DNA from: Weissella confusa
GTDB lineage: Bacteria > Bacillota > Bacilli > Lactobacillales > Lactobacillaceae
Reading direction: 5' to 3'
Length of the DNA: 64,000 bases
NCBI GenBank assembly: GCA_041871065.1
Contig: CP168942.1
Span: 1,954,501 to 2,018,500 of the forward strand
Part shown: positions 1 to 64,000 of the stretch, one piece after another
How the letters are laid out: each line of letters opens with the position of its first letter
How positions within the stretch are numbered: position 1 is the first letter of the stretch
Program-made: the position numbers and the translations under genes
The notes under the pieces: generated by a model
What the model was told of the DNA's origin: nothing
The model's input: only the letters and a program-made list of their open reading frames with translations
Database searches by the model: none

Positions 1-413
1 ACTTCAGGCGTATCGTCTGCACGGCCACGGGCCATCATACGATCAACCAAAACATCAGCATCAGCAGTGAAGTAAAGAACGCCGTCCAATGAACGACCAT
101 CCTTTGCCAACATCTCATCCAATGCCTTAGCTTGGTCCAAGTTACGAGGGAATCCATCAAGGATGAATCCAACCTTCGTATCCTCTTCAGCCAAGCGTTC
201 AGCAACGATACCGTTAGTAACTTCGTCTGGGACCAAGTTACCAGCATCCATGAATGACTTTGCCTTCATACCGAGTTCAGTCTCGTTAGCCATGGCAGCA
301 CGGAACATGTCGCCCGTACTGATGTGCGGCAAGTTGTACTCTTCAACAATCTTCGCAGCTTGGGTACCCTTACCAACACCTGGCAAGCCCAATAGCATGA
401 TATTCAAACTCAT
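1..413 (-). CDS. adk: Adenylate kinase (5' part, runs off the window)
   Basis: Interconverts ATP + AMP and 2 ADP in the cytosol. The first 137 residues are present; the 3' end lies beyond position 1. The P-loop [10 protein letters not shown] is at residues 9-18, followed by the NMP-binding STGDMFR (32-38) and [10 protein letters not shown] further on. The last residues seen, GRADDTPEV, correspond to the end of the LID of long-form enzymes but come directly after VDRMMAR, so the zinc-finger-like LID insert seems absent (short form, inferred). The ATG overlaps the secY stop as ATGA, so the two are translationally coupled, as is usual at the end of the spc operon. Confidence 0.95.
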
Positions 414-1717
414 TTTGCTTCGACTCCTTCTTGAATAAATCCAACATATTGCCGCTTCATCATCAATCCTTCAAGTTGGCGAATCAGATCAATTGCCACA
501 CCAATGACAATCAATACTGATGTTCCTGACATTCCAAGGTTACTATCCAACCCGAAGATGTGTGTTGCTAGAATTGGTGCCAAAGCGACAAATCCTAGGA
601 ACAAAGCGCCGACAACTGACAAACGCATCAGCAAACCAGACAACCACTTTTCAGTGGCACGTCCTGGCCAGACGCCCACAATGTAACTACCTTGCTTTTG
701 CAAGTTCTCCGCAACCTTTTCAGGGTTAACCTGAACGAATGCATAAAAGAACGTAAACAAGATAATCAACAATGTGTAAACAATACCACCCTGCATTGTC
801 TGCATTGATAGGTATTGCATCAAAGTGTTGTACCAACCTGCGTCCGCAAACTTACTTGCAAATGCTTGCAAGATCGTTTGTGGCGTTACCAACAATGATG
901 AAGCGAAGATAACAGGAATAACACCCGCAACATTAATCTTCAACGGTAGGTAAGATGAGTTACCTGAACCAGTTGAACGACGTGTATATTGCATTGGAAT
1001 CTTGCGAATCGCTTGGTTGAACCACGTAACAAACGCGATAACCAAAACGAAAATCAACAAGATACCAACCAAGAATGCCCACCCACGCGCTGGGTCGTCA
1101 CCTTGTAGGACGTGTTCCTTGAACAGTTGGTATACACCTGCTGGCACACGCGCAATGATACCAGCAAAAATCAACATTGAGACACCTTGACCGAGTCCGC
1201 GCTCAGTGATCATCTCACCCAACCAAACAGCAAACATAGTTCCTGCAGTTAGGATGAAACCGATCAACAAGTACGTCTCCAAATTTGGTGTCTTAACCAA
1301 ATTCACTTGACTCAGTTGATTGAATCCAGCGGTGATTCCAATTGATTGGACAAACGCTAGAACAATAGTCAAATAGCGGGTCACTTGGTTCAACTTACGT
1401 CGACCAACTTCACCTTGTTTCGACCATTCAACAAATCGTGGCACAATATCCATTTGTAGGAGCTGTACCACGATTTGAGCAGTAACGTATGGTGAAACAC
1501 CCATTGCGAACAATGAGTAATTTGTAAGTCCACCACCGCTAAACATATTCAAAATGCTGCCGAGCCCAGAATTTGCTACCTCAGTAAGTGCTGCCGTGTT
1601 AATACCCGGCACAGTAATGTAGGCACCCAATCGGTAAACAATCAGAATCCCTAAGGTAAAGAACAACTTTTTACGGATGTCCTTTTCCTTAAGTGAGTTG
1701 AGCACGGTTTTCAGCAT
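410..1717 (-). CDS. secY: Preprotein translocase subunit SecY
   Basis: Central channel of the Sec translocon in the cytoplasmic membrane, partner of SecE, SecG and SecA. It has 435 residues, normal for the family, with ten predicted hydrophobic segments; the N-terminal stretch ends in a plug-side sequence containing YITVPGI. The cytosolic loop RKIPMQY, conserved for ribosome/SecA contact, is present. The ATG shares one base with the rplO stop (TAATG), and GAGGTGA sits just upstream. It is co-transcribed with the ribosomal genes and followed by adk. Confidence 0.97.
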
Positions 1718-2151
1718 TAGATCACCTCAGTCTTACCACCGGCAGCTTCAATAGCCGTAACAGCAGCGGCTGAGAACTTGTTTGCCTTAACAGTCAATGA
1801 CTTTTCCAATTGACCGTTAGCCAAGATCTTAATGCCACTCAATTCGTTCTTAACGATACCAGCTTCGACCAACAATGCTGGTGAAACTTCAGTTCCGTTA
1901 TCGAATTGGTTCAACACATCAAGGTTCACAACAGCGAATTCCTTGCGGTTGATGTTAGTAAATCCACGCTTTGGCTTACGACGGAACAAAGGCATTTGTC
2001 CACCTTCAAAGCCCAAACGTACCTTACCACGAGCCTTTTGACCCTTTTGACCACGTCCTGCAGTCTTACCGTTTCCTGATGACTCACCACGTCCAACACG
2101 GTTGCGGACCTTGCGTGAACCTTCAGCAACTTGGAGTTCATTAAGCTTCAT
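1717..2151 (-). CDS. rplO: 50S ribosomal protein L15
   Basis: Large-subunit assembly protein, 144 residues. The N-terminal basic, glycine-rich extension ([19 protein letters not shown]) and the following [12 protein letters not shown] block are hallmarks of L15. An AGGAGGT ribosome site lies 8 bases before the ATG. It sits between rpmD and secY, the canonical spc order, and overlaps secY by one base. Confidence 0.97.
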
Positions 2152-2188
2152 TAGGTTGTACCTCCTTCAAAGCAATCTATTTATGTGC

Positions 2189-2374
2189 TTACTTAACTAC
2201 TTCAACAGTAACCAAGTGAGCAATCTTAAACACTGCACCACGCGTTGCTGCGTTGTCAGGCAACACGACTGATGATGACACCTTGTTCAAACCAAGGGCC
2301 TTAACAATCGCACGTTGCTTTGGCAAACGGTGGGCAGCACTCTTTACAAGAGTAATCTTAACTTGTTCAGCCAT
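2189..2374 (-). CDS. rpmD: 50S ribosomal protein L30
   Basis: Small (61-residue) L30 of the short bacterial type. It starts [25 protein letters not shown], matching the family core with its single RNA-binding fold. AAGGAGG precedes the ATG by 6 bases. It lies 11 bases after rpsE and 37 bases before rplO. Confidence 0.95.
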
Positions 2375-2385
2375 TTTCTGCCTCC

Positions 2386-2889
2386 TTAATCTGCCAAGTG
2401 CTCAAGTGAGACCTGACGCAATTCAGCAACTTCTTCAGCGTTCTTCAATGAGTTGATTGCATCGAAAGTTGCGCGCACAACGTTAATTGGAGTTGATGAT
2501 CCCAATGACTTTGCAGTCACGTCGGCAACACCAGCCAATTCCAAAACGGCACGAGCAGCACCACCGGCTGCCACTCCAGATCCTTCAACGGCTGGCTTAA
2601 GCAAGATGCGACCACCGCCAAAGACACCATTTGCAGAGTGAGGAAGGGTCGTACCAACAGTTGGAACTGCAACGATGTTACGCTTTGCAGCTTCAACGGC
2701 CTTGCGGATAGCTTCAGGCACTTCTTGTGCCTTACCAGTACCAAAACCAACGTGTCCGTTACGGTCACCAACAACTACCAAAGCGGCGAAACGCAAACGA
2801 CGTCCACCCTTAACAACCTTGGTAACACGGTTGATGGCAACAACGTTTTCTTCAAGCTCGCCGAGCTTGTTTGCATCGATAAAAGCCAT
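2386..2889 (-). CDS. rpsE: 30S ribosomal protein S5
   Basis: Small-subunit protein important for decoding accuracy and the binding of S4 and S8. It has 167 residues. The N-terminal double-stranded RNA-binding domain contains [18 protein letters not shown]; the C-terminal domain carries [18 protein letters not shown] and [15 protein letters not shown] strong GGAGG lies 8 bases before the ATG. It follows rplR. Confidence 0.97.
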
Positions 2890-2908
2890 GTTTAATTTCC
2901 TCCTTCCC

Positions 2909-3265
2909 TTAGAACTTCAAACCAGCTTCACGAGCAGCTTCTGCCAAAGCTTGCACACGTCCGTGGTACAAGTAACCACCACGGTCGAATACAACAACTT
3001 CAACACCTGCAGCCTTGGCGCGTTCTGCGATCAAAGCTCCAACCTTAGCTGCTTGTTCAGTCTTTGGAGCAGTCTCAACTGACTTGTCCAAAGTTGAGGC
3101 ACTAGCAAGCGTCACACCCGCTACGTCATCAATCAATTGCGCGTAGATGTTCTTGTTAGAACGGTAAACGTTCAAGCGTGGGCGCTCAGCAGTACCAGAA
3201 ATCTTTCCACGAACTCGCGTGTGTCGGCGTTGACGCACCTTGTTCTTGTCTGACTTCGTAATCAT
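2909..3265 (-). CDS. rplR: 50S ribosomal protein L18
   Basis: Binds 5S rRNA with L5. It has 118 residues from the ATG at 3265, chosen because GAGGT lies just upstream and the protein then begins [15 protein letters not shown] as L18 should. A longer in-frame reading to 3307 has no ribosome site and is rejected. The C-terminal signature [24 protein letters not shown] is complete. The gap of 92 bases to rplF is the longest in this part of the operon. Confidence 0.96.
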
Positions 3266-3357
3266 GTTCGTAACCTCTTTTGTGTATATACTCGAAAGAT
3301 ATACCAATAAGTAAATCCCGAGACGTTGCTCCCGGGCCTTAAGCTATAAGCTTAAGA

Positions 3358-3894
3358 TTACTTACCAGTCTTACCTTCCTTACGTGCAACGTATTCGTTT
3401 TCGTAGCGAATTCCCTTACCCTTATATGGCTCAGGTGCGCGTACGGCACGGATCTCTGCGGCCAAGTCACCAACAAATTGCTTGTTGATCCCTTCAACAG
3501 TGATCGTAGTTGAATCAGGAACTTCAACTGTCAAGCCTTCACGGGCCTCAAACTCAACTGGGTGTGAGTAACCAACGTTCAAGACAAGCTTGTCGCCTTG
3601 CTTAGCAGCACGGTATCCAACACCGACCAACTTCAAAGTCTTCTTGAAGCCGGCTGATACACCTTCAACCATGTTTGCAACGTTAGCGCGAGTAGTTCCG
3701 TGAAGTGCCTTGATACGTCCTTCGTCTGAAGGACGAGTGAATGATACTTCAGTACCGTCCACAGTGAATTCGATTTCTGATGCGATTTCGCGAGAAATCT
3801 CACCCTTAGGTCCCTTAACAGTAACGACGTTACCTTCGCGTGACAATTCAACGCCAGCAGGCAAAGTCAAAACCTTGTTACCAATACGACTCAT
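3358..3894 (-). CDS. rplF: 50S ribosomal protein L6
   Basis: Two-domain L6 of 178 residues that sits near the sarcin-ricin loop and the factor-binding site. It starts [15 protein letters not shown] and ends with the conserved [14 protein letters not shown] and a basic tail. AAGGAGGT lies 9 bases upstream of the ATG. It is placed between rpsH and rplR. Confidence 0.97.
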
Positions 3895-3926
3895 CGGTAG
3901 ACACCTCCTTGTTTAGATTTTATTTA

Positions 3927-4325
3927 TTACCAGACGTAAGCCAATACCTCGCCACCAATCTTCTTGGCGCGAGCTTCCTTATCGGTGATAACACCTTCGG
4001 AAGTTGAGATGATAGCGATACCCAAACCGTTCAAAACCTTAGGTACAGCATCTGCCTTGACGTATGAACGCAATCCTGGCTTTGAAATACGCTTCAAACC
4101 AGTGATAACGCGTTGCTTGTCGGCACCGTACTTAAGGAAGACACGGATGACACCTTGCTTGTCATCTTCAATGTATTCAACGTCGCGAACAAAGCCTTCG
4201 TTCTTCAAGATTTCGGCGATGTCCTTCTTGATCTTTGATGCAGGTACTTCAACTGAATCGTGGCGAACCATGTTCGCGTTACGAATGCGAGTCAAGAAAT
4301 CTGCAATTGGGTCAGTCATTGACAT
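3927..4325 (-). CDS. rpsH: 30S ribosomal protein S8
   Basis: Primary 16S rRNA-binding protein, 132 residues. It starts [18 protein letters not shown] and contains the C-terminal [15 protein letters not shown] signature. The first ATG (4325) is preferred over the one two codons later because GGAGG is 9 bases before it. It follows rplE directly: the rpsN gene that normally separates them is missing, since the gap is only 43 bases. Confidence 0.97.
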
Positions 4326-4368
4326 TGATGTTTGCCTCCTATTATTAATTACTGTAAATCAGTGTTGA

Positions 4369-4911
4369 TTACTTTGAGAAAGGCATACCCAATTGAGTAA
4401 GCAATTCACGAGCTTCTTCGTCAGTGTTGGCCGTCGTTACAACAACGATGTCCAATCCACGAACGCGGTTAACTTGATCGTAATCAATTTCTGGGAAAAT
4501 AAGTTGCTCACGAATTCCCAACGTGTAGTTTCCACGACCATCAAAGGCCTTTGGTGAAACTCCACGGAAGTCACGAACACGTGGCAATGAAACGTTGATC
4601 AACTTATCCAAGAAGTCGTACATACGCTCACCACGCAAAGTAACCTTAGTACCGATTGCCATACCCTCACGCAAACGGAAGCCAGCGATTGACTTCTTAG
4701 CGCGAGTGATAACTGGCTTTTGACCAGCAATCAATTCCAATTCAGCAACAGCTTCATCCAAGTTCTTTGAGTTTGATACGGCGTCACCAACACCCATGTT
4801 AAGCACGATCTTTTCGATCTTAGGTGCTTGCATGATTGATGAGTACTCAAACTTCTCGATCAATGAAGGCGTTACTTCATTGACGTACTTTTCCTTCAAG
4901 CGATTTGCCAT
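4369..4911 (-). CDS. rplE: 50S ribosomal protein L5
   Basis: Binds 5S rRNA and contacts the P-site tRNA and the intersubunit bridge. It has 180 residues. Family blocks seen are [34 protein letters not shown] and [29 protein letters not shown] lies about 11 bases ahead of the ATG. It is downstream of rplX and upstream of rpsH. Confidence 0.97.
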
Positions 4912-4941
4912 GATAATGATTTCCTCCTTTCACCTAGAAAA

Positions 4942-5250
4942 TTATGCCAAAGTCGTTCCAGACTTCTTAGCAAAACGTACCTTCTTACCATCTTCAACCT
5001 TGTAACCAATCTTCGTTGGTTCGTTAGTAGAAGGGTCAAGCAATTGTACGTTTGAAACGTGGATTGGAGCTTCAAGCTCAACAATTCCACCTTGTGGGTA
5101 TTGGTTGTTTGGCTTTTGGTGCTTCTTTACGATGTTCACACCTTCGACAACAACACGGTCCTTAGCAGCAATAGTCTTAACAACTACTCCTTCCTTGCCC
5201 TTGTCCTTGCCGGCGATAACCTTAACCTTGTCACCAGTCTTCACAAACAT
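4942..5250 (-). CDS. rplX: 50S ribosomal protein L24
   Basis: Assembly initiator of the large subunit, 102 residues. The KOW motif region [18 protein letters not shown] is at the N terminus, and [13 protein letters not shown] follows, as in all bacterial L24. GGAGG is 9 bases before the ATG. Position between rplN and rplE is canonical. Confidence 0.97.
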
Positions 5251-5282
5251 GCGAGGCTTCCTCCTTGATTTAATGATGGTAA

Positions 5283-5651
5283 TTACAATACTTCAGGTGC
5301 CAATGACACAATACGCATGTAATCATTGTCACGCAATTCACGCGCAACAGGTCCGAAGATACGAGTACCTACAGGGCTCTTGTCATCCTTAACGATGACT
5401 GCAGCGTTTTCATCGAACTTGATGTATGAACCATCAGCACGGTGAACTCCTGAAACAGTACGAACGATAACAGCCTTAACGACGTCACCCTTCTTTACAG
5501 TACCACCAGGAATAGCTTGCTTAACAGTTGCGACGATCATGTCACCGATACCGGCGAACTTACGACCTGATCCACCCAAAACCTTGATAGTCAAGATTTC
5601 ACGTGCACCAGAATTGTCAGCAACCTTCAAACGACTCTCTTGTTGAATCAC
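5283..5651 (-). CDS. rplN: 50S ribosomal protein L14
   Basis: L14 of exactly the usual 122 residues, lying at the subunit interface. It contains [20 protein letters not shown] and ends [10 protein letters not shown]. The start codon is GTG, preceded by GGAGG 7 bases upstream; no ATG fits the conserved N terminus (MIQQESRL). It is in the rpsQ-rplN-rplX order. Confidence 0.97.
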
Positions 5652-5696
5652 GATTTTGTCCTCCTTCCGTTATTGGTAAGATTCGAGATTAAACGA

Positions 5697-5963
5697 TTAG
5701 ATAATAACGGCCTTCTCGACGATTTCTACCAAACGGAAGCGCTTTGTAGCTGACGTTGGACGCGTCTCCATGATGCGTACGATGTCACCTTGCTTAGCTT
5801 CGTTGTTTTCATCGTGAGCCTTAAACTTCTTCGTGTACTTAACACGCTTACCATAAACAGGGTGGTTCTTGTAAGTTTCGATGGCAACAGTGATTGTCTT
5901 ATCCATCTTATCTGAAACCACGCGGCCTTGGTAAACCTTACGTGCGTTACGAGCTTCAGTCAT
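5697..5963 (-). CDS. rpsQ: 30S ribosomal protein S17
   Basis: Primary 16S rRNA 5'-domain binder with an OB fold, 88 residues. Signature sequences are [16 protein letters not shown] and [28 protein letters not shown] lies 6 bases before the ATG. It follows rpmC by 19 bases. Confidence 0.97.
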
Positions 5964-5982
5964 ATCGGTCTCCTCTCTTAGT

Positions 5983-6189
5983 CTACTTGTTCAATTCTTG
6001 TTGACGAATGACCGTCTTGATACGTGCGATTTGCTTACGTACTTCTGACAATCGAGCCGTGTTCTCAAGTTGACCAGTAGCTAATTGGAAACGCAAGTTG
6101 AACAATTCTTCCTTGTAGCTCTTTTCCTTGGCAACCAACTCAGCTTGGCTGAGACCCTTGATTTCGTTTTGTAGATCCTTGATCTTCAT
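5983..6189 (-). CDS. rpmC: 50S ribosomal protein L29
   Basis: Small helical protein (68 residues) at the exit of the peptide tunnel, where trigger factor and SRP dock. It contains [20 protein letters not shown] and the C-terminal [13 protein letters not shown]. Its ATG overlaps the rplP stop by one base (TAATG), implying coupled translation. Confidence 0.96.
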
Positions 6190-6608
6190 TATTCACCCTC
6201 CACTTGGCGAGTCAAGATCTTAGTCTTGACTGGCAACTTGTTAGATGCAAGACGCAAGGCTTCGCGGGCAACCTCTTCAGGAACACCGGCAACTTCAAAC
6301 ATTACCTTGCCGCGCTTAACAGGTGCAACCCATCCGTCTGGAGTACCCTTACCGTTACCCATACGAACACCAACACCCTTAGAAGTGTATGACAAGTGTG
6401 GGAAAATCTTGATCCAAACTTGACCACCACGCTTCATGTGACGCGTCATAGCAATACGAGCAGCCTCGATTTGACGGTTAGTGATCCAGTGTGATTCAGT
6501 GGCTTGCAAACCAAACTCACCAAATGTAACTGTCTTACCACCCTTGGCCTCACCGCGCATCTTTCCACGGTGTGGACGGCGGTACTTTACACGCTTTGGT
6601 ACTAGCAT
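6189..6608 (-). CDS. rplP: 50S ribosomal protein L16
   Basis: L16, 139 residues, needed for A-site tRNA accommodation. It starts [19 protein letters not shown] and has the conserved [20 protein letters not shown] block. GGAGG lies 8 bases before the ATG. It begins one base after the rpsC stop region and overlaps rpmC by one base. Confidence 0.97.
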
Positions 6609-6609
6609 G

Positions 6610-7278
6610 TTACTCGCCTCCTTGCTTCTTTACAGACTTCTTCTCTGGCAAAACATCACCACGGTAAATCCAAGTCTTAACACCCAATTGACCGTAAGTA
6701 GTTGTTGCCTCATCCCATGAGTAGTCGATGTCAGCACGCAAAGTGTGCAAAGGCACCGTACCCTCAGTGTATTGCTCTACACGAGCAATGTCAGCCCCGT
6801 TGATACGTCCAGAAACTTGCGTCTTGATACCCTTGGCACCAGCACGCATAGCACGTTGGATAGCACCACGCATTGCACGACGGAATGCCACACGGCGCTC
6901 CAAGTCAGATGCAATTTGTGAACCAACCAAGTGGGCGTCCAAATCAGGCTTCTTAATCTCAATGATGTTGATGTGGACGCGCTCGCCCTTAGCAACAAGC
7001 TTTGACAACTCGTTACGCAATGCATCAACTTCAGAACCACCCTTACCAATAACCATACCTGGCTTAGCAGTGTGGATTGAGATGTTCACGCGGTTAGCAG
7101 TACGCTCGATCTCGATGCGAGATACAGATGCGTCAGCCAACTTAGTCTCGATGTACTTACGCAACTTCAAATCTTCGTGCAAAGCCGTTGCGTAGTCCTT
7201 CTTGTTAGCGTACCACTTAGCATCCCAGTCGCGGATGATGCCGACACGCATACCAGTTGGGTTAATCTTTTGACCCAT
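6610..7278 (-). CDS. rpsC: 30S ribosomal protein S3
   Basis: S3 forms part of the mRNA entry channel and its helicase. It has 222 residues. It starts [19 protein letters not shown]. The KH domain has the [16 protein letters not shown] loop, and the C-terminal domain has [27 protein letters not shown] is 7 bases before the ATG. It is located between rplV and rplP. Confidence 0.97.
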
Positions 7279-7291
7279 GACTCAATCCTCC

Positions 7292-7639
7292 TTACTTTTC
7301 TTTTACCACAATCGTGATGTGGCTTGTACGCTTGTTGATTGGTGAAGCTGAACCCTTGGCACGTGGACGGAAACGCTTTAGCGTTGGTCCTTCGTTAGCA
7401 AAGGCTTCTGCAACTACCAAATCTTCGCGATCTAGTGAGAAGTTGTTCTCAGCGTTAGCTACAGCTGAGTTCAACACCTTGTATACATCTTCTGAGCTGT
7501 GGTTTGGCAAGAATTGCAAAATTGCAAATGCCTCTGCCACAGACTTACCACGAACTTGGTCAAGCACTAGGCGGACCTTACGTGGAGCGACACGAACGAT
7601 CTTCGCCGTGGCGCGTGCTGACGTGATTTGTTCAGCCAT
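7292..7639 (-). CDS. rplV: 50S ribosomal protein L22
   Basis: L22, 115 residues, lines the peptide exit tunnel. The beta-hairpin that reaches into the tunnel ends in [20 protein letters not shown], which is complete. AGGAGG lies 7 bases before the ATG. Neighbours rpsS and rpsC are canonical. Confidence 0.97.
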
Positions 7640-7656
7640 TGTATTGTCCTCCTATA

Positions 7657-7938
7657 TTACTTGCGCTTAGTCTTCTTATCGTCTGCTGCGTGTCCGCGGA
7701 ACGTACGCGTAGGGACGAACTCTCCAAGCTTGTGACCGACCATGTCTTCTTGTACCAAAACTGGCACGTGCTTACGACCATCGTAAACAGCAAAAGTCAA
7801 TCCGATAAAGCTAGGGAAAATCGTTGAACGACGTGACCATGTCTTGATGACAGCTTGCTTTTCTGAAGCGTTGGCTTCTTCAACCTTCTTCAACAAGTGA
7901 GCGTCAGCAAATGGTCCCTTCTTCAGGCTACGACCCAT
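7657..7938 (-). CDS. rpsS: 30S ribosomal protein S19
   Basis: Head protein of the small subunit, 93 residues. It starts [18 protein letters not shown] and carries the [20 protein letters not shown] and [14 protein letters not shown] blocks. GAGGAGG is 8 bases upstream of the ATG. Confidence 0.97.
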
Positions 7939-7995
7939 TTTAAGGTCCTCCTCTCGTTTGCTAAAAACTTATTAATTACGGAGTGTAAGTATTGA

Positions 7996-8829
7996 TTACT
8001 TGCCCTTACGACCGCGAACAATGAACTTCGTTGAACGAGCCTTCTTGTTACGCGTCTTCTTACCGGCAGTCTTCTTACCCCATGGTGACATTGGACTTGG
8101 ACGACCAACTGGGGCCTTTCCTTCTCCACCACCGTGTGGGTGATCGTTAGGGTTCATAACTGATCCACGAACGTGTGGGCGTTGACCCTTCCAACGACGA
8201 CGACCAGCCTTACCCCAGTTGATCAATGAGTGTTGTTCGTTACCAACAACTCCAACCGTGGCACGGTTAACGGCCAAGATCATACGTACTTCACCTGATT
8301 GCAAGCGAACAAGTACGTACTTTCCTTCCTTACCCAACAATTGTGCTGATGCACCGGCAGAACGGGCCAATTGACCACCCTTACCAGGCTTCAACTCGAT
8401 GTTGTGGATTTGAGTTCCGTCAGGAATGTTTGCCAATGGCAAAGCGTTTCCGACCTTGATGTCGGCATCAGGACCTGATTGAACAGTCATACCAACTTCC
8501 AAGCCCTTAGGCGCCAAGATATATGCCTTAGTACCGTCAGTGTATTGCAACAAAGCGATGTTAGCAGTACGGTTTGGATCGTATTCGATCGCAACAACCT
8601 TGGCTGGAACATCATCCTTTGTACGCTTGAAGTCGATAATACGGTATTGGCGCTTGTGTCCACCACCACGGTGGCGCACAGTCATGTGACCGTATGAGTT
8701 ACGAGCACCAGTGTTTGACTTTGATTCCAACAAGCTCTTTTCAGGCGTCGTCTTAGTGATTTCAGCAAAATCTGAAGACGTCATGTTACGACGACCGTTA
8801 GAGGTTGGCTTGTACTTCTTGATAGCCAC
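7996..8829 (-). CDS. rplB: 50S ribosomal protein L2
   Basis: L2, 277 residues, needed for subunit association and peptidyl transferase assembly. The C-terminal signature [20 protein letters not shown] is complete. It begins with a GTG codon ([17 protein letters not shown]) with GGAGG 8 bases upstream; no in-frame ATG fits the N terminus. It lies between rplW and rpsS. Confidence 0.97.
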
Positions 8830-8845
8830 GCTAATTTCCTCCTAA

Positions 8846-9133
8846 TTAGTTTTCGTTGAACAATTGAATGTCCTTAGAAGCGGCAGTCAACTTAACAGTT
8901 GCCTTCTTACGCTTCTTAGTGTAACCAGCGAAGCGTCCTTGACGCTTCAACTTACCACGTACGTTCGCCGTGTTGATCTTTTCGATCTTAACATCGAAAA
9001 TTTCTTCAATAGCGCGCTTAATTTGTGGCTTAGTGGCGCGAACATCAACTTCAAACGTGTAACGCTTTTCATCCAAAACGCTCATCGTTTGTTCAGTGAT
9101 GACCGGGCGCAAAATGATATCGCGTGCGTCCAT
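8846..9133 (-). CDS. rplW: 50S ribosomal protein L23
   Basis: L23, 95 residues, at the tunnel exit, the docking site of SRP and trigger factor. It contains [20 protein letters not shown] and the later [14 protein letters not shown]. Its ATG overlaps the rplD stop by one base (TAATG). Confidence 0.96.
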
Positions 9134-9756
9134 TATGCCAAAACCTCCTCAACTTGTGCCAAAGCTGATTGAACTACAACCAACTTATCGTTGTTGATTA
9201 CGTCAAGCACGTTAACACCCTTTGCAGTCATAACAGTAACGTTTTCCAAGTTACGTGCTGCCAATGCTGCGTTAGCGTTATCATCGTCCAAGACAACCAA
9301 CGTCTTTTCGTTTACGTTCAAGTTGTTCAAAACTGCCTTGAATTCCTTAGTCTTAGGAGCGTCGAATGACAATGCATCGACAACAACCAAAGCTGAGTCC
9401 AAAACCTTTTGTGACAACACTGACTTCAATGCCAAACGGTAAACCTTCTTTGGCAACTTGTATGCGTATGAACGTGGAGTAGGTCCGAAGACGATACCAC
9501 CACCACGCCATTGTGGTGAACGGATTGAACCTTGACGGGCACGTCCAGTTCCCTTTTGACGCCAAGGCTTCTTACCACCACCTGAAACCGCTGAACGGTT
9601 CTTAACGGCGTGAGTACCTTGACGCATTGATGCACGTTGCATCAAAACAGCGTCAGTAACAACGTTGTTGTTTGGCTCGATTCCGAAGATTGAGTCGTTC
9701 AACTCGATCTCACCGGCGTTTGAGCCGTCTTGCTTAAACAAAGCAACCTTAGTCAT
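9133..9756 (-). CDS. rplD: 50S ribosomal protein L4
   Basis: L4, 207 residues, with a tunnel-lining loop; in several bacteria L4 also represses its own S10 operon through the mRNA leader. The RNA-binding loop [18 protein letters not shown] is present, followed by [26 protein letters not shown] precedes the ATG by 8 bases. Confidence 0.97.
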
Positions 9757-9780
9757 GTTAGTTTCCTCCCTTCGTCCTTA

Positions 9781-10407
9781 TTACTTAGCCTTAACAGAGT
9801 ACTTAACAGTAACAAGTGACTTGTTGGCACCAGGAACATTACCCTTAACCAAGATCACGTTGTTTTCTACGTCAACGCGAACTACTTGCAAGTTTTGTAC
9901 AGTGCGCTTGTGGTTACCCATGCGTCCAGGCAACTTCTTACCCTTGAAGACGCGGTTGATGATGGCACCCAATGAACCAGGACGACGGTGGTAACGAGAA
10001 CCGTGCGCCATAGGACCACGTGATTGTCCATCCTTCTTGATGTTACCTTGGTAACCATGACCCTTTGTGATTCCAGTTACGTCAACAGCTTCGCCAGCAG
10101 CGAAGATATCAACCTTAACTTCATCCCCAACATTGAATTCTCCCTCAGCGTCGCGGATTTCACGAATGTAGCGCTTAGGGGCCGTGTTTGCCTTGGCAAC
10201 GTGACCTTGCTCAGGCTTGTTGCTCAAAACGGCACGCTTATCTTGGTAACCCAATTGAACTGCGTTGTAACCGTCGTTTTCCAAAGTCTTAACTTGGAGA
10301 ACTACGTTTGGCGTAGCTTCAATTACTGTTACGGGGATAAGCTCACCGTTCTCAGTGAATACCTGAGTCATGCCGACCTTGCGGCCTAAGATACCCTTAG
10401 TAGTCAT
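9781..10407 (-). CDS. rplC: 50S ribosomal protein L3
   Basis: Early 23S rRNA-binding assembly protein, 208 residues. It starts [17 protein letters not shown] and contains [20 protein letters not shown], the conserved region that reaches the peptidyl transferase centre. AAAGGAG lies 6 bases ahead of the ATG. It follows rpsJ after 90 bases. Confidence 0.97.
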
Positions 10408-10497
10408 GACTATCTCCTTTGAATAGTAAATCTAAATTTTTGATCAGTTAAATGCTTAATCAGGCAAGTTGTTGTTGCTGTTGTTGCGTTGTAAAAA

Positions 10498-10806
10498 TTA
10501 CAACTTGATTTCGATGTCAACACCGCTTGGCAATTCAAGCTTTGACAAAGCATCAACCGTCTTAGCAGTTGGGTTCACGATATCGATCAAACGCTTGTGA
10601 GTGCGCATTTCGAATTGCTCACGTGAATCCTTGTGCTTGTGTGGTGAACGCAAAACCGTGTACAACGTACGCTCAGTAGGCAATGGAATAGGACCTGAAA
10701 TTTCAGCACCTGTACGCTTTGCCGTCTCAACGATCTTTTCTGCTGAAGCGTCCAAGATCTTGTGCTCGTACGCCTTCAAACGGATACGAATCTTCTTACT
10801 TGCCAT
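10498..10806 (-). CDS. rpsJ: 30S ribosomal protein S10
   Basis: First gene of the S10-spc operon. S10 is a small-subunit head protein and also the antitermination factor NusE. It has 102 residues from the ATG at 10806 ([19 protein letters not shown]), with GGGAGA upstream. A longer in-frame reading to 10926 is untranslated leader and has no family similarity. Signature blocks [19 protein letters not shown] and the C-terminal [11 protein letters not shown] are present. Confidence 0.97.
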
Positions 10807-10997
10807 GATATAAATTCTCCCTTCGTCCATATTGGAATATGAAACTAACTCCGTGGAAACTACCGACGCACCCCAAAGAGCTCCATGGCAATGGGCCCCG
10901 TGGCAATGCTGCCGGGTGTGTCGCAACCTCCCACATCATCGCTTGTCGATGGCACGCTAATACCCGGGTGCATAATACACCCCGTATTTAACGTACT
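10807..10997 (-). promoter_or_regulatory. Structured 5' leader of the S10 operon mRNA
   Basis: About 190 bases lie between the expected transcription start and rpsJ, too long for a plain ribosome site. The RNA holds GGGTG...CACCC near its 5' end and GC-rich segments around 10860-10925 with repeated ATTGCCA and CCACGG/GGCCC elements that can pair. Ribosomal protein leaders of this operon are known autoregulatory targets in other Firmicutes. That this one binds L4 or another r-protein is inference. Confidence 0.5.
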
Positions 10998-11002
10998 AGA
11001 AT

Positions 11003-11031
11003 ATAATACAGCAGGCTAACCGCGTTGGCAA
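11003..11031 (-). promoter_or_regulatory. Promoter of the S10-spc operon
   Basis: On the minus strand, -35 TTGCCA (11026-11031) and -10 TATTAT (11003-11008) are separated by exactly 17 bases. Start expected near 10997. No other good match lies closer to rpsJ. Confidence 0.8.
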
Positions 11032-11206
11032 GCCTTTTGAACAACTTTCTTGAATTAATTTCTTAACCCCGTTCATGTCGTGTTCATATTTTATTCCGAA
11101 AACTATAATAACTGATTTACTTACTAATTTCCACCGTTTTGGTTCTATTTAAAAATATTCGTAAGTCCCTCTCAGAATTGCATGTGTTTATTCAGACTTA
11201 TTCCTA

Positions 11207-11285
11207 TATAATAGTAGATAGCTTATTCATACCATGTTATGAACACATACATATTATAGTAGATAAACAATTAAGGAGTTCCTTA
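11207..11285 (+). promoter_or_regulatory. Putative -10, operator palindrome and masked ribosome site before the polyprenyl synthase gene
   Basis: A TATAAT at 11207-11212 is the likely -10; no convincing -35 is seen. Just downstream, 11226-11243 is a palindrome matching in 16 of 18 positions (TTCATA, CATG, TATGAA). The ribosome site AAGGAG (11273-11278) lies inside a small perfect hairpin, TAAGG (11272-11276) pairing with CCTTA (11281-11285). ATAGTAGATA occurs twice, after the -10 and again near 11256. Function is inferred only. Confidence 0.45.
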
Positions 11286-11288
11286 GTA

Positions 11289-12278
11289 ATGACGCAATCA
11301 CTCTCACAACTTCATCCGATTTGGCAAGACTTCCCTGCTATCCAAAAGGAACTCCAAGCAGTCTTGAATCGTATTGAAGCTAATATGGATGCTAATGATC
11401 CAGAAGTCGAAGCGGCCCTATTCGATATGTTTAATGCTGGCGGTAAGTTACTCCGTCCTGCGTTCACCTTATTGATTGGTCGTTTCTACCCTGCCGAACG
11501 CGAGTCTTTACTAAATCTCGCTGCCACGGTCGAAATGCTCCACACTGCTTCTCTGGTTCACGACGATATTATCGATGATTCACCAACTCGTCGTCACGCC
11601 GAATCAATACAGTCACGCTTTGGTAAGGACGTTGCTGCTTATGCCGGTGATTACCTATTTGCGGTCACGTTCCGTACGTTGGCGGATAACACTAATGATA
11701 TCGAAACCGTTCGTATGGCGACCCGCTATCTAGAACGCATCCTATCTGGTGAACTCACACAGCGTACAAACCACTACCGTACTGATATGACCATCGCGGA
11801 TTACGAAGAACAAATCTCTGGTAAGACCGCTGCCCTATTCGTACTAGCGGCTAAGCTAGGTATCTCAGCTAGTGATGCTCCAGATGACTTCGCTGAACTC
11901 GCCAGTGACTTTGCCTACAACGTCGGTATGGCATTCCAAATCTTGGATGACATGCTTGATTATCAATCAGATAGCACGACACTTGGTAAGCCAACGTTGA
12001 ACGACGTACGAGAAGGTGTGTACTCTGCACCACTAATCATTGCCATGCAAAACAATGGCCGTATTCAAGACCTGCTCGCAAAGCAAACTGAAATCACGAC
12101 TGCTGAGGCTGAAGAATTAGCCCAACTTGTCCGTGACTCTGGTGCCCTTGATGAAGCTGGTGATATGGCAATGCGTTATACAGAAGCCGCATTAAACTAT
12201 CTAGACGATATGCCAGAACACGAGTCAAAAGATATCTTGTTCAGCATTAGTCGTTCACTACTCTCACGTAACGATTAA
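11289..12278 (+). CDS. Polyprenyl diphosphate synthase (trans-isoprenyl, HepT/IspB-like)
   Basis: Adds isopentenyl units to an allylic diphosphate to build a long all-trans chain, probably a quinone side chain. It has 329 residues. The first aspartate-rich motif DDIID is at residues 92-96, preceded by GGKLLRPAF; the second, DDMLDY, is at 220-225. The ATG at 11289 is chosen because AAGGAG lies 10 bases upstream and the upstream in-frame reading is unlike the family. It stands alone, divergent from the ribosomal operon and closed by a terminator, so no quinone genes help define the product length. Confidence 0.85.
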   Translation: MTQSLSQLHPIWQDFPAIQKELQAVLNRIEANMDANDPEVEAALFDMFNAGGKLLRPAFTLLIGRFYPAERESLLNLAATVEMLHTASLVHDDIIDDSPTRRHAESIQSRFGKDVAAYAGDYLFAVTFRTLADNTNDIETVRMATRYLERILSGELTQRTNHYRTDMTIADYEEQISGKTAALFVLAAKLGISASDAPDDFAELASDFAYNVGMAFQILDDMLDYQSDSTTLGKPTLNDVREGVYSAPLIIAMQNNGRIQDLLAKQTEITTAEAEELAQLVRDSGALDEAGDMAMRYTEAALNYLDDMPEHESKDILFSISRSLLSRND

Positions 12279-12290
12279 TATATATAGTAG

Positions 12291-12326
12291 AAAAGGTACC
12301 GACAAATCGATGTCGGTACCTTTTTT
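12291..12326. terminator. Bidirectional intrinsic terminator
   Basis: GGTACCGACA (12295-12304) pairs perfectly with TGTCGGTACC (12311-12320), followed by six T on the plus strand and preceded by four A. It ends the polyprenyl synthase gene on the plus strand and probably the tsa operon on the minus strand, whose last stop codon is two bases away. Confidence 0.92.
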
Positions 12327-12327
12327 G

Positions 12328-13353
12328 TTAGTCTTCTAAGTAATCAAATTCCAAGCCAGGGTTGGCATTTAAGTCCAAACCACCACGCTTACCGTGACGA
12401 TAAGCGATATCACCAGCTGCGCCAATCATAGCGGCATTGTCACCAGCCAACTTAATTGGCACTGGGATAAACGTCGTCTCAGGGGATTCAGTCATCATTG
12501 CCGTTAGTCCATCACGCAAACCGCGGTTAGCTGCAACACCACCAGCGACAATAAATGATTTCACAGGATAATTCTCCAACGCACGACGCGTCTTTGTCAC
12601 CAGCACATCAACAACCGCTTCTTGGAATGAGGCAGCAAGGTTAATATGATCAACTGTCTCACCACGTTGGTCAGCATTATGCATCAAGTTAATCACCGCG
12701 CTCTTCAAACCAGAGAACGAAAAGTCATAACGGTCATCGTTAATCAACGCACGTGGCAAATCATACGTTGGTTCACCTTCATGCGCCATTTCATCAATGG
12801 TTTTACCAGATGGGTATTGCAACCCCATCGTACGACCAACCTTGTCATAACTCTCACCGGCAGCATCATCACGTGTATCCCCAATGACAAGGTAATCGTA
12901 TTCCTCACGCATCAAGACCAATTCCGTGTGACCACCAGAAACCATCAAGGCTAATGCTGGATATTCGATTGGTTGCACGAAGTTTGCTGCACTGATGTGC
13001 CCAGCCAAGTGAATGACTGGCACCAATGGCAAGTTATGCGCCCAAGCAATCGTCTTAGCCGCCGTAACACCAATCAACAACGCCCCAACCAAACCAGGTC
13101 CTTGCGTCACTGCGATGGCCGTCAAATCATCATACGTCAATTGCGCATCTTCCAAAGCAGCATCAGCTAACACCGTTACTTGTTCAATGTGGTGACGGCT
13201 CGCTACTTCCGGTACGATACCACCAAATCGTTGGTGACTCTTGATTTGTGTCGCTGTCTCTAAGCTCACAATTTCAGTACCATTTTTGACAATCGCCACA
13301 CTTGTTTCATCGGCACTTGATTCAAAGGCCATGATATAACGTGTTTCACTCAT
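12328..13353 (-). CDS. tsaD: tRNA N6-adenosine threonylcarbamoyltransferase TsaD
   Basis: Transfers threonylcarbamoyl from its AMP adduct to A37 of ANN-decoding tRNAs, working with TsaB and TsaE. It has 341 residues. The metal-binding HxxxH is H115-H119 (HLAGH) and the late [13 protein letters not shown] is present. The usual ETSCDET at the N terminus reads ESSADET. Start is the ATG at 13353, one base past the rimI stop, with AAGGAGA upstream; the alternative GTG at 13371 has no ribosome site. Last gene of the tsaB operon. Confidence 0.95.
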
Positions 13354-13354
13354 G

Positions 13355-13807
13355 CTATTCTCCTTCTCCACGCAACGGCAATGTGACGTCCATCAAGTAA
13401 GCGTCTTCCACTGGGTCACGATAGTAATCTTCTCGTATGTTATAGATTATGAAACCTAAGCGTTCATATAAACGAATGGCTCGCTTATTACGATGACGCA
13501 CTTCTAACAGTACCCGTGTACCATCCTCAAAGCGACCAAACCATTCACGAAGTAGTCGTTCGCCAAGATGTTGCCCTTGGAAACCAGGCATAACTGCCAC
13601 ATTGGTAATCTCAAGTTCATCACCCAAATGTGTCCCACCAACAAAGCCAACTGTCTCTCCATCTGCTTCAATCAGCAAGTATTTCGTAAACTTACCTTTC
13701 AAATCATTCTGAAAAACTTTCTTTGACCAAGGTGATCCTTTATAAGCAGCCTTAGCAATCGCGTACAACTCTTCGGCGTCCGTACTATCCCTGAATGTAA
13801 AATCCAT
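13355..13807 (-). CDS. rimI: GNAT acetyltransferase RimI (ribosomal protein S18 N-acetyltransferase)
   Basis: Predicted to acetylate the N-terminal residue of S18 using acetyl-CoA. It has 150 residues. The acetyl-CoA loop is seen in [17 protein letters not shown], and [13 protein letters not shown] is the classic C-terminal GNAT block. The ATG at 13807 has GGGAGA upstream and lies 23 bases inside the end of the preceding acetyltransferase gene. Its place before tsaD is the standard tsaB-rimI-tsaD arrangement. Confidence 0.88.
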
Positions 13808-14372
13808 CACTCTTTCTCCCGAGAATCTGCGCCATATCAAACGCATCTTCCCCGTTATCTCCATAATAATTTGTTTTACGACGAACCGTTTGAAAACCAA
13901 GTCGTTCATATAGGCGTTGTGCACTCACATTCGATACACGCACCTCCAATGACACACGGTGGAAGCGAATCTGCTTCGCAACCGTCATCATATACATGAG
14001 CAAAAACGTTCCTAAGCCACGACCTTGCCAGTGTGGCGTCACCGTGACGTTCGTAATATGCACTTCATGAATACCTGGCCGGAACGCTGCCCCAATATAG
14101 GCAACCATCGTCCCGGTCTCCGGCTCACGAACAACCACGTACAAACGCTCGCGTGAACGGTGCAACTCATTATGGAAGATATCCTCCGACCATGGTTCCT
14201 CACCGTTATACGCTGCTCGCTCTAGAACAACCATTTCTTCAACGTCCGTGTATTGCGCTGGCATTAAGTGGAACTCAAAACCATTAACCGCAATCACCTG
14301 ACGAAATTCTCGTAAACTTTGTGGCAATGGGTGCATCAACCAATGAACCCAATTCTTAAACCTTTTCCACAT
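13785..14372 (-). CDS. Second GNAT acetyltransferase in the tsa cluster
   Basis: A 195-residue protein with a complete GNAT fold: TNVTVTPHWQGRGLGTFLL for acetyl-CoA binding and [17 protein letters not shown] near the end. It resembles RimI but carries an N-terminal extension of about 35 residues rich in W, H and R. The start at 14372 is chosen because AGGTGA lies 8 bases before it; it overlaps tsaB by 17 bases and rimI by 23. The substrate is unknown. Having two tandem acetyltransferases here suggests duplication followed by divergence (inference). Confidence 0.8.
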   Translation of the reverse strand: MWKRFKNWVHWLMHPLPQSLREFRQVIAVNGFEFHLMPAQYTDVEEMVVLERAAYNGEEPWSEDIFHNELHRSRERLYVVVREPETGTMVAYIGAAFRPGIHEVHITNVTVTPHWQGRGLGTFLLMYMMTVAKQIRFHRVSLEVRVSNVSAQRLYERLGFQTVRRKTNYYGDNGEDAFDMAQILGRKSDGFYIQG

Positions 14373-15078
14373 AAACACCATCACCTGCATCGGGGTGAGC
14401 CTTGGCCCAATCAGCCTCAGCTTGCGACAAACGATAATAGTTTGGCACAAATTGGTGAATATCCGTCATGTCTGTTAGTACTTGTGCATCCGTAACCAGC
14501 GGCAACACATTTGCGGCATGCGGCAAATTATCAGATGCAAATTGTGCATCTGGCAACGCCTGTCGCAACTCTTCCTCAAACCGAGCCCATTCACCAACAA
14601 AAACCACTTGTTGATTCTCCTCTGCCAATTGACTAATCAAAGCAGGAACATTTGTGTGGCGGTCAGCTGCCGTGGCAATATACTTGCCATCACGCAACTC
14701 ATATTGACCAGCATATAAGTTCGCATTACGCGCATCCATCACTGGCACAATCGTCACGTCGGACGTCGTTACGTTCGTAGCCAACAATCCCAAGCTTGAA
14801 ATACCGACCAGTTCGATACCTAGCGTAAAGGCCAACGTCTTTGCAGTCGTAACTGCAATACGCAACCCTGTATAAGAACCGGGTCCTTGGCTAACCACAA
14901 CCCGGTCAAGATCAGCCGGTGCCCACCCTGCTGACTTCACTAGTTCATCAATAAACGGTAGCAATTGCACCGAATGATTCTTAGCAACGTTTGTTTCACG
15001 TTGGCCGATTAGCTTGTCGTCTTCAAACAAGGCCACCGACAATGGTTGATTAGACGTATCAAACGCAATAACCTTCAT
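14356..15078 (-). CDS. tsaB: tRNA threonylcarbamoyladenosine biosynthesis protein TsaB
   Basis: Partner and activator of TsaD in t6A synthesis, an inactive homologue of the same ASKHA fold. It has 240 residues. It starts MKVIAFDTSNQPLSVALFED and has VVSQGPGSYTGLRIAVTTAK, the family signature. First gene of the operon; a short intergenic gap of about 110 bases upstream should hold its promoter, but no clear consensus was seen. Confidence 0.93.
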   Translation of the reverse strand: MKVIAFDTSNQPLSVALFEDDKLIGQRETNVAKNHSVQLLPFIDELVKSAGWAPADLDRVVVSQGPGSYTGLRIAVTTAKTLAFTLGIELVGISSLGLLATNVTTSDVTIVPVMDARNANLYAGQYELRDGKYIATAADRHTNVPALISQLAEENQQVVFVGEWARFEEELRQALPDAQFASDNLPHAANVLPLVTDAQVLTDMTDIHQFVPNYYRLSQAEADWAKAHPDAGDGVYVEKV

Positions 15079-15191
15079 GCCACACTACTTCCTTTACTCT
15101 TTAGTCATATGGTATTTATCATACAACTTTTTACCGGACTTTTCATTAACATAAAATTCAGGTGGTGGTTTGTGTCGGCGCTAGCATAAAC

Positions 15192-15228
15192 AAAAAAGAC
15201 AGTTACCAGAAAACTGATAACTGTCTTT
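15192..15228 (-). terminator. Intrinsic terminator after galE
   Basis: On the minus strand AAAGACAGTTA pairs with TAACTGTCTTT (arms 15218-15228 and 15195-15205), extended by a CAG/CTG pair in the loop and followed by a run of T. It ends the tmk-to-galE transcript. Confidence 0.9.
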
Positions 15229-15240
15229 GATAATCAAATA

Positions 15241-16233
15241 TTAGCGGTCTTCATAACCATTTGGGTGCTTTTGGTGCCAAGTCCAAGCCGTCTTGATGAT
15301 TTCCTTAACATCATCGTACTTAGGTGCCCAGCCCAAAATCTCACGAGCCTTGTCTGATGACGCAACCAATGAGTCAGGATCACCGGCACGACGTGGACCA
15401 ACTTCGGCAGGGATTTCCTTACCAGTTGCTTCACGCGCAGCCTCAACCATTTGCTTAACTGAGAAGCCGTTTGCTGAACCCAAGTTAAATTGGTTTGAGT
15501 CGTTACCCTTAGCCAAGTAGTCCAAAGCCAACACGTGGGCGTTAGCCAAGTCCATTACGTGAACGTAATCGCGGACGTTGAATCCATCTGGCGTGTTGTA
15601 GTCATCACCGTACATCATGATCTTCTCGCGTTGACCCAAGGCCGTTTGCAAGATGATTGGTACCAAGTGCGTCTCAACTGGGTGGTCTTCACCGATTGAA
15701 CCATCAGCCTTTGCACCGGCAACGTTAAAGTAACGCAAAGCAACCCACTTCAAGCCGTAAGCTTCATCAGCCCACTTCATGATGTGTTCCATTTGCAACT
15801 TTGACTCACCGTATGGGTTGATTGGGTTTTGTGGCGTCGTTTCCTTGATAGGGTTTTCCTCAGGAATACCGTACGTTGCAGCCGTTGATGAGAAGACGAT
15901 TTGCTTAACATCAAACTCCAACATAACTTCCAACAACGCAATCATTCCTGCCGTGTTGTTGTCGAAGTACTTTAGCGGATCAGCCATTGATTCTGGCACG
16001 ATTGATGAAGCCGCAAAGTGAACGACTTGCTCAATGTTTTCCTTCTCAAATACTTCGCGCAAAGCAGCCTTATCACGAATATCAACTTCGTAGAAAGGTA
16101 CGCCTGCAGGCACCGCAGCACGGTGTCCCGTCAACAAGTTGTCGACAACGACAACATCGCGACCGTCTGACAACAATGTGTCAACCATGTGAGAACCGAT
16201 GTATCCGGCTCCACCTAGAACCAAAATGGCCAT
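15241..16233 (-). CDS. galE: UDP-glucose 4-epimerase GalE
   Basis: Interconverts UDP-glucose and UDP-galactose with bound NAD, supplying sugars for exopolysaccharide and wall polymers. It has 330 residues, normal for the family. The NAD-binding GGAGYIGS is at residues 7-14 and the catalytic YGESK at 141-145 (Tyr141, Lys145); [11 protein letters not shown] is typical. AAGGAG is 7 bases before the ATG. It lies 42 bases after the thioesterase gene and no galK or galT is nearby, so it is probably a housekeeping epimerase. Confidence 0.95.
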
Positions 16234-16275
16234 GTGTTTTCTCCTTAAATGACTTTCTTCACTAATTAGTTTACT

Positions 16276-17019
16276 TTAGTTTTCTGACTTCGTCCAATCA
16301 ATATGCGCTTCGGCAGACAATGTGTCACCAGACCAGATACGGTGTACTGACTTGTCTTCCATAATTTGCGCTTCTGAACGAATCATATCACCCAACAAAA
16401 CTTCGTGTTCGTACTTGATGTTCAAGTGCGTTGGTTCGTGCGTTTCAAGGAACGCTGGACCCAAGACATCTTGCATCCAATCAAAGTACTTCGAATTGTT
16501 CACGTGACGGTTTGAGTCAATATCCAAGTAACGCACCGCATATTGTTGATCGAAATCAACTGGAATATCACCAATCATGCGGTCTGGCTCTGGTTGACGT
16601 GGAATCTTCTTCACACGTTCAGGTGCGTAGGCATCCACCATATCTTGTGGAATACGCGCCATCTTACGCTTCTCCATATCAATCATGGCGTACAAGGCAT
16701 CAATGCTTACCAATTCGTTTCCGGCTTCATCGACAATTCGGTACAAACGCTTGGCGAAGAATGGGTTGAACTCCTTAGCCAAGGTCTCCAAGGCCACCTT
16801 TTCACCAATCTTAGGACGGCGCTTAATATCAACGACGTGTTGCAAAATAATCCAACCAACACCGTTTGCGTGCGCATAATCCGGTCCGACACCAAGGTCG
16901 ACACTTTGTTGCGTTGAACTCAACACAGCAAGATTAAAAATCATGGGCAGGCTCAACTTGCCTGTCACGTCAGCTTCGTAGTACAACACCTCGTGCTGCA
17001 TACTGTAAACTTCAGCCAT
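16276..17019 (-). CDS. Acyl-ACP thioesterase (FatA/FatB-like)
   Basis: Predicted to release fatty acids from acyl carrier protein in the cytosol. It has 247 residues with two hotdog halves: an N-terminal one with SMQHEVLYYEADVTGKLSL and a C-terminal one with YLDIDSNRHVNNSKYFDWM, where D, N and H form the family active-site pattern. AAGGAGA lies 6 bases before the ATG, which overlaps the rsmI stop by one base. No fatty acid synthesis genes are adjacent. Confidence 0.9.
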   Translation of the reverse strand: MAEVYSMQHEVLYYEADVTGKLSLPMIFNLAVLSSTQQSVDLGVGPDYAHANGVGWIILQHVVDIKRRPKIGEKVALETLAKEFNPFFAKRLYRIVDEAGNELVSIDALYAMIDMEKRKMARIPQDMVDAYAPERVKKIPRQPEPDRMIGDIPVDFDQQYAVRYLDIDSNRHVNNSKYFDWMQDVLGPAFLETHEPTHLNIKYEHEVLLGDMIRSEAQIMEDKSVHRIWSGDTLSAEAHIDWTKSEN

Positions 17020-17897
17020 TAATTCTCTCCTTGATATTCCAAATACAACGCTTGACGGTCCAAGTTACGCGCTTTGGCGACTTGCTTAACCGCAGCCGTT
17101 GCTTTTAGCCCTGATGCAACAAGGGCTTGTACTGCTTCCACAGCAGTCATTTCAGCAAGCGGGTCTTCATCCCCATCAGTAGTTGGGTTATCATTTCCCG
17201 CTACCATCATAACAAACTCACCACGGACTTCGTTTTCACTTGCCCAATCAACCAATTCTTGGGCTGACCCACGTAAGAACTCTTCATAACGCTTCGTCAA
17301 CTCACGAGCCAACACAACTTGGCGATCAGGGCCAAACGCCTTCACCAAATTTTGCAACGTCTTAGCCAAACGGTGTGGTGCTTCGTAGAAAATCATGGTT
17401 TCCGTGTGTGAATTCAAACCTTGCAGTTCTGCCAATTGCTCCTTTGGCTTACGCGCCAAGAAACCGTAAAACATAAAGGTTTGTGGTGCCAAACCAGACG
17501 CAATCAATGCCGTAATACCAGCACTCGCCCCTGGTAGTGGCACAACTGGAATGTTTTGCGCAATGGCAGCCTTCACCAACTCATGACCCGGGTCAGAAAT
17601 TGATGGCATCCCCGCATCTGACACTTGGGCCACATCTTCACCAGCAGCTAAGCGTGCAACCAACTCGGGAATGCGACTCTCTTTATTGTGTTCATGGAAT
17701 GATACTTGCTTCGTTTGAATATCAAACTGGTTGAGCAATTGTTGCGTGTGACGGGTGTCTTCCGCTGCAATTACAGCCACAGCCTTCAATGTATCAATTG
17801 AACGAACCGTCATATCACCCAAATTACCAATTGGTGTTGGGACAAGATAAAGCGTTCCTGTTGTATGTGTTGCAAAACTTTTCTGTTGATTCATCAT
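17019..17897 (-). CDS. rsmI: 16S rRNA (cytidine1402-2'-O)-methyltransferase RsmI
   Basis: Methylates the ribose of C1402 in the decoding centre. It has 292 residues. The tetrapyrrole-methylase fold shows LYLVPTPIGNLGDMTVRS at the N terminus, then AAEDTRHTQQLLNQF, VSDAGMPSISDPG and PLPGASAGITALIASG, the SAM-binding loop. Its ATG overlaps the holB stop by four bases (ATGA). The holB-rsmI order is common in Firmicutes. Confidence 0.95.
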   Translation of the reverse strand: MMNQQKSFATHTTGTLYLVPTPIGNLGDMTVRSIDTLKAVAVIAAEDTRHTQQLLNQFDIQTKQVSFHEHNKESRIPELVARLAAGEDVAQVSDAGMPSISDPGHELVKAAIAQNIPVVPLPGASAGITALIASGLAPQTFMFYGFLARKPKEQLAELQGLNSHTETMIFYEAPHRLAKTLQNLVKAFGPDRQVVLARELTKRYEEFLRGSAQELVDWASENEVRGEFVMMVAGNDNPTTDGDEDPLAEMTAVEAVQALVASGLKATAAVKQVAKARNLDRQALYLEYQGEN

Positions 17898-18901
17898 AAA
17901 CCTGCTAACTTAAACTGACTTTCAAGGACGGTTGATTCGACCGTCGTTTGAAAACTAATATTTTTCTGTAAACGTTGTGGCGCTGCTAACACGATATCCA
18001 ACACTTCCAATAGCTTGGCCGTCGTATATCGTTGTGACAAACGTTGCCACTCACCGGCACCCGGGAAGCGAACACTCGCATCCCCAGTCCGACCAAGCAA
18101 GATATCACGCCACGCTTGGGCCAACATCGCCAACAGCACACGGGCACGGGCTGGCTCACCAGCTAACGGCACCAAAGCTGTTTGCACGTGGGTAAAGGTG
18201 GTATCGTCCCCCTTCAGTGTCCCAGTCACAATATCGCTAATGGCCTTCTCAGCTGAATTAAACCAATCATCGGCTAGCCACTCAGCTGCGCTATCCACAC
18301 TATCCGTCAACGTACGCGCCAATTCAGCTTGTGCTGCCGTGAAGCCGACTGCTTCCAATGACGTGCGCATCTGTTCAGGTCCCAAGGCTGGAAAATCAAT
18401 GACCTGCGTACGTGAGACAACCGTTGGCAAAATCTGAGCACGGTTTTCAGCAATCAAAATAGCCGTTTGCTGGCCAACTGGCTCTTCGATAAACTTCAAC
18501 AGACCGTTAGCGGCACTGCTGGTCATCGTGTCCGCACCAGAAACGATAAACACCTTTTGATTACCTTCAACAGCAGTCTTCGTAAACTCATCACGCAAGT
18601 AGCGTACCTGATCAACCTTGATGCTGTTACCGTCGGGTGCCAATTGAATCACATCTGGGTGTTCGTGTGATGCAATACGTTGGCATTGATCACACATACC
18701 GTCCGGTTGCCCGTCAGCCGTGACATTACGACACATCAAACGCATTGCCAACCAATCAGCTACCAAGTCTTGACCACGACCACGTGGCCCAGTAAACAAA
18801 AAGGCGTGGGCAAGTTGCTCACTTGCCACCGCCTGTTTGAATTGCGCGATTAACTGCGGTTGTTGTGCATTTGCCTGTGCAATTAATTCTTTCGCGTCCA
18901 T
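17894..18901 (-). CDS. holB: DNA polymerase III subunit delta'
   Basis: Stator subunit of the clamp loader, partner of DnaX and HolA. It has 335 residues. The degenerate Walker A is GPRGRGQD, as expected for delta', which does not hydrolyse ATP. The zinc module has Cys57, Cys70 and Cys73, but the fourth ligand position is Asp67 (GQPDGMCDQC). ATP-site-adjacent GLLKFIEEP and the sensor VVSRTQVIDF are present. AAGGGG lies 6 bases before the ATG. Ten bases separate it from darA. Confidence 0.93.
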   Translation of the reverse strand: MDAKELIAQANAQQPQLIAQFKQAVASEQLAHAFLFTGPRGRGQDLVADWLAMRLMCRNVTADGQPDGMCDQCQRIASHEHPDVIQLAPDGNSIKVDQVRYLRDEFTKTAVEGNQKVFIVSGADTMTSSAANGLLKFIEEPVGQQTAILIAENRAQILPTVVSRTQVIDFPALGPEQMRTSLEAVGFTAAQAELARTLTDSVDSAAEWLADDWFNSAEKAISDIVTGTLKGDDTTFTHVQTALVPLAGEPARARVLLAMLAQAWRDILLGRTGDASVRFPGAGEWQRLSQRYTTAKLLEVLDIVLAAPQRLQKNISFQTTVESTVLESQFKLAGL

Positions 18902-18910
18902 ACTTTCCCC

Positions 18911-19240
18911 TTAGAAGCGGTGGAATTGCTCAATATCTTGAACAAAGACCGTTGCACCACCAACTTGAACTTCCATTGGTGTTGAAGCCGTTGATTCCAT
19001 TGAGACATCAAGGCTAACCGCTGGTGTCATGAATTGCTTACGAGTGTGTGATGTTTCCTTAATCAACTCAAGTACTTCGTCGACACGCTCATCTTCAATA
19101 CCAATCATAAAAGTTGTGTTTCCTGAACGAAGGAACCCACCTGACGTCGCCAAACGAGTGGCACGCACATTCGCCTTCACAAATTCAGTTCCCAACTTGT
19201 TTGCATCTTTATCTTGAACGATTGCGATTACCATCTTCAT
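18911..19240 (-). CDS. darA: Cyclic-di-AMP receptor DarA (PstA/YaaQ family)
   Basis: PII-like trimeric signalling protein that binds cyclic di-AMP in related Gram-positives. It has 109 residues. The conserved ligand-loop sequences RATRLATSGGFLRSGNTTF and VQVGGATVFVQDIEQFHRF are present. AGGAGG lies 10 bases before the ATG. It sits between tmk and holB as in Bacillus and other Firmicutes. Confidence 0.93.
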   Translation of the reverse strand: MKMVIAIVQDKDANKLGTEFVKANVRATRLATSGGFLRSGNTTFMIGIEDERVDEVLELIKETSHTRKQFMTPAVSLDVSMESTASTPMEVQVGGATVFVQDIEQFHRF

Positions 19241-19253
19241 AAAGCTGAACCTC

Positions 19254-19898
19254 CTAGTCCTTCATCCCCAAAATTGGTGCCAACGCTGCCCATGTATCAG
19301 CAATCACGGCATCCAATTCTTGTTCTGCGTTAATCATCAAAAAGCGGTCTGGGTATTGCTTAGCCAACTCATGGTAAGCATCTGACACACGTTGGTGGAA
19401 CGACAACGCTTCGACATCAAGACGGTTCACTTCGTCTTGACGCGTCGTTTGAATACGTTCCAAACCAATCTCTGGTCGAATATCAAGGTAGACCGTCGCT
19501 TGAGGCATAAACCCTTCGATAGCAAAATCGTTAATTGCTGCCACCGCATCAGTTCCCAATTCACGGCCCCCACCTTGATAAGCAATTGAGCTATCAACGT
19601 AGCGATCAGTAATCACAACCTTGTCAGCTTCCAAGGCCGGCAAAATCGTTTGCACCAAGTGTTGTCGACGTGAGGCTGCGTACAGCAACGCTTCCGTTCG
19701 TTGATCCATGTCTGTATTGGCTGGATCAAGGACGAGGTCACGAATCGCTTCCGCAATCTTATTGTCGGTTCCGCCCGGCTCACGGGTTAGCAATAAGCGA
19801 TCCCCTAGTTCTGGTTGCAACCGTGCGACAATCGCACGCAATACTGATGTCTTTCCAGCTCCATCTGGGCCTTCAAACGAAATAAATGTCCCTGGCAT
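19254..19898 (-). CDS. tmk: Thymidylate kinase
   Basis: Phosphorylates dTMP to dTDP. It has 214 residues from ATG 19898; a GTG four codons earlier is also possible. The P-loop GPDGAGKT is at residues 10-17, then TREPGGT, and DRYVDSSIAYQGGGRELG as the DR motif. It is the first gene of the tmk-darA-holB-rsmI-thioesterase-galE run. A TATAAT at 19935-19940 may be its -10, but the -35 is poor and falls inside the previous terminator. Confidence 0.94.
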   Translation of the reverse strand: MPGTFISFEGPDGAGKTSVLRAIVARLQPELGDRLLLTREPGGTDNKIAEAIRDLVLDPANTDMDQRTEALLYAASRRQHLVQTILPALEADKVVITDRYVDSSIAYQGGGRELGTDAVAAINDFAIEGFMPQATVYLDIRPEIGLERIQTTRQDEVNRLDVEALSFHQRVSDAYHELAKQYPDRFLMINAEQELDAVIADTWAALAPILGMKD

Positions 19899-19941
19899 TC
19901 TCGCCACCACTTTCTAATTGTGTTGTTAATTCTTATTATAG

Positions 19942-19980
19942 CAAAAAGCCGGCCCAGGCATAACACCTGAACCGACTTTG
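19942..19980 (-). terminator. Intrinsic terminator after the recR operon
   Basis: On the minus strand AAAGTCGG-TTCAGG pairs with CCTGGGCCGGCTTT around a 7-base loop, followed by five T. It lies just past the stop of the 71-residue gene. Confidence 0.88.
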
Positions 19981-19981
19981 G

Positions 19982-20197
19982 CTAAACGTTCCAGTCGATG
20001 TTCTCTGGCTTTACGAAAGCCAATTCGAACAAATAGTTAGAAATGCGCGTTTGTGACCACTTCTTACCGTGGTCTGGCAACAAACGTGAATTCTCAATGA
20101 GACGTTCCTTCACCCACTTAGCATTGGCCTCTGTCCATTGCGTGTTCTTCGCAATCAAAGCACCAAATTGGGCGTTCGTATAAGTCTTATCGCTCAT
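19982..20197 (-). CDS. Small protein of unknown function (71 residues)
   Basis: Not recognised. The ATG at 20197 has a strong GGAGGTG 8 bases upstream, so translation is likely. The protein begins MSDKTYTNAQFGALIAKN, is soluble, with no signal peptide or membrane segment, rich in K, N and W, and ends PENIDWNV. It is the last gene of the dnaX-recR operon, 30 bases after yaaL, directly before the terminator. A role linked to recombination or replication is only suggested by position. Confidence 0.75.
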   Translation of the reverse strand: MSDKTYTNAQFGALIAKNTQWTEANAKWVKERLIENSRLLPDHGKKWSQTRISNYLFELAFVKPENIDWNV

Positions 20198-20227
20198 TCT
20201 AAACACCTCCTATCCTGAGTTTAGTGA

Positions 20228-20488
20228 TTAAATCTCTGGGTGGATAAAAGCCGTTGACCAGTGACCCTTCATGTCACGTTGACGTGCCACGCGAAGTAAA
20301 AAGAAGTACTTCTGACGTGCCTTGGCTGTTTCAGCCTTAATCAAACGTGGGTCAATGTCACTTTCAAACAAAGCTACTTCTGACATTTTTGCTTTTTCAA
20401 AGTCGAACTTCGCTTGATCAATCGCCTTGTTCAGACGTTCATCGTAAGCTGCTGTATCAACTTTTGGTCGCTTAAACATGTTAAACAT
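20228..20488 (-). CDS. yaaL: YaaL family protein (DUF2508)
   Basis: An 86-residue helical protein of unknown biochemical role that nearly always follows recR in Firmicutes. It has the family layout: an acidic/basic helix, then KARQKYFFLLRVARQRDMKG. Its ATG overlaps the recR stop by one base (TGATG), so the two are coupled. A second ATG three codons later is possible. Confidence 0.85.
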   Translation of the reverse strand: MFNMFKRPKVDTAAYDERLNKAIDQAKFDFEKAKMSEVALFESDIDPRLIKAETAKARQKYFFLLRVARQRDMKGHWSTAFIHPEI

Positions 20489-21087
20489 CAGAGCTTCGTC
20501 CTTCCTTCAACCGCTTTAATCAACGTGATTTCATCAGCATAGTCAATATCACTACCAACTGACAATCCAGTGGCCAAACGTGAAATCGTTAGACCGGCTG
20601 GCTTCAATAGACGTGATAGGTACATAGCTGTCGCTTCACCCTCTGCGTTAGCGTTCGTTGCAACAATAACTTCTTGGATGGCGTCATCCTTTTGCAAACG
20701 CGTTACCAATGACTCAATGTTGATATCATCGGGCCCCTTTCCAGATAGTGGTGACAACACACCGTGAAGCACGTGGTACAACCCACGGTACTCGCCAGTG
20801 TTTTCGATTGCCATCAAATCCTTCACTTCTTCAACAACCAAAACTTGGCTTTGATCACGTGTTGGGTCAGAGCAAATTGCACAAGGATCCGTCTCCGTCA
20901 GATTTCCACAAATTGAACAAAAGCGCAAATCACGCTTAGCAGAAATCAATGATTGGGCAAACCCCGTCACATATTCTTCTTGCATGTCAATTGTGTGGAA
21001 AGCTAGGCGTGTCGCTGTCTTAATTCCGATACCGGGCAACTTCGTATAACTATCAATAAGTTTAGCAATCGGTTCTGGATATTGCAC
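20488..21087 (-). CDS. recR: Recombination mediator protein RecR
   Basis: Works with RecO (and RecF) to load RecA on gapped DNA. It has 199 residues. The helix-hairpin-helix region [16 protein letters not shown] is at the start; an intact four-cysteine zinc finger uses Cys57, 60, 69 and 72; the Toprim domain begins [14 protein letters not shown]. The start is GTG with AGAAGGT 7 bases upstream. It is in the dnaX-ybaB-recR order. Confidence 0.96.
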
Positions 21088-21125
21088 GTTACAGACCTTC
21101 TTTCTCTCAATAAAGGGCCAACTTT

Positions 21126-21434
21126 TTAGAACATACCCTTTGGTGCGTATTGTCCCAAACGCTTTTGTTGGTCAGCTTCGATTTGTTGCAATGCATCATT
21201 AACTGCAACCAAAATCATATCTGCCATACCGTCGACGTCATCAGCGTCAACGATTTCAGGCTTGATTTGCAAGTCCTTCAACTCACGGTTTCCGTTAAAC
21301 GTTGCCAAAACAACGTCTGAAGGGGCGTGACCAGTGTAGTCAGTTGCTGCAATGGCTTCTTGCTCATTTTGCATTTGCTCTTGCATCTTCTTCACTTGCT
21401 TCATCATTGATTGCATGTTTTGTCCACCAAACAT
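21126..21434 (-). CDS. ybaB: Nucleoid-associated protein YbaB/EbfC
   Basis: Small DNA-binding dimer (102 residues) with the tweezers fold. It has an N-terminal [16 protein letters not shown] helix and [15 protein letters not shown] as the family core. GAGGGTG is just upstream of the ATG. It lies between dnaX and recR as in most bacteria. Confidence 0.94.
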
Positions 21435-21464
21435 AATATCACCCTCGTTTTCTAGTTTTTGTTA

Positions 21465-23270
21465 TTAATCATCAATTTCTTCTACGATATCAGCGCCAAA
21501 CAAACGTTCAGCTTCCGCCACAACTGGTGCTGGACCAGCTGCTTCGGTTTGATCATCCATTGCCGTTAGACTTGCTAAGTCGTCATCAACGGCAGCTGCC
21601 ACTTGTTGTGGCACTTGCTGTTGAACAGATGGCGTCGCAGCCGTTCCTTGGCGTTGGGCCACAAACGCAGCGCGCATCTTTGGCCAGTCATCAGTCGTGA
21701 CAAAGACTAATTGACGCTCGTTTTGCGCTTGCGTCAACAAGCGAATTTGCGTCACCATCGTGTGCAACAATTCTGCATTACGCATGGCGTTGGCCTTGAT
21801 AACTTCAAAGTCAAAGGCCACAACCAATCCGTCTGGCGAAGCTGCAATTGGCTTCGCGACGTTCAGCATCGCTTGTTGTGGTACCGGCAACATGTTAACC
21901 ATGTCAGCCCATACTGTTTGCACACGGTCTAGGTCGCCACGGGTCGCTGCACTAAGCACGCCAAACACAGCTGATTGATCATCCGCAACACGTGGTGCGA
22001 CACGCGTTGGTGCCGGCGTAGCTGGTTGTTCAGCTGGTGCTGCAGATGCCACTGGTTCAGGTTGTGCCGCTGGCTGCGTTGGTGTCTCAACAACTGGCGC
22101 TGCTGAGGCAACCGGAGCCGGCTTTGGTGCAGTTGGCGTCGGTTCAGCAACCACTTGTGGCGCTGACACACGCTCTACCGTCACCGGTGCCGTCGTCGCG
22201 ATTGGTTGACTCAACTTAACCGTCAACACTTCCAAGTAAATGCTTGGTCGATTCGTGAAACGCAATTGCTGTTGCGTGTCATTCAAGGTATCAATCATGC
22301 GATACCAAACATTGGCTTGTGTGTTGGCTGCCAAGTCCGTGAATGTCTCATCAGGCACAATGCTGATCAACTCAGGCGCTTCAGTGTGAAGCAACAAGTC
22401 ACGGGCATAACTAATCAAGTCTTCCACAAAGCGGTTGGCATCCTTACCTGCTGATAATACCTCAGATAGCTTAGCCAAAGCTTGCTTCGTGTCTTGCTTA
22501 ACAACCGCTTGCACATATTCACCAAGCAACGTTTGCGTGACTGAACCAGTCACAAGCAAGGCGTTTTCCAACGTCACGTGACCATCCCCAAATGACAACG
22601 CTTGGTCCAAGATACTCAACGCATCACGCATTCCACCATCAGCGGCGTTCGCAATTACGCGAATCGCAGCTTCATCATACGTGTCACCACGTTGATCCAA
22701 GATGTACGTCATACGGTCATAAGCTGCCTTGGCATCAATACGCTTGAAGTCGAAACGTTGTGTACGTGAAATAATGGTTGCCGGAATCTTTTGTGGTTCC
22801 GTCGTAGCCAAAATAAAGATAACGTTTGCTGGTGGCTCTTCCAATGTCTTCAACAAAGCGTTAAAGGCACCGGTTGAAAGCATGTGGACCTCATCGATGA
22901 TGTAGACTTTGTACTTCGCTTGCGTTGGGGCGTAGTTAACGTCCTCACGAATCTCACGGATTTCATCAACACCGTTGTTTGAAGCCGCGTCCAATTCGAT
23001 GATGTCACCAAGTGTGCCGTTATCGGCAGCTTGACACATCGCACATACACCATCAGGCTCCCCGTTAATTGGATTTAAACAGTTGATGGCCTTAGCAAAG
23101 ATTTTCGCTGCTGATGTCTTACCTGTTCCACGCGGTCCGTTGAACAAATAGGCGTGGGTTGTTTGCCCCGTCATAATTGCGTTTTTCAACGTCTTGGTCA
23201 CAACTTCTTGCCCAATCATGTCGCTAAATTTTTGCGGACGCCATGTCCGGTACAACGCTTGATACGCCAT
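21465..23270 (-). CDS. dnaX: DNA polymerase III subunits gamma and tau
   Basis: ATPase of the clamp loader. It has 601 residues. Walker A GPRGTGKTS is at residues 45-53, DEVHMLS is the Walker B region, and FILATTEPQKIPATIISR gives the sensor and arginine finger. The zinc module keeps Cys64, Cys76 and Cys79, but the usual Cys73 is Asp (EPDGVCAMC). After the ATPase core comes a proline/alanine/valine-rich linker (about residues 360-430), then a tau-type tail. AAAGGGG lies about 10 bases before the ATG. The SRP RNA gene is immediately upstream. Confidence 0.96.
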   Translation of the reverse strand: MAYQALYRTWRPQKFSDMIGQEVVTKTLKNAIMTGQTTHAYLFNGPRGTGKTSAAKIFAKAINCLNPINGEPDGVCAMCQAADNGTLGDIIELDAASNNGVDEIREIREDVNYAPTQAKYKVYIIDEVHMLSTGAFNALLKTLEEPPANVIFILATTEPQKIPATIISRTQRFDFKRIDAKAAYDRMTYILDQRGDTYDEAAIRVIANAADGGMRDALSILDQALSFGDGHVTLENALLVTGSVTQTLLGEYVQAVVKQDTKQALAKLSEVLSAGKDANRFVEDLISYARDLLLHTEAPELISIVPDETFTDLAANTQANVWYRMIDTLNDTQQQLRFTNRPSIYLEVLTVKLSQPIATTAPVTVERVSAPQVVAEPTPTAPKPAPVASAAPVVETPTQPAAQPEPVASAAPAEQPATPAPTRVAPRVADDQSAVFGVLSAATRGDLDRVQTVWADMVNMLPVPQQAMLNVAKPIAASPDGLVVAFDFEVIKANAMRNAELLHTMVTQIRLLTQAQNERQLVFVTTDDWPKMRAAFVAQRQGTAATPSVQQQVPQQVAAAVDDDLASLTAMDDQTEAAGPAPVVAEAERLFGADIVEEIDD

Positions 23271-23350
23271 TGTGTGTGACCCCTTTCACCACTGTCTATT
23301 TTGACAGTAACGTTTGAATTTTCCCTACTCTTATAGTAACAGAAAATAGT

Positions 23351-23385
23351 AAAAAAAACGCCAACCGATTAGTTCATCGGTTAGC
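23351..23385 (-). terminator. Intrinsic terminator after the SRP RNA gene
   Basis: On the minus strand CGCTAACCGAT pairs with ATCGGTTGGCG (one G-T pair), followed by eight T. It lies between ffs and dnaX. Confidence 0.9.
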
Positions 23386-23395
23386 GATTAAAGTT

Positions 23396-23480
23396 CATAA
23401 GAAGTGAAGCACAATGCACGGTCTCCTTAGTGCTGCTGCCTTCCGACCCTGACACGGTTCGAAGTGCACACTTGCCCCAC
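23396..23480 (-). ncRNA. ffs: Signal recognition particle RNA (small bacterial type)
   Basis: The minus-strand RNA contains GTGTCAGGGTCGGAAGGCAG and CAGCACTAAG, the conserved Ffh-binding domain with its GGAA tetraloop, flanked by complementary arms (CAAGTG and CACTT). It pairs with Ffh to target membrane proteins. It is about 85 nt, without an Alu domain. It has its own promoter and terminator. The position between tadA and dnaX is conserved in many Firmicutes. Exact ends are estimates. Confidence 0.9.
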
Positions 23481-23487
23481 AAATAAT

Positions 23488-23516
23488 ATTATAGCAGGTG
23501 GATTACTTTTCTGCAA
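23488..23516 (-). promoter_or_regulatory. Promoter of the SRP RNA gene
   Basis: Minus strand -35 TTGCAG (23511-23516), 17-base spacer, -10 TATAAT (23488-23493), giving a start near 23480. The -35 lies within the last codons of tadA. Confidence 0.8.
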
Positions 23517-24048
23517 TCTCATTCGACAATTCTTGTGCTGCCAATTCGGCTGCGCGGCGTGCCTTCTTTTCAGCCTTCTTCTGCTTACGAATCTCACGGA
23601 AGAAGTTACGCAATAAGTCGCCACTCTCTTGCTCACGAACACCTTGGTGCACGTTAACTTGGTGGTTCAAACGCTCGTCCTCTAAGATGTGGTACAAGGA
23701 ATGCACCGCACCGGCCTTTGGATCCTCAGCGCCATAATACACATCACTAATACGTGACTGTTGAATAATGCCCGCGCACATAATGCATGGTTCCAATGTC
23801 ACAAACAATTGGGCATCTGGCAAACGCCATGACTTCACCAAACGATTCGCCTCAGTAATCGCTTGTAGCTCAGCGTGCTGGCTGGCATCCTCCAAACGTT
23901 CACGTAGGTTAAAGCCACGTCCGATGATTTGCCCTTTTTGCACGACGACTGCTCCAATCGGTACTTCGCCCAAGGCGCCCGCTTTCTTGGCTTCCTTGAT
24001 GGCTTCACCCATGAAGTAATCAACTTGTTCAGGCGTTAGCGTCGTCAT
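23503..24048 (-). CDS. tadA: tRNA-specific adenosine-34 deaminase TadA
   Basis: Converts A34 to inosine in tRNA-Arg(ACG); the substrate tRNA gene is also in this window (56299-56371). It has 181 residues. Zinc and catalytic residues His58 and Glu60 (HAE) and Cys88/Cys91 (PCIMC) are present. The ATG at 24048 is chosen for GGAGAG 8 bases upstream and overlaps the preceding methyltransferase gene by 20 bases. A lysine/alanine-rich C-terminal tail extends beyond the deaminase core. Confidence 0.94.
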   Translation of the reverse strand: MTTLTPEQVDYFMGEAIKEAKKAGALGEVPIGAVVVQKGQIIGRGFNLRERLEDASQHAELQAITEANRLVKSWRLPDAQLFVTLEPCIMCAGIIQQSRISDVYYGAEDPKAGAVHSLYHILEDERLNHQVNVHQGVREQESGDLLRNFFREIRKQKKAEKKARRAAELAAQELSNEIAEK

Positions 24049-24646
24049 GGTAGACACTCTCCAAAATATAGTAACCCTTGTTCTTAGCAATCGTTGCAGC
24101 GTTACCGAATGTTTCAGCCATCAATGCCTTAGCAGATGGCGCACCTTGCTTCTTTTGCAAAACAACCGTCAGCGTACCGCCATCAACCAAATAATCCTTC
24201 GCCCCGGCAATCATATCTGACACGATGTCCTTACCAGCACGTACCGGTGGATTCGTCAAAATGGCCGCAAACTTACCGTCAACGCCAGAGTAACGGTCTG
24301 ACAATACCACGTTAATGCGGTCGCCAACCCCATTCTTTTGCGCGTTACGCTTGACCAATTCAGCTGCACGCTCGTTGATTTCAGCAGCCACGAACTCGCG
24401 CTCAGGCATCACCGTTGCCAATGCAATTGAAACTGGTCCGTATCCGGCACCCAAATCCAAAATCTTACCAGCGGGAATATCTTGATCAAACGCATCCAAC
24501 ATCGTGCGCGTTCCGAAATCTACGGTAGACTTAGAGAAGACACCGGCGTCCGTTGTGAACGTCAAGGTGTGGTCAAAAAGCGGGAACGTCCAAGTATGCT
24601 CGTCGTGGGCAACGCTTGGATTCGCCGTGTAATAATGTTCAGCCAT
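24029..24646 (-). CDS. Class I SAM-dependent methyltransferase (RsmC/YbxB-like)
   Basis: A 205-residue methyltransferase of the small RsmC-like family, probably acting on guanine N2 in rRNA (inferred from family). SAM motif I is ILDLGAGYGPVSIALA and the catalytic NPPVRAGK lies in the second half. It begins MAEHYYTANPSVAHDEH with GAAAGAGG upstream. First gene of the tadA-ffs-dnaX-recR run. Confidence 0.88.
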   Translation of the reverse strand: MAEHYYTANPSVAHDEHTWTFPLFDHTLTFTTDAGVFSKSTVDFGTRTMLDAFDQDIPAGKILDLGAGYGPVSIALATVMPEREFVAAEINERAAELVKRNAQKNGVGDRINVVLSDRYSGVDGKFAAILTNPPVRAGKDIVSDMIAGAKDYLVDGGTLTVVLQKKQGAPSAKALMAETFGNAATIAKNKGYYILESVYHDDANA

Positions 24647-24762
24647 GTGAACCTCTTTCTATTCTCAATATCAGAATCCTGATAATCTTCAAAGTTTTCT
24701 ATATAAACCATTGTATGATATAGAGACTAATTATAAAAGCAAAGTACTTGGGGGAGTATGAC

Positions 24763-25317
24763 ATGAAAAAGCAGACAATTGGTGTCTTTATGGGCGCCCA
24801 ATATGGTCACCTAGAAGAATTCCACGAAGCAGCCGCTGCGATGGGCAAAGGAATCGCAGCTCGTAACTGGGCCTTGGTCTACGGTGGTTCAAAGAGTGGT
24901 TTGATGGGCAAAGTCGCAGTTAACGCCATCAACGCTGGTGCCGAGGTGACCGGCATCCGCCCAACGAGCTTCCTGCCAGAAGAAGCTGGGCATGATTTGA
25001 AAATGGAACACATCGACGTACCAGACATGGATACTCGTAAGCGCATGATGTTCGATCGCGCAGATGCCTTCGTCTTTTTGCCAGGTGGCATGGGAACCTT
25101 GGAAGAACTTGGCCAAGTGATGTCATGGACGAAGTTAGGTTACTACGAGAAACCAATCGTCTTGGTGAACATCGATGGTTATTGGGATGACATGGTGGCT
25201 TGGTTCGAAACAGCCATCGAAGCTGAGTTCGTCACCCGCGAAGGTCTTTCACGTTTAGCCTTGATGCCAAGCGTTGATGAAACGTTCAAGTACCTTGAAG
25301 GTGAATTTGGTGAATAA
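24763..25317 (+). CDS. LOG family protein (TIGR00730 type nucleotide phosphoribohydrolase)
   Basis: Members cleave nucleoside 5'-monophosphates such as cytokinin ribosides or AMP; the true substrate here is unknown. It has 184 residues with a Rossmann-like fold: YGGSKSGLMGKVA near the N terminus and the catalytic PGGMGTLEELGQVMSW. Homologues are often misannotated as lysine decarboxylase. The ATG at 24763 is chosen because GGGGGAG is 6 bases upstream. It is single, plus strand, closed by a terminator shared with the hydrolase gene. Confidence 0.88.
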   Translation: MKKQTIGVFMGAQYGHLEEFHEAAAAMGKGIAARNWALVYGGSKSGLMGKVAVNAINAGAEVTGIRPTSFLPEEAGHDLKMEHIDVPDMDTRKRMMFDRADAFVFLPGGMGTLEELGQVMSWTKLGYYEKPIVLVNIDGYWDDMVAWFETAIEAEFVTREGLSRLALMPSVDETFKYLEGEFGE

Positions 25318-25320
25318 TAC

Positions 25321-25361
25321 AAAAGGCGACGTCTCCATTAATTTGGAAACGTCGCCTTTTT
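25321..25361. terminator. Bidirectional intrinsic terminator
   Basis: AAAAGGCGACGTCTCC pairs with GGAAACGTCGCCTTTT (one mismatch) around ATTAATTT, with T on both outer sides. It serves the LOG gene on the plus strand and the hydrolase gene on the minus strand. Confidence 0.92.
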
Positions 25362-25363
25362 GT

Positions 25364-26329
25364 TTACTTAAAATACTTTGCCAAGAAATCAGCAACCTTT
25401 TGCTCATACTTAGCTGGGTTAGTTGCATATGATTGCACGTGTGAGGCACCTGGGACCAAGTACTTTTCCTTTGGTCCGTTTGAGGCGTCATACACTTGGT
25501 TCAAGAACTTCGTTGGCACAAATGTGTCATCCCCACCGTGAATAAACATCATTGGGCGTGTGTTCTTTTGCAACAACTTAATTGAATCAGCTTCAGCGTA
25601 GTCGTAACCGGCCAAAACCTTTGAGTACAATGACACAACTGGCACGATAATCTTTGCTAGCCAAGTTGGCAAGCCATACATATCACCAGCTTGGTATTCC
25701 AACTCATCATAAACTGACGTGTAACCAGCGTCTTCAATGTACGCCTTAACTTGTGCTGGTGGATTCATTCCTGACAACATCATCGTTGTAGCACCACCCA
25801 TTGAAGCACCCATCACAACGATTTGGCTGTCTTGACCATTCTTCGTGATGACCTTGCTAATCCATTGCTTGTAGTCCTTAGCGTCCAAGTAACCGAATCC
25901 GATGTACTTACCGCCTGACTTACCTGATGCACGATCATCGGGCATCAACACGTTGTAACCCATGTCATGGAACATTTGACCATAAGGTGCCATTGCCTTG
26001 TGCTCCACACCGAATCCGTGAATCACAACAACCGTCTTGTTGGTCTTCTTTTCAGCTGGTACATAATTACCCACCAACTTCGTGCCGTCCTTCGCCGTCA
26101 AATGCCACGTTTGTGAATCCAACGCTAGGAACTCTTGTTGACGTGAATACAAGGGATCCTTCTTCGTCAACACACCACTACCGATAAAGTCCTTCTTCGC
26201 ACGCACCTCGGCGACGTGGAAGAAATATCCACCAGCAGCCCCAAGAATAACTGCCAAGACAACCACGACTGAAACCACCCAAGTGATAATCTTACGCGGC
26301 GTTGACCAGCGCTTCTTTTGCTTAGCCAT
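25364..26329 (-). CDS. Membrane-anchored alpha/beta hydrolase
   Basis: A 321-residue hydrolase of the family that includes YfhR and putative cell-surface esterases. The N-terminal helix (about residues 13-35) should anchor it with the catalytic domain outside the cell. The nucleophile is in GASMGG; HGGDDTFVP supplies the aspartate and GASHVQSY the histidine; VVVIHGF is the oxyanion strand. The natural substrate is unknown. It is the only gene of its transcript, ending at a shared terminator. Confidence 0.85.
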   Translation of the reverse strand: MAKQKKRWSTPRKIITWVVSVVVVLAVILGAAGGYFFHVAEVRAKKDFIGSGVLTKKDPLYSRQQEFLALDSQTWHLTAKDGTKLVGNYVPAEKKTNKTVVVIHGFGVEHKAMAPYGQMFHDMGYNVLMPDDRASGKSGGKYIGFGYLDAKDYKQWISKVITKNGQDSQIVVMGASMGGATTMMLSGMNPPAQVKAYIEDAGYTSVYDELEYQAGDMYGLPTWLAKIIVPVVSLYSKVLAGYDYAEADSIKLLQKNTRPMMFIHGGDDTFVPTKFLNQVYDASNGPKEKYLVPGASHVQSYATNPAKYEQKVADFLAKYFK

Positions 26330-26433
26330 ATTCGCTAACCTCTTACTCTTCTAAAATCTGATAAGTGCAACCTGTCCATTATAAGGAAGAACACTAGAAA
26401 ATAAAAGGTATACCCCGTTAAGCAAATAAGTGA

Positions 26434-26640
26434 CTACTTCATATGCAACAATGAGTCGATCAACTTATCGCCCATTCGATCCATATATTGATTTTGTCGT
26501 TCCCAAAGTGACTTGCCACTTAACGACTTCTCACTTCCAGCCGGCAATGGTTGATTTTGCGTCGTAATCGCCGCAACTGCCCCAACAATCCAAACACCCA
26601 AGCTGAACACCACTAGTAATCTCACTAATTTCTTTCGCAT
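26434..26640 (-). CDS. Small single-span membrane protein of unknown function (68 residues)
   Basis: Not recognised. It starts MRKKLVRLLVVFSLGVWIVG, one N-terminal hydrophobic helix with positive residues inside, then about 45 residues with GKSLWERQNQYMDRMGD. GGGGGA lies 8 bases before the ATG at 26640; longer in-frame starts have no ribosome site. It could be a membrane or exported peptide. It lies between two transcripts, divergent from pepF. Confidence 0.65.
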   Translation of the reverse strand: MRKKLVRLLVVFSLGVWIVGAVAAITTQNQPLPAGSEKSLSGKSLWERQNQYMDRMGDKLIDSLLHMK

Positions 26641-26829
26641 GCCACAAGTCCCCCATTCCTTTTTGTTGCCTTTCAGTCTAGTCGCCAATTGTCAGGTTTT
26701 AGCAGGTTTTCGGTCACGATTGTGTAAATGTTTTGTATCCAAATTCGTAACATCCTTAACAAGTTTTTCTCAAATTGGTTGTCCTTGTGCTAAACTATTA
26801 GAAAACTATGAGAAATACGGAGCACCAAC

Positions 26830-28638
26830 ATGAGCTATTCATTGAACTGGGATTTGGATCCCATCTACCCTGGTGGTATCGAATCACCTGAGTTCGCTGC
26901 CAAGCTAACTTTACTTGATCAACAAATTAAGCAATTCGCATCTGACGTGACGGCTTACGACCGTTTCACTGACACGGACTTCAGCAAGCTCGTTGCTTTG
27001 GTTAACGACGCGCAAGTGATTCGTTCAGGTTTGGGCACAGTGGCGCTTTTCGTCAACGCCCTTTACTCAGCCGACTATACGAACCCTGTTTACCGTCCCT
27101 ACCAAACAAAGGTGTCACACTTGGAAGTCGCTTACCAAGCACCATTGGATGCCTTTGCGAAGTTGTTGACGTCATTTGATGATGAGACGTTCGCTAAGGT
27201 CAGCACGTTGCCTGGCATCGCTGAGGTTGCCTTCCACTTGAACGAGTTGCGTGATGACGCCGCCCGTTTGTTGGATGACCGTGCTGAAGAATTGCTCAAC
27301 AAGTTGCGTTTGGACGGCTTGCAAGCTTGGTCAGAACACTACGACACGATTTCATCTGGTCTTTCAATGACGTACACGGATGAAAACGGCGACGAACAAG
27401 CTTTGTCTGCTGGACAAGCGTTGAACCAATTGGACGGTTACCCTGACAACAAGGTTCGTGCTAACATCATGGCCAACTACGAAAAGATGTGGGGTAGCGC
27501 CGAGAACCTGGCCGCCGACACGATTAACCACTTGGCTGGTGCCCGTTTGACAGAACAAGCGGCCCACGGTTATGAAAACCACTTGGATCAACCACTTGAG
27601 TTGAACCGTATGTCACGTGAGACATTGGACGCAATGTGGCAAATGGTCGATGACAACAAGCACATGTTCAAGGCCTACTTCGACCGCAAGAAGGAATTGC
27701 TTGGTTTAACGGAGCTTGGTTGGCAAGACCAAGTAGCCCCCATCACGGATTTGGGTGACTACAAGCCAAGCACGTTGTCATATGATGAAGCGGCTGCTTT
27801 CATTATTAAGAACTTCGGCAAGTACTCACCTAAGATGGCTGCATTCGCCCAACACGCATTTGAGAATCAATGGATTGAAGCGGAAGACCGTCCTGGTAAG
27901 ACACCAGGTGCTTGGATGGAAAGTGTGCCTGACATTCACGAGTCACGTATCATCACGACGTTTACAGGTTCAGTGAACGACGCGGCGACGATTGCCCATG
28001 AAATTGGTCACGGGTTCCATTCTTCAGTCTTGACGGACTTGCCAGTTTGGCGTGACGGTTATTCCATGAACGTTGCTGAGACCGCTTCAACGTTTGCTGA
28101 AATGTTGATTGCGGATGCCAACGTGCAAGCTGCCCAATCAGATGCGGAAAAGGTTGTATTGTTGGATGCGAAGATGACGAACCCAATTGCCATGTTCTTG
28201 AACATCCACGCCCGTTTCATCTTTGAAGACAACTTCTACACGGAGCGTAAGCAAGGTTTCGTCCCTGCAGCGCGTTTGAACGAATTGATGGATGAGGCAC
28301 AAAAGGTAGCCTTCGATGGTCTTTTGGATCACCGTCACCCACACTTCTGGTCATCAAAGTTGCACTTCTTCATTGATGACGTGCCATTCTACAACTTCCC
28401 ATACACGTTCGGTTACTTGTTCAGCCAAGGTATCTACGCCTGGGCCCACACGCAAGATAACTTCGAAGAGGCTTACATCGCATTGCTTCGCGATACGGCC
28501 AACATGTCAACGGAAGAATTGGCCCAAAAGCACCTCGGTGTTGATTTGACCAAGCCAGATTTCTGGCAAGCCGGTGCTGATTTGGTTAAGAAGGACATCG
28601 ACGAATTCTTGGCTTTGTCAGAGCAATTTGTAAAGTAA
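26830..28638 (+). CDS. pepF: Oligoendopeptidase F (M3 family)
   Basis: Cytosolic zinc metallopeptidase cleaving medium-length peptides. It has 602 residues, typical for the family. The zinc site is HEIGH with His390, Glu391 and His394 (AHEIGHGFHS), followed by EMLIADA containing the third ligand. GGAG lies 7 bases before the ATG. It is single, plus strand, with its own terminator. A clear -35/-10 pair was not found. Confidence 0.95.
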   Translation: MSYSLNWDLDPIYPGGIESPEFAAKLTLLDQQIKQFASDVTAYDRFTDTDFSKLVALVNDAQVIRSGLGTVALFVNALYSADYTNPVYRPYQTKVSHLEVAYQAPLDAFAKLLTSFDDETFAKVSTLPGIAEVAFHLNELRDDAARLLDDRAEELLNKLRLDGLQAWSEHYDTISSGLSMTYTDENGDEQALSAGQALNQLDGYPDNKVRANIMANYEKMWGSAENLAADTINHLAGARLTEQAAHGYENHLDQPLELNRMSRETLDAMWQMVDDNKHMFKAYFDRKKELLGLTELGWQDQVAPITDLGDYKPSTLSYDEAAAFIIKNFGKYSPKMAAFAQHAFENQWIEAEDRPGKTPGAWMESVPDIHESRIITTFTGSVNDAATIAHEIGHGFHSSVLTDLPVWRDGYSMNVAETASTFAEMLIADANVQAAQSDAEKVVLLDAKMTNPIAMFLNIHARFIFEDNFYTERKQGFVPAARLNELMDEAQKVAFDGLLDHRHPHFWSSKLHFFIDDVPFYNFPYTFGYLFSQGIYAWAHTQDNFEEAYIALLRDTANMSTEELAQKHLGVDLTKPDFWQAGADLVKKDIDEFLALSEQFVK

Positions 28639-28643
28639 TGATG

Positions 28644-28685
28644 AAAATGCCTGCAGATCTCAATTTGAGATTTGCAGGCATTTTT
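28644..28685 (+). terminator. Intrinsic terminator after pepF
   Basis: AAAATGCCTGCA-GATCTC pairs with GAGAT-TTGCAGGCATTTTT around a 5-base loop, followed by five T. Confidence 0.93.
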
Positions 28686-28788
28686 GCGTATCAATTAACT
28701 CATCAACCAATCTAGCGCATTCATCTTTTGAATACCACCGTATGACGCCCCCCCGCTTTCAGTATTCCCCTTAATCTATCATCATCTT

Positions 28789-28904
28789 GAGAAGGATACT
28801 TCTCACTTTTACTCAATCTCTCGAATTCAGGAGTATAGTTCCGAATTTCAATTGATTTTCCCCGTGTACACTAAGAAACCAAAATGGTATCTCATTTAGG
28901 TATC
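28789..28904 (+). promoter_or_regulatory. Upstream control region of the toxin-antitoxin operon
   Basis: It contains GAGAAG-GATA-CTTCTC (28789-28804), a 20-bp near-palindrome (28826-28845), TTGATT at 28852 as a possible -35, GTGTACAC at 28865-28872, and a direct repeat GGTATC at 28886-28891 and 28899-28904, 13 bases apart, just before the ribosome site. RHH antitoxins bind such repeated sites; which of these is the operator is not known. Confidence 0.45.
28826..28845 (+). repeat. 20-bp near-palindrome, copy 1
   Basis: TTCAGGAGTATAGTTCCGAA, upstream of relB. It matches copies 2 and 3 downstream of the toxin gene, in the same orientation. Confidence 0.7.
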
Positions 28905-28921
28905 AAACAGGAGGTGTAGAC

Positions 28922-29236
28922 ATGGCACATGCGCTAGATAAAACTGCTTTTACCCTTCGTATCAATTCAGATACAAAGACAAAAGCTGATGAACTGGCTG
29001 AGCGAATGGGTATCTCATTAACATCTGCAATTAATTTATGTGTAGAACAATTTGTTCATGACGGTGGCTTCCCATTCCAACCAACCACTAAAGAAAACCA
29101 CCCTTTGTCTGAGAAAGACATTGATCCAAAATTCATGGCTGAACTCATTCAACTTGTTGAAGATGCAAAAAAGAAGCCTGGATTATCAACTTCAGAAATA
29201 GAAACAATGTTCGAAGAACGACGAAAGGAATGGTAA
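28922..29236 (+). CDS. relB: RelB/DinJ-type antitoxin
   Basis: Predicted ribbon-helix-helix antitoxin that neutralises the toxin encoded next and represses the pair. It has 104 residues. The N-terminal strand-helix-helix FTLRINSDTKTKADELAERM followed by GISLTSAINLCVEQFV is the RelB/DinJ DNA-binding unit. The C-terminal acidic/lysine-rich part would wrap the toxin. AGGAGGTG is 7 bases before the ATG. The stretch is visibly more AT-rich than pepF and the ClC gene, suggesting acquisition. Confidence 0.85.
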   Translation: MAHALDKTAFTLRINSDTKTKADELAERMGISLTSAINLCVEQFVHDGGFPFQPTTKENHPLSEKDIDPKFMAELIQLVEDAKKKPGLSTSEIETMFEERRKEW

Positions 29237-29244
29237 TGTAATCA

Positions 29245-29547
29245 ATGCAGTATCTTGTTAGTACCCACCCCTCAGCGGTTGCGGCACTGCTGGATATCAT
29301 TGATTACATTCGCACAGAACTTCAAAACGAAGCCGCTGCGATTAAACAGTATCAAGATTTCCTGTCAGCAATCCAATCATTAGAAATTAATGCCACTTTA
29401 TATCAAGTGTACATCCGAACGGAAAGCGGAATAGAATATCGAAGAATTAACGTCAATAACTATGCCATGCTCTATGTAGTACTGGATAACTCAGTTGAGA
29501 TAGTTAAGATTTTCCACGGAAGTCAAGATATCACTGTTACCGATTAG
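29245..29547 (+). CDS. RelE/ParE-superfamily toxin
   Basis: Predicted toxin of the type II pair, 100 residues, eight bases after relB. It has the compact RelE/ParE layout: helices with SAVAALLDIIDYIRTEL, then IEYRRINVNNYAMLYVVLD, whose R-x-x-x-V-x-NY-x-x-x-Y pattern is the family core, and a final strand VEIVKIFHGSQDI. Whether it is an mRNA interferase or a gyrase poison cannot be told. The ribosome site is weak, consistent with less toxin than antitoxin. Confidence 0.82.
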   Translation: MQYLVSTHPSAVAALLDIIDYIRTELQNEAAAIKQYQDFLSAIQSLEINATLYQVYIRTESGIEYRRINVNNYAMLYVVLDNSVEIVKIFHGSQDITVTD

Positions 29548-29579
29548 AACAAACAACATTTAATATGCTTTATACATTT

Positions 29580-29599
29580 TTCAGAAGTATACTTCCGAA
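29580..29599 (+). repeat. 20-bp near-palindrome, copy 2
   Basis: TTCAGAAGTATACTTCCGAA, 32 bases after the toxin stop; palindromic except at one symmetric pair. Confidence 0.7.
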
Positions 29600-29605
29600 A
29601 ATAAC

Positions 29606-29654
29606 AAAATAACGTCGAATTCAGAACTATACTTCCGAATTCGACGTTATTTTT
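29606..29654. terminator. Long bidirectional intrinsic terminator
   Basis: AAAATAACGTCGAATTC (29606-29622) pairs over 17 bases with GAATTCGACGTTATTTT (29637-29653), with T on both outer sides. It separates the toxin gene (plus) from the ClC gene (minus). Its loop is the core of the third palindrome copy. Confidence 0.92.
29620..29639 (+). repeat. 20-bp near-palindrome, copy 3
   Basis: TTCAGAACTATACTTCCGAA, sitting in the loop and inner stem of the terminator; flanking TCGAA on the left is shared with copy 1. Confidence 0.7.
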
Positions 29655-30916
29655 TACTTCTTATCCAAAATCATCTTTGACGTTAGGATGGCAAGTGCTA
29701 CTGCCAAGCCCATTGGCATCAAAGCAGTGTGGTCCAAATGACTCACTTCGAACATCATGAACAAGGCCATCAATGGTGCTTGTTGTGATGCAGCTAGCAA
29801 TGCCGTGGCACCAATAACAGCTGCTTGGGCAATTGATGCACCAGGCACCATCATGATGTAACCGAAGCCAAGGATGGCACCGAATGATCCACCGATACCA
29901 ATTGAAGGTGCCAACGTACCACCGTAAGCACCAGCCTTCAACGTGAACACCGTAATGGCCGCCTTAAGCAACATCCCAATCAACAAGACACCAATCACCT
30001 TCGTGCTCGTGCTGTTGATGGCGAACTCAGCCAAGCCACGTCCGTTTCCCATAATTTGTGGGAAGAAAATGGCGACCACACCAGTTACGGCTGCAGCCAA
30101 TGGCAATTGCCACAAAACCTGCACTTGCTTAGCCTTGGCCTTACCGCCAGCCCATTGGAAGGCCTTATGGAAGTAGGCACCGGCCACACCCATCAATGGT
30201 CCAACCACAATCACGAATGGAATCATCCCCAACGTGAAGTGCTTATCAGGCACAAAGTAGTATGGGTGGAAGCCGTGCACTGACATACCAACCCACATGG
30301 CAATCGTTGACATCGTCAAACTAACTGCCACTGAACGCTTTGACACGTTCTTGTGCAAGATTTCAACGGCGAACAACATACCTGTGATTGGCGCAATATA
30401 AATACCGGCGAAACCAGCACCCGCAGCTGCAGCAATCAACAAGCGACGGTCGTCAGCTGTTAGTGAATCCATGTGCCAACGGCGGAGTAACTTCTCCCAA
30501 CGTTGGGCAAGCAAGGCACCAAGTTCACGAGGTGCCAATTCACGTCCAACTGATCCACCAGTTGCCACGTAGAAGACTTGTGTCACGGCGTGCACAACAG
30601 ATGGCCAGAATGGCATCTCATCCCCATCCATGGCCTTGTTGATACCAACCGTTGGCTTCATCTTCGTTTGCACAATGAACCAGACAATCGCCGCAATAAT
30701 TCCACCAATCAATACTGATAAAAAGCGTTGTCCGCCAGCAATGTGCGTTGAAACCGGCATCAGTGTGTTTTCTTCAAATTCCAAGAAGAAGTGCTCAACA
30801 AGCTCCAAGAACAAGCTGAGCAACACTGAACTTAACCCTACAACAATCCCCAAAATAACGGTAGATAGCGCCAAGACCCCCATCTTGTGGCGCTCGCTGT
30901 AAGTTTTCTCTTCCAA
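29654..30916 (-). CDS. Divergent ClC family chloride channel/transporter
   Basis: A 420-residue membrane protein with the ClC fold, about 10-11 hydrophobic segments. GRELAPRELG aligns with the GREGP motif and keeps the gating glutamate; GAYGGTLAPSIGIGG matches the GxFxP region. The GSGIP motif instead reads TVGINKA, so the central ion-coordinating serine is missing, and the protein ends before the helix that normally carries the second tyrosine ligand. The ion carried is therefore uncertain. The start is TTG with GAGG 8 bases upstream. Confidence 0.85.
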   Translation of the reverse strand: MEEKTYSERHKMGVLALSTVILGIVVGLSSVLLSLFLELVEHFFLEFEENTLMPVSTHIAGGQRFLSVLIGGIIAAIVWFIVQTKMKPTVGINKAMDGDEMPFWPSVVHAVTQVFYVATGGSVGRELAPRELGALLAQRWEKLLRRWHMDSLTADDRRLLIAAAAGAGFAGIYIAPITGMLFAVEILHKNVSKRSVAVSLTMSTIAMWVGMSVHGFHPYYFVPDKHFTLGMIPFVIVVGPLMGVAGAYFHKAFQWAGGKAKAKQVQVLWQLPLAAAVTGVVAIFFPQIMGNGRGLAEFAINSTSTKVIGVLLIGMLLKAAITVFTLKAGAYGGTLAPSIGIGGSFGAILGFGYIMMVPGASIAQAAVIGATALLAASQQAPLMALFMMFEVSHLDHTALMPMGLAVALAILTSKMILDKK

Positions 30917-30965
30917 AACAGTAACCTCATCTCAAATAATCGTTTACAAAAAGTTATTATAACAC

Positions 30966-30994
30966 CTAAAAAGCCCAGTCGAAAAACTGGGCTT
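30966..30994 (-). terminator. Intrinsic terminator after the methyltransferase gene
   Basis: On the minus strand AAGCCCAGT pairs with ACTGGGCTT around a 6-base loop, then a run of T. It ends the transcript of the gene at 30999-31844. Confidence 0.88.
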
Positions 30995-30998
30995 ATGG

Positions 30999-31844
30999 TT
31001 ATTTCACTAAATACACGCGCTCGTCAATCAAGTCGAATGATTGATGGTGCGCGTTCAATGCGGGTACTTCTTCTAACTCGGCTTCATGCCAGAAGACATC
31101 CGAGTCCGTTGCCCCATCCTTTTCACCAATCACGATGAAATCAAAATCAAAGCGGTATTGGTTATTGCGGATGTATTGCAATACCTGCCAGTCCGCGTCA
31201 GTCGTATCCGGCGCCCAACTCATAATGACCGTTGAGACATTCTCACCGTACATATCCAACGCTGCGATGGCATCCATGTTTTCCACATCCGTCACTGGCT
31301 TAGCCGACGTTGGATCTGGTTGCGTACGCCAATCTTCATTGTCCGTCGCGATAATCTTTTGTTCCGGCGCAATCGCCTTCAAACCGGCTGAGATATACCC
31401 ATGCCCAGCCATCAACTCCAATACAGGTTGGCCGTCCGTGTACGCTGACAAGTCACGTACAAAGTCACTTGAGACAAAACCGTACATGCTGAAGTATTCG
31501 ATTAACGCATCACGTAGATGACGGAGCAAGAAGTCGATATCTTCTAGTGGTTCCGTTAACTCAAGCCAAAGGGCATTACCGGCGTCTGCGTTGTCTGGGT
31601 ATTGGGCCAAGACATAATTTTGCAGTTCTGGAATCACTGACTCTGGTACTTCCATTGTTGGCAATGCAGCTGGCAAATAACCCGCATTCAATTGTTCAAG
31701 CGTATCAATTGCTTGTTGCATGAGGTTAGCCATCGTGGGGATGTTTTGGTAACGGCCTAGATATGGCAACAGCTCACCAAGATAATCCATCTCAGTGAGC
31801 TGTTGACCAGACCCAAACCGAATTGCTTGGTTTGTTGTCATCAT
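30999..31844 (-). CDS. SAM-dependent methyltransferase, substrate unknown
   Basis: A 281-residue protein. The N-terminal half is helical with no known motif. The C-terminal half holds motif I PVLELMAGHGYISAGL (about residues 142-157), then IIATDNEDWRT where the acidic residue should bind SAM ribose, and VIMSWAPDTTDADW as motif IV. AAAGGA lies just upstream of the ATG. It lies 12 bases after an XRE regulator gene, so probably one transcript. No substrate can be named. Confidence 0.75.
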   Translation of the reverse strand: MMTTNQAIRFGSGQQLTEMDYLGELLPYLGRYQNIPTMANLMQQAIDTLEQLNAGYLPAALPTMEVPESVIPELQNYVLAQYPDNADAGNALWLELTEPLEDIDFLLRHLRDALIEYFSMYGFVSSDFVRDLSAYTDGQPVLELMAGHGYISAGLKAIAPEQKIIATDNEDWRTQPDPTSAKPVTDVENMDAIAALDMYGENVSTVIMSWAPDTTDADWQVLQYIRNNQYRFDFDFIVIGEKDGATDSDVFWHEAELEEVPALNAHHQSFDLIDERVYLVK

Positions 31845-31856
31845 AATATCCTTTGT

Positions 31857-32258
31857 TTAGAACAGGCTTTCTTGGTGGTTGCTACGCACATCATCCTCCG
31901 GCGTGTATGATACCGGGTTCAAGTATGAGTTAACATACTGGAAAATGTCGAAACGTTGCTGGTCAGTTAGTGGCTTACCGTTAAAGTCGATTTCCTTACC
32001 TGACAAGAACAGCAATGACAAGTCAGTCTTTTCTGACATGGCACGGCCGACCAAGAAATCCATTGAAACATTGAAAAAATCCGCTAGCTTTCGAACTTCA
32101 ATGTACGAAGGCGAACGGTCACCACGCTCCCAGTTTCCGATTTGCGCAGCTGTATTTGGTTTTTGCCCTGGTTCAAGGTGCTTATTCATCTCTTCAGCCA
32201 AGGTTTCCAATGTGATGTTACGGCCTTTGCGCAACTCACGCAGACGATCTGGAAACAT
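31857..32258 (-). CDS. XRE-family helix-turn-helix regulator
   Basis: A 133-residue regulator. The helix-turn-helix spans about residues 5-70: LRELRKGRNITLETLAEEMN, then IGNWERGDRSPSYIEVRKLA and FFNVSMDFLVGR, the classic Cro/C1 ending. The C-terminal part (DFNGKPLTDQQRFDIFQYV) resembles short XRE regulators of chromosomal stress genes. CGGAGA is 9 bases before the ATG. It precedes the methyltransferase gene; its targets are unknown. Confidence 0.85.
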   Translation of the reverse strand: MFPDRLRELRKGRNITLETLAEEMNKHLEPGQKPNTAAQIGNWERGDRSPSYIEVRKLADFFNVSMDFLVGRAMSEKTDLSLLFLSGKEIDFNGKPLTDQQRFDIFQYVNSYLNPVSYTPEDDVRSNHQESLF

Positions 32259-32395
32259 GTGCGTCGTTCTCCGTTTTCATAAAATGTCATGCGGGCACAC
32301 TAAAAGCCCTAATATACTTCTATTTTAACGAACATTAACCGATTTTTCCACACCCAAATTGTGGAAAACCACTTCTTTTATCCACACGCTGTGAA

Positions 32396-33244
32396 TTAAG
32401 GCTTAACAGTTAGCACAACCACGTTGACTGTCACAGCTGGTAATGGTGTGGCTTCCGCTGCCGCTTGGGCTTCTGGACGCGCGCCCCAGTGCAATGGCGT
32501 CATGTGTAACAGATCAACATACAAGTCAGCTGGAATTTGCCATTGGTATGAAATCTCTGTTTGTGTGGCGTCTGGGTAGTTCTCCATGAAGCGGTCGACC
32601 ACTTTTTGGTTACTATACGTGTGATTTGGTGAATCCACAGGGTACAACATTTCACGCAATTCGTGTAGATAACCAGATGATGGGACCACCTTCACCAACG
32701 TTCCCTCGGGTGCCAAGACACGCTTGAATTCTTCATACGCACTTGGTGAGAAGAACTCCACGATACTGTCAAAGCTATTGTCGTTAAATGGTAGGTTCGC
32801 TAAGTCAGCGACTGCAAAGAACGCATCTGTGTCCAATTGCGTTGCCAAGTTAACCCCTGCCTTAGAAATATCGAAACCAATACCGGTATCGATGTTGCCA
32901 CGCTTGGCTATCAAACGGGCAAATGGCGTCCCTTCACCGGTTCCCACATCCATGATGCGTTGTGGGTCGGCAGGCAATTGGTCCGCAACCGCGTCCACGA
33001 TGCCATCGAACAAACCGGCCGTCAAAACACGACGACGAGCCGCCAACATGGCATCATCATACTCCGTATTGACTGCGTGGTTCAAGAAATAAAGGGAACC
33101 CTTCTTATTAATGTCCAAACGGTGGTTATGCGCACATACCAAGGTATTGCCTTCAACGTGGTCATAAGGCTCGCCATCTACAGTACAGCGGAACATGTCC
33201 AAGTGTTCGCTGACGAACTTAATCCCTTTTTCAATCTTCTTCAT
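32396..33244 (-). CDS. rlmA: 23S rRNA guanine-N1 methyltransferase, RlmA family
   Basis: Predicted to methylate G745 or G748 of 23S rRNA near the macrolide site. It has 282 residues. The SAM motif is IMDVGTGEGTPFARL. The N-terminal zinc module normally has Cys-x2-Cys and Cys-x3-His; here it is FRCTVDGEP (second Cys replaced by Asp) and VCAHNHRLD. KKGSLYFLNH is the family signature after it. The ATG at 33244 has GAGGA 5 bases upstream and overlaps the upstream acetyltransferase gene by 14 bases. Confidence 0.85.
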   Translation of the reverse strand: MKKIEKGIKFVSEHLDMFRCTVDGEPYDHVEGNTLVCAHNHRLDINKKGSLYFLNHAVNTEYDDAMLAARRRVLTAGLFDGIVDAVADQLPADPQRIMDVGTGEGTPFARLIAKRGNIDTGIGFDISKAGVNLATQLDTDAFFAVADLANLPFNDNSFDSIVEFFSPSAYEEFKRVLAPEGTLVKVVPSSGYLHELREMLYPVDSPNHTYSNQKVVDRFMENYPDATQTEISYQWQIPADLYVDLLHMTPLHWGARPEAQAAAEATPLPAVTVNVVVLTVKP

Positions 33245-33767
33245 GTTTATCCTCATTACTCAAGTCAATATCGTATGCTCGTCGGCTACCGGCTAACTGG
33301 CCACGGTAAGTAAAGCCACGACGTGCAATAATGGCTTGCATTTTCTTATTTTTATCATGTGTATCAATCCGAATATAATCATACCCCTTTGCCCGGGCTG
33401 TCGCAAATAAATGCGTGAACAGCTCTGTCGACAAATGGTAGCCCTGGTGTTGGAATGACACCGCCATGCGATGAATAACCGCATAAGGCTTACGCTTAGT
33501 TGGGTACAGCCAGCGACCGCCTTGGAGACGCTGGTAGTTCACGTCTTTCTCTTGCCAAAGCGTGGCTGTGGCGACGATTTCGTCATCGAGTTGCAGAATG
33601 TACGCGTACCCTTTAGCGATGTCGGCTTTGATGATTTCTGGGGATGGATAGCCATTATCCCACTGTGGATTATGATCAATAGACATGACTGCCTTAGCAT
33701 CTGATATAATTTGCCAAATTGCATCGGCATCAGCCATAGTTGCCTGCCGGTAAGTTATATTAGCCAT
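33231..33767 (-). CDS. GNAT family N-acetyltransferase
   Basis: A 178-residue acetyltransferase. It starts MANITYRQATMADADAIWQII, keeps IHRMAVSFQHQGYHLSTELF as the acetyl-CoA strand and loop (a divergent RxxGxG), and has KMQAIIARRGFTYRG near the end. The substrate is unknown. GAGGTGG lies close before the ATG. It is translationally coupled to rlmA. Confidence 0.82.
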   Translation of the reverse strand: MANITYRQATMADADAIWQIISDAKAVMSIDHNPQWDNGYPSPEIIKADIAKGYAYILQLDDEIVATATLWQEKDVNYQRLQGGRWLYPTKRKPYAVIHRMAVSFQHQGYHLSTELFTHLFATARAKGYDYIRIDTHDKNKKMQAIIARRGFTYRGQLAGSRRAYDIDLSNEDKHEED

Positions 33768-33876
33768 CCGTCCACCTCACTTCAATAAGCAACATTATAC
33801 GCCGTTTTCGGGCAACAATTGTCAACAAAAACGTCATACCTGGTTGCGATAATAATATCAGTCATAATAAATGATT

Positions 33877-33940
33877 TGCGGTGAATCCCATCGCCGCACC
33901 TTCTTTCACCACACGGTACTCCTTGCCGGGTGGTTTTTTG
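33877..33940 (+). ncRNA. Candidate small RNA or orphan terminator: two hairpins and a T-run
   Basis: TGCGGTGA (33877-33884) pairs with TCGCCGCA (33891-33898) including one G-T pair. Then ACCAC-a-CGG (33908-33916) pairs with CCG-g-GTGGT (33926-33934), followed by five more T. The T-run is on the plus strand, where no gene lies upstream: both flanking genes are on the minus strand. It could end a short RNA starting around 33850; no clear promoter was seen. Confidence 0.4.
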
Positions 33941-33952
33941 TTGCCGGAAAAC

Positions 33953-33989
33953 TAAAAAGGACAAAGCACAAACATGTACTTTGTCCTTC
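33953..33989 (-). terminator. Intrinsic terminator after the alcohol dehydrogenase gene
   Basis: On the minus strand AAGGACAAAG pairs with CTTTGTCCTT around a loop of about 12 bases, followed by TTT. Confidence 0.88.
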
Positions 33990-33999
33990 AATATGTTAA

Positions 34000-35199
34000 T
34001 TAGTCTTCGAAACCTTCAGTCGTCATTGATGCTTGGTACAAAGCCACAACATCATCAACCGTCAAGTTCACGTAACCACCCTCGTGATCCAAACCACCGA
34101 TCTTAACAGCTGACTCAGCCATTGCGCGGAAGTTCGTGTCATCGTTGATATCAACACCTTGCAAAGTCGTTGGGACATCCAATGACTTTACCCAGTCGTA
34201 AGTGGCTTGGATAGCCTTTTCAGCAACGACTTGGTCGTCAGCGTCTTGGATATCCCAAACGTTACGTCCGAAGCGAGCAAACTTAGCAACCGTGGCTGCT
34301 GACAAAGCACGCTTCATCCAACGTGGCGTCAAGATTCCCAAACCAACACCGTGAGTGATGTCGTAGAAGGCTGACAACTCGTGCTCAATTGGGTGAACCG
34401 TCCAGCCGTTCACGTTTCCTGAACGTACCAAACCGTTCAAAGCCATCGTTGAGGCCCACATCAAGTTAGCACGGGCATCGTAGTTGTCTGGCGTTTCCAA
34501 AGCAACTGGTGCCCACTTGATAACGGCACGCATGATACCTTCAATCATACCGTCAGAAATGTCTGTGTTCTCGGCACGGTCGAAGTATTGCTCAGTCAAG
34601 TGTGAGAAGATGTCGAATGATCCGGCAGCCGTTTGCCACTTTGAAACTGAGTACGTCAATTGTGGGTCCAAGAATGAAACAGCTGGTGTGTTTGGTCCAT
34701 ACGTACCAATCTTAGCGTTCAATTCTGGGTTTGAGATAACTGAACCGGCATTCATTTCAGTACCCGTTGCAGCTAACGTCAAGATGTCGACAACTGGCAA
34801 TTGGTTCAACTTTGAACGGTACTTTACACCGTGGTCAGCGACCAAGTCCCAGGCATCCCCATCATAAAACTTTGCTGATGCAATCACCTTAGATGCATCG
34901 ATAACTGATCCACCACCAACGGCCAAAATGACGTCGATGTCGTTCTCCTTGGCCAAACGTTGACCCTCGCGAACTGAATCAATCTTTGGGTTAGGCTCGA
35001 TGCCGTCCAATTCAACGACGTTCAAACCTTCCAAAGCCTTCATAACACGCTCATACAAGCCAGAACGCTTGATTGAACCACCACCGTACGTCAACAAAAC
35101 GTTTTGACCAAATTGGGCCACGGCATCGTGCAACTCAGCATCGATGTGGTTCTTTCCAAAGCGAATATCCGTCTTATTTACAAAGCGAAAATCTTCCAT
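34000..35199 (-). CDS. Iron-containing alcohol dehydrogenase (YqhD/BDH type)
   Basis: Reduces aldehydes to alcohols with NAD(P)H. It has 399 residues. The nucleotide-binding GGGSVIDASK is near residue 95, AATGTEMNAGSV follows, and the metal site is carried by GSFDIFSHLTEQYF (Asp, His) and HPIEHELSAFYDITHGVGL (His, His), all intact. GGAGG lies 9 bases before the ATG. It is a single-gene transcript with its own promoter and terminator. The exact substrate is not shown by context; heterofermentative bacteria use such enzymes to reoxidise cofactor (inference). Confidence 0.92.
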   Translation of the reverse strand: MEDFRFVNKTDIRFGKNHIDAELHDAVAQFGQNVLLTYGGGSIKRSGLYERVMKALEGLNVVELDGIEPNPKIDSVREGQRLAKENDIDVILAVGGGSVIDASKVIASAKFYDGDAWDLVADHGVKYRSKLNQLPVVDILTLAATGTEMNAGSVISNPELNAKIGTYGPNTPAVSFLDPQLTYSVSKWQTAAGSFDIFSHLTEQYFDRAENTDISDGMIEGIMRAVIKWAPVALETPDNYDARANLMWASTMALNGLVRSGNVNGWTVHPIEHELSAFYDITHGVGLGILTPRWMKRALSAATVAKFARFGRNVWDIQDADDQVVAEKAIQATYDWVKSLDVPTTLQGVDINDDTNFRAMAESAVKIGGLDHEGGYVNLTVDDVVALYQASMTTEGFED

Positions 35200-35256
35200 A
35201 ATTTATCGTCCTCCAATGACTTGTGCAGACTACTTTACTTACTAAACGTAACATAC

Positions 35257-35285
35257 ACTATACGCTTTTAACCCCAGATACTCAA
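35257..35285 (-). promoter_or_regulatory. Promoter of the alcohol dehydrogenase gene
   Basis: Minus strand -35 TTGAGT (35280-35285), 17-base spacer, -10 TATAGT (35257-35262). Start near 35250, leaving a leader of about 50 bases. Confidence 0.75.
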
Positions 35286-35309
35286 GTAAGACCCATTGGC
35301 AATCAACGC

Positions 35310-35345
35310 AAAAAGTCCCTGGACAGTTTTACCCGTCCAGGGACT
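35310..35345 (-). terminator. Intrinsic terminator after the adhesin gene
   Basis: On the minus strand AGTCCCTGGAC pairs perfectly with GTCCAGGGACT (arms 35335-35345 and 35314-35324), then TTTT. Confidence 0.93.
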
Positions 35346-35354
35346 CTCTACCGA

Positions 35355-38300
35355 TTAGCGTGTTGCTTGCTCATCTTCCTTGCGTCGACGCCAGAACGCC
35401 AACAAAAGACCGAACAAACCACTCGCAACCATGGCAGCAATCACAACCAAGAAGTCATTCTCAGTTACGCGACCTGTCAAATTCATTGCTTGCTTTGCAC
35501 TTTCCAAAGGCACAATTGAATCTTGAATGACAGCTGCCGTTTCAGGCAACTCAGTGATGCGTGCATCAGCTGTGTTAGCCGTCTTTGCTTGTTGCTCATT
35601 ACCAGCAGCTGCTAGTAGTGAAGCGTTGTTATCTGCATTTTGTGCAACACCTTGCGCTTGCCAAGCGACGTTTTGCGTCGTGTTAGCAGTTGCACTAGTT
35701 TGGCCTGCCGTTTGTGAACCAGTAACTTGTGCACCAGCCGTTTGACCAGCAACAGTTACGTTGTTCGCTTCAGAGCCATCGCGTGACTCGTTAGCTGGTC
35801 CAGCCACGTTCACTTGCTCACCTTGGGCACCGCTGTTGTTGTTAGCAGTTGCGCCAGATGTGTTCGTGTGGTCACCGTTTTGGTTGTTATCCGCAACAGA
35901 TGAACCAGGCTTGTTACCCTTGTCCGTGTTGTTTTGATCAGCACCATCATTTGCTGGTGCGAATGACACAACAAAGTCTTGGATGTCCATATCGTTTGGC
36001 GTAGCAGGCTCACCAAGAACCATGTACCCGGCAGTTGCCTTACCATTCTCATCCCAAGCCGTAGCTACGAACTTGGCGTCGCTTTGGTCAAAGGTTGATG
36101 GACCATCTTCCAATCCAACGTGGTCAAAGTAACCCGTCGCTTGAAGTGCTGCCATCAATGAGTCGTACGTCTTACCATCTGGTGCCTTAACCGTCATCTT
36201 TAGCTTGCCTTGCTCAGCCTTAGCTTGCAACTCAGCATCAACAGACTTGAAGTCATCAACGTTAATCTCGGCGTCAGACTTACCCATTACCGTACCGATA
36301 ACGTTGCCGTCTTCATCCTTAACTTGAATCTTTTGACCATCCAACGGTGCATAAACAACCTTCATTTGCGTGGTTCCCGCAGCAAAGGTTGGGTTCGCCT
36401 TAACGGCTTCTTCCAATGAAGCGTATTGCGTACCATCAGGTGCAACAACACGGTGGGCATAACCATCGATGTTCAAGTTTTGATCAACACGGTTCATAGC
36501 TTCAACAGCGTTCGTCACGTTAACCTTCGTATCCGTGTAACCCGTTGAAACAATGGATGCAAGCGTGGCATCATCCTTTTGCAACTTAGCCAAGGCATCA
36601 GCAACCGTCGTCAACTTTTGCGCGTTTGCGTTACCAGCAGCTGGCTCTTCGCCCTTATCGAAACCAGAATCAGTTCCCAACTTCACGACAACCTTGGCAG
36701 GATCTGGCGTGTACGTTACCAAGTAGTTCGTACCAGCAGGCACACCATCAACCGCAATCATGCCGTCAGTCAATGCTACTGCATTTCCTTGCGCATCCGT
36801 TACCGTAGCCGTGTAACCAGTCTTACCAGGCACTTGCACATTCTTAGCACCAGCTTGCACTGACACTTCAGCCGTTGGCAAGTACATCACCGTGACATCC
36901 CCATCAGCAGGCACATCCAACGTCTTACCATCAGTCGTCTTCGTTGACGTTCCGTCAGGCGTAATCGTCGTCTTAACACCATTTGGCGTCAACTCCGTGT
37001 ATTGTGCCGTTCCTGAACCGTCAGTCACAAAGATAAACGGCTTGTTACCATTCTTTGAAACTGTCACAACTTGGGCATCCTTAGCACCTGGCACGTTAGC
37101 CGTAGCCGTACCATTTGCGTCCTTGCTCATTTGCACAACCGTTTGCTTACCGTTATCGTCCGTCACAATCGCGAAGGCCGTATCACCGTCAGCAACCGTC
37201 GTTGAAACTTGCCCTGACTTAACTGGTGCTGCTGGTGTCTTCACAACATTGGCATCAGCCGGCTTTGACGTGGCAGTCAAAACGTTCATCGCGTTTTGCA
37301 AGTCCGTCATCGTCGTTGTGTCGTTGTTAGCCAACAAGTTCGTCACTTGCTTGCGCGCAGCAACCACATTCGTGTCTGTTGCATCAGCCGTTTGATCAAC
37401 CAACTTTTGCGCAGCCTCACGGGTCGTGTTCAACTTAGCCGTCATGTCATCCAAACGAGCTTGGATATCACTCATGCCTGAACGAAGCGTCGTTGCCGTC
37501 GTATCGTCTTGGCCGGCTGCGTTTTGCAAGTCCGTCACTTGTTGGTTAACATCACCAAGCTTGTTCTTCTTAGCCATTTCAACTTGGTCTTGCAAGTTGG
37601 CAGGCACCTTCACTGCATTGGCATCAGCGACCGCTTGCTTCAACGTTGCTTGCGCCGTAGCGACCGCGTTATCGTAAGCCGTCTTAGCCGTGTCAGCATC
37701 ACCATCGTTGTTCAGTGCATCGTCAACCGCCTTCTTGGCAGCTGTTACGTCAGCATCGTCAGATACGTTCGTTGGCACAACCGTTGCATCGGCCGTTTGC
37801 AACTTAGCAACTGCCTTCGCAACATCAGTGGCTGTACCCGTCTTTGCAGCATCCTTAACCGCTGCAACACGGTTCTTTACGTCGTCATTGTCACCGTTCT
37901 TCACAGCCACAACCGCGTCGTCGGCCTTATCAACTGCCGTTTGGCGAACATCATCAACTGCCTTGATATCATCTTGCAATTGCTTGCGAGCGTCATCAAT
38001 AGCAGTCTTCGTTGCCGTCTTATCAGCCGTCAACTCGTTCAAATGATCGATGTCGTTTTGAATAGCCGTCATGTCTTGATCTGCATACTTAGGTGCGTCA
38101 TCGTTCCATGATGATTCATCATCAGAAGCGCCGTCCTTCGTTGTTTGCAAGGCCTTCTTGGCATCCGCAACGGCCGTCGTCAACTTGTCTGTTGCCTTGG
38201 TCAACTTGTCCGTGTCCAAACCATCAGCGTTCAAGATATCGTTAACAGCCTTCTTGGCAGCGTTAACATCAGCATCATCTGAAATGTTAGCAGCCACAAT

Positions 38301-39404
38301 CGTATCAACCGCTGTCTTTACCTTGTTGATTGCCGTTTCGATGGCCTTCTTCGTACCGTTGGCAATTGCACCCTTCAACGTATCAACCGTCGTCTTAACT
38401 TCGGCATCGTCGTTATCTGCGTTTGCATCAACCGTATCGTTACCATCATCCACTGCGCCATCACGGGCACCCGTTACAACTGCAATATCCTTGCGCAATT
38501 GCTCGCGCGCGTCATCGATGTCAGACTTCGTAGCATTCTTGTCAGCCACCAAATCGTTCAACTTCTTAACGTCATTTTGGATATCGTCAGTATCTTGGTC
38601 CGTGTATAGTGAGGCAGCCTTATCCCAAGCTGAAGTGTCGTCGTTGGCGTCTTGCTTCGCATCAGCCAACTTCGTCTTAGCTTGTTCAATAGCGTTGTCA
38701 TAAGTAGCCTTAGCCTTGGCAACGTCACCATCGTTCTTCAATGCATCATCAACAGCGGTCTTAGCAGCCGTCACATCAGCATCATCTGAAACGTTTGTTG
38801 GCACAACCGTTGCGTCAGCCGTTTGCAACTTAGCAACTGCCTTGGCAATATCTGAAGCCGTACCAGTCTTCATAGCGTTATCAACCGCTGCTTGGTAGTT
38901 CTTCACGTCGTCGTTGTCGCCATTTACAACTGCCTTGTCAGCATCGTCAGCCGTCTTAACCGCTACATCGCGAACACTAGCAACCGTCTTGATGTCATCT
39001 TGCAATTGCTTGCGAGCTGCATCAATGGTCTTCTTCATTGCCGTCTTGTCAGACGTCAATTCGTTCAAGTGGTCAATGTCGTTTTGAATAGCCGTCGTTG
39101 TTTGATCGGCATACTTAGGGGCATCAGCAGTCCATGACTTCTCATCGTTAGCTGCGCCATCCTTCGTATCTGCCAAATCCTTTTGTGCCTTGGCAACGGC
39201 CGTGTTGAAATTATCAACTGCGTTTTGTACGACAGTCTTATCCAACTTAGGGGCGTTCAAAGCATCGTTAACCGCCTTCTTCGCGTCAGCCACATCATCA
39301 GAATCTGAGATATTTGGCACAACAACCGTATCAACGGCTGTCTTAACGTTTTCGATGGCTGTCTTGATGTCAGAAGCCGTTCCGTTATCAAGGGCGTCAT
39401 TCAA
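35355..39404 (-). CDS. Giant surface adhesin, 3' part (stalk repeats and wall anchor), separated by a frameshift
   Basis: Continues the adhesin begun at 44941. The open frame carries 1349 residues from its first ATG and can be read upstream to about 39468, where it joins the 5' part after a one-base correction; on its own it has no ribosome site and no signal peptide. Order: four helical units of about 171 residues arranged as two 342-residue super-repeats, a beta-rich region of about 400 residues, an Asn/Ala/Thr/Gly-rich spacer, then LPETA (35535-35549), a 28-residue spacer, a membrane helix and RRRKEDEQ. If unrepaired, the fragment would be neither exported nor anchored. Confidence 0.8.
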   Translation of the reverse strand: MNDALDNGTASDIKTAIENVKTAVDTVVVPNISDSDDVADAKKAVNDALNAPKLDKTVVQNAVDNFNTAVAKAQKDLADTKDGAANDEKSWTADAPKYADQTTTAIQNDIDHLNELTSDKTAMKKTIDAARKQLQDDIKTVASVRDVAVKTADDADKAVVNGDNDDVKNYQAAVDNAMKTGTASDIAKAVAKLQTADATVVPTNVSDDADVTAAKTAVDDALKNDGDVAKAKATYDNAIEQAKTKLADAKQDANDDTSAWDKAASLYTDQDTDDIQNDVKKLNDLVADKNATKSDIDDAREQLRKDIAVVTGARDGAVDDGNDTVDANADNDDAEVKTTVDTLKGAIANGTKKAIETAINKVKTAVDTIVAANISDDADVNAAKKAVNDILNADGLDTDKLTKATDKLTTAVADAKKALQTTKDGASDDESSWNDDAPKYADQDMTAIQNDIDHLNELTADKTATKTAIDDARKQLQDDIKAVDDVRQTAVDKADDAVVAVKNGDNDDVKNRVAAVKDAAKTGTATDVAKAVAKLQTADATVVPTNVSDDADVTAAKKAVDDALNNDGDADTAKTAYDNAVATAQATLKQAVADANAVKVPANLQDQVEMAKKNKLGDVNQQVTDLQNAAGQDDTTATTLRSGMSDIQARLDDMTAKLNTTREAAQKLVDQTADATDTNVVAARKQVTNLLANNDTTTMTDLQNAMNVLTATSKPADANVVKTPAAPVKSGQVSTTVADGDTAFAIVTDDNGKQTVVQMSKDANGTATANVPGAKDAQVVTVSKNGNKPFIFVTDGSGTAQYTELTPNGVKTTITPDGTSTKTTDGKTLDVPADGDVTVMYLPTAEVSVQAGAKNVQVPGKTGYTATVTDAQGNAVALTDGMIAVDGVPAGTNYLVTYTPDPAKVVVKLGTDSGFDKGEEPAAGNANAQKLTTVADALAKLQKDDATLASIVSTGYTDTKVNVTNAVEAMNRVDQNLNIDGYAHRVVAPDGTQYASLEEAVKANPTFAAGTTQMKVVYAPLDGQKIQVKDEDGNVIGTVMGKSDAEINVDDFKSVDAELQAKAEQGKLKMTVKAPDGKTYDSLMAALQATGYFDHVGLEDGPSTFDQSDAKFVATAWDENGKATAGYMVLGEPATPNDMDIQDFVVSFAPANDGADQNNTDKGNKPGSSVADNNQNGDHTNTSGATANNNSGAQGEQVNVAGPANESRDGSEANNVTVAGQTAGAQVTGSQTAGQTSATANTTQNVAWQAQGVAQNADNNASLLAAAGNEQQAKTANTADARITELPETAAVIQDSIVPLESAKQAMNLTGRVTENDFLVVIAAMVASGLFGLLLAFWRRRKEDEQATR

Positions 39405-39690
39405 CTTACCAACCGTCTTTGTAACTTCGGCATCACCGTTGTCCTTGTTGGCGTCGGCAGTGTTCTTACGTCAGTAACGGCATCGTTACGAACACCCTTC
39501 ACAACGTCGATGTCGTCTTGCAATTGCTTGCGAGCGTCATCGATTTGCTTCTTGGTAGCCGTCTTGTCGGCCGTCAAACCATTCAACGTATCAATATCCT
39601 TTTGGATAGCGCTAGTCACGTCAGTTTGATCTGCGTAAAGTGATGAAATCTTATCCCAAGCAGTAACATCACCCTTGGCACCAGTCTTGG
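37640..39690 (-). repeat. Two tandem 1026-bp (342-codon) super-repeats in the adhesin
   Basis: Blocks recur at exactly 1026 bases: GTTGGCACAACCGTTGC at 37771 and 38797, and TTTTGAATAGCCGTC around 38061 and 39087. Each super-repeat contains two related units of about 513-519 bp (residue pattern ...ARKQLQDDI... then ...SDDADVTAAK...). The frameshift lies inside the second super-repeat. Outer limits are approximate. Confidence 0.8.
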
Positions 39691-42600
39691 CATCGTTCAA
39701 CTTCGTCTTCAAACCTGACAAGATACCATCAATAATATCTTGGTCATGTTGGATTTGCTTCAACGTCGTTGCGTCATCACCAACCTTAGTTGCCAAATCT
39801 GCAATCGTGTCCGTCAACTTTTGACGATCATCTGCTGGCAAATCAGCAATTTGATCCGTCAAGTTTGCTGGTTCTTCCGTCGTCGCGTTTGACTTAGCCG
39901 TTGCCAAAGCAGTTGCTGCAGCTGACTTTGCACTATCAAGTGCCGTTGCAACAGATGACAAAGCAGCTGACGTCACTGCACCCGAGTTCAAAGCTGAAAC
40001 GTAAGCTGATTCAGCTGACATAACAGCGTCGTCATCTGCGACATTTGCTGCGACTGAAGTTGACGTTGCCAACTTCAAGGCCGTGCTTGCTGAAGCAACC
40101 ATTGATGACGTTGCGGCTGAATTAGCAGCGACGCTCGTCAAGATTGAAGCCATTGAGTTAACGATGTCATTACCAGTTGCCTTTGAAGCAGTTACTGAGG
40201 CAGCTGACTTTGCATCTGACAAAACAGCCTTGTATGACTTAACAGCTGAATCATAAGCTGACAAAGCTGAACTCATGTCAGTTGCCTTAACGCCGGTTGA
40301 CTTGGCTCCCAATGAGTTCAAGTCTGACACAACGGCTGCCATTGACGCATCTTCTTGATCAGTCAAGTTGCTATCAATAACCGCTACCTTAGCGGCACTC
40401 TTCATGCTGTTCAACGTTGACGTTGCAGCTGACGTTGCGGCTGAAAGGGCCTTGTTTACCGTAGCAAGTTCATCTGGTGTCTTGGCACCTGACTTCAATG
40501 CTGAAACATAGGCTGTTTCGGCTGACTTAACTGCTGCGTCATCAGTAATATCTGAATCAACAACCGTTGACGTTGCCAACTTCAAGGCCGCGCTCGCTGA
40601 AGCAACCATTGATGACGTTGCGGCTGAATTAGCAGCGATGCTCGTCAAAATTGACGCCATTGAGTTAACAATGTCATTTCCTGTCGTCTTTGAAGCAGTT
40701 ACTGAAGCAACTGACTTCGCATCTGACAAGACCGTCTTATATGACGCAACAGCTGAGTTGTATGCTGACAAAGCTGAGCTCATGTCAGCAACCTTTACGC
40801 CATTTGACTTGGCTCCCAATGAGTTCAACTTAGTAACAATAGATGCCATTGAAGCATCTTCTTGGTCAGTCAAATTGCTGTCAACGACCGCTACTGAAGC
40901 AGCGCTCTTCATGTTGCTCAAAGCTGACGTCGCTGCTGACGTTGCAACAGAAAGTGCCAATGATACTGATGACAATGCATCTGACGTTGTGGCGCCTGAG
41001 TTCAAAGCTGACGCATAATCTGTCTCGGCATTCTTAACCGCTACATCATCAGCAATATCTGAATCAACAACCGTTGACGTTGCTAACTTCAAAGCCGTAC
41101 TTGCTGAAGCAACCATTGATAGCGTTGCATCTGAGTTAGCAGCCACGCTCTTCAATACAGATGCCATTGAGTTAACAATGTCATTACCCGTCGTCTTAGC
41201 AGTTGAAGCAGCTGATGTCTTAGCCGTGTTCAAAACTGACGTAAAGTGTGACAATGAATCACTCAAAACGGCCATCTCTGAGTCCAATGCACTCTTCGTG
41301 TAGATTGAATCTGCACCCATTGATTGCACCTTTGCCAATTCTGAGTTCAACGCTGAGTTACCCTCAGTTTGATCAGCAATGTTGCTTGGAATTGCGTATG
41401 ATGCTGCTGACTTCTTAGCAGCAGTCAATTCAGTGTTAGCCGTAGAAACTGCAACGCTCAATGCTGAAGATGCTGACGCAATATCCTTACCAGCAATCAG
41501 GTCTGAAGCGAATGCTGATTCAGCAGACTTAACAGCAGTGTTATCTTCAACAACTGAAGAAACCGGCGTGTCAATTGCTGATTGCAATGCACCAACAGCC
41601 GTCGCCAATGAAGCTGACGTTACACCACTTGAAGTTGCCAAAGCTGATACGTAACTTGCAATTGAAGAAACGTAGCTAGACATTGATGTCGTCTTCATGT
41701 CTGGGTTTGCCAATGATGACAAAACAGAGTCAGCGTTCACAACCGCAGTACGGTTTTCGATTTCAGTCTTAGTAGCTGAACTGTTGCTCAAAGTAGAGCG
41801 CAATGCTGAAACAGCATCTGACAAATCGCCAGCCAGGCTTGCTGTACCTAGTGACGTCAAAACTGAGCTAGCAGCCAAACTCTTTTCGGTACGTGCAGCA
41901 GAGAATCCTGACAAAGCACTAGACAAGATGCTCATTTGATCAACCAATTGTGACTTCGTGTACGTTGAATCGGCACCCATACTGTTCGTCTTAGTTACAA
42001 TTGCAGCCAAGCTTGAGCTAGCTTCACTGTTAATTTGATCCAACAAGTTGCTTGGTACAGCGTCGTTCTTGGCCTTAGTCTCAGCCTCTTGCAAAGCAGT
42101 ATTAGCGTTAGCAACGGCGTCTTGCAAAGCCTTCAAACTATCTGTTGTGTCCTTACCAGTTGCAAGGTCATTGGCATAGTTAGTTTGTGCCTTTTGCACA
42201 TCACCGTCGTCCAAAACGTTCTTATTAACAACGTTTTCAACCGCTGTCGCAAGTGCTACACGTGCATCGTCAAGATCAGTTGCGCTGGCCTTATCCATGC
42301 CACCATCTACCAAATCATTCAAACGCTTCGTTGCTGCTGCAACTGCTACATCATCGTTGCTTGCTTGTTCGTCAGTTGCCATATCGGCCAACAAAACTGA
42401 ACGCTTGTAAACGATATCTGCAGTCGTTGAAGTCTTGTCCGCAATCGCTTCATCCAATGCCTTCTTGGCTTCTTGAACCTTCGTTCCCATCTCGGCTGTT
42501 ACTGAGTTACTTGTCGTTTGGCCTTCAAGTTCAGCACGCGTGTGGGCGATGTCTTCATCCTTATCAGTTGTGTTAGCGTCTGAGAATGACGTTACAGCGC

Positions 42601-44941
42601 TGGTCAACTTTGTTGCGTCGTCTGCCATCGCAGTTGCACTGGCTGCGCTCTTCTCCAACGCAGTCAACGTTGATGTTACCGCATTAACAGTGTCTAGCGC
42701 CGATATCTTCTTTGCGTCAGTATCTGTCTTAAGTTGGTCAATAATACCTTGAACCTTGGTAGACATACCTTGCAATTGCTTGATTGCTTGATTGATATCA
42801 GACTTATCTTGGTCAGTCTTAGCATTCTTCAAAGCGTCTTGAGCAGTCGTGATACTTGCATCAATACTGTCCTTGGCTTTTTGAGCAGTCGTTACTTGTG
42901 CATCAAAATCATCTTGGTTAGTCGTATAAATTACAGTAAGGGTCTTGTCCGTTCCAGCAACAGCTGACAACTTGCTTGATGAATCAATCTTGAAGCCCTT
43001 AATTTCAGGTGCGTCATAGTTTGAGACATAGTGACCGTCAGTCGCTGCTACAGTATCCTTACCACCATTAATTTGAACAGTTTCACCGGCCAACGCAGTA
43101 ACAGTGTTCGTCTGTACCAGGCTAGTTGGGTCCTTCTTGAATTGATAGTTCACTTGAACATCATCAGTAACGTTAGTTCCACGGAAGTAAGAAATACCAC
43201 CGAAGAATGATTGTCCATTACCACCGTTACCTGCAAACAAACCGATAGACATTTCTTGTTGAACAATTACATTGCTCGTAACGGTGCTCAATAGGTACTT
43301 GGCCTTTGTTGCTGCTGTTGCGTTCACAGCAATGGCATCCGCGTTTGCGTACTCAGTATACGTTAGCGTGGCATTCACATACTGTTCTCCATTGATAGTT
43401 GTCATCTTTAAGGTACCATCAGCATTTTTCTGTGGTACCCATAGGTAATCAAAATAAACACCCTTACTTAGATAATTTTGAATAGCCGTATACTTGTCTG
43501 AGTCAGATCCGACATATGTTGCGTTTGATGCAGTGCTAGACACAGATATCTTGTTTCCATTACCGTCATACGCTTCTTTGGCATAGGCATATCCAGTCTG
43601 ATCATTAACATTTTTAGTAACTGCATTACCTTCAATGTTTTTCGAGCCATTCACACCATTAATAGTGTTTGCAGTACTATTGTCGGCGTAGAGCGCCCCG
43701 TTAGCATTAGTTTGTCGAACGTGGACCAAAAGTGGATCGATGTCACCCTGACGAGCAATGTACAAGTCTCGTCCCGCAATAACGGCATTTGGTACACCTT
43801 CAATACCATCACTCAAGTTCAGAGTAGCCAACTTAGGTCCCATTTTCAAAGTTCCCATATCTGTTGGTTCGGCTGTTGTCATAATCACACCAACAGCTTG
43901 ACCTCCACCATACATTCCGTTACTAACACCTTGACCACTGGTATAAAGGTTAGACTTCGATCCAGTAGTACCGTCTGCCAAAATAGGCAAAAGTACATAC
44001 CCACCACGAATTTCAAACTCATTAGTTGTTTTTAGTTTAGAACCATATGCTAAAGTTCCACCTTCGTTAGAAATTTGTGGCGTGATGGCTTTCCAGTCGA
44101 TACTATTTTCCTTACCTGGCAACAAACTTGAGACAACACTATCTGCTACTGAGTTTGCAACGGACACAACGCTCTGCAGGTCAGTCGCATTTGATACTGT
44201 TGATGCCTTGTAACTATTATTCCAAGTAACATCTCCCGTGATATCACCCGTTTGCTTAAAGTTAGGGTTTACATTCGTGTTACCATCAGAACCAGAACCG
44301 ATATACGTAAATTGAGACTTTGCGACAGCGTTTGAAGTAGCCACGTGCTCAGATGCTGCCAAAGATCCTGGCTTCGTAATCGTCCAATCTGCACTTGATG
44401 GTGTGGCATTATACGTTGAAACATTAGTGTTAGCTGATGCTGGCGTTTGCACATCTTGATTAGCATCAGTTGACGTGCCCAAAGCATACGCCTTGCGCAC
44501 ATTACCATCGGCGTCCACATCATCTTGCACCTTCACTGCATCAGTTGGCACAACAACACTACTTGCTAGTGATTGTGACGCACTCAAAGAAGCTTCTGCT
44601 GAAACAACAGACGCTGACGTTGAAACTGATACCGGTGCAACTGAGCTTGCTGATGAGGCTGAAACTTCAGCGCTCACTGAAGAAGCGGGTGCTACTGATG
44701 CACTCGCGCTATCTAATACAACTGAGTCAGTTGGGGTGCTAACCTCAGCTGTTACTGAACTTTCTGATGCTGGAACCACAGCATCGACGCTATCAGCAGA
44801 TGCGTCCGCTGACAACATTAAAAGCCCCCCTAACAATGATACCGTGGCCATTCCAGCGACTACCCAACGCTTACCGGCCTTGTACATCTTGTAGTGAGAC
44901 TTTACCTCATAGTTACCCTTATTAATATTCATTTGTCGCAT
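39401..44941 (-). CDS. Giant surface adhesin with KxYKxGKxW signal, 5' part, ends at a frameshift
   Basis: A 1846-residue reading frame. The KxYKxGKxW-type signal peptide (HYKMYKAGKRWVVAG, about residues 17-31) and its hydrophobic core indicate export; a Ser/Ala/Val-rich linker follows to about residue 170, then a globular region to about 690 rich in G, N and aromatic residues (possible ligand-binding domain, not identified), then helical stalk units including three 169-residue repeats. AAGGA lies 9 bases before the ATG. The last 22 residues after about position 1824 are out of frame. With one added base near 39466 the gene spans 35355-44941 as 3195 codons plus stop. Confidence 0.82.
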   Translation of the reverse strand: MRQMNINKGNYEVKSHYKMYKAGKRWVVAGMATVSLLGGLLMLSADASADSVDAVVPASESSVTAEVSTPTDSVVLDSASASVAPASSVSAEVSASSASSVAPVSVSTSASVVSAEASLSASQSLASSVVVPTDAVKVQDDVDADGNVRKAYALGTSTDANQDVQTPASANTNVSTYNATPSSADWTITKPGSLAASEHVATSNAVAKSQFTYIGSGSDGNTNVNPNFKQTGDITGDVTWNNSYKASTVSNATDLQSVVSVANSVADSVVSSLLPGKENSIDWKAITPQISNEGGTLAYGSKLKTTNEFEIRGGYVLLPILADGTTGSKSNLYTSGQGVSNGMYGGGQAVGVIMTTAEPTDMGTLKMGPKLATLNLSDGIEGVPNAVIAGRDLYIARQGDIDPLLVHVRQTNANGALYADNSTANTINGVNGSKNIEGNAVTKNVNDQTGYAYAKEAYDGNGNKISVSSTASNATYVGSDSDKYTAIQNYLSKGVYFDYLWVPQKNADGTLKMTTINGEQYVNATLTYTEYANADAIAVNATAATKAKYLLSTVTSNVIVQQEMSIGLFAGNGGNGQSFFGGISYFRGTNVTDDVQVNYQFKKDPTSLVQTNTVTALAGETVQINGGKDTVAATDGHYVSNYDAPEIKGFKIDSSSKLSAVAGTDKTLTVIYTTNQDDFDAQVTTAQKAKDSIDASITTAQDALKNAKTDQDKSDINQAIKQLQGMSTKVQGIIDQLKTDTDAKKISALDTVNAVTSTLTALEKSAASATAMADDATKLTSAVTSFSDANTTDKDEDIAHTRAELEGQTTSNSVTAEMGTKVQEAKKALDEAIADKTSTTADIVYKRSVLLADMATDEQASNDDVAVAAATKRLNDLVDGGMDKASATDLDDARVALATAVENVVNKNVLDDGDVQKAQTNYANDLATGKDTTDSLKALQDAVANANTALQEAETKAKNDAVPSNLLDQINSEASSSLAAIVTKTNSMGADSTYTKSQLVDQMSILSSALSGFSAARTEKSLAASSVLTSLGTASLAGDLSDAVSALRSTLSNSSATKTEIENRTAVVNADSVLSSLANPDMKTTSMSSYVSSIASYVSALATSSGVTSASLATAVGALQSAIDTPVSSVVEDNTAVKSAESAFASDLIAGKDIASASSALSVAVSTANTELTAAKKSAASYAIPSNIADQTEGNSALNSELAKVQSMGADSIYTKSALDSEMAVLSDSLSHFTSVLNTAKTSAASTAKTTGNDIVNSMASVLKSVAANSDATLSMVASASTALKLATSTVVDSDIADDVAVKNAETDYASALNSGATTSDALSSVSLALSVATSAATSALSNMKSAASVAVVDSNLTDQEDASMASIVTKLNSLGAKSNGVKVADMSSALSAYNSAVASYKTVLSDAKSVASVTASKTTGNDIVNSMASILTSIAANSAATSSMVASASAALKLATSTVVDSDITDDAAVKSAETAYVSALKSGAKTPDELATVNKALSAATSAATSTLNSMKSAAKVAVIDSNLTDQEDASMAAVVSDLNSLGAKSTGVKATDMSSALSAYDSAVKSYKAVLSDAKSAASVTASKATGNDIVNSMASILTSVAANSAATSSMVASASTALKLATSTSVAANVADDDAVMSAESAYVSALNSGAVTSAALSSVATALDSAKSAAATALATAKSNATTEEPANLTDQIADLPADDRQKLTDTIADLATKVGDDATTLKQIQHDQDIIDGILSGLKTKLNDAKTGAKGDVTAWDKISSLYADQTDVTSAIQKDIDTLNGLTADKTATKKQIDDARKQLQDDIDVVKGVRNDAVTDVRTLPTPTRTTVMPKLQRRLVS
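39850..42037 (-). repeat. Tandem 507-bp (169-codon) repeats in the adhesin stalk
   Basis: The segment ATTGATGACGTTGCGGCTGA starts at 40101 and 40608, with a diverged copy at 41115; the TTGATCAG/TTGGTCAG block recurs at about 40357, 40864 and 41371. Spacing is exactly 507 bases each time. A fourth, longer and diverged unit extends to about 42037. DNA identity between the first two units is high. Confidence 0.82.
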
Positions 44942-44986
44942 GACACAACGTCCTTCTTACTTCTCTCTTACTCTTTATAAGCATTT

Positions 44987-45016
44987 ATTGTAAGGTCGAA
45001 TTATGAAGAAAATGTG
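44987..45016 (-). promoter_or_regulatory. Adhesin promoter with a 15-bp box shared with dacA
   Basis: Minus strand CACATTTTCTTCATA (45002-45016) is followed after 9 bases by TACAAT (44987-44992) as -10, with no normal -35. The identical 15 bases at the identical distance lie before dacA. Read on the plus strand it is TATGAA-N5-TGTGAA, an 11-bp-spaced half-site pattern like those of OmpR-type response regulators (inference). Confidence 0.55.
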
Positions 45017-45029
45017 AATTTCAAGCGTT

Positions 45030-45295
45030 TTGCCCGCTAATTTTAGTTTCTGGGGTGGGACAAGTGCCTTGTGTACTGTATTCCAGAAGAAAATGGGAAT
45101 GCATCTGCAATCGGTCGTCTTGGGTTTATAGTTAATACGTCGTGAGATTCTCTTACTAATTCTCAACTAAGACGTTTTATCTAGCTGACTACCCCAAATT
45201 TCGCTAGATATGCTGGCTCAACCCACGAGCTTAGCATTGAAAAGAAAAGAGCAACTGGTACTTATATCGCAGAAAAGTATCAGTTGCTCTTTTTT
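45030..45295 (+). other. Non-coding stretch with three hairpins ending in a plus-strand terminator
   Basis: No gene is visible between the adhesin promoter and the rpoC terminator. On the plus strand, ACGTC-x-TGAGA pairs with TCTCA-x-GACGT (about 45137-45175), TATCTAGC (45178-45185) pairs perfectly with GCTAGATA (45203-45210), and AAAAGAGCAACTG (45245-45257) pairs with CAGTTGCTCTTTT before six T in all. This resembles a structured RNA ending in an intrinsic terminator. A TGGGACA motif near 45055 recalls short intergenic repeats of Lactobacillales (from memory, unchecked). Confidence 0.4.
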
Positions 45296-45306
45296 CATAT
45301 GTATAC

Positions 45307-45352
45307 AAAAAAGCACTTCAACTAGATTCACATCTAAGTTGAAGTGCTTTTT
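45307..45352. terminator. Bidirectional terminator after rpoC
   Basis: AAAAAAGCACTTCAACT pairs with AGTTGAAGTGCTTTTT around a loop of about 13 bases, with T on both outer sides. It ends the rpoBC transcript (minus). Confidence 0.93.
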
Positions 45353-45380
45353 GTTATGAACTAACAGCGATTAACCGAGA

Positions 45381-48300
45381 TTAGTCGTTGTGCAAGTTCA
45401 TTGAGTTTTCAATATCAGCGATTGAAGGAATCTTCGTACCCTCTTCAGTTGATACAACAACAGGATCTGCAACGACCTTGTCTTCAACAGCTTGGTATTG
45501 CTTCATACCAGTACCAGCTGGGATCAACTTACCGATGATAACGTTCTCCTTCAAACCAACCAATGGATCGTTCTTTCCACGGATAGCAGCGTCAGTCAAG
45601 ACACGAGTCGTCTCTTGGAATGATGCGGCTGACAAGAATGAGTTCGTCTCCAATGATGCCTTGGTAATACCAAGCAAAACTGGACGTGCTGTGGCTGGCA
45701 AACCACCCTTCAACAACGTCTCTTCGTTAGCATCACGGAATTGCGCGATATCCATCAACGTACCTGGCAACAAGTCCGTTTCACCCGGATCCATGACACG
45801 CACCTTACGAAGCATTTGGCGAGCCATAACTTCGATGTGCTTGTCAGAGATCTCAACACCTTGCATACGGTAAACCTTTTGCACTTCACGCACAATGTAG
45901 TTTTCCGTAGCCAACGTGTCACGTACTTGGATGATTTCCTTAGGGTCAGCTGAACCTTCGTTCAACGTCTCACCACGGTGGATTTGATCACCTTCGGCCA
46001 CACGCATGCGTGCAGTCATTGGCAACGTGTAAGTACGCGTATCCGTCTCACCTTGAACAGTAACTTCCTTAGTACGTTCTGCTGGGTTTTCTTCAATAGA
46101 AGTAACCTCACCAGTAACTTCAGTAATCATAGCACGACCCTTAGGGTTACGTGCTTCAAAGATTTCTTGCACACGAGGAAGTCCTTGCGTGATATCGTTT
46201 CCGGCAACACCACCAGTGTGGAAAGTACGCATAGTCAATTGCGTACCAGGCTCACCGATTGATTGTGCGGCAACAGTACCAACAGCTTCACCAACTTCAA
46301 CAACGTCACCAGTAGCCATGTTGCGACCGTAGTCGTATACGCAGACACCGTGTTCCGTGTTGCAAGTAAAGGCTGAACGAATGTTAACAGTCGTTACGCC
46401 GGCGTTGACAATGGCCTTAGCCTTGTCTTCGTCGATCATTTGGTTGTGAGCAACGATGACTTCACCAGTCTTAGGGTCGATAACAGCCTTTTGTGCATAA
46501 CGTCCCAAAATACGCTCGTACAATGACTCGATGACTTCGTTACCGTTCATGATTGCAGAAACATCCAAACCACGATCAGTACCACAGTCGATCTCACGAA
46601 TGATAACGTCTTGCGCAACGTCAACCAAACGACGAGTCATGTAACCTGAGTCGGCCGTCTTCAAGGCCGTATCAGTCATACCCTTACGAGCACCGTGAGT
46701 TGAGAAGAACATTTCCAAAACTGACAATCCCTCACGGAAGTTGGCAATGATAGGCAACTCCATGATACGTCCGTTAGGCGCAGCCATCAAACCACGCATA
46801 CCGGCCAATTGCGTAAAGTTAGAAATGTTACCACGAGCTCCTGAATCTGACATCATGAAGATGTTGTTATCAGGCTCGAAGTGCTCAATAAGCTTAGCAG
46901 TAATGTCATCCTTCGCTTGGTTCCAGATGGCAATAACACGCTCATAACGCTCATCGTCAGTAATCAATCCACGACGGAATTGCTTAGAAACAGTAGCGAC
47001 TTGCTTGTGAGCTTCTTCGATGATTCCTGGCTTTTCCTTCAAGTCAGTAACGTCGGCCACACCAACCGTCAAACCAGACTTAGTTGACTCATCGTAACCC
47101 AAGTCCTTCATGCGGTCCAATAGCAATGACGTTTCAGTAACCTTGTAGATCTTGTAGACTTCGGCAACGATGTCTGACAAGAATCCCTTCTTGAATGGAG
47201 GCAAGATTGGCGTCTCAGCAAAGTGTGCCTTGATGTCAGTTCCTGGCTCCAAGAAGAAGCGGTCGTCAATGGCGTGCAAGTTAGCCTCGGTTGGCTCGTT
47301 CAAGTATGGGAAGTCGACTGGCAAGATGTCGTTAAAGAACAACTTACCAACAGTCGTCGTCATGATACGTGAACGTTGCTCGTCAGTGAATGGCTTTTCT
47401 GCAGGGAATGAAGACGTTTGAACTCCAATACGAGTGTGCAAGTGCACATACTTGTTTTGGAATGCAGTACGAGCTTCGTTGATATCCTTGAAGACCATAC
47501 CTTCACCTTCACGACCAGCTTCTTCAGTCGTCAAGTAGTAGTTACCGATAACCATGTCCTGTGATGGGGCCACGATAGGCTTACCATCCTTAGGTGCCAA
47601 GATGTGTCCAGCGGCAAGCATCAACAAACGAGCTTCTGCTTGAGCTTCATCTGACAAAGGAACGTGGATGGCCATTTGGTCACCGTCAAAGTCGGCGTTA
47701 TAAGCTTCAGTAACCAATGGGTGCAAACGCATAGCCTTACCTGGCACTAGGACAGGTTCGAACGCTTGAATACCCAAACGGTGAAGCGTTGGTGCACGGT
47801 TCAAAAGAACTGGGTGCTCCTTGATAACGTCATCCAAGACGTCCATAACAGCGTCATCACGACGGTCGATCATACGCTTTGCGGCACGGATGTTTCCAAC
47901 CAAGTCACGCGCAACCAATTCCTTCATGATGAATGGGCGGAACAATTCCATAGCCATTGGACGTGGCAATCCCATTTGGTTCATCTTCAAGAAAGGACCA
48001 ACGTCGATAACTGAACGTCCTGAGTAGTCAACACGCTTACCAAGCAAGTTTTGACGGAAACGTCCTTGCTTACCCTTAAGCATGTGTGACAATGACTTCA
48101 ATGGACGGTTACCAGGACCTGTTACAGGACGTCCGCGACGACCGTTGTCAACCAACGCGTCGACGGCTTCTTGCAACATACGCTTTTCGTTTTGCACGAT
48201 GATTCCAGGTGCGTTCAACTCCAACAAACGCTTCAAACGGTTGTTACGGTTGATAACACGACGGTACAAATCGTTCAAGTCAGACGTTGCAAAACGTCCA

Positions 48301-49037
48301 CCTTCCAATTGCACCATTGGACGCAAGTCAGGTGGGATAACTGGAATAACATCCATAACCATCCACTCTGGCTTGTTACCTGACTTAACGAAAGCTTCGA
48401 TAATGTCCAAACGACGAACGGCGCGAACACGCTTTTGACCAGTGGCCTCACGCAATTCTGCCTTCAACGTCTCAACTTCGGCTTCCAAGTCAACGTTTGA
48501 CAACAACGTTTGTACAGCTTCAGCACCCATGCCAGCTTCAAATGCGCTACCATATTCTGCCTTCAACTCGCGGTACTCGCGTTCTGACAACAATTGCTTT
48601 TCAGTCAAAGGTGTATCACCGGCCTTTGTAACCACGTAAGAAGCGAAGTAAATAATCTCTTCCAATGAACGTGGTGACATGTCCAAGACCAATCCCATAC
48701 GTGAAGGGATTCCCTTGAAGTACCAGATGTGTGATACAGGAGCGGCCAACTCGATGTGACCCATGCGCTCACGGCGGACCTTTGAAGACGTTACTTCAAC
48801 GCCGCAACGATCACAAACGATTCCCTTGTAACGAATACGCTTGTACTTTCCGCACGCACATTCGTAATCCTTGGTAGGTCCAAAGATACGCTCGTCGAAA
48901 AGTCCATCCTTTTCAGGCTTGAGCGTACGATAGTTGATTGTCTCAGGCTTCTTAACTTCACCATAAGACCAGCTGCGAATCTTGTCTGGGCTAGCCAGTC
49001 CGATTTGCATGCTTTCAAACTTATTGACATCAATCAA
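45381..49037 (-). CDS. rpoC: DNA-directed RNA polymerase subunit beta'
   Basis: Catalytic clamp subunit of RNA polymerase, 1218 residues, normal for Firmicutes. The N-terminal zinc ribbon with [19 protein letters not shown] is complete, the catalytic [12 protein letters not shown] is intact, and the trigger-loop and jaw regions follow. The start is TTG (49037) with AGGGG 8 bases upstream; the protein then begins [20 protein letters not shown] as expected. It is 163 bases after rpoB, with hairpins in between. Confidence 0.97.
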
Positions 49038-49096
49038 TGGTTTGACCCCTTTCGTAGGTTCCTATATACAATCCAATCCAGCACTTCACTAAGTCC

Positions 49097-49156
49097 GTGC
49101 TTACCATGTTCGAATGATCAAACGCAGTAAGCACGAACCTAGCAATGTGCTAGGTT
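49097..49156 (-). promoter_or_regulatory. Hairpins between rpoB and rpoC
   Basis: GTGCTTAC (49097-49104) pairs perfectly with GTAAGCAC (49127-49134), and AACCTAGC (49136-49143) with GCTAGGTT (49149-49156). No T-run follows, so it is not a simple terminator; it may be a processing or translation-control structure. Confidence 0.5.
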
Positions 49157-49200
49157 GGCTAACAATCTCTTAAAAGTAGCGCAGGGCTAAGAATAATCTC

Positions 49201-52200
49201 TTATTCAGCGTCGTTCAAGTTAACGACACCGTCAGCCTTAGGAGCTGATGCTTCGGCACCGTCGGCAGCAAATTCTTGTGCCAAACGTTGTGCTTCTGCA
49301 TTAGCGGCTTCGATGTTAACGATTGAATCGTCATCATCCATGTCACGCAATTCGATCTCACGATCATCTGCGTCCAAGACCTTCATGTCCAAACCAAGAG
49401 CTTGCAATTCCTTAACCAAGACACGGAATGACTCCGGTACACCTGGCTTAGGGATTTGGTCACCCTTAACGATGGCCTCGTAAGTCTTAACACGACCAAC
49501 AACGTCATCTGACTTGTACGTCAAGATTTCTTGCAAAGTGTGCGCAGCACCATAGGCCTCAAGGGCCCAAACTTCCATTTCACCGAAACGCTGTCCACCG
49601 AATTGCGCCTTACCACCAAGTGGTTGTTGCGTAACAAGTGAGTAAGGTCCGATTGAACGGGCGTGCATCTTGTCGTCGACCATGTGGGCCAACTTCATGT
49701 AGTGCATGATTCCGACAGAAACACGCTTGTCGAAGGCTTCACCAGTACGACCATCGTACAAGACAGTCTTACCGTCTGATGGCAAACCAGCTTCCTTCAA
49801 AGCGTCCCAGATATCCGCGTCACGGGCACCGTCAAAGACAGGTGATGCGATGTGGATACCCAATTCGCGAGCAGCCATACCCAAGTGCAATTCAAGCACT
49901 TGTCCGATATTCATACGAGATGGCACACCCATTGGTGACAACATAATGTCGATAGGCGTTCCGTCTGGCATGAATGGCATGTCTTCTGAAGGCACGATAA
50001 CTGAAACAGTTCCCTTGTTACCGTGACGACCGGCCATCTTGTCACCAACTTGAATCTTACGACGTTGTGCGATGTAAACACGAACCATCATGTTAACACC
50101 TGGTGCCAATTCGTCACCGTTCTCACGCGTAAAGATACGAACGTCTTGAACGACACCGCCACCACCGTGAGGAACACGCAATGACGTATCACGAACTTCA
50201 CGGGCCTTCTCACCGAAGATGGCGTGTAGCAAACGCTCTTCAGCTGACAATTCAGTAACACCCTTAGGCGTAACCTTACCAACCAAAAGATCACCGTCTT
50301 CAACTTCAGCACCGATACGGATAATTCCGCGCTCGTCCAAGTTCTTCAATTGCTCTTCACCAGTGTTAGGGATTTCGCGAGTGAACTCTTCAGGGCCAAG
50401 CTTCGTATCACGAGCCTCTGATTCGTATTCTTCAATGTGGATTGACGTGTAAACATCATCGCGGATCAAACGTTCGTTGATGATGATGGCATCTTCAAAG
50501 TTATATCCTTGCCAAGTCATGAAGGCGATCAATGGGTTTTGTCCCAAAGCCAATTCACCTTGCTCCATTGATGGACCATCGGCCAAAACTTCGTCGGCAT
50601 CAACTGCATCCCCAACCTTAACGATTGGACGTTGGTTGTAGTTCTTACCGGCATTTGAACGACGGAACTTCATCAATTCGTACTTATCAAGTGAACCATC
50701 TTCGCGACGAACGCGGATTTCGCGACCGTCAACGTACTCAACCGTACCAGGGTACTTAGCGATAATGGCAACACCGGCGTCGTGGGCAGCCTTGTATTCG
50801 ATACCCGTACCAATCAATGGTGCGTGTGGATCGATCAAAGGAACCGCTTGACGTTGCATGTTGGCACCCATCAAGGCACGGTTAGAGTCATCGTTTTCCA
50901 AGAAAGGAATTGCGGCCGTGGCAACGGCAACAATTTGCTTAGGAGAAACGTCCATGTAGTCAACTTGGTCGATAGAAACTTCGACGTTTTCCTCACTCTT
51001 ACGAGCTAAAACAACGTCAGAAGCAAATGATCCATCTTCGTTCAAAACTGAGTTACCTTGGGCAACGATGAAGTTATCTTCTTCGTCGGCCGTCAAGTAG
51101 TCAATCTTGTCCGTAACCTTGTGAGTCGTCCAGTCAACACGACGGTATGGCGTCTCAATGAATCCGTAACGGTTAACACGACCGTACGTAGCCAATGAGT
51201 TGATCAAACCGATGTTAGGACCTTCAGGCGTTTCGATAGGGTCCATACGTCCGTAGTGCGTGTAGTGCACGTCTCGGACTTCATAACCGGCACGGTCACG
51301 AGTCAAACCACCAGGTCCCAAGGCAGATAGACGACGCTTGTTCGTCAATTCTCCAAGAGGGTTAGTTTGGTCCATGAATTGTGACAATTGTGATGAACCG
51401 AAGAACTCCTTAACAGCTGCCACAACAGGGCGGATGTTAATCAATTGTTGTGGTGTAACCGTATCTGGGTCTTGGATAGACATACGCTCACGAACCACAC
51501 GCTCCATACGGCTCAAACCGATACGGAATGTGTTTTGCAACAATTCACCCACACGACGGATACGACGGTTACCCAAGTGGTCAATGTCGTCCGTTGCGCC
51601 GATGCCCAATGGCAAGTTCAAGAAGTAGTTCATACCAGCGATAATATCAGCTGGTTGGATCGTACGAACAGATTCGTCAAATTGACCGTTACCGATCACT
51701 GGCAAAACCTTTTCAGGATCCTCTGGGTTTTCAACCAAGATAGTTTGCAACGTCATAGGCGTCGTCACAACACCTTCGTCTGAAGGCGTAAATGTCGTCG
51801 TCTTAAAGTCGTCACGGTCAAGGAATGGTGCCAAAGCAGCCATAACCTTCTTGTCGACAACCGTTCCCTTTTCGGCGATAACTTCACCAGTATCAGGGTC
51901 GGCCAACGTCTCACCCAACGTCAAGCCCATCAAACGCGTCTTCAATGACAACTTCTTGTTGATCTTGTAACGACCAACAGGTGCCAAATCGTAACGCTTT
52001 GGGTCGAAGAAGCGAGCCGTCAACAAGGCACGAGATGAATCGGCCGTCTTTGGCTCACCTGGACGTAGGCGTTCGTAGATGTCCTTCAAGGCCTCTTCGA
52101 CACGTGAGTCGTTGATGTCCTTGTGAACGTCCTTATCCAACGTCAATGAGATTGAATCGTATTGGTCACCCAAGATTTGCAAAACCTCTGAATCTGATCC

Positions 52201-52803
52201 GTAACCCAAGGCACGAACCAATTCAGTAACAGGCAACTTACGCGTACGATCGATACGTACGTAGCTCAATCCCTTTGCGTCTGTTTCAAATTCCAACCAA
52301 GCACCACGGCTTGGGATGAACGTCGTACCGTAGTTAGGACGACCGTTCTTGTCCAATTCCTCGTTGTAGTAAACACCAGGAGAGCGAACAAGTTGTGAAA
52401 CGATAACACGCTCAGCTCCGTTAATGATGAACGTACCTGATGGCGTCATCAATGGGAAGTCACCGAAGAACACGTCTTGTGACTTGATTTCACCAGTTTC
52501 TTGGTTCGTCAAGCGCAACGTTACGTGCAATGGTGCTGAGTAATTTGCATCGTGGTTACGAGCTTCTTCTACTGTGTACTTAGGCTCCATGAGCTTATAG
52601 TCCACAAATTCCAATGACAACTTTCCTTGGAAATCTTCGATTGGCAAAATGTCAGTGAACATTTCACGCAATCCTTCATCCAAGAACCAGTTGTATGAGT
52701 CCGTTTGGATCTCAATCAAGTTAGGCAAATCAAGGACTTCCTTGATTCGTGCGTAACTGCGACGAACACGGTGCTTACCGTACTTTACAAGCGTTCCTAC
52801 CAA
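49201..52803 (-). CDS. rpoB: DNA-directed RNA polymerase subunit beta
   Basis: Catalytic subunit of RNA polymerase and target of rifampicin, 1200 residues. The rifampicin pocket [20 protein letters not shown] and [20 protein letters not shown] are wild-type-like. The start is placed at TTG 52803 because GAGGTGG lies 5 bases upstream and the protein then reads [20 protein letters not shown], which aligns with the first residue of Bacillus RpoB; GTG codons at 52812 and 52839 are alternatives. It is preceded by a structured leader. Confidence 0.95.
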
Positions 52804-52889
52804 GTTTTCCACCTCGCTTTGATTTGGCCAACTGCGCACACCAGTTTCTTTACAGTTTGATTACAAAATCTGTTTTTTACCGGTTTTTG

Positions 52890-52984
52890 AGTGCAAAAAA
52901 GACAACGACATTTTCGACTTCGAAAACGCCACTGCCCCTGCTATAAAGGCTTTCAGGGACAATATTTCCTGTCAGCCGTTGTCT
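52890..52984 (-). promoter_or_regulatory. Structured rpoB leader with terminator-like stem
   Basis: In the minus-strand RNA AGACAACG (52977-52984) pairs with CGTTGTCT (52900-52907), directly followed by U-run (52895-52900). Inside are CCCTG/CAGGG and a perfect TTTTCGA/TCGAAAA hairpin (52911-52926), giving a three-way-junction layout. It starts about 16 nt into the transcript and ends about 90 nt before rpoB: the shape of an attenuator. The signal sensed is unknown. Confidence 0.55.
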
Positions 52985-53006
52985 ATGCACAATTAAACTA
53001 CCTTAT

Positions 53007-53035
53007 AGTATACAAGAAAAAGCAAGCATTATCAA
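53007..53035 (-). promoter_or_regulatory. Promoter of rpoBC
   Basis: Minus strand -35 TTGATA (53030-53035), 17-base spacer, -10 TATACT (53007-53012). A second TTGACA (53049-53054) lies upstream with a poorer -10. Start near 53000. Confidence 0.78.
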
Positions 53036-53080
53036 GGTTTGCGTCCTTTGTCAATACTCGCTTTTTCAAATAAATTATGG

Positions 53081-55576
53081 TTATTCTGTGACCGTCTCTT
53101 TTGGCTCAGCCTTCGCCTTCACGTTAATCGTGATTTCACCGGCCTTCGCACCGATTGTCACAACATCATTCGTTGTAATCTTACCGCTCAACAATTCCTC
53201 TGACAAACGATCTTCAACCTTCGTTTGTAGCGCACGACGAATTGGACGGGCACCGTATTCAGGATCGAAGCCAGCTTCGGCCACTGCATCAATAGCAGCT
53301 GGCGTCATCTTAACATCGAATCCTTGTTCTGAAATACGCTTCAACACTGACTTGGCCATCAACTTCACGATTTGGTGTAGTTCTGGCTTTGTCAAAGCGT
53401 GGAAGACCACGACTTCGTCAATACGGTTAATAAATTCTGGACGGAACGTCTCACGCAATGTTTGACGAACAGTCGCATTCATTGCGTCGTAGTCCTTAGA
53501 CTTGTCGACCGCACCGAATCCAACTGACTTCTCATCACGCAAACGCGTTGCACCCAAGTTAGACGTCATGATGATAATCGTGTTACGGAAATCAACCTTA
53601 CGTCCCTTAGCATCCGTTAGGTAACCATCGTCGAACACTTGCAACATCAAGTTGTAGATGTCTGGGTGAGCCTTTTCAGCCTCGTCCAACAAGACAACTG
53701 AGTATGGGTTACGACGAACCTTTTCAGTCAATTGACCACCTTCGTCATAACCGACGTAACCAGGTGCTGAACCAACCAAACGGCTTGCTGAGTATGCTTC
53801 ACGGTATTCAGACATATCAACACGAATCATGTTGTCTTCTGAACCAAACATTGCTTCAGCCAATGCCTTAGCCAATTCAGTCTTACCAGTTCCAGTAGGT
53901 CCCAAGAACATAAATGTTCCAATTGGGCGTTGTGGATCCTTCAAACCTGAACGGGCACGACGAATGGCACGGGCAATTGCTGAAACGGCTTCGTCTTGAC
54001 CGATAACACGGTCGTGCAAAACCTTCTCCAAGTTCAACAAACGCTCTTGTTCTGACTTTTCCATTTGCGTTAGTGGAATACCAGTTTGCTCTGAAACCAC
54101 TTCAGCAACATCGTGCGTCGTAACTTCCAAGTCGTAGTTTGACGTTCCTTCAGGTTGCTCAGCATCACGTTCGGCGATGTACTTATCAACCTTCTTCTTT
54201 TGCGTCATTTCCTTCTTACGAAGTTGCGCTGCCAATTCGAAGTCCAAAGACTCGATAGCGGCATCCTTTTCAGCGCGGATAGCTTGCAACTTCTCTTCCA
54301 ACTTAGCCAATGGCGTCTTGTGACCTGAACGATCGATACGAACCTTAGCCGCAGCTTCGTCCATGATATCGATGGCCTTGTCTGGCAAGAAGCGATCCGT
54401 GATGTAACGCACTGACAACTTAACAGCGTCAACTACGGCATCATCTGAAATGGCAACTTGGTGGTGTTGCTCATAACGTGACTTCAAGCCCTTCAAGATT
54501 TCAATGGCATCAGCTTCCGTTGGTTCGTCAACTTGCACTTGGGCAAAACGACGCTCCAAAGCAGCATCAGCTTCAATGTACTTTTGGTACTCATCCAACG
54601 TTGTCGCACCAATCGTTTGCAACTCACCACGAGCCAAAGCTGGCTTCAAGATGTTTGAGGCGTCGATGGCACCTTCTGCACCACCAGCACCAATCAACGT
54701 GTGCAACTCATCGATGAACAAGATGACGTTTCCGTCACGTTGGATTTCGTCGATAACCTTCTTCAAACGGTCTTCGAACTCACCACGATACTTCGTGCCG
54801 GCAACCAAAGAACCCATATCAAGCATCATCAAACGCTTCTTTGCCATGTCAGCTGGCACATCCCCAGCGACAATCTTTTGGGCCAAACCTTCAGCAATCG
54901 CCGTCTTACCAACACCAGGCTCACCAATCAAGACTGGGTTGTTCTTCGTACGACGTGACAAAATTTGGATGACACGCTTAACTTCAGCAGAACGGCCGAC
55001 AACTGGATCCATGCGGTGATCACGCGCTTGTTGCGTCAAATCACGCGCCAATGAATCAAGGGTTGGCGTTCCTTCTTGTGCTTGTTGGTTACCGCGACGG
55101 CCACCACGAGCATCCTTCTTGCGTGCCGTATCATTGATACCAAGCTTACGCAAAATGACACGACGCATCTCACCTGGATTTGCATCCAATGAAATCAAGA
55201 TACGTGATGACAAAATTGAATCATCAGCCAACAATGCCAACAAGATGTGTTCCGTACCAACGCGGCCTTGTTGCATGTTACGTGCTTCTTCACCGGCCAT
55301 TTGCAACACTTCACCAGCCTTTGGTGAGTATGGCAAGTAAGCTTCCTTTTCAGCACGTGACAACGTACCGTAACCAGTGAATCGCTCAATCTCCTCACGA
55401 ATATCATCGTCAGAGATGTTAAATTGTTGCATTACCTTGCTAGCGATACCTTCCTTCTCGATGGCCAAAGCCAACAAAAGGTGCTCAGTACCAACTGCTT
55501 GGTGCTTAAAATACTTTGCTTGTTCTTGCGCCAAAACAAGTACGTTCTTGGCGCTTGGTGTGTATTGATTATCCAT
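53081..55576 (-). CDS. clpC: ATP-dependent Clp protease ATP-binding subunit ClpC
   Basis: HSP100 unfoldase feeding ClpP in protein quality control. It has 831 residues from ATG 55576. The repeated Clp N domain is at about 1-145; two AAA+ modules have Walker [10 protein letters not shown] and GPTGTGKTE, the second with FIDELH-like and [13 protein letters not shown] motifs; a coiled middle domain with a UVR-like segment ([14 protein letters not shown]) lies between. It starts one base after the ctsR stop. No clear terminator follows other than an imperfect inverted repeat over the rpoB promoter. Confidence 0.96.
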
Positions 55577-55577
55577 A

Positions 55578-56054
55578 TTAATTACGCTCACTTTCAAACC
55601 GCATTCGGTTTAATAATTGACGTAGCAATCGTCCGCGTAGACGTCCTTCAACTTGAACATCCCCAACGTCCAACGCTTCCTTCGACAACATTGTCAGCAG
55701 CAGCTCCTGCTCCCGTTCCGTTAATATCTCATCGCGTACTAGACTAGATAAGATATCGCGAACCTCACGAACACTCACCTGGTCAGAAAGACTTGATAAC
55801 AACTCTTCAATATAATGAGGATCAGCCCTCAGCGGCACCCGCTCAATGCGGATAAAGCCACCGCCACCGCGTTTTGAAATCACGCGATAACCTTGTTGAA
55901 TTGAAAACCGTGTCTTAATGACATAGTTGATCTGCGAAGGCACAACGTCGAATCGTTCCGCAAGCTCTGCGCGCCGAATTTCAATCTGTTCTGATTGCTG
56001 CAAAATCTGTTTGAGATATGCTTCGATATAGTCTGACATATTTTGTTCAGCCAT
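55578..56054 (-). CDS. ctsR: Class III heat-shock repressor CtsR
   Basis: Represses clp genes and itself, and is inactivated by heat. It has 158 residues. The winged helix includes IRRAELAERFDVVPSQINYVIKTRF and the glycine-rich wing with heat-sensing loop SKRGGGGFIRI. The ATG at 56054 is chosen for GGAGG 7 bases upstream. It is the first gene of ctsR-clpC, without mcsA or mcsB, the usual arrangement in Lactobacillales. Confidence 0.95.
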   Translation of the reverse strand: MAEQNMSDYIEAYLKQILQQSEQIEIRRAELAERFDVVPSQINYVIKTRFSIQQGYRVISKRGGGGFIRIERVPLRADPHYIEELLSSLSDQVSVREVRDILSSLVRDEILTEREQELLLTMLSKEALDVGDVQVEGRLRGRLLRQLLNRMRFESERN

Positions 56055-56065
56055 CTTTGCGCCTC

Positions 56066-56082
56066 CTTGACCAATGTTGACA
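56066..56082 (-). promoter_or_regulatory. CtsR operator
   Basis: Minus strand TGTCAAC-ATT-GGTCAAG, two heptads 10 bases apart, closely matching the known GGTCAAA-N3-GGTCAAA operator. It covers the transcription start and touches the ribosome site, so bound repressor would block initiation. Confidence 0.88.
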
Positions 56083-56084
56083 TT

Positions 56085-56114
56085 ATTATAGAACGTGCGG
56101 TTCACTAATGCCAA
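56085..56114 (-). promoter_or_regulatory. Promoter of ctsR-clpC
   Basis: Minus strand -35 TTGGCA (56109-56114), 18-base spacer, -10 TATAAT (56085-56090). Start near 56078, within the CtsR operator. Confidence 0.8.
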
Positions 56115-56257
56115 TAATTCGTCACGTCGTTCTGACTTAAGGTAAGTTTACCATTAAACACAAAAACCAAACAAAAAATTTCACACTTAATCGATTATGT
56201 AAATCGTACCAAACAAGTTTGCCTATTCAGTTCGAAATCTTGTGGTAAAACACGACA

Positions 56258-56290
56258 GAAAAACCACCAAGTTATTACTTGATGGTTTTT
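56258..56290 (-). terminator. Intrinsic terminator after the tRNA cluster
   Basis: On the minus strand AAAAACCATCAAG pairs with CTTGGTGGTTTTT (one G-T pair) around a 6-base loop, with a T-run. Confidence 0.92.
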
Positions 56291-56298
56291 CCAATCGA

Positions 56299-56371
56299 TG
56301 GGCCTAGCAGGACTCGAACCTGCAATACCCGGTTCGTAGCCGGGGTGTTTATCCAATTAGCATATAAGCCC
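56299..56371 (-). tRNA. tRNA-Arg (anticodon ACG)
   Basis: 73 nt. Acceptor GGGCTTA/TAGGCCC with one G-T pair, anticodon stem CCCGG/CCGGG with loop CTACGAA, T arm GCAGG-TTCGAGT-CCTGC. The D stem (TGCT/AACA) has one C-A mismatch. CCA is not encoded. A34 is the substrate of TadA, encoded at 23503-24048. Confidence 0.93.
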
Positions 56372-56405
56372 ATTATTTAATTATTTGATCCTATAAAGAA
56401 TCAGA

Positions 56406-56478
56406 AGCGAACAACGGGATTCGAACCCGCGACCTCTACCATGGCAAGGTAGCGTTCTACCAACTGAACTATATTCGC
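56406..56478 (-). tRNA. tRNA-Gly (anticodon GCC)
   Basis: 73 nt. Acceptor GCGAATA/TGTTCGC, anticodon stem CTACC/GGTAG with loop TTGCCAT, T arm GCGGG-TTCGAAT-CCCGT. Discriminator T, no encoded CCA. Confidence 0.95.
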
Positions 56479-56484
56479 ATCAAA

Positions 56485-56557
56485 TGCCGACTACTGGATT
56501 CGAACCAGCGACCCCTTCATTACTAGTGAAGTGCTCTGCCAGCTGAGCTAAGTCGGC
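56485..56557 (-). tRNA. tRNA-Thr (anticodon AGT)
   Basis: 73 nt. Acceptor GCCGACT/AGTCGGC, anticodon stem CTTCA/TGAAG with loop CTAGTAA, so the anticodon is AGT with A at position 34. T arm GCTGG-TTCGAAT-CCAGT. CCA not encoded. Confidence 0.94.
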
Positions 56558-56579
56558 ATGTCTATCGGATAACCGATAA

Positions 56580-56661
56580 TACGGATGACAGGAATCGAAC
56601 CTGCACGCCCGAAGGCACTGGAACCTAAATCCAGCGCGTCTGCCAGTTCCGCCACATCCGC
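56580..56661 (-). tRNA. tRNA-Leu (anticodon TAG)
   Basis: 82 nt with the long variable arm (GTGCCTTCGGGCGT). Acceptor GCGGATG/CATCCGT (first pair G-T), anticodon stem CTGGA/TCCAG with loop TTTAGGT. First tRNA of the cluster Leu-Thr-Gly-Arg. Confidence 0.95.
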
Positions 56662-56703
56662 AACAGACGTCTTTTCAAGTTATTCGCTTGAAACAACTTT
56701 TAT

Positions 56704-56732
56704 ATAATAACAAGTACAGAAGCAAGTGTCAA
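56704..56732 (-). promoter_or_regulatory. Proximal promoter of the tRNA cluster
   Basis: Minus strand -35 TTGACA (56727-56732), 17-base spacer, -10 TATTAT (56704-56709); about 36 bases before tRNA-Leu. Confidence 0.85.
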
Positions 56733-56807
56733 CACTTTTTTCAGACTTTGTTATTTTGGAACGCTTGGCAGCGGCCCCGGTAGGCATGTCGCCTAACCAC
56801 TTGATAT

Positions 56808-56836
56808 ATAATACTCGCCCCAATGCCATTTGGCAA
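56808..56836 (-). promoter_or_regulatory. Possible distal promoter of the tRNA cluster
   Basis: Minus strand -35 TTGCCA (56831-56836), 17-base spacer, -10 TATTAT (56808-56813), the same hexamers and spacing as the S10 operon promoter. It would give about 140 bases of GC-rich leader before tRNA-Leu. Confidence 0.6.
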
Positions 56837-56866
56837 TACTTTTTTCATAGAAAAAACGCATTTCAT

Positions 56867-56899
56867 ACAAAAAAGGTGACCACCTGTTGTGATCACCCT
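56867..56899 (-). terminator. Intrinsic terminator after dacA
   Basis: On the minus strand AGGGTGATCAC pairs with GTGGTCACCTT around a 5-base loop, followed by six T. Confidence 0.9.
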
Positions 56900-56908
56900 T
56901 CTATCTAA

Positions 56909-58192
56909 TTATTTAGTTGCCGTAATGTCGTAGTTGCTCTTACCGAACATACCACGCCAAGTCGTTGCGAACCAGTTTGCACGTGGCTCTTCTGAAACTG
57001 AAACCAACTCAACTTCAGGAGCACCCGTCAACCAGTCGTTGGCTGCTGCAAATGATGATTCCAATTGCGCCGTTCCCAACTTCTCGTTTTGCTTCAATGG
57101 TGCTGTGATCTTCTTGCTCAACTTTGCGTTCACAGCCTTCGTCGTTGCTGACTCACCAGCTGGCACGAAGAAAGTAGCTGTTCCCTTAGTCTTGTATGAG
57201 ATCTTACCATCCTTGGCCGTCAAAACTGAGACCGTATTCTTGGCTGGCTTCAAACCTGAGGCAACCTTTTGCACCTTAACTGCATCGTCAGCCTTCTTAA
57301 CCATCGTCAACGTTGCGTTAAACTTAGCAGCGGCATCAGCATTGTCGCCTGAGTTCAAAACAACTGAGACAACTGGACGGCCTTGAATCTTCGTTACACC
57401 AACAAAGTTTCCACCGGCGTTAGGCGTCGTTCCCGTCTTCAAACCAAGCCAGTTCAAATCAAACGTTTCGTTACCCAACAATTCGTTCGTGTTGTTCATC
57501 GTTTCAGTACCACCTGAAACAGCAGGGAACTCAACCGTCTTTTGTTGTGCTGTCTTCAACACGTCAGGGAAGTCCAATACCAAGCGACGGGACACCACAG
57601 CCAATTCGCGGGCTGACATTTCGTTTTCAACATCTTCGTCAGCTGATGAATCCTTGAACTTCTTCATGTCACCGTTCGTCAAACCTGAGGGTGAGTAAAT
57701 CTTCACGCCAGCAATTCCCCAGCTTTCCAACTTAGCTTCCATCATCTTTTCGAACTTAGCTTGGCTACCACCCAACAAGTTCGCCAACAACAAAGCAGCA
57801 CCGTTTGAAGATGGCACCATCATCGCGTCGATCAATTGTTGCACCGTGTACGTCTTCTCAGCCGTCATTGGCGTGTTTGCCACTGACAAGTCTTGACTGA
57901 AGGCCGCGATGTCCTCAGGCACCTTCACCTTTTGTGACAATGAAATCTTGCCTGACTTGATAGCTTCCTTAACCATGTACATCGTAATCAACTTAGTCGT
58001 TGAAGCGATTGGCAAACGCTCCGTTCCGTTTTGATCAGCGATAACTTGACCAGTTTGGGCGTCAACCACAACACCCGCCTTTGTTGATTGTAGGCCTGGG
58101 TCAACCAAAGCGGCACTCGCGCTCGTCCCAACTGATGCCAACACACCTGCTGCCATCAAACCTGCCATCATTTGCTTCGTAACCTTACGCAT
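56909..58192 (-). CDS. dacA: D-alanyl-D-alanine carboxypeptidase DacA (PBP5 type)
   Basis: Trims the terminal D-Ala of peptidoglycan stem peptides outside the membrane. It has 427 residues. A signal peptide is at about 1-27 (ending SASA); active-site motifs are S64-TTK67, S128-SN130 and KTG in GLKTGTTPNAGG; the C-terminal beta domain follows. The last helix-like stretch (NWFATTWRGMFGK) fits an amphipathic membrane anchor. It is a single-gene transcript with a terminator. The promoter shares a 15-bp box with the adhesin gene. Confidence 0.94.
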   Translation of the reverse strand: MRKVTKQMMAGLMAAGVLASVGTSASAALVDPGLQSTKAGVVVDAQTGQVIADQNGTERLPIASTTKLITMYMVKEAIKSGKISLSQKVKVPEDIAAFSQDLSVANTPMTAEKTYTVQQLIDAMMVPSSNGAALLLANLLGGSQAKFEKMMEAKLESWGIAGVKIYSPSGLTNGDMKKFKDSSADEDVENEMSARELAVVSRRLVLDFPDVLKTAQQKTVEFPAVSGGTETMNNTNELLGNETFDLNWLGLKTGTTPNAGGNFVGVTKIQGRPVVSVVLNSGDNADAAAKFNATLTMVKKADDAVKVQKVASGLKPAKNTVSVLTAKDGKISYKTKGTATFFVPAGESATTKAVNAKLSKKITAPLKQNEKLGTAQLESSFAAANDWLTGAPEVELVSVSEEPRANWFATTWRGMFGKSNYDITATK

Positions 58193-58276
58193 ATCTTTTC
58201 CTCACTCTTATCGCGCCACAGTCATCATTCCGTAACGCATTACTTAATATACTTATTATTTACAAATAACTTATGC

Positions 58277-58306
58277 ATTATTTGCCTGAAATATGAAGAA
58301 AATGTG
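58277..58306 (-). promoter_or_regulatory. dacA promoter with the shared 15-bp box
   Basis: Minus strand CACATTTTCTTCATA (58292-58306), then 9 bases, then AATAAT (58277-58282) as -10; no normal -35. It has the same box and spacing as at 44987-45016. Confidence 0.55.
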
Positions 58307-58327
58307 GTCGTTGGGAAAAGGGAGTTT

Positions 58328-58351
58328 GTGGTGTGCGTCGACACACACCAC
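58328..58351. other. Perfect 8-bp inverted repeat upstream of dacA
   Basis: GTGGTGTG (58328-58335) and CACACCAC (58344-58351) with an 8-base loop. No T-run follows. It lies between the serS terminator and the dacA promoter, about 20 bases upstream of the shared box. Confidence 0.55.
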
Positions 58352-58370
58352 TACATAAAAATCGCCAAAC

Positions 58371-58405
58371 AAAAAGCCCAACAACCAAAAACTGATTGTT
58401 GAGCT
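58371..58405 (-). terminator. Intrinsic terminator after serS
   Basis: On the minus strand AGCTCAACAA pairs with TTGTTGGGCT (one G-T pair), followed by five T. Confidence 0.9.
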
Positions 58406-58421
58406 AATTTACTGTTTAATT

Positions 58422-59705
58422 TTACAACGTGTCTTCTGGCACAATCTTATCGGCACCGAAGTATGGACGCAAAACTTCAGGAATCGTAACCGTTCCGTCT
58501 TCGTTTTGGTAGTTCTCCAAGATAGCAGCAACCGTACGTCCAACAGCCAAACCTGAACCGTTCAACGTGTGTACAAATTGCAACTTACCCTCTTCGTCAC
58601 GGTATTGGATACGTGCGCGACGTGCTTGGAAGGCTTCCGTGTTTGAAACTGATGAAATCTCACGGTAGATGTCTTGCTCAGGCATCCAAACTTCCAAGTC
58701 ATAAGTCTTGGCAGCTGAGAATCCCATGTCTCCCGTTGACAACGTGATAACGTGGTATGGCAAGTTCAACTTTTGCAAGATGTTTTCAGCGTTAGCCGTC
58801 ATGTCTTCCAAAGCTTGGTATGATTGCTCAGGCTTCGTAAACTTAACCATTTCAACCTTGTTAAATTGGTGCATACGAATCAATCCACGCGTGTCGCGAC
58901 CAGCTGAACCAGCTTCTTGACGGAATGATGGTGAAACAGCCGTTACTGAGTATGGCAACTTGTCAGCATCAATCACTTCTTCGCGGAAGTAGTTCGTCAA
59001 AGGCACTTCGGCCGTTGGAATCAACGTCATATCTTCGTTAGTTCCAACACGGTAAGCGTCTTCCATGAACTTAGGGTATTGTCCCGTACCAAACATAGCA
59101 GCATCCTTAACCATGTATGGCGTGATCATTTCCTTGTAGCCTTCCTTTTGGTGCTCGTCCAACATGAAGTTGTAAACGGCACGTTCTAGGCGGGCACCTT
59201 GACCAACGTAGTAGACAAAGCGAGCACCGGCAACCTTAGCACCGCGCTCCCAGTCCAAGATACCAAGGTCTTCACCAATTTCGTAGTGGGCCTTTGGCTT
59301 GAAGTCGAATGAAGGAATTTCTCCCCAAGTACGCTCTTCGCGGTTGGCTTCTTCGTCAGCACCAACTGGAATCGTTGGGTTTGGCAAGTTAGGGAAGTGC
59401 AACATGCGGTCTTGGATAGCCTCGTCAACCTTAGCAACTTCTTCGTCCAATTCCTTGATCTTAGCAGATACTGCTTGCATCTCGGCGATAGTCTCTGAAG
59501 CATCTTCCTTGTTGCGCTTCTTCAAACCGATTTCATCTGAAACCGTGTTACGACGCGCCTTCAACTCTTCAGTTTGCACCAACAATTCGCGACGCTTAGC
59601 ATCGTCAGCAATCAATGCATCAATTTCTGATGGGTCAACACCACGCGTTGCCAAACGTTCCTTGACGCTTTCCGTTTCGTTACGGATCAACTTCATATCT
59701 AACAT
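58422..59705 (-). CDS. serS: Seryl-tRNA synthetase
   Basis: Charges tRNA-Ser and tRNA-Sec type substrates with serine. It has 427 residues. The N-terminal long coiled-coil arm (about 30-100) binds the variable arm. Class II motif 2 is in [20 protein letters not shown] and motif 3 in [25 protein letters not shown] lies 9 bases before the ATG. It is 16 bases after dck, so one transcript; no T-box leader is present. Confidence 0.96.
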
Positions 59706-59721
59706 ATTCTTATTCTCCTAA

Positions 59722-60372
59722 TTAATCACGCAAACCCAATTCATCAATCTTTTCGTCGATCAATGCCAATACTGCCTTAGCAGCTTCTGGGTCATTCACA
59801 AAGTCGTGCTTGTCACCATCGATACTTAGCTTTGGTGAACGATCATAACTTTCGAACCAAGCAATGTAGCGTTCGTTCAACTTCTTGTAGTAATCGTACA
59901 ATGATGGATCGTGGTCGATTTGCTCGAAGTCACGACCACGCTTTTGAATGCGGGCCAACATCGTGTCGAAGCTAACGTGGATGTAAATCAACAAATCTGG
60001 CGTCTTCACAATGGCATCGTCAGAAAAATCAACTTGCTCCATCATGTTGTTCAACAAGTCACCGTAAATGGCAACTTCAGTTTGCGTTGCACGCTCCAAG
60101 TCAGCGTTCAATTGGAACAACAACAAGTCCTCAAAGATTGAACGGTCAATAACGTTCAACTTGCTTCCTTGTGCGTCCTTGATGTTATCCATACGCTTGT
60201 TCAAGAAATAATTTTGTAGCAAGAACGCGTACTTCTTTGGATTCTCGTAGAACAAAGGCAAAATTGGGTTATCATCTACGGACTCATAAAATGCTTCACT
60301 TCCCAAGTGCTCAGCGAGCATCGTCGTCAAACTGGTCTTCCCAGCTCCAATAGTTCCCGATAATACAATCAT
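59722..60372 (-). CDS. Deoxynucleoside kinase (dAK/dGK type)
   Basis: Phosphorylates deoxyadenosine or deoxyguanosine in nucleotide salvage. It has 216 residues from ATG 60372, chosen for AGGACGA upstream and because the protein then opens MIVLSGTIGAGKTS. The P-loop is GTIGAGKTS, DRSIFEDLLLF carries the DRS motif, and KRGRDFEQ is the LID region. First gene of dck-serS. Confidence 0.9.
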   Translation of the reverse strand: MIVLSGTIGAGKTSLTTMLAEHLGSEAFYESVDDNPILPLFYENPKKYAFLLQNYFLNKRMDNIKDAQGSKLNVIDRSIFEDLLLFQLNADLERATQTEVAIYGDLLNNMMEQVDFSDDAIVKTPDLLIYIHVSFDTMLARIQKRGRDFEQIDHDPSLYDYYKKLNERYIAWFESYDRSPKLSIDGDKHDFVNDPEAAKAVLALIDEKIDELGLRD

Positions 60373-60408
60373 CGTGTCGTCCTGCTTTCTCAAATCATAA
60401 TTAATTCT

Positions 60409-60437
60409 ATTTTAGCAAATTTTCCGCGTGCTTAAAA
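60409..60437 (-). promoter_or_regulatory. Possible promoter of the kinase-serS pair
   Basis: Minus strand TTTTAA (60432-60437), 17-base spacer, TAAAAT (60409-60414). The -35 is weak. Confidence 0.45.
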
Positions 60438-60442
60438 CTCCC

Positions 60443-61228
60443 TTATTTGGTTAAGCGGTCGCTGTATTTTGCCGTATATTCTTCGAGCGCTGGAATATCA
60501 TCGCTCTTTGTCTTGTTGTAATCGCCACCGGCATTACCAGTGTATTGCTCAAGGGAGATATTTTGTTCCTTAATCACCTTGGCAGCGGTCATGCCAACAT
60601 AGCGCATGTGCCATTCCTCGTGGGAATATCCGGTTGAACTCGTTAGGTCAGCTGGGTAACGGACAATCAAACCATACTTGTAGGCATTGTCGCGCAACCA
60701 CTTTGCGGCAGCTGGATCAGAACCACCTTCCGCAAACAAGCCACCGCTACCGTTACGCAAATCGAACGCCAACCCAGATTGGTGCTCTGAGTAACCTGGA
60801 CGGGCTGACACCGCATCAGCTCCAGCTTGCCCTTCAGAAGCGACATAACCATCGTACAACGTCTTTTGATAATCATAGCCACGGTAACCTGAGACTGTGT
60901 CACCAACGTCAAAGCCAGCTTGCTTCATCGCCGCAATCAGTTCATCCTTAGCCGTTTCCGTACGCGGACTCAAACCACCGTTATAAGGGTTGTAGTCAGC
61001 TGGCAATGGGTGCTTTTTATTCACAACCATCAATAGTGTTGCTTCTTCGCTACCTGGCTTAATCGTCACCGGATATGCCTTCTTCTCACTGCTTGATTGT
61101 TGCTTAGCTGGTTGCTTGGTCGTTGTTTGCGTCTTCTCGGCTGGTTGGTCTTGGTGCAATAACCAATAACCACCACCGGCCAATGCAACGACGACCAGAC
61201 CGGTACCAACAAGTTTTCCAAATTTCAT
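60443..61228 (-). CDS. D-Ala-D-Ala carboxypeptidase, VanY family, membrane-anchored
   Basis: Zinc-dependent peptidase acting on peptidoglycan stem peptides outside the cell. It has 261 residues. An N-terminal membrane helix (about 5-24) and a Gln/Lys/Thr-rich linker precede the catalytic domain. Zinc ligands are in SEHQSGLAFDLRN (His, Asp) and EEWHMRYVG (catalytic Glu, His). It is probably a wall-remodelling enzyme, not a vancomycin determinant, since no van genes surround it. No terminator was recognised after it. Confidence 0.9.
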   Translation of the reverse strand: MKFGKLVGTGLVVVALAGGGYWLLHQDQPAEKTQTTTKQPAKQQSSSEKKAYPVTIKPGSEEATLLMVVNKKHPLPADYNPYNGGLSPRTETAKDELIAAMKQAGFDVGDTVSGYRGYDYQKTLYDGYVASEGQAGADAVSARPGYSEHQSGLAFDLRNGSGGLFAEGGSDPAAAKWLRDNAYKYGLIVRYPADLTSSTGYSHEEWHMRYVGMTAAKVIKEQNISLEQYTGNAGGDYNKTKSDDIPALEEYTAKYSDRLTK

Positions 61229-61279
61229 TCTCGCATTCCCCTCATAATATCATTGCTTCTAGTGTACCATTTTGTATGC

Positions 61280-61315
61280 AAAAAGGGCCTTGAACAAAAT
61301 GTTCAAGACCCTTAA
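61280..61315 (-). terminator. Intrinsic terminator of the atp operon
   Basis: On the minus strand AAGGGTCTTGAACA pairs with TGTTCAAGGCCCTT (one mismatch), then five T. Confidence 0.93.
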
Positions 61316-61327
61316 ATTCGCAATCTA

Positions 61328-61747
61328 TTACTTCTTTCCAGAAGCAACGTGGATACGGTTTACGGCACGCAACAAAGCGACCTGTGCGCGTTCCACATCA
61401 CGAGTTGAGTTATCATCAGCCAAACGGCGCTCAGCGCGTTCCTTGGCTGACTCCGCACGAGTAATGTCGATGTCAGCAGCACGCTCTGCAGCGTCAGCGA
61501 CAACCGTCAACTCGTTTGAAGAAAACTCGGCAAAACCGCCACTAACGGCAAGGCGTTCTTCAACACCGTTGACGTCATCGACAATCTTAACTTCGCTAAC
61601 CTTCAAAGCAGCGATAATTGGTGCGTGGTTCGCCATGACACCTACTTCACCGCCAGTCGTGCTAAGCACAACCAACGTAGCAGTCTCATAATCGAACACG
61701 ACACCGTTCGGCGTTACCACCTTAACATGTAGGCTGTGTTCATTCAT
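61328..61747 (-). CDS. atpC: ATP synthase epsilon subunit
   Basis: Central-stalk subunit that couples and inhibits the F1 motor. It has 139 residues. The N-terminal beta sandwich has VVTPNGVVFDYETATLVVL and EVGVMANHAPIIAALK, followed by a C-terminal helical hairpin (KERAERRLADDNSTRDVERA). Last gene of the atp operon, 12 bases after atpD. Confidence 0.95.
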   Translation of the reverse strand: MNEHSLHVKVVTPNGVVFDYETATLVVLSTTGGEVGVMANHAPIIAALKVSEVKIVDDVNGVEERLAVSGGFAEFSSNELTVVADAAERAADIDITRAESAKERAERRLADDNSTRDVERAQVALLRAVNRIHVASGKK

Positions 61748-61759
61748 GGCGCGCCCTCA

Positions 61760-63175
<1,416 letters not shown>

Positions 63176-63205
63176 TCATTTCAAAAGGTTGCTATGACGC
63201 TTGGA

Positions 63206-64000
63206 TTAATCCAAAGCAGCCATACCACCTGTAATTTCTGTAATTTCCGTCGTAATCGCACTTTGACGCGCACGGTTAAATTGCAATTCCAACGTACGGA
63301 TGATTTCCTTAGCGTTATCAGTTGCAGATGACATTGCGTTGGCAGAAGCCGCGTGCTCAGCCGTCTTGGCATCCAAGATAGCACCGTAGACCAAACTCTC
63401 AGCATATTGTGGCAAAACCACACCAAGAATTTGTTCTGGAGAAGGATCCATTTCGTAATCCGCCTTCACTGAATCTTCAGACGTTGGTTCCATGTCGTCA
63501 GTAGAAACTGGCAACATCTTCTCCAAACGCAATTCATTTTGAATACGTGATACGAAGTGTTGGTATGCAACAGTCAACTCATCAAAGACTTCGTTATCGT
63601 ACATCGTCGTAACGGTCTTAACGATTTCGCGAACCTCGTTAAAGGTAGGCACGTCAGACACACCACGGTACTCGTACGCAACGTTGTAGCCACGCTTCTT
63701 GAAGAAGTCTGAGGCATTACCACCAACGGCCAAAATAACCACTTGGTCAGGCGTCAATTGACGCTCTTCGATAATCGCCATCATACCCTTCAATAGCGTT
63801 GAGTTATAACCACCAACCAAACCACGATCAGAAGAGATGACCAAGAAGCCAACCTTCTTCACATCACGTTGTTCTAGCAAAGTACCAGAAACATTGTTGA
63901 TGTGCGCATTAGATAAGTGAGCCACAACGTCGTGCAAGGCGTTAGCATACGTTGTGTATGATCCACCGTGACGTTGAATTTGGCTCAACTTAGCCGTTGA
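63206..64000 (-). CDS. atpG: ATP synthase gamma subunit (5' end outside the window)
   Basis: Rotor shaft of F1. The frame is open to the right edge; the first residues seen, [11 protein letters not shown], match the end of the usual N-terminal ITKAMQMVSTAKL helix, so only about 20-25 residues are missing. The C-terminal signature [20 protein letters not shown] and [18 protein letters not shown] is complete. A TTG inside at 63988 is not the real start. Confidence 0.95.

What the first reader, a model, noticed from the sequence alone, without database searches (positions are those of the whole stretch)
39455..39475. A one-base deletion splits a 3195-codon adhesin into two frames
The upstream frame ends in out-of-frame residues RTLPTPTRTTVMPKLQ after about codon 1824, while the other frame reads NTADANKDNGDAEVTKTVG, which matches the paralogous repeat (TVDANADNDDAEVKTTVD). 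The total span 35355-44941 is 9587 bases, one short of a multiple of three, and one inserted base near 39463-39469 restores a single frame from signal peptide to wall anchor. It may be a sequencing error, a real inactivating mutation, or a reversible switch; there is no long homopolymer at the site.
Basis: seen in the sequence. Interest (0 to 1): 0.7.

Follow-up and report, generated by a model that had tools for sequence, protein, structure and literature searches.

The report
Frame-broken giant lectin adhesin gene
A very long gene for a lectin-like surface protein in the food bacterium Weissella confusa is cut into two reading frames by a single missing base, and its closest relatives are broken at other places, so this looks like a dispensable surface gene that is lost again and again rather than a special switch.

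The parts
39401..44941 (-). ORF A: 5' part of the adhesin gene, 1846 aa: KxYKxGKxW signal peptide, lectin-like head, first part of the repeat stalk, then about 22 out-of-frame residues
   Evidence: PF19258, 60.7 bits; TIGR03715
42872..44524 (-). Head region (aa 140-690), predicted L-type lectin fold, followed by a strand-rich part (MucBP-like: a recalled label, not tested)
39404..39470 (-). Overlap of the two open frames; best frame-switch point 39469
35355..39404 (-). ORF B: 3' part of the same gene, 1349 aa: rest of the repeat stalk, C-terminal part, hydrophobic anchor-like end; no ribosome-binding site found before its TTG
37945..41277 (-). Diverged long repeats with unit spacing 507-519 bp (about 170 codons) on both sides of the break
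   Evidence: families D1 and D2
45381..52839 (-). rpoC and rpoB, open over their full length, directly upstream
34000..35199 (-). 399-aa gene downstream (dehydrogenase-like by eye; not searched by family); next to rpoC in six species without the adhesin there

Best explanation
The gene encodes a giant (about 3200-codon) secreted adhesin of Weissella confusa: KxYKxGKxW signal peptide, L-type-lectin head, long repeat stalk, hydrophobic anchor-like C-terminus. In this strain a one-base loss in the stalk stops translation about 22 codons later. The expected product is a 1846-aa secreted protein that keeps the lectin head but lacks the anchor end, so it would be released rather than displayed; ORF B is not expected to be translated. 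The break is recent and is one of several different breaks of the same gene among close relatives, i.e. recurrent loss of a dispensable surface adhesin. SHOWN: the frame break in the sequence, its absence at this site in relatives, different breaks in those relatives, low dN/dS on both sides, the predicted lectin fold. INFERRED: that the base is really missing in the cell, release of the product, lack of ORF B translation, dispensability, and selection or drift as the cause.
For: Frame switch at 39469. Open at the site: L004 and P0003. Broken elsewhere: L004 has an in-frame stop at 1228-1230, a 101-bp out-of-frame deletion and a one-base frame change near 7037; P0003's tail matches the shifted frame in 8 of 9 residues and P0005's in 6 of 6; P0004's tail matches no frame well (6 of 15). 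A divergent W. confusa allele is cut into P0033 and P0045 (same listed contig length 76,656), with tails in shifted frames (21 of 28 and 11 of 17). Stalk dN/dS, window against L004: 0.145 before the break; 0.101, 0.217 and 0.125 in three segments after it. Intact alleles exist: 37 of 64 database clusters examined have both the signal motif and the anchor end (22 of 49, 15 of 15). Lectin fold.
Against: No reads. Two ordinary genes in the sampled DNA of this assembly also look frame-broken: a membrane-type glycerophosphodiesterase and a permease-like gene. They could be residual assembly errors, and so could this one. No intact copy with this very head was found, so a working same-head allele is inferred. 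Over all of ORF A alignable to L004, divergent head included, dN/dS is 0.421, so low dN/dS holds for the stalk rather than the head.
Confidence: 0.6

Rival explanations
1. Assembly or sequencing error: the cell's gene is intact and the base is missing only in the consensus.
For: One isolated single-base event in a gene whose two halves both show low stalk dN/dS; two ordinary genes in the sampled DNA also look frame-broken.
Against: Apart from this site no switch above gain 5.1 in the 64-kb window; rpoB, rpoC and giant frames of 3883 and 1790 codons are open. No homopolymer at the site. The closest relatives, from other assemblies, are broken too, at other sites.
Confidence: 0.32
2. Reversible on/off switch (phase variation) by replication slippage at the site, or transcriptional slippage, giving a mixed population or some full-length product.
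For: Adhesins are frequent phase-variation targets (recalled); broken and complete alleles coexist among related proteins. A G6 run in the signal-peptide region is the same in both strains, but it is in frame in both and over 5 kb from the break.
Against: No run of 5 or more equal bases within 3 kb of the site; the only simple repeat found in the gene is a four-copy dinucleotide elsewhere; breaks lie at different places in the relatives.
Confidence: 0.05
3. Two genes, or a programmed frameshift or translational coupling: ORF B is made by re-initiation at the TTG that overlaps the ORF A stop.
For: The ORF A stop and the first ORF B start codon overlap by four bases in the ORF listing.
Against: No Shine-Dalgarno-like word in the 361 nt searched around the ORF B start; ORF B begins inside the repeat stalk, without the signal motif; relatives are continuous there.
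Confidence: 0.03

Closest known systems
Frame-broken giant mucus-binding-protein genes of lactic acid bacteria (LAB-Secretome, PMC3017865; passages seen)
   Same: Very large adhesin genes of lactic acid bacteria, many of them pseudogenes, mostly through frameshifts; the authors thought it unlikely that all are sequencing errors and raised strand-slipping.
   Different: Those families have MUB domains and Gram-positive anchors; here no MUB or Gram_pos_anchor match, a lectin-like head and a KxYKxGKxW signal. Here relatives show that break positions differ between copies.
SasG, Aap, Pls and SraP L-type-lectin adhesins of staphylococci, and YwfG (Lactococcus lactis, recalled) (solved structures)
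   Different: 10-18% identity in those rows; no sequence match to any solved chain for the head (E <= 0.1) or ORF B (E <= 0.01); the stalk was not modelled.
Bifidobacterium breve pilus genes switched by an intragenic G-tract (PMC9187656; passages incl. abstract seen)
   Same: A surface adhesin gene split into two frames, where the length of a short tract decides whether the second frame is read.
   Different: There the tract is G11/G12 and variable in culture; here there is no tract at the break.

Membership tests
Frame-broken pseudogene allele (GeneTack scheme, PMC3711429, Table 1 passage seen) | Frame-break position not conserved among homologues | tested here: met
   L004 and P0003 are continuous at the site and broken elsewhere
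Frame-broken pseudogene allele (GeneTack scheme, PMC3711429, Table 1 passage seen) | The break is present in the organism's DNA, not only in the assembly | not testable with these tools
   No reads held
Slippage-type phase-variable (contingency) locus | Short tandem repeat or homopolymer at the frame change | tested here: not met
Slippage-type phase-variable (contingency) locus | Mixed frame states within one population | not testable with these tools
   No reads held
Translationally coupled gene pair or programmed frameshift | Overlap or shift site conserved in relatives | tested here: not met
   L004 and P0003 have one continuous frame here
Translationally coupled gene pair or programmed frameshift | Ribosome-binding site for the second frame | tested here: not met
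   No Shine-Dalgarno-like word in 39200-39560
KxYKxGKxW signal-peptide surface proteins | N-terminal KxYKxGKxW domain above the curated cut-off | tested here: met
   PF19258 60.7 bits against 23.6; TIGR03715 38.8 against 18
L-type-lectin adhesins (SasG/Aap/SraP/YwfG-like) | L-type lectin fold in the head | tested here: met
L-type-lectin adhesins (SasG/Aap/SraP/YwfG-like) | Binds a glycan | not testable with these tools
   Needs binding assays
Sortase-anchored LPXTG proteins | LPXTG-type sorting signal recognised by Gram_pos_anchor | tested here: not met
   No Pfam/NCBIfam match in ORF B; LPETA here but MPDSA in intact W. confusa alleles

The most novel reading that the evidence does not exclude
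The locus is under alternating selection: giant lectin adhesins are repeatedly broken (releasing a soluble, anchorless lectin or none) and replaced by incoming alleles through recombination between strains, a slow population-level on/off cycle without a slippage tract. Stalk dS between the two strains (0.10-0.21) above rpoC (0.011), rpoB (0.0135) and the next gene (0.042), and a divergent head, fit allele import.
Probability: 0.12. Interest if true: 0.55.

Novelty: new member of a known kind. Interest (0 to 1): 0.32.

Why it matters
Weissella confusa is used in fermented foods and studied as a probiotic (recalled). Whether a strain displays, sheds or lacks its large lectin adhesin would affect adhesion and aggregation, and an annotation of this sequence would list two separate proteins. 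The locus is also a fair place to ask a question left open in PMC3017865 (passages): are frame-broken giant adhesin genes of lactic acid bacteria real losses, errors, or switches? Here break positions differ between copies and stalk dN/dS is still low on both sides.

Tried and rejected
Slippage switch: rejected for lack of any tract at the site. Second gene or coupling: rejected. Old pseudogene in this strain: disfavoured by stalk dN/dS 0.10-0.22; other values that I saw are 0.292 for the first 170 codons against L005 and 0.421 over all of ORF A alignable to L004 with its divergent head. Tandem Repeats Finder found nothing (the spacing of 507 or more exceeds its 500-base limit). Led nowhere: a plasmid search and a stalk alignment (not used); 20 of 60 related genomes match ORF A, but outside the own genome the best match is 36% over aa 12-207.

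Literature, judged by titles and starts of abstracts only: Weissella confusa + KxYKxGKxW (1 paper), Weissella + adhesin + frameshift, Weissella + pseudogene + surface protein (of which 10 listed), strain VTT E-062653, W. cibaria + W. confusa + mucus-binding, Weissella + L-type lectin: none appears to describe this gene; none was opened. Searches (3 papers; 199, 15 listed) gave the four papers whose passages I saw. SasG search (10 papers, 8 listed): not used.

Limits: the protein searches work in a length window, with words from the first 500 residues and a cap of about 8000 scored candidates, and clusters mix contig-edge fragments with real breaks, so 37 of 64 clusters is not a population frequency; P0051 among the 64 is probably another gene (30% identity). 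One search gave nothing for P0004/P0005 because gapped alignment rows had replaced the sequences (found); repeated. The scan did not flag the split glycerophosphodiesterase, so its sensitivity is limited, and part of the scanned DNA was picked for its giant surface genes, so rates from it are descriptive only. Only the head was modelled; the stalk was not.

Full report
WHAT IS THERE. The window lies in G000 (2.35 Mb, 3 contigs). Its species is W. confusa by inference: G060 is labelled same species, and its contig C7 has the same length (45,164) and rpoC-side adhesin start as the named record of W. confusa VTT E-062653. On the minus strand, directly after rpoB-rpoC, lie ORF A (39401-44941, 1846 aa) and ORF B (35355-39404, 1349 aa from a TTG). 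ORF A starts with a KxYKxGKxW signal peptide and ends in about 22 residues in a frame that does not look coding; the switch is at 39469. The open frames overlap by 67 nt. The 9587-base span is one short of a multiple of three. In the scan of 348.5 kb of own DNA (3 kb counted twice) this is the strongest switch (26.2; next 16.2 in L051 and 9.8 in L100).

RELATIVES AT THE SITE. L004 (W. confusa VTT E-062653) aligns over the site at 93% DNA identity and is continuous there. P0003, a 2625-aa database protein (11 member sequences), matches ORF A (1-1845) and ORF B (1847-2621 of P0003) without a gap. So the two ORFs are halves of one gene.

RELATIVES ELSEWHERE. L004 is broken by an in-frame stop (1228-1230), a 101-bp out-of-frame deletion and a one-base change near 7037; it also has a 78-bp in-frame deletion. 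The two deletions show 5 and 11 bp of microhomology. P0003 ends in a tail matching the shifted frame of the window (8 of 9 residues), P0005 likewise (6 of 6), while P0004's tail matches no frame well (6 of 15). P0004 and P0005 share the first stalk part at 89-90% but have another head (54-57%). So none of the four closest copies (VTT, P0003, P0004, P0005) runs from signal peptide to anchor end; in three of the four a frame break is shown. More distant alleles are often complete: of 64 clusters examined, 37 have both ends (22 of 49; 15 of 15), among them W. confusa P0022, P0024, P0031 and W. cibaria P0008, P0052, P0059 (names). Other broken alleles: P0033 and P0045, same listed contig length 76,656, and P0021 (tail 18 of 40 in the shifted frame).

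SELECTION AND HISTORY. Stalk, window against L004: dN/dS 0.145 (883 codons) before the break; 0.101 (183), 0.217 (149) and 0.125 (1005) after it. No clear relaxation is visible downstream, so the break is recent or not real. Including the divergent head, ORF A gives 0.421 (1430 codons); the first 170 codons against L005 give 0.292. Stalk dS (0.10-0.21) exceeds rpoC (0.011), rpoB (0.0135), the next gene (0.042) and 32396-33256 (0.043), but 29654-30916 has 0.18. Over about 2.3 kb of the window's head region no DNA match of 300 bp or more to L004/L005 was listed. This allows, but does not prove, allele exchange. In six other species of the genus whose DNA after rpoC I read (of 26 other-species genomes with an rpoC match), no homologue of ORF A, ORF B or P0025 was found there (tblastn E <= 1e-10, hits over 60 aa), and rpoC is followed by the counterpart of the 399-aa gene, in L088 with one 149-codon open frame between.

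ERROR OR MUTATION. Against error: no other switch above gain 5.1 in the window; rpoB, rpoC and giant frames of 3883 and 1790 codons are open. For error: a membrane-type glycerophosphodiesterase is split (258-codon frame here, 613 and 620 in the two relatives at 37-40% identity; matches at 24-27% have frames of 237-286 and may be another type; G003, 66% complete, is in pieces), and a permease-like gene has 374 codons here against 448-454 in 7 of 8 relatives with a match (G003 again in pieces). Both may be natural or artefacts. Two further giant surface genes of this genome carry stop codons or frame breaks (see Noticed in passing), which fits loss of surface genes but equally a consensus with errors. 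Without reads I give 0.32 to error.

MECHANISM. Most likely a spontaneous one-base loss in a dispensable gene; the product would be a secreted lectin without its anchor (inferred). Slippage switching, recoding and coupling lack their defining features. Comparison: PMC3017865 (passages) reports many frame-broken large mucus-binding genes in lactic acid bacteria and leaves the cause open; PMC3542869 (passages) reports deletion or pseudogenes of mucus-binding genes in L. helveticus DPC 4571; PMC9187656 (passages) is the switch model that this case lacks; PMC3711429 (passages) gives the classification used in the membership test.

Noticed in passing
L051:6844-13434 (G000:C1:1776844-1783434): A second gene with a related N-terminus (48% over aa 3-119) is broken into at least three frames (318, 873, 892 codons; switch gains 6.2 and 16.2), with a transposase-like ORF (by eye) on the opposite strand beyond it.
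   Followed up: partly
L052:678-15998 (G000:C1:138678-153998): A KxYKxGKxW gene with a 4064-codon open frame is cut by one in-frame stop, after which the same frame stays open for at least 1042 codons.
   Followed up: no
G000:C1:1856121-1856222 (L054): The KxYKxGKxW match before a 2819-codon surface-protein frame contains an in-frame TAG.
   Followed up: no
L055:6168-7999 (G000:C1:194168-195999): Membrane-type glycerophosphodiesterase gene in two frames; 613 and 620 codons in the two nearest full relatives.
   Followed up: partly
L100:9228-10691 (G000:C1:489228-490691): Permease-like gene (by eye, no NCBIfam match) in two frames; 448-454 codons in 7 of 8 relatives with a match.
   Followed up: partly
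L056:5771-6402: Two short overlapping frames (89 and 140 codons) that may be one split gene; no NCBIfam match.
   Followed up: no
window 44825-44830: A G6 run inside the signal-peptide coding region, the longest homopolymer of the gene, identical in the second W. confusa strain; a possible slippage spot, in frame in both.
   Followed up: partly
window 35355-35600: The C-terminal LPETA motif is MPDSA in intact W. confusa alleles and has no evident counterpart in the W. cibaria ends, while a hydrophobic end and FWRR tail are shared: the anchor may not be a usual LPXTG signal.
   Followed up: no
L004:5241-5692: The VTT strain's copy carries 101-bp and 78-bp deletions with 5 and 11 bp of microhomology, a sign that short repeats may drive change in this gene.
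   Followed up: partly
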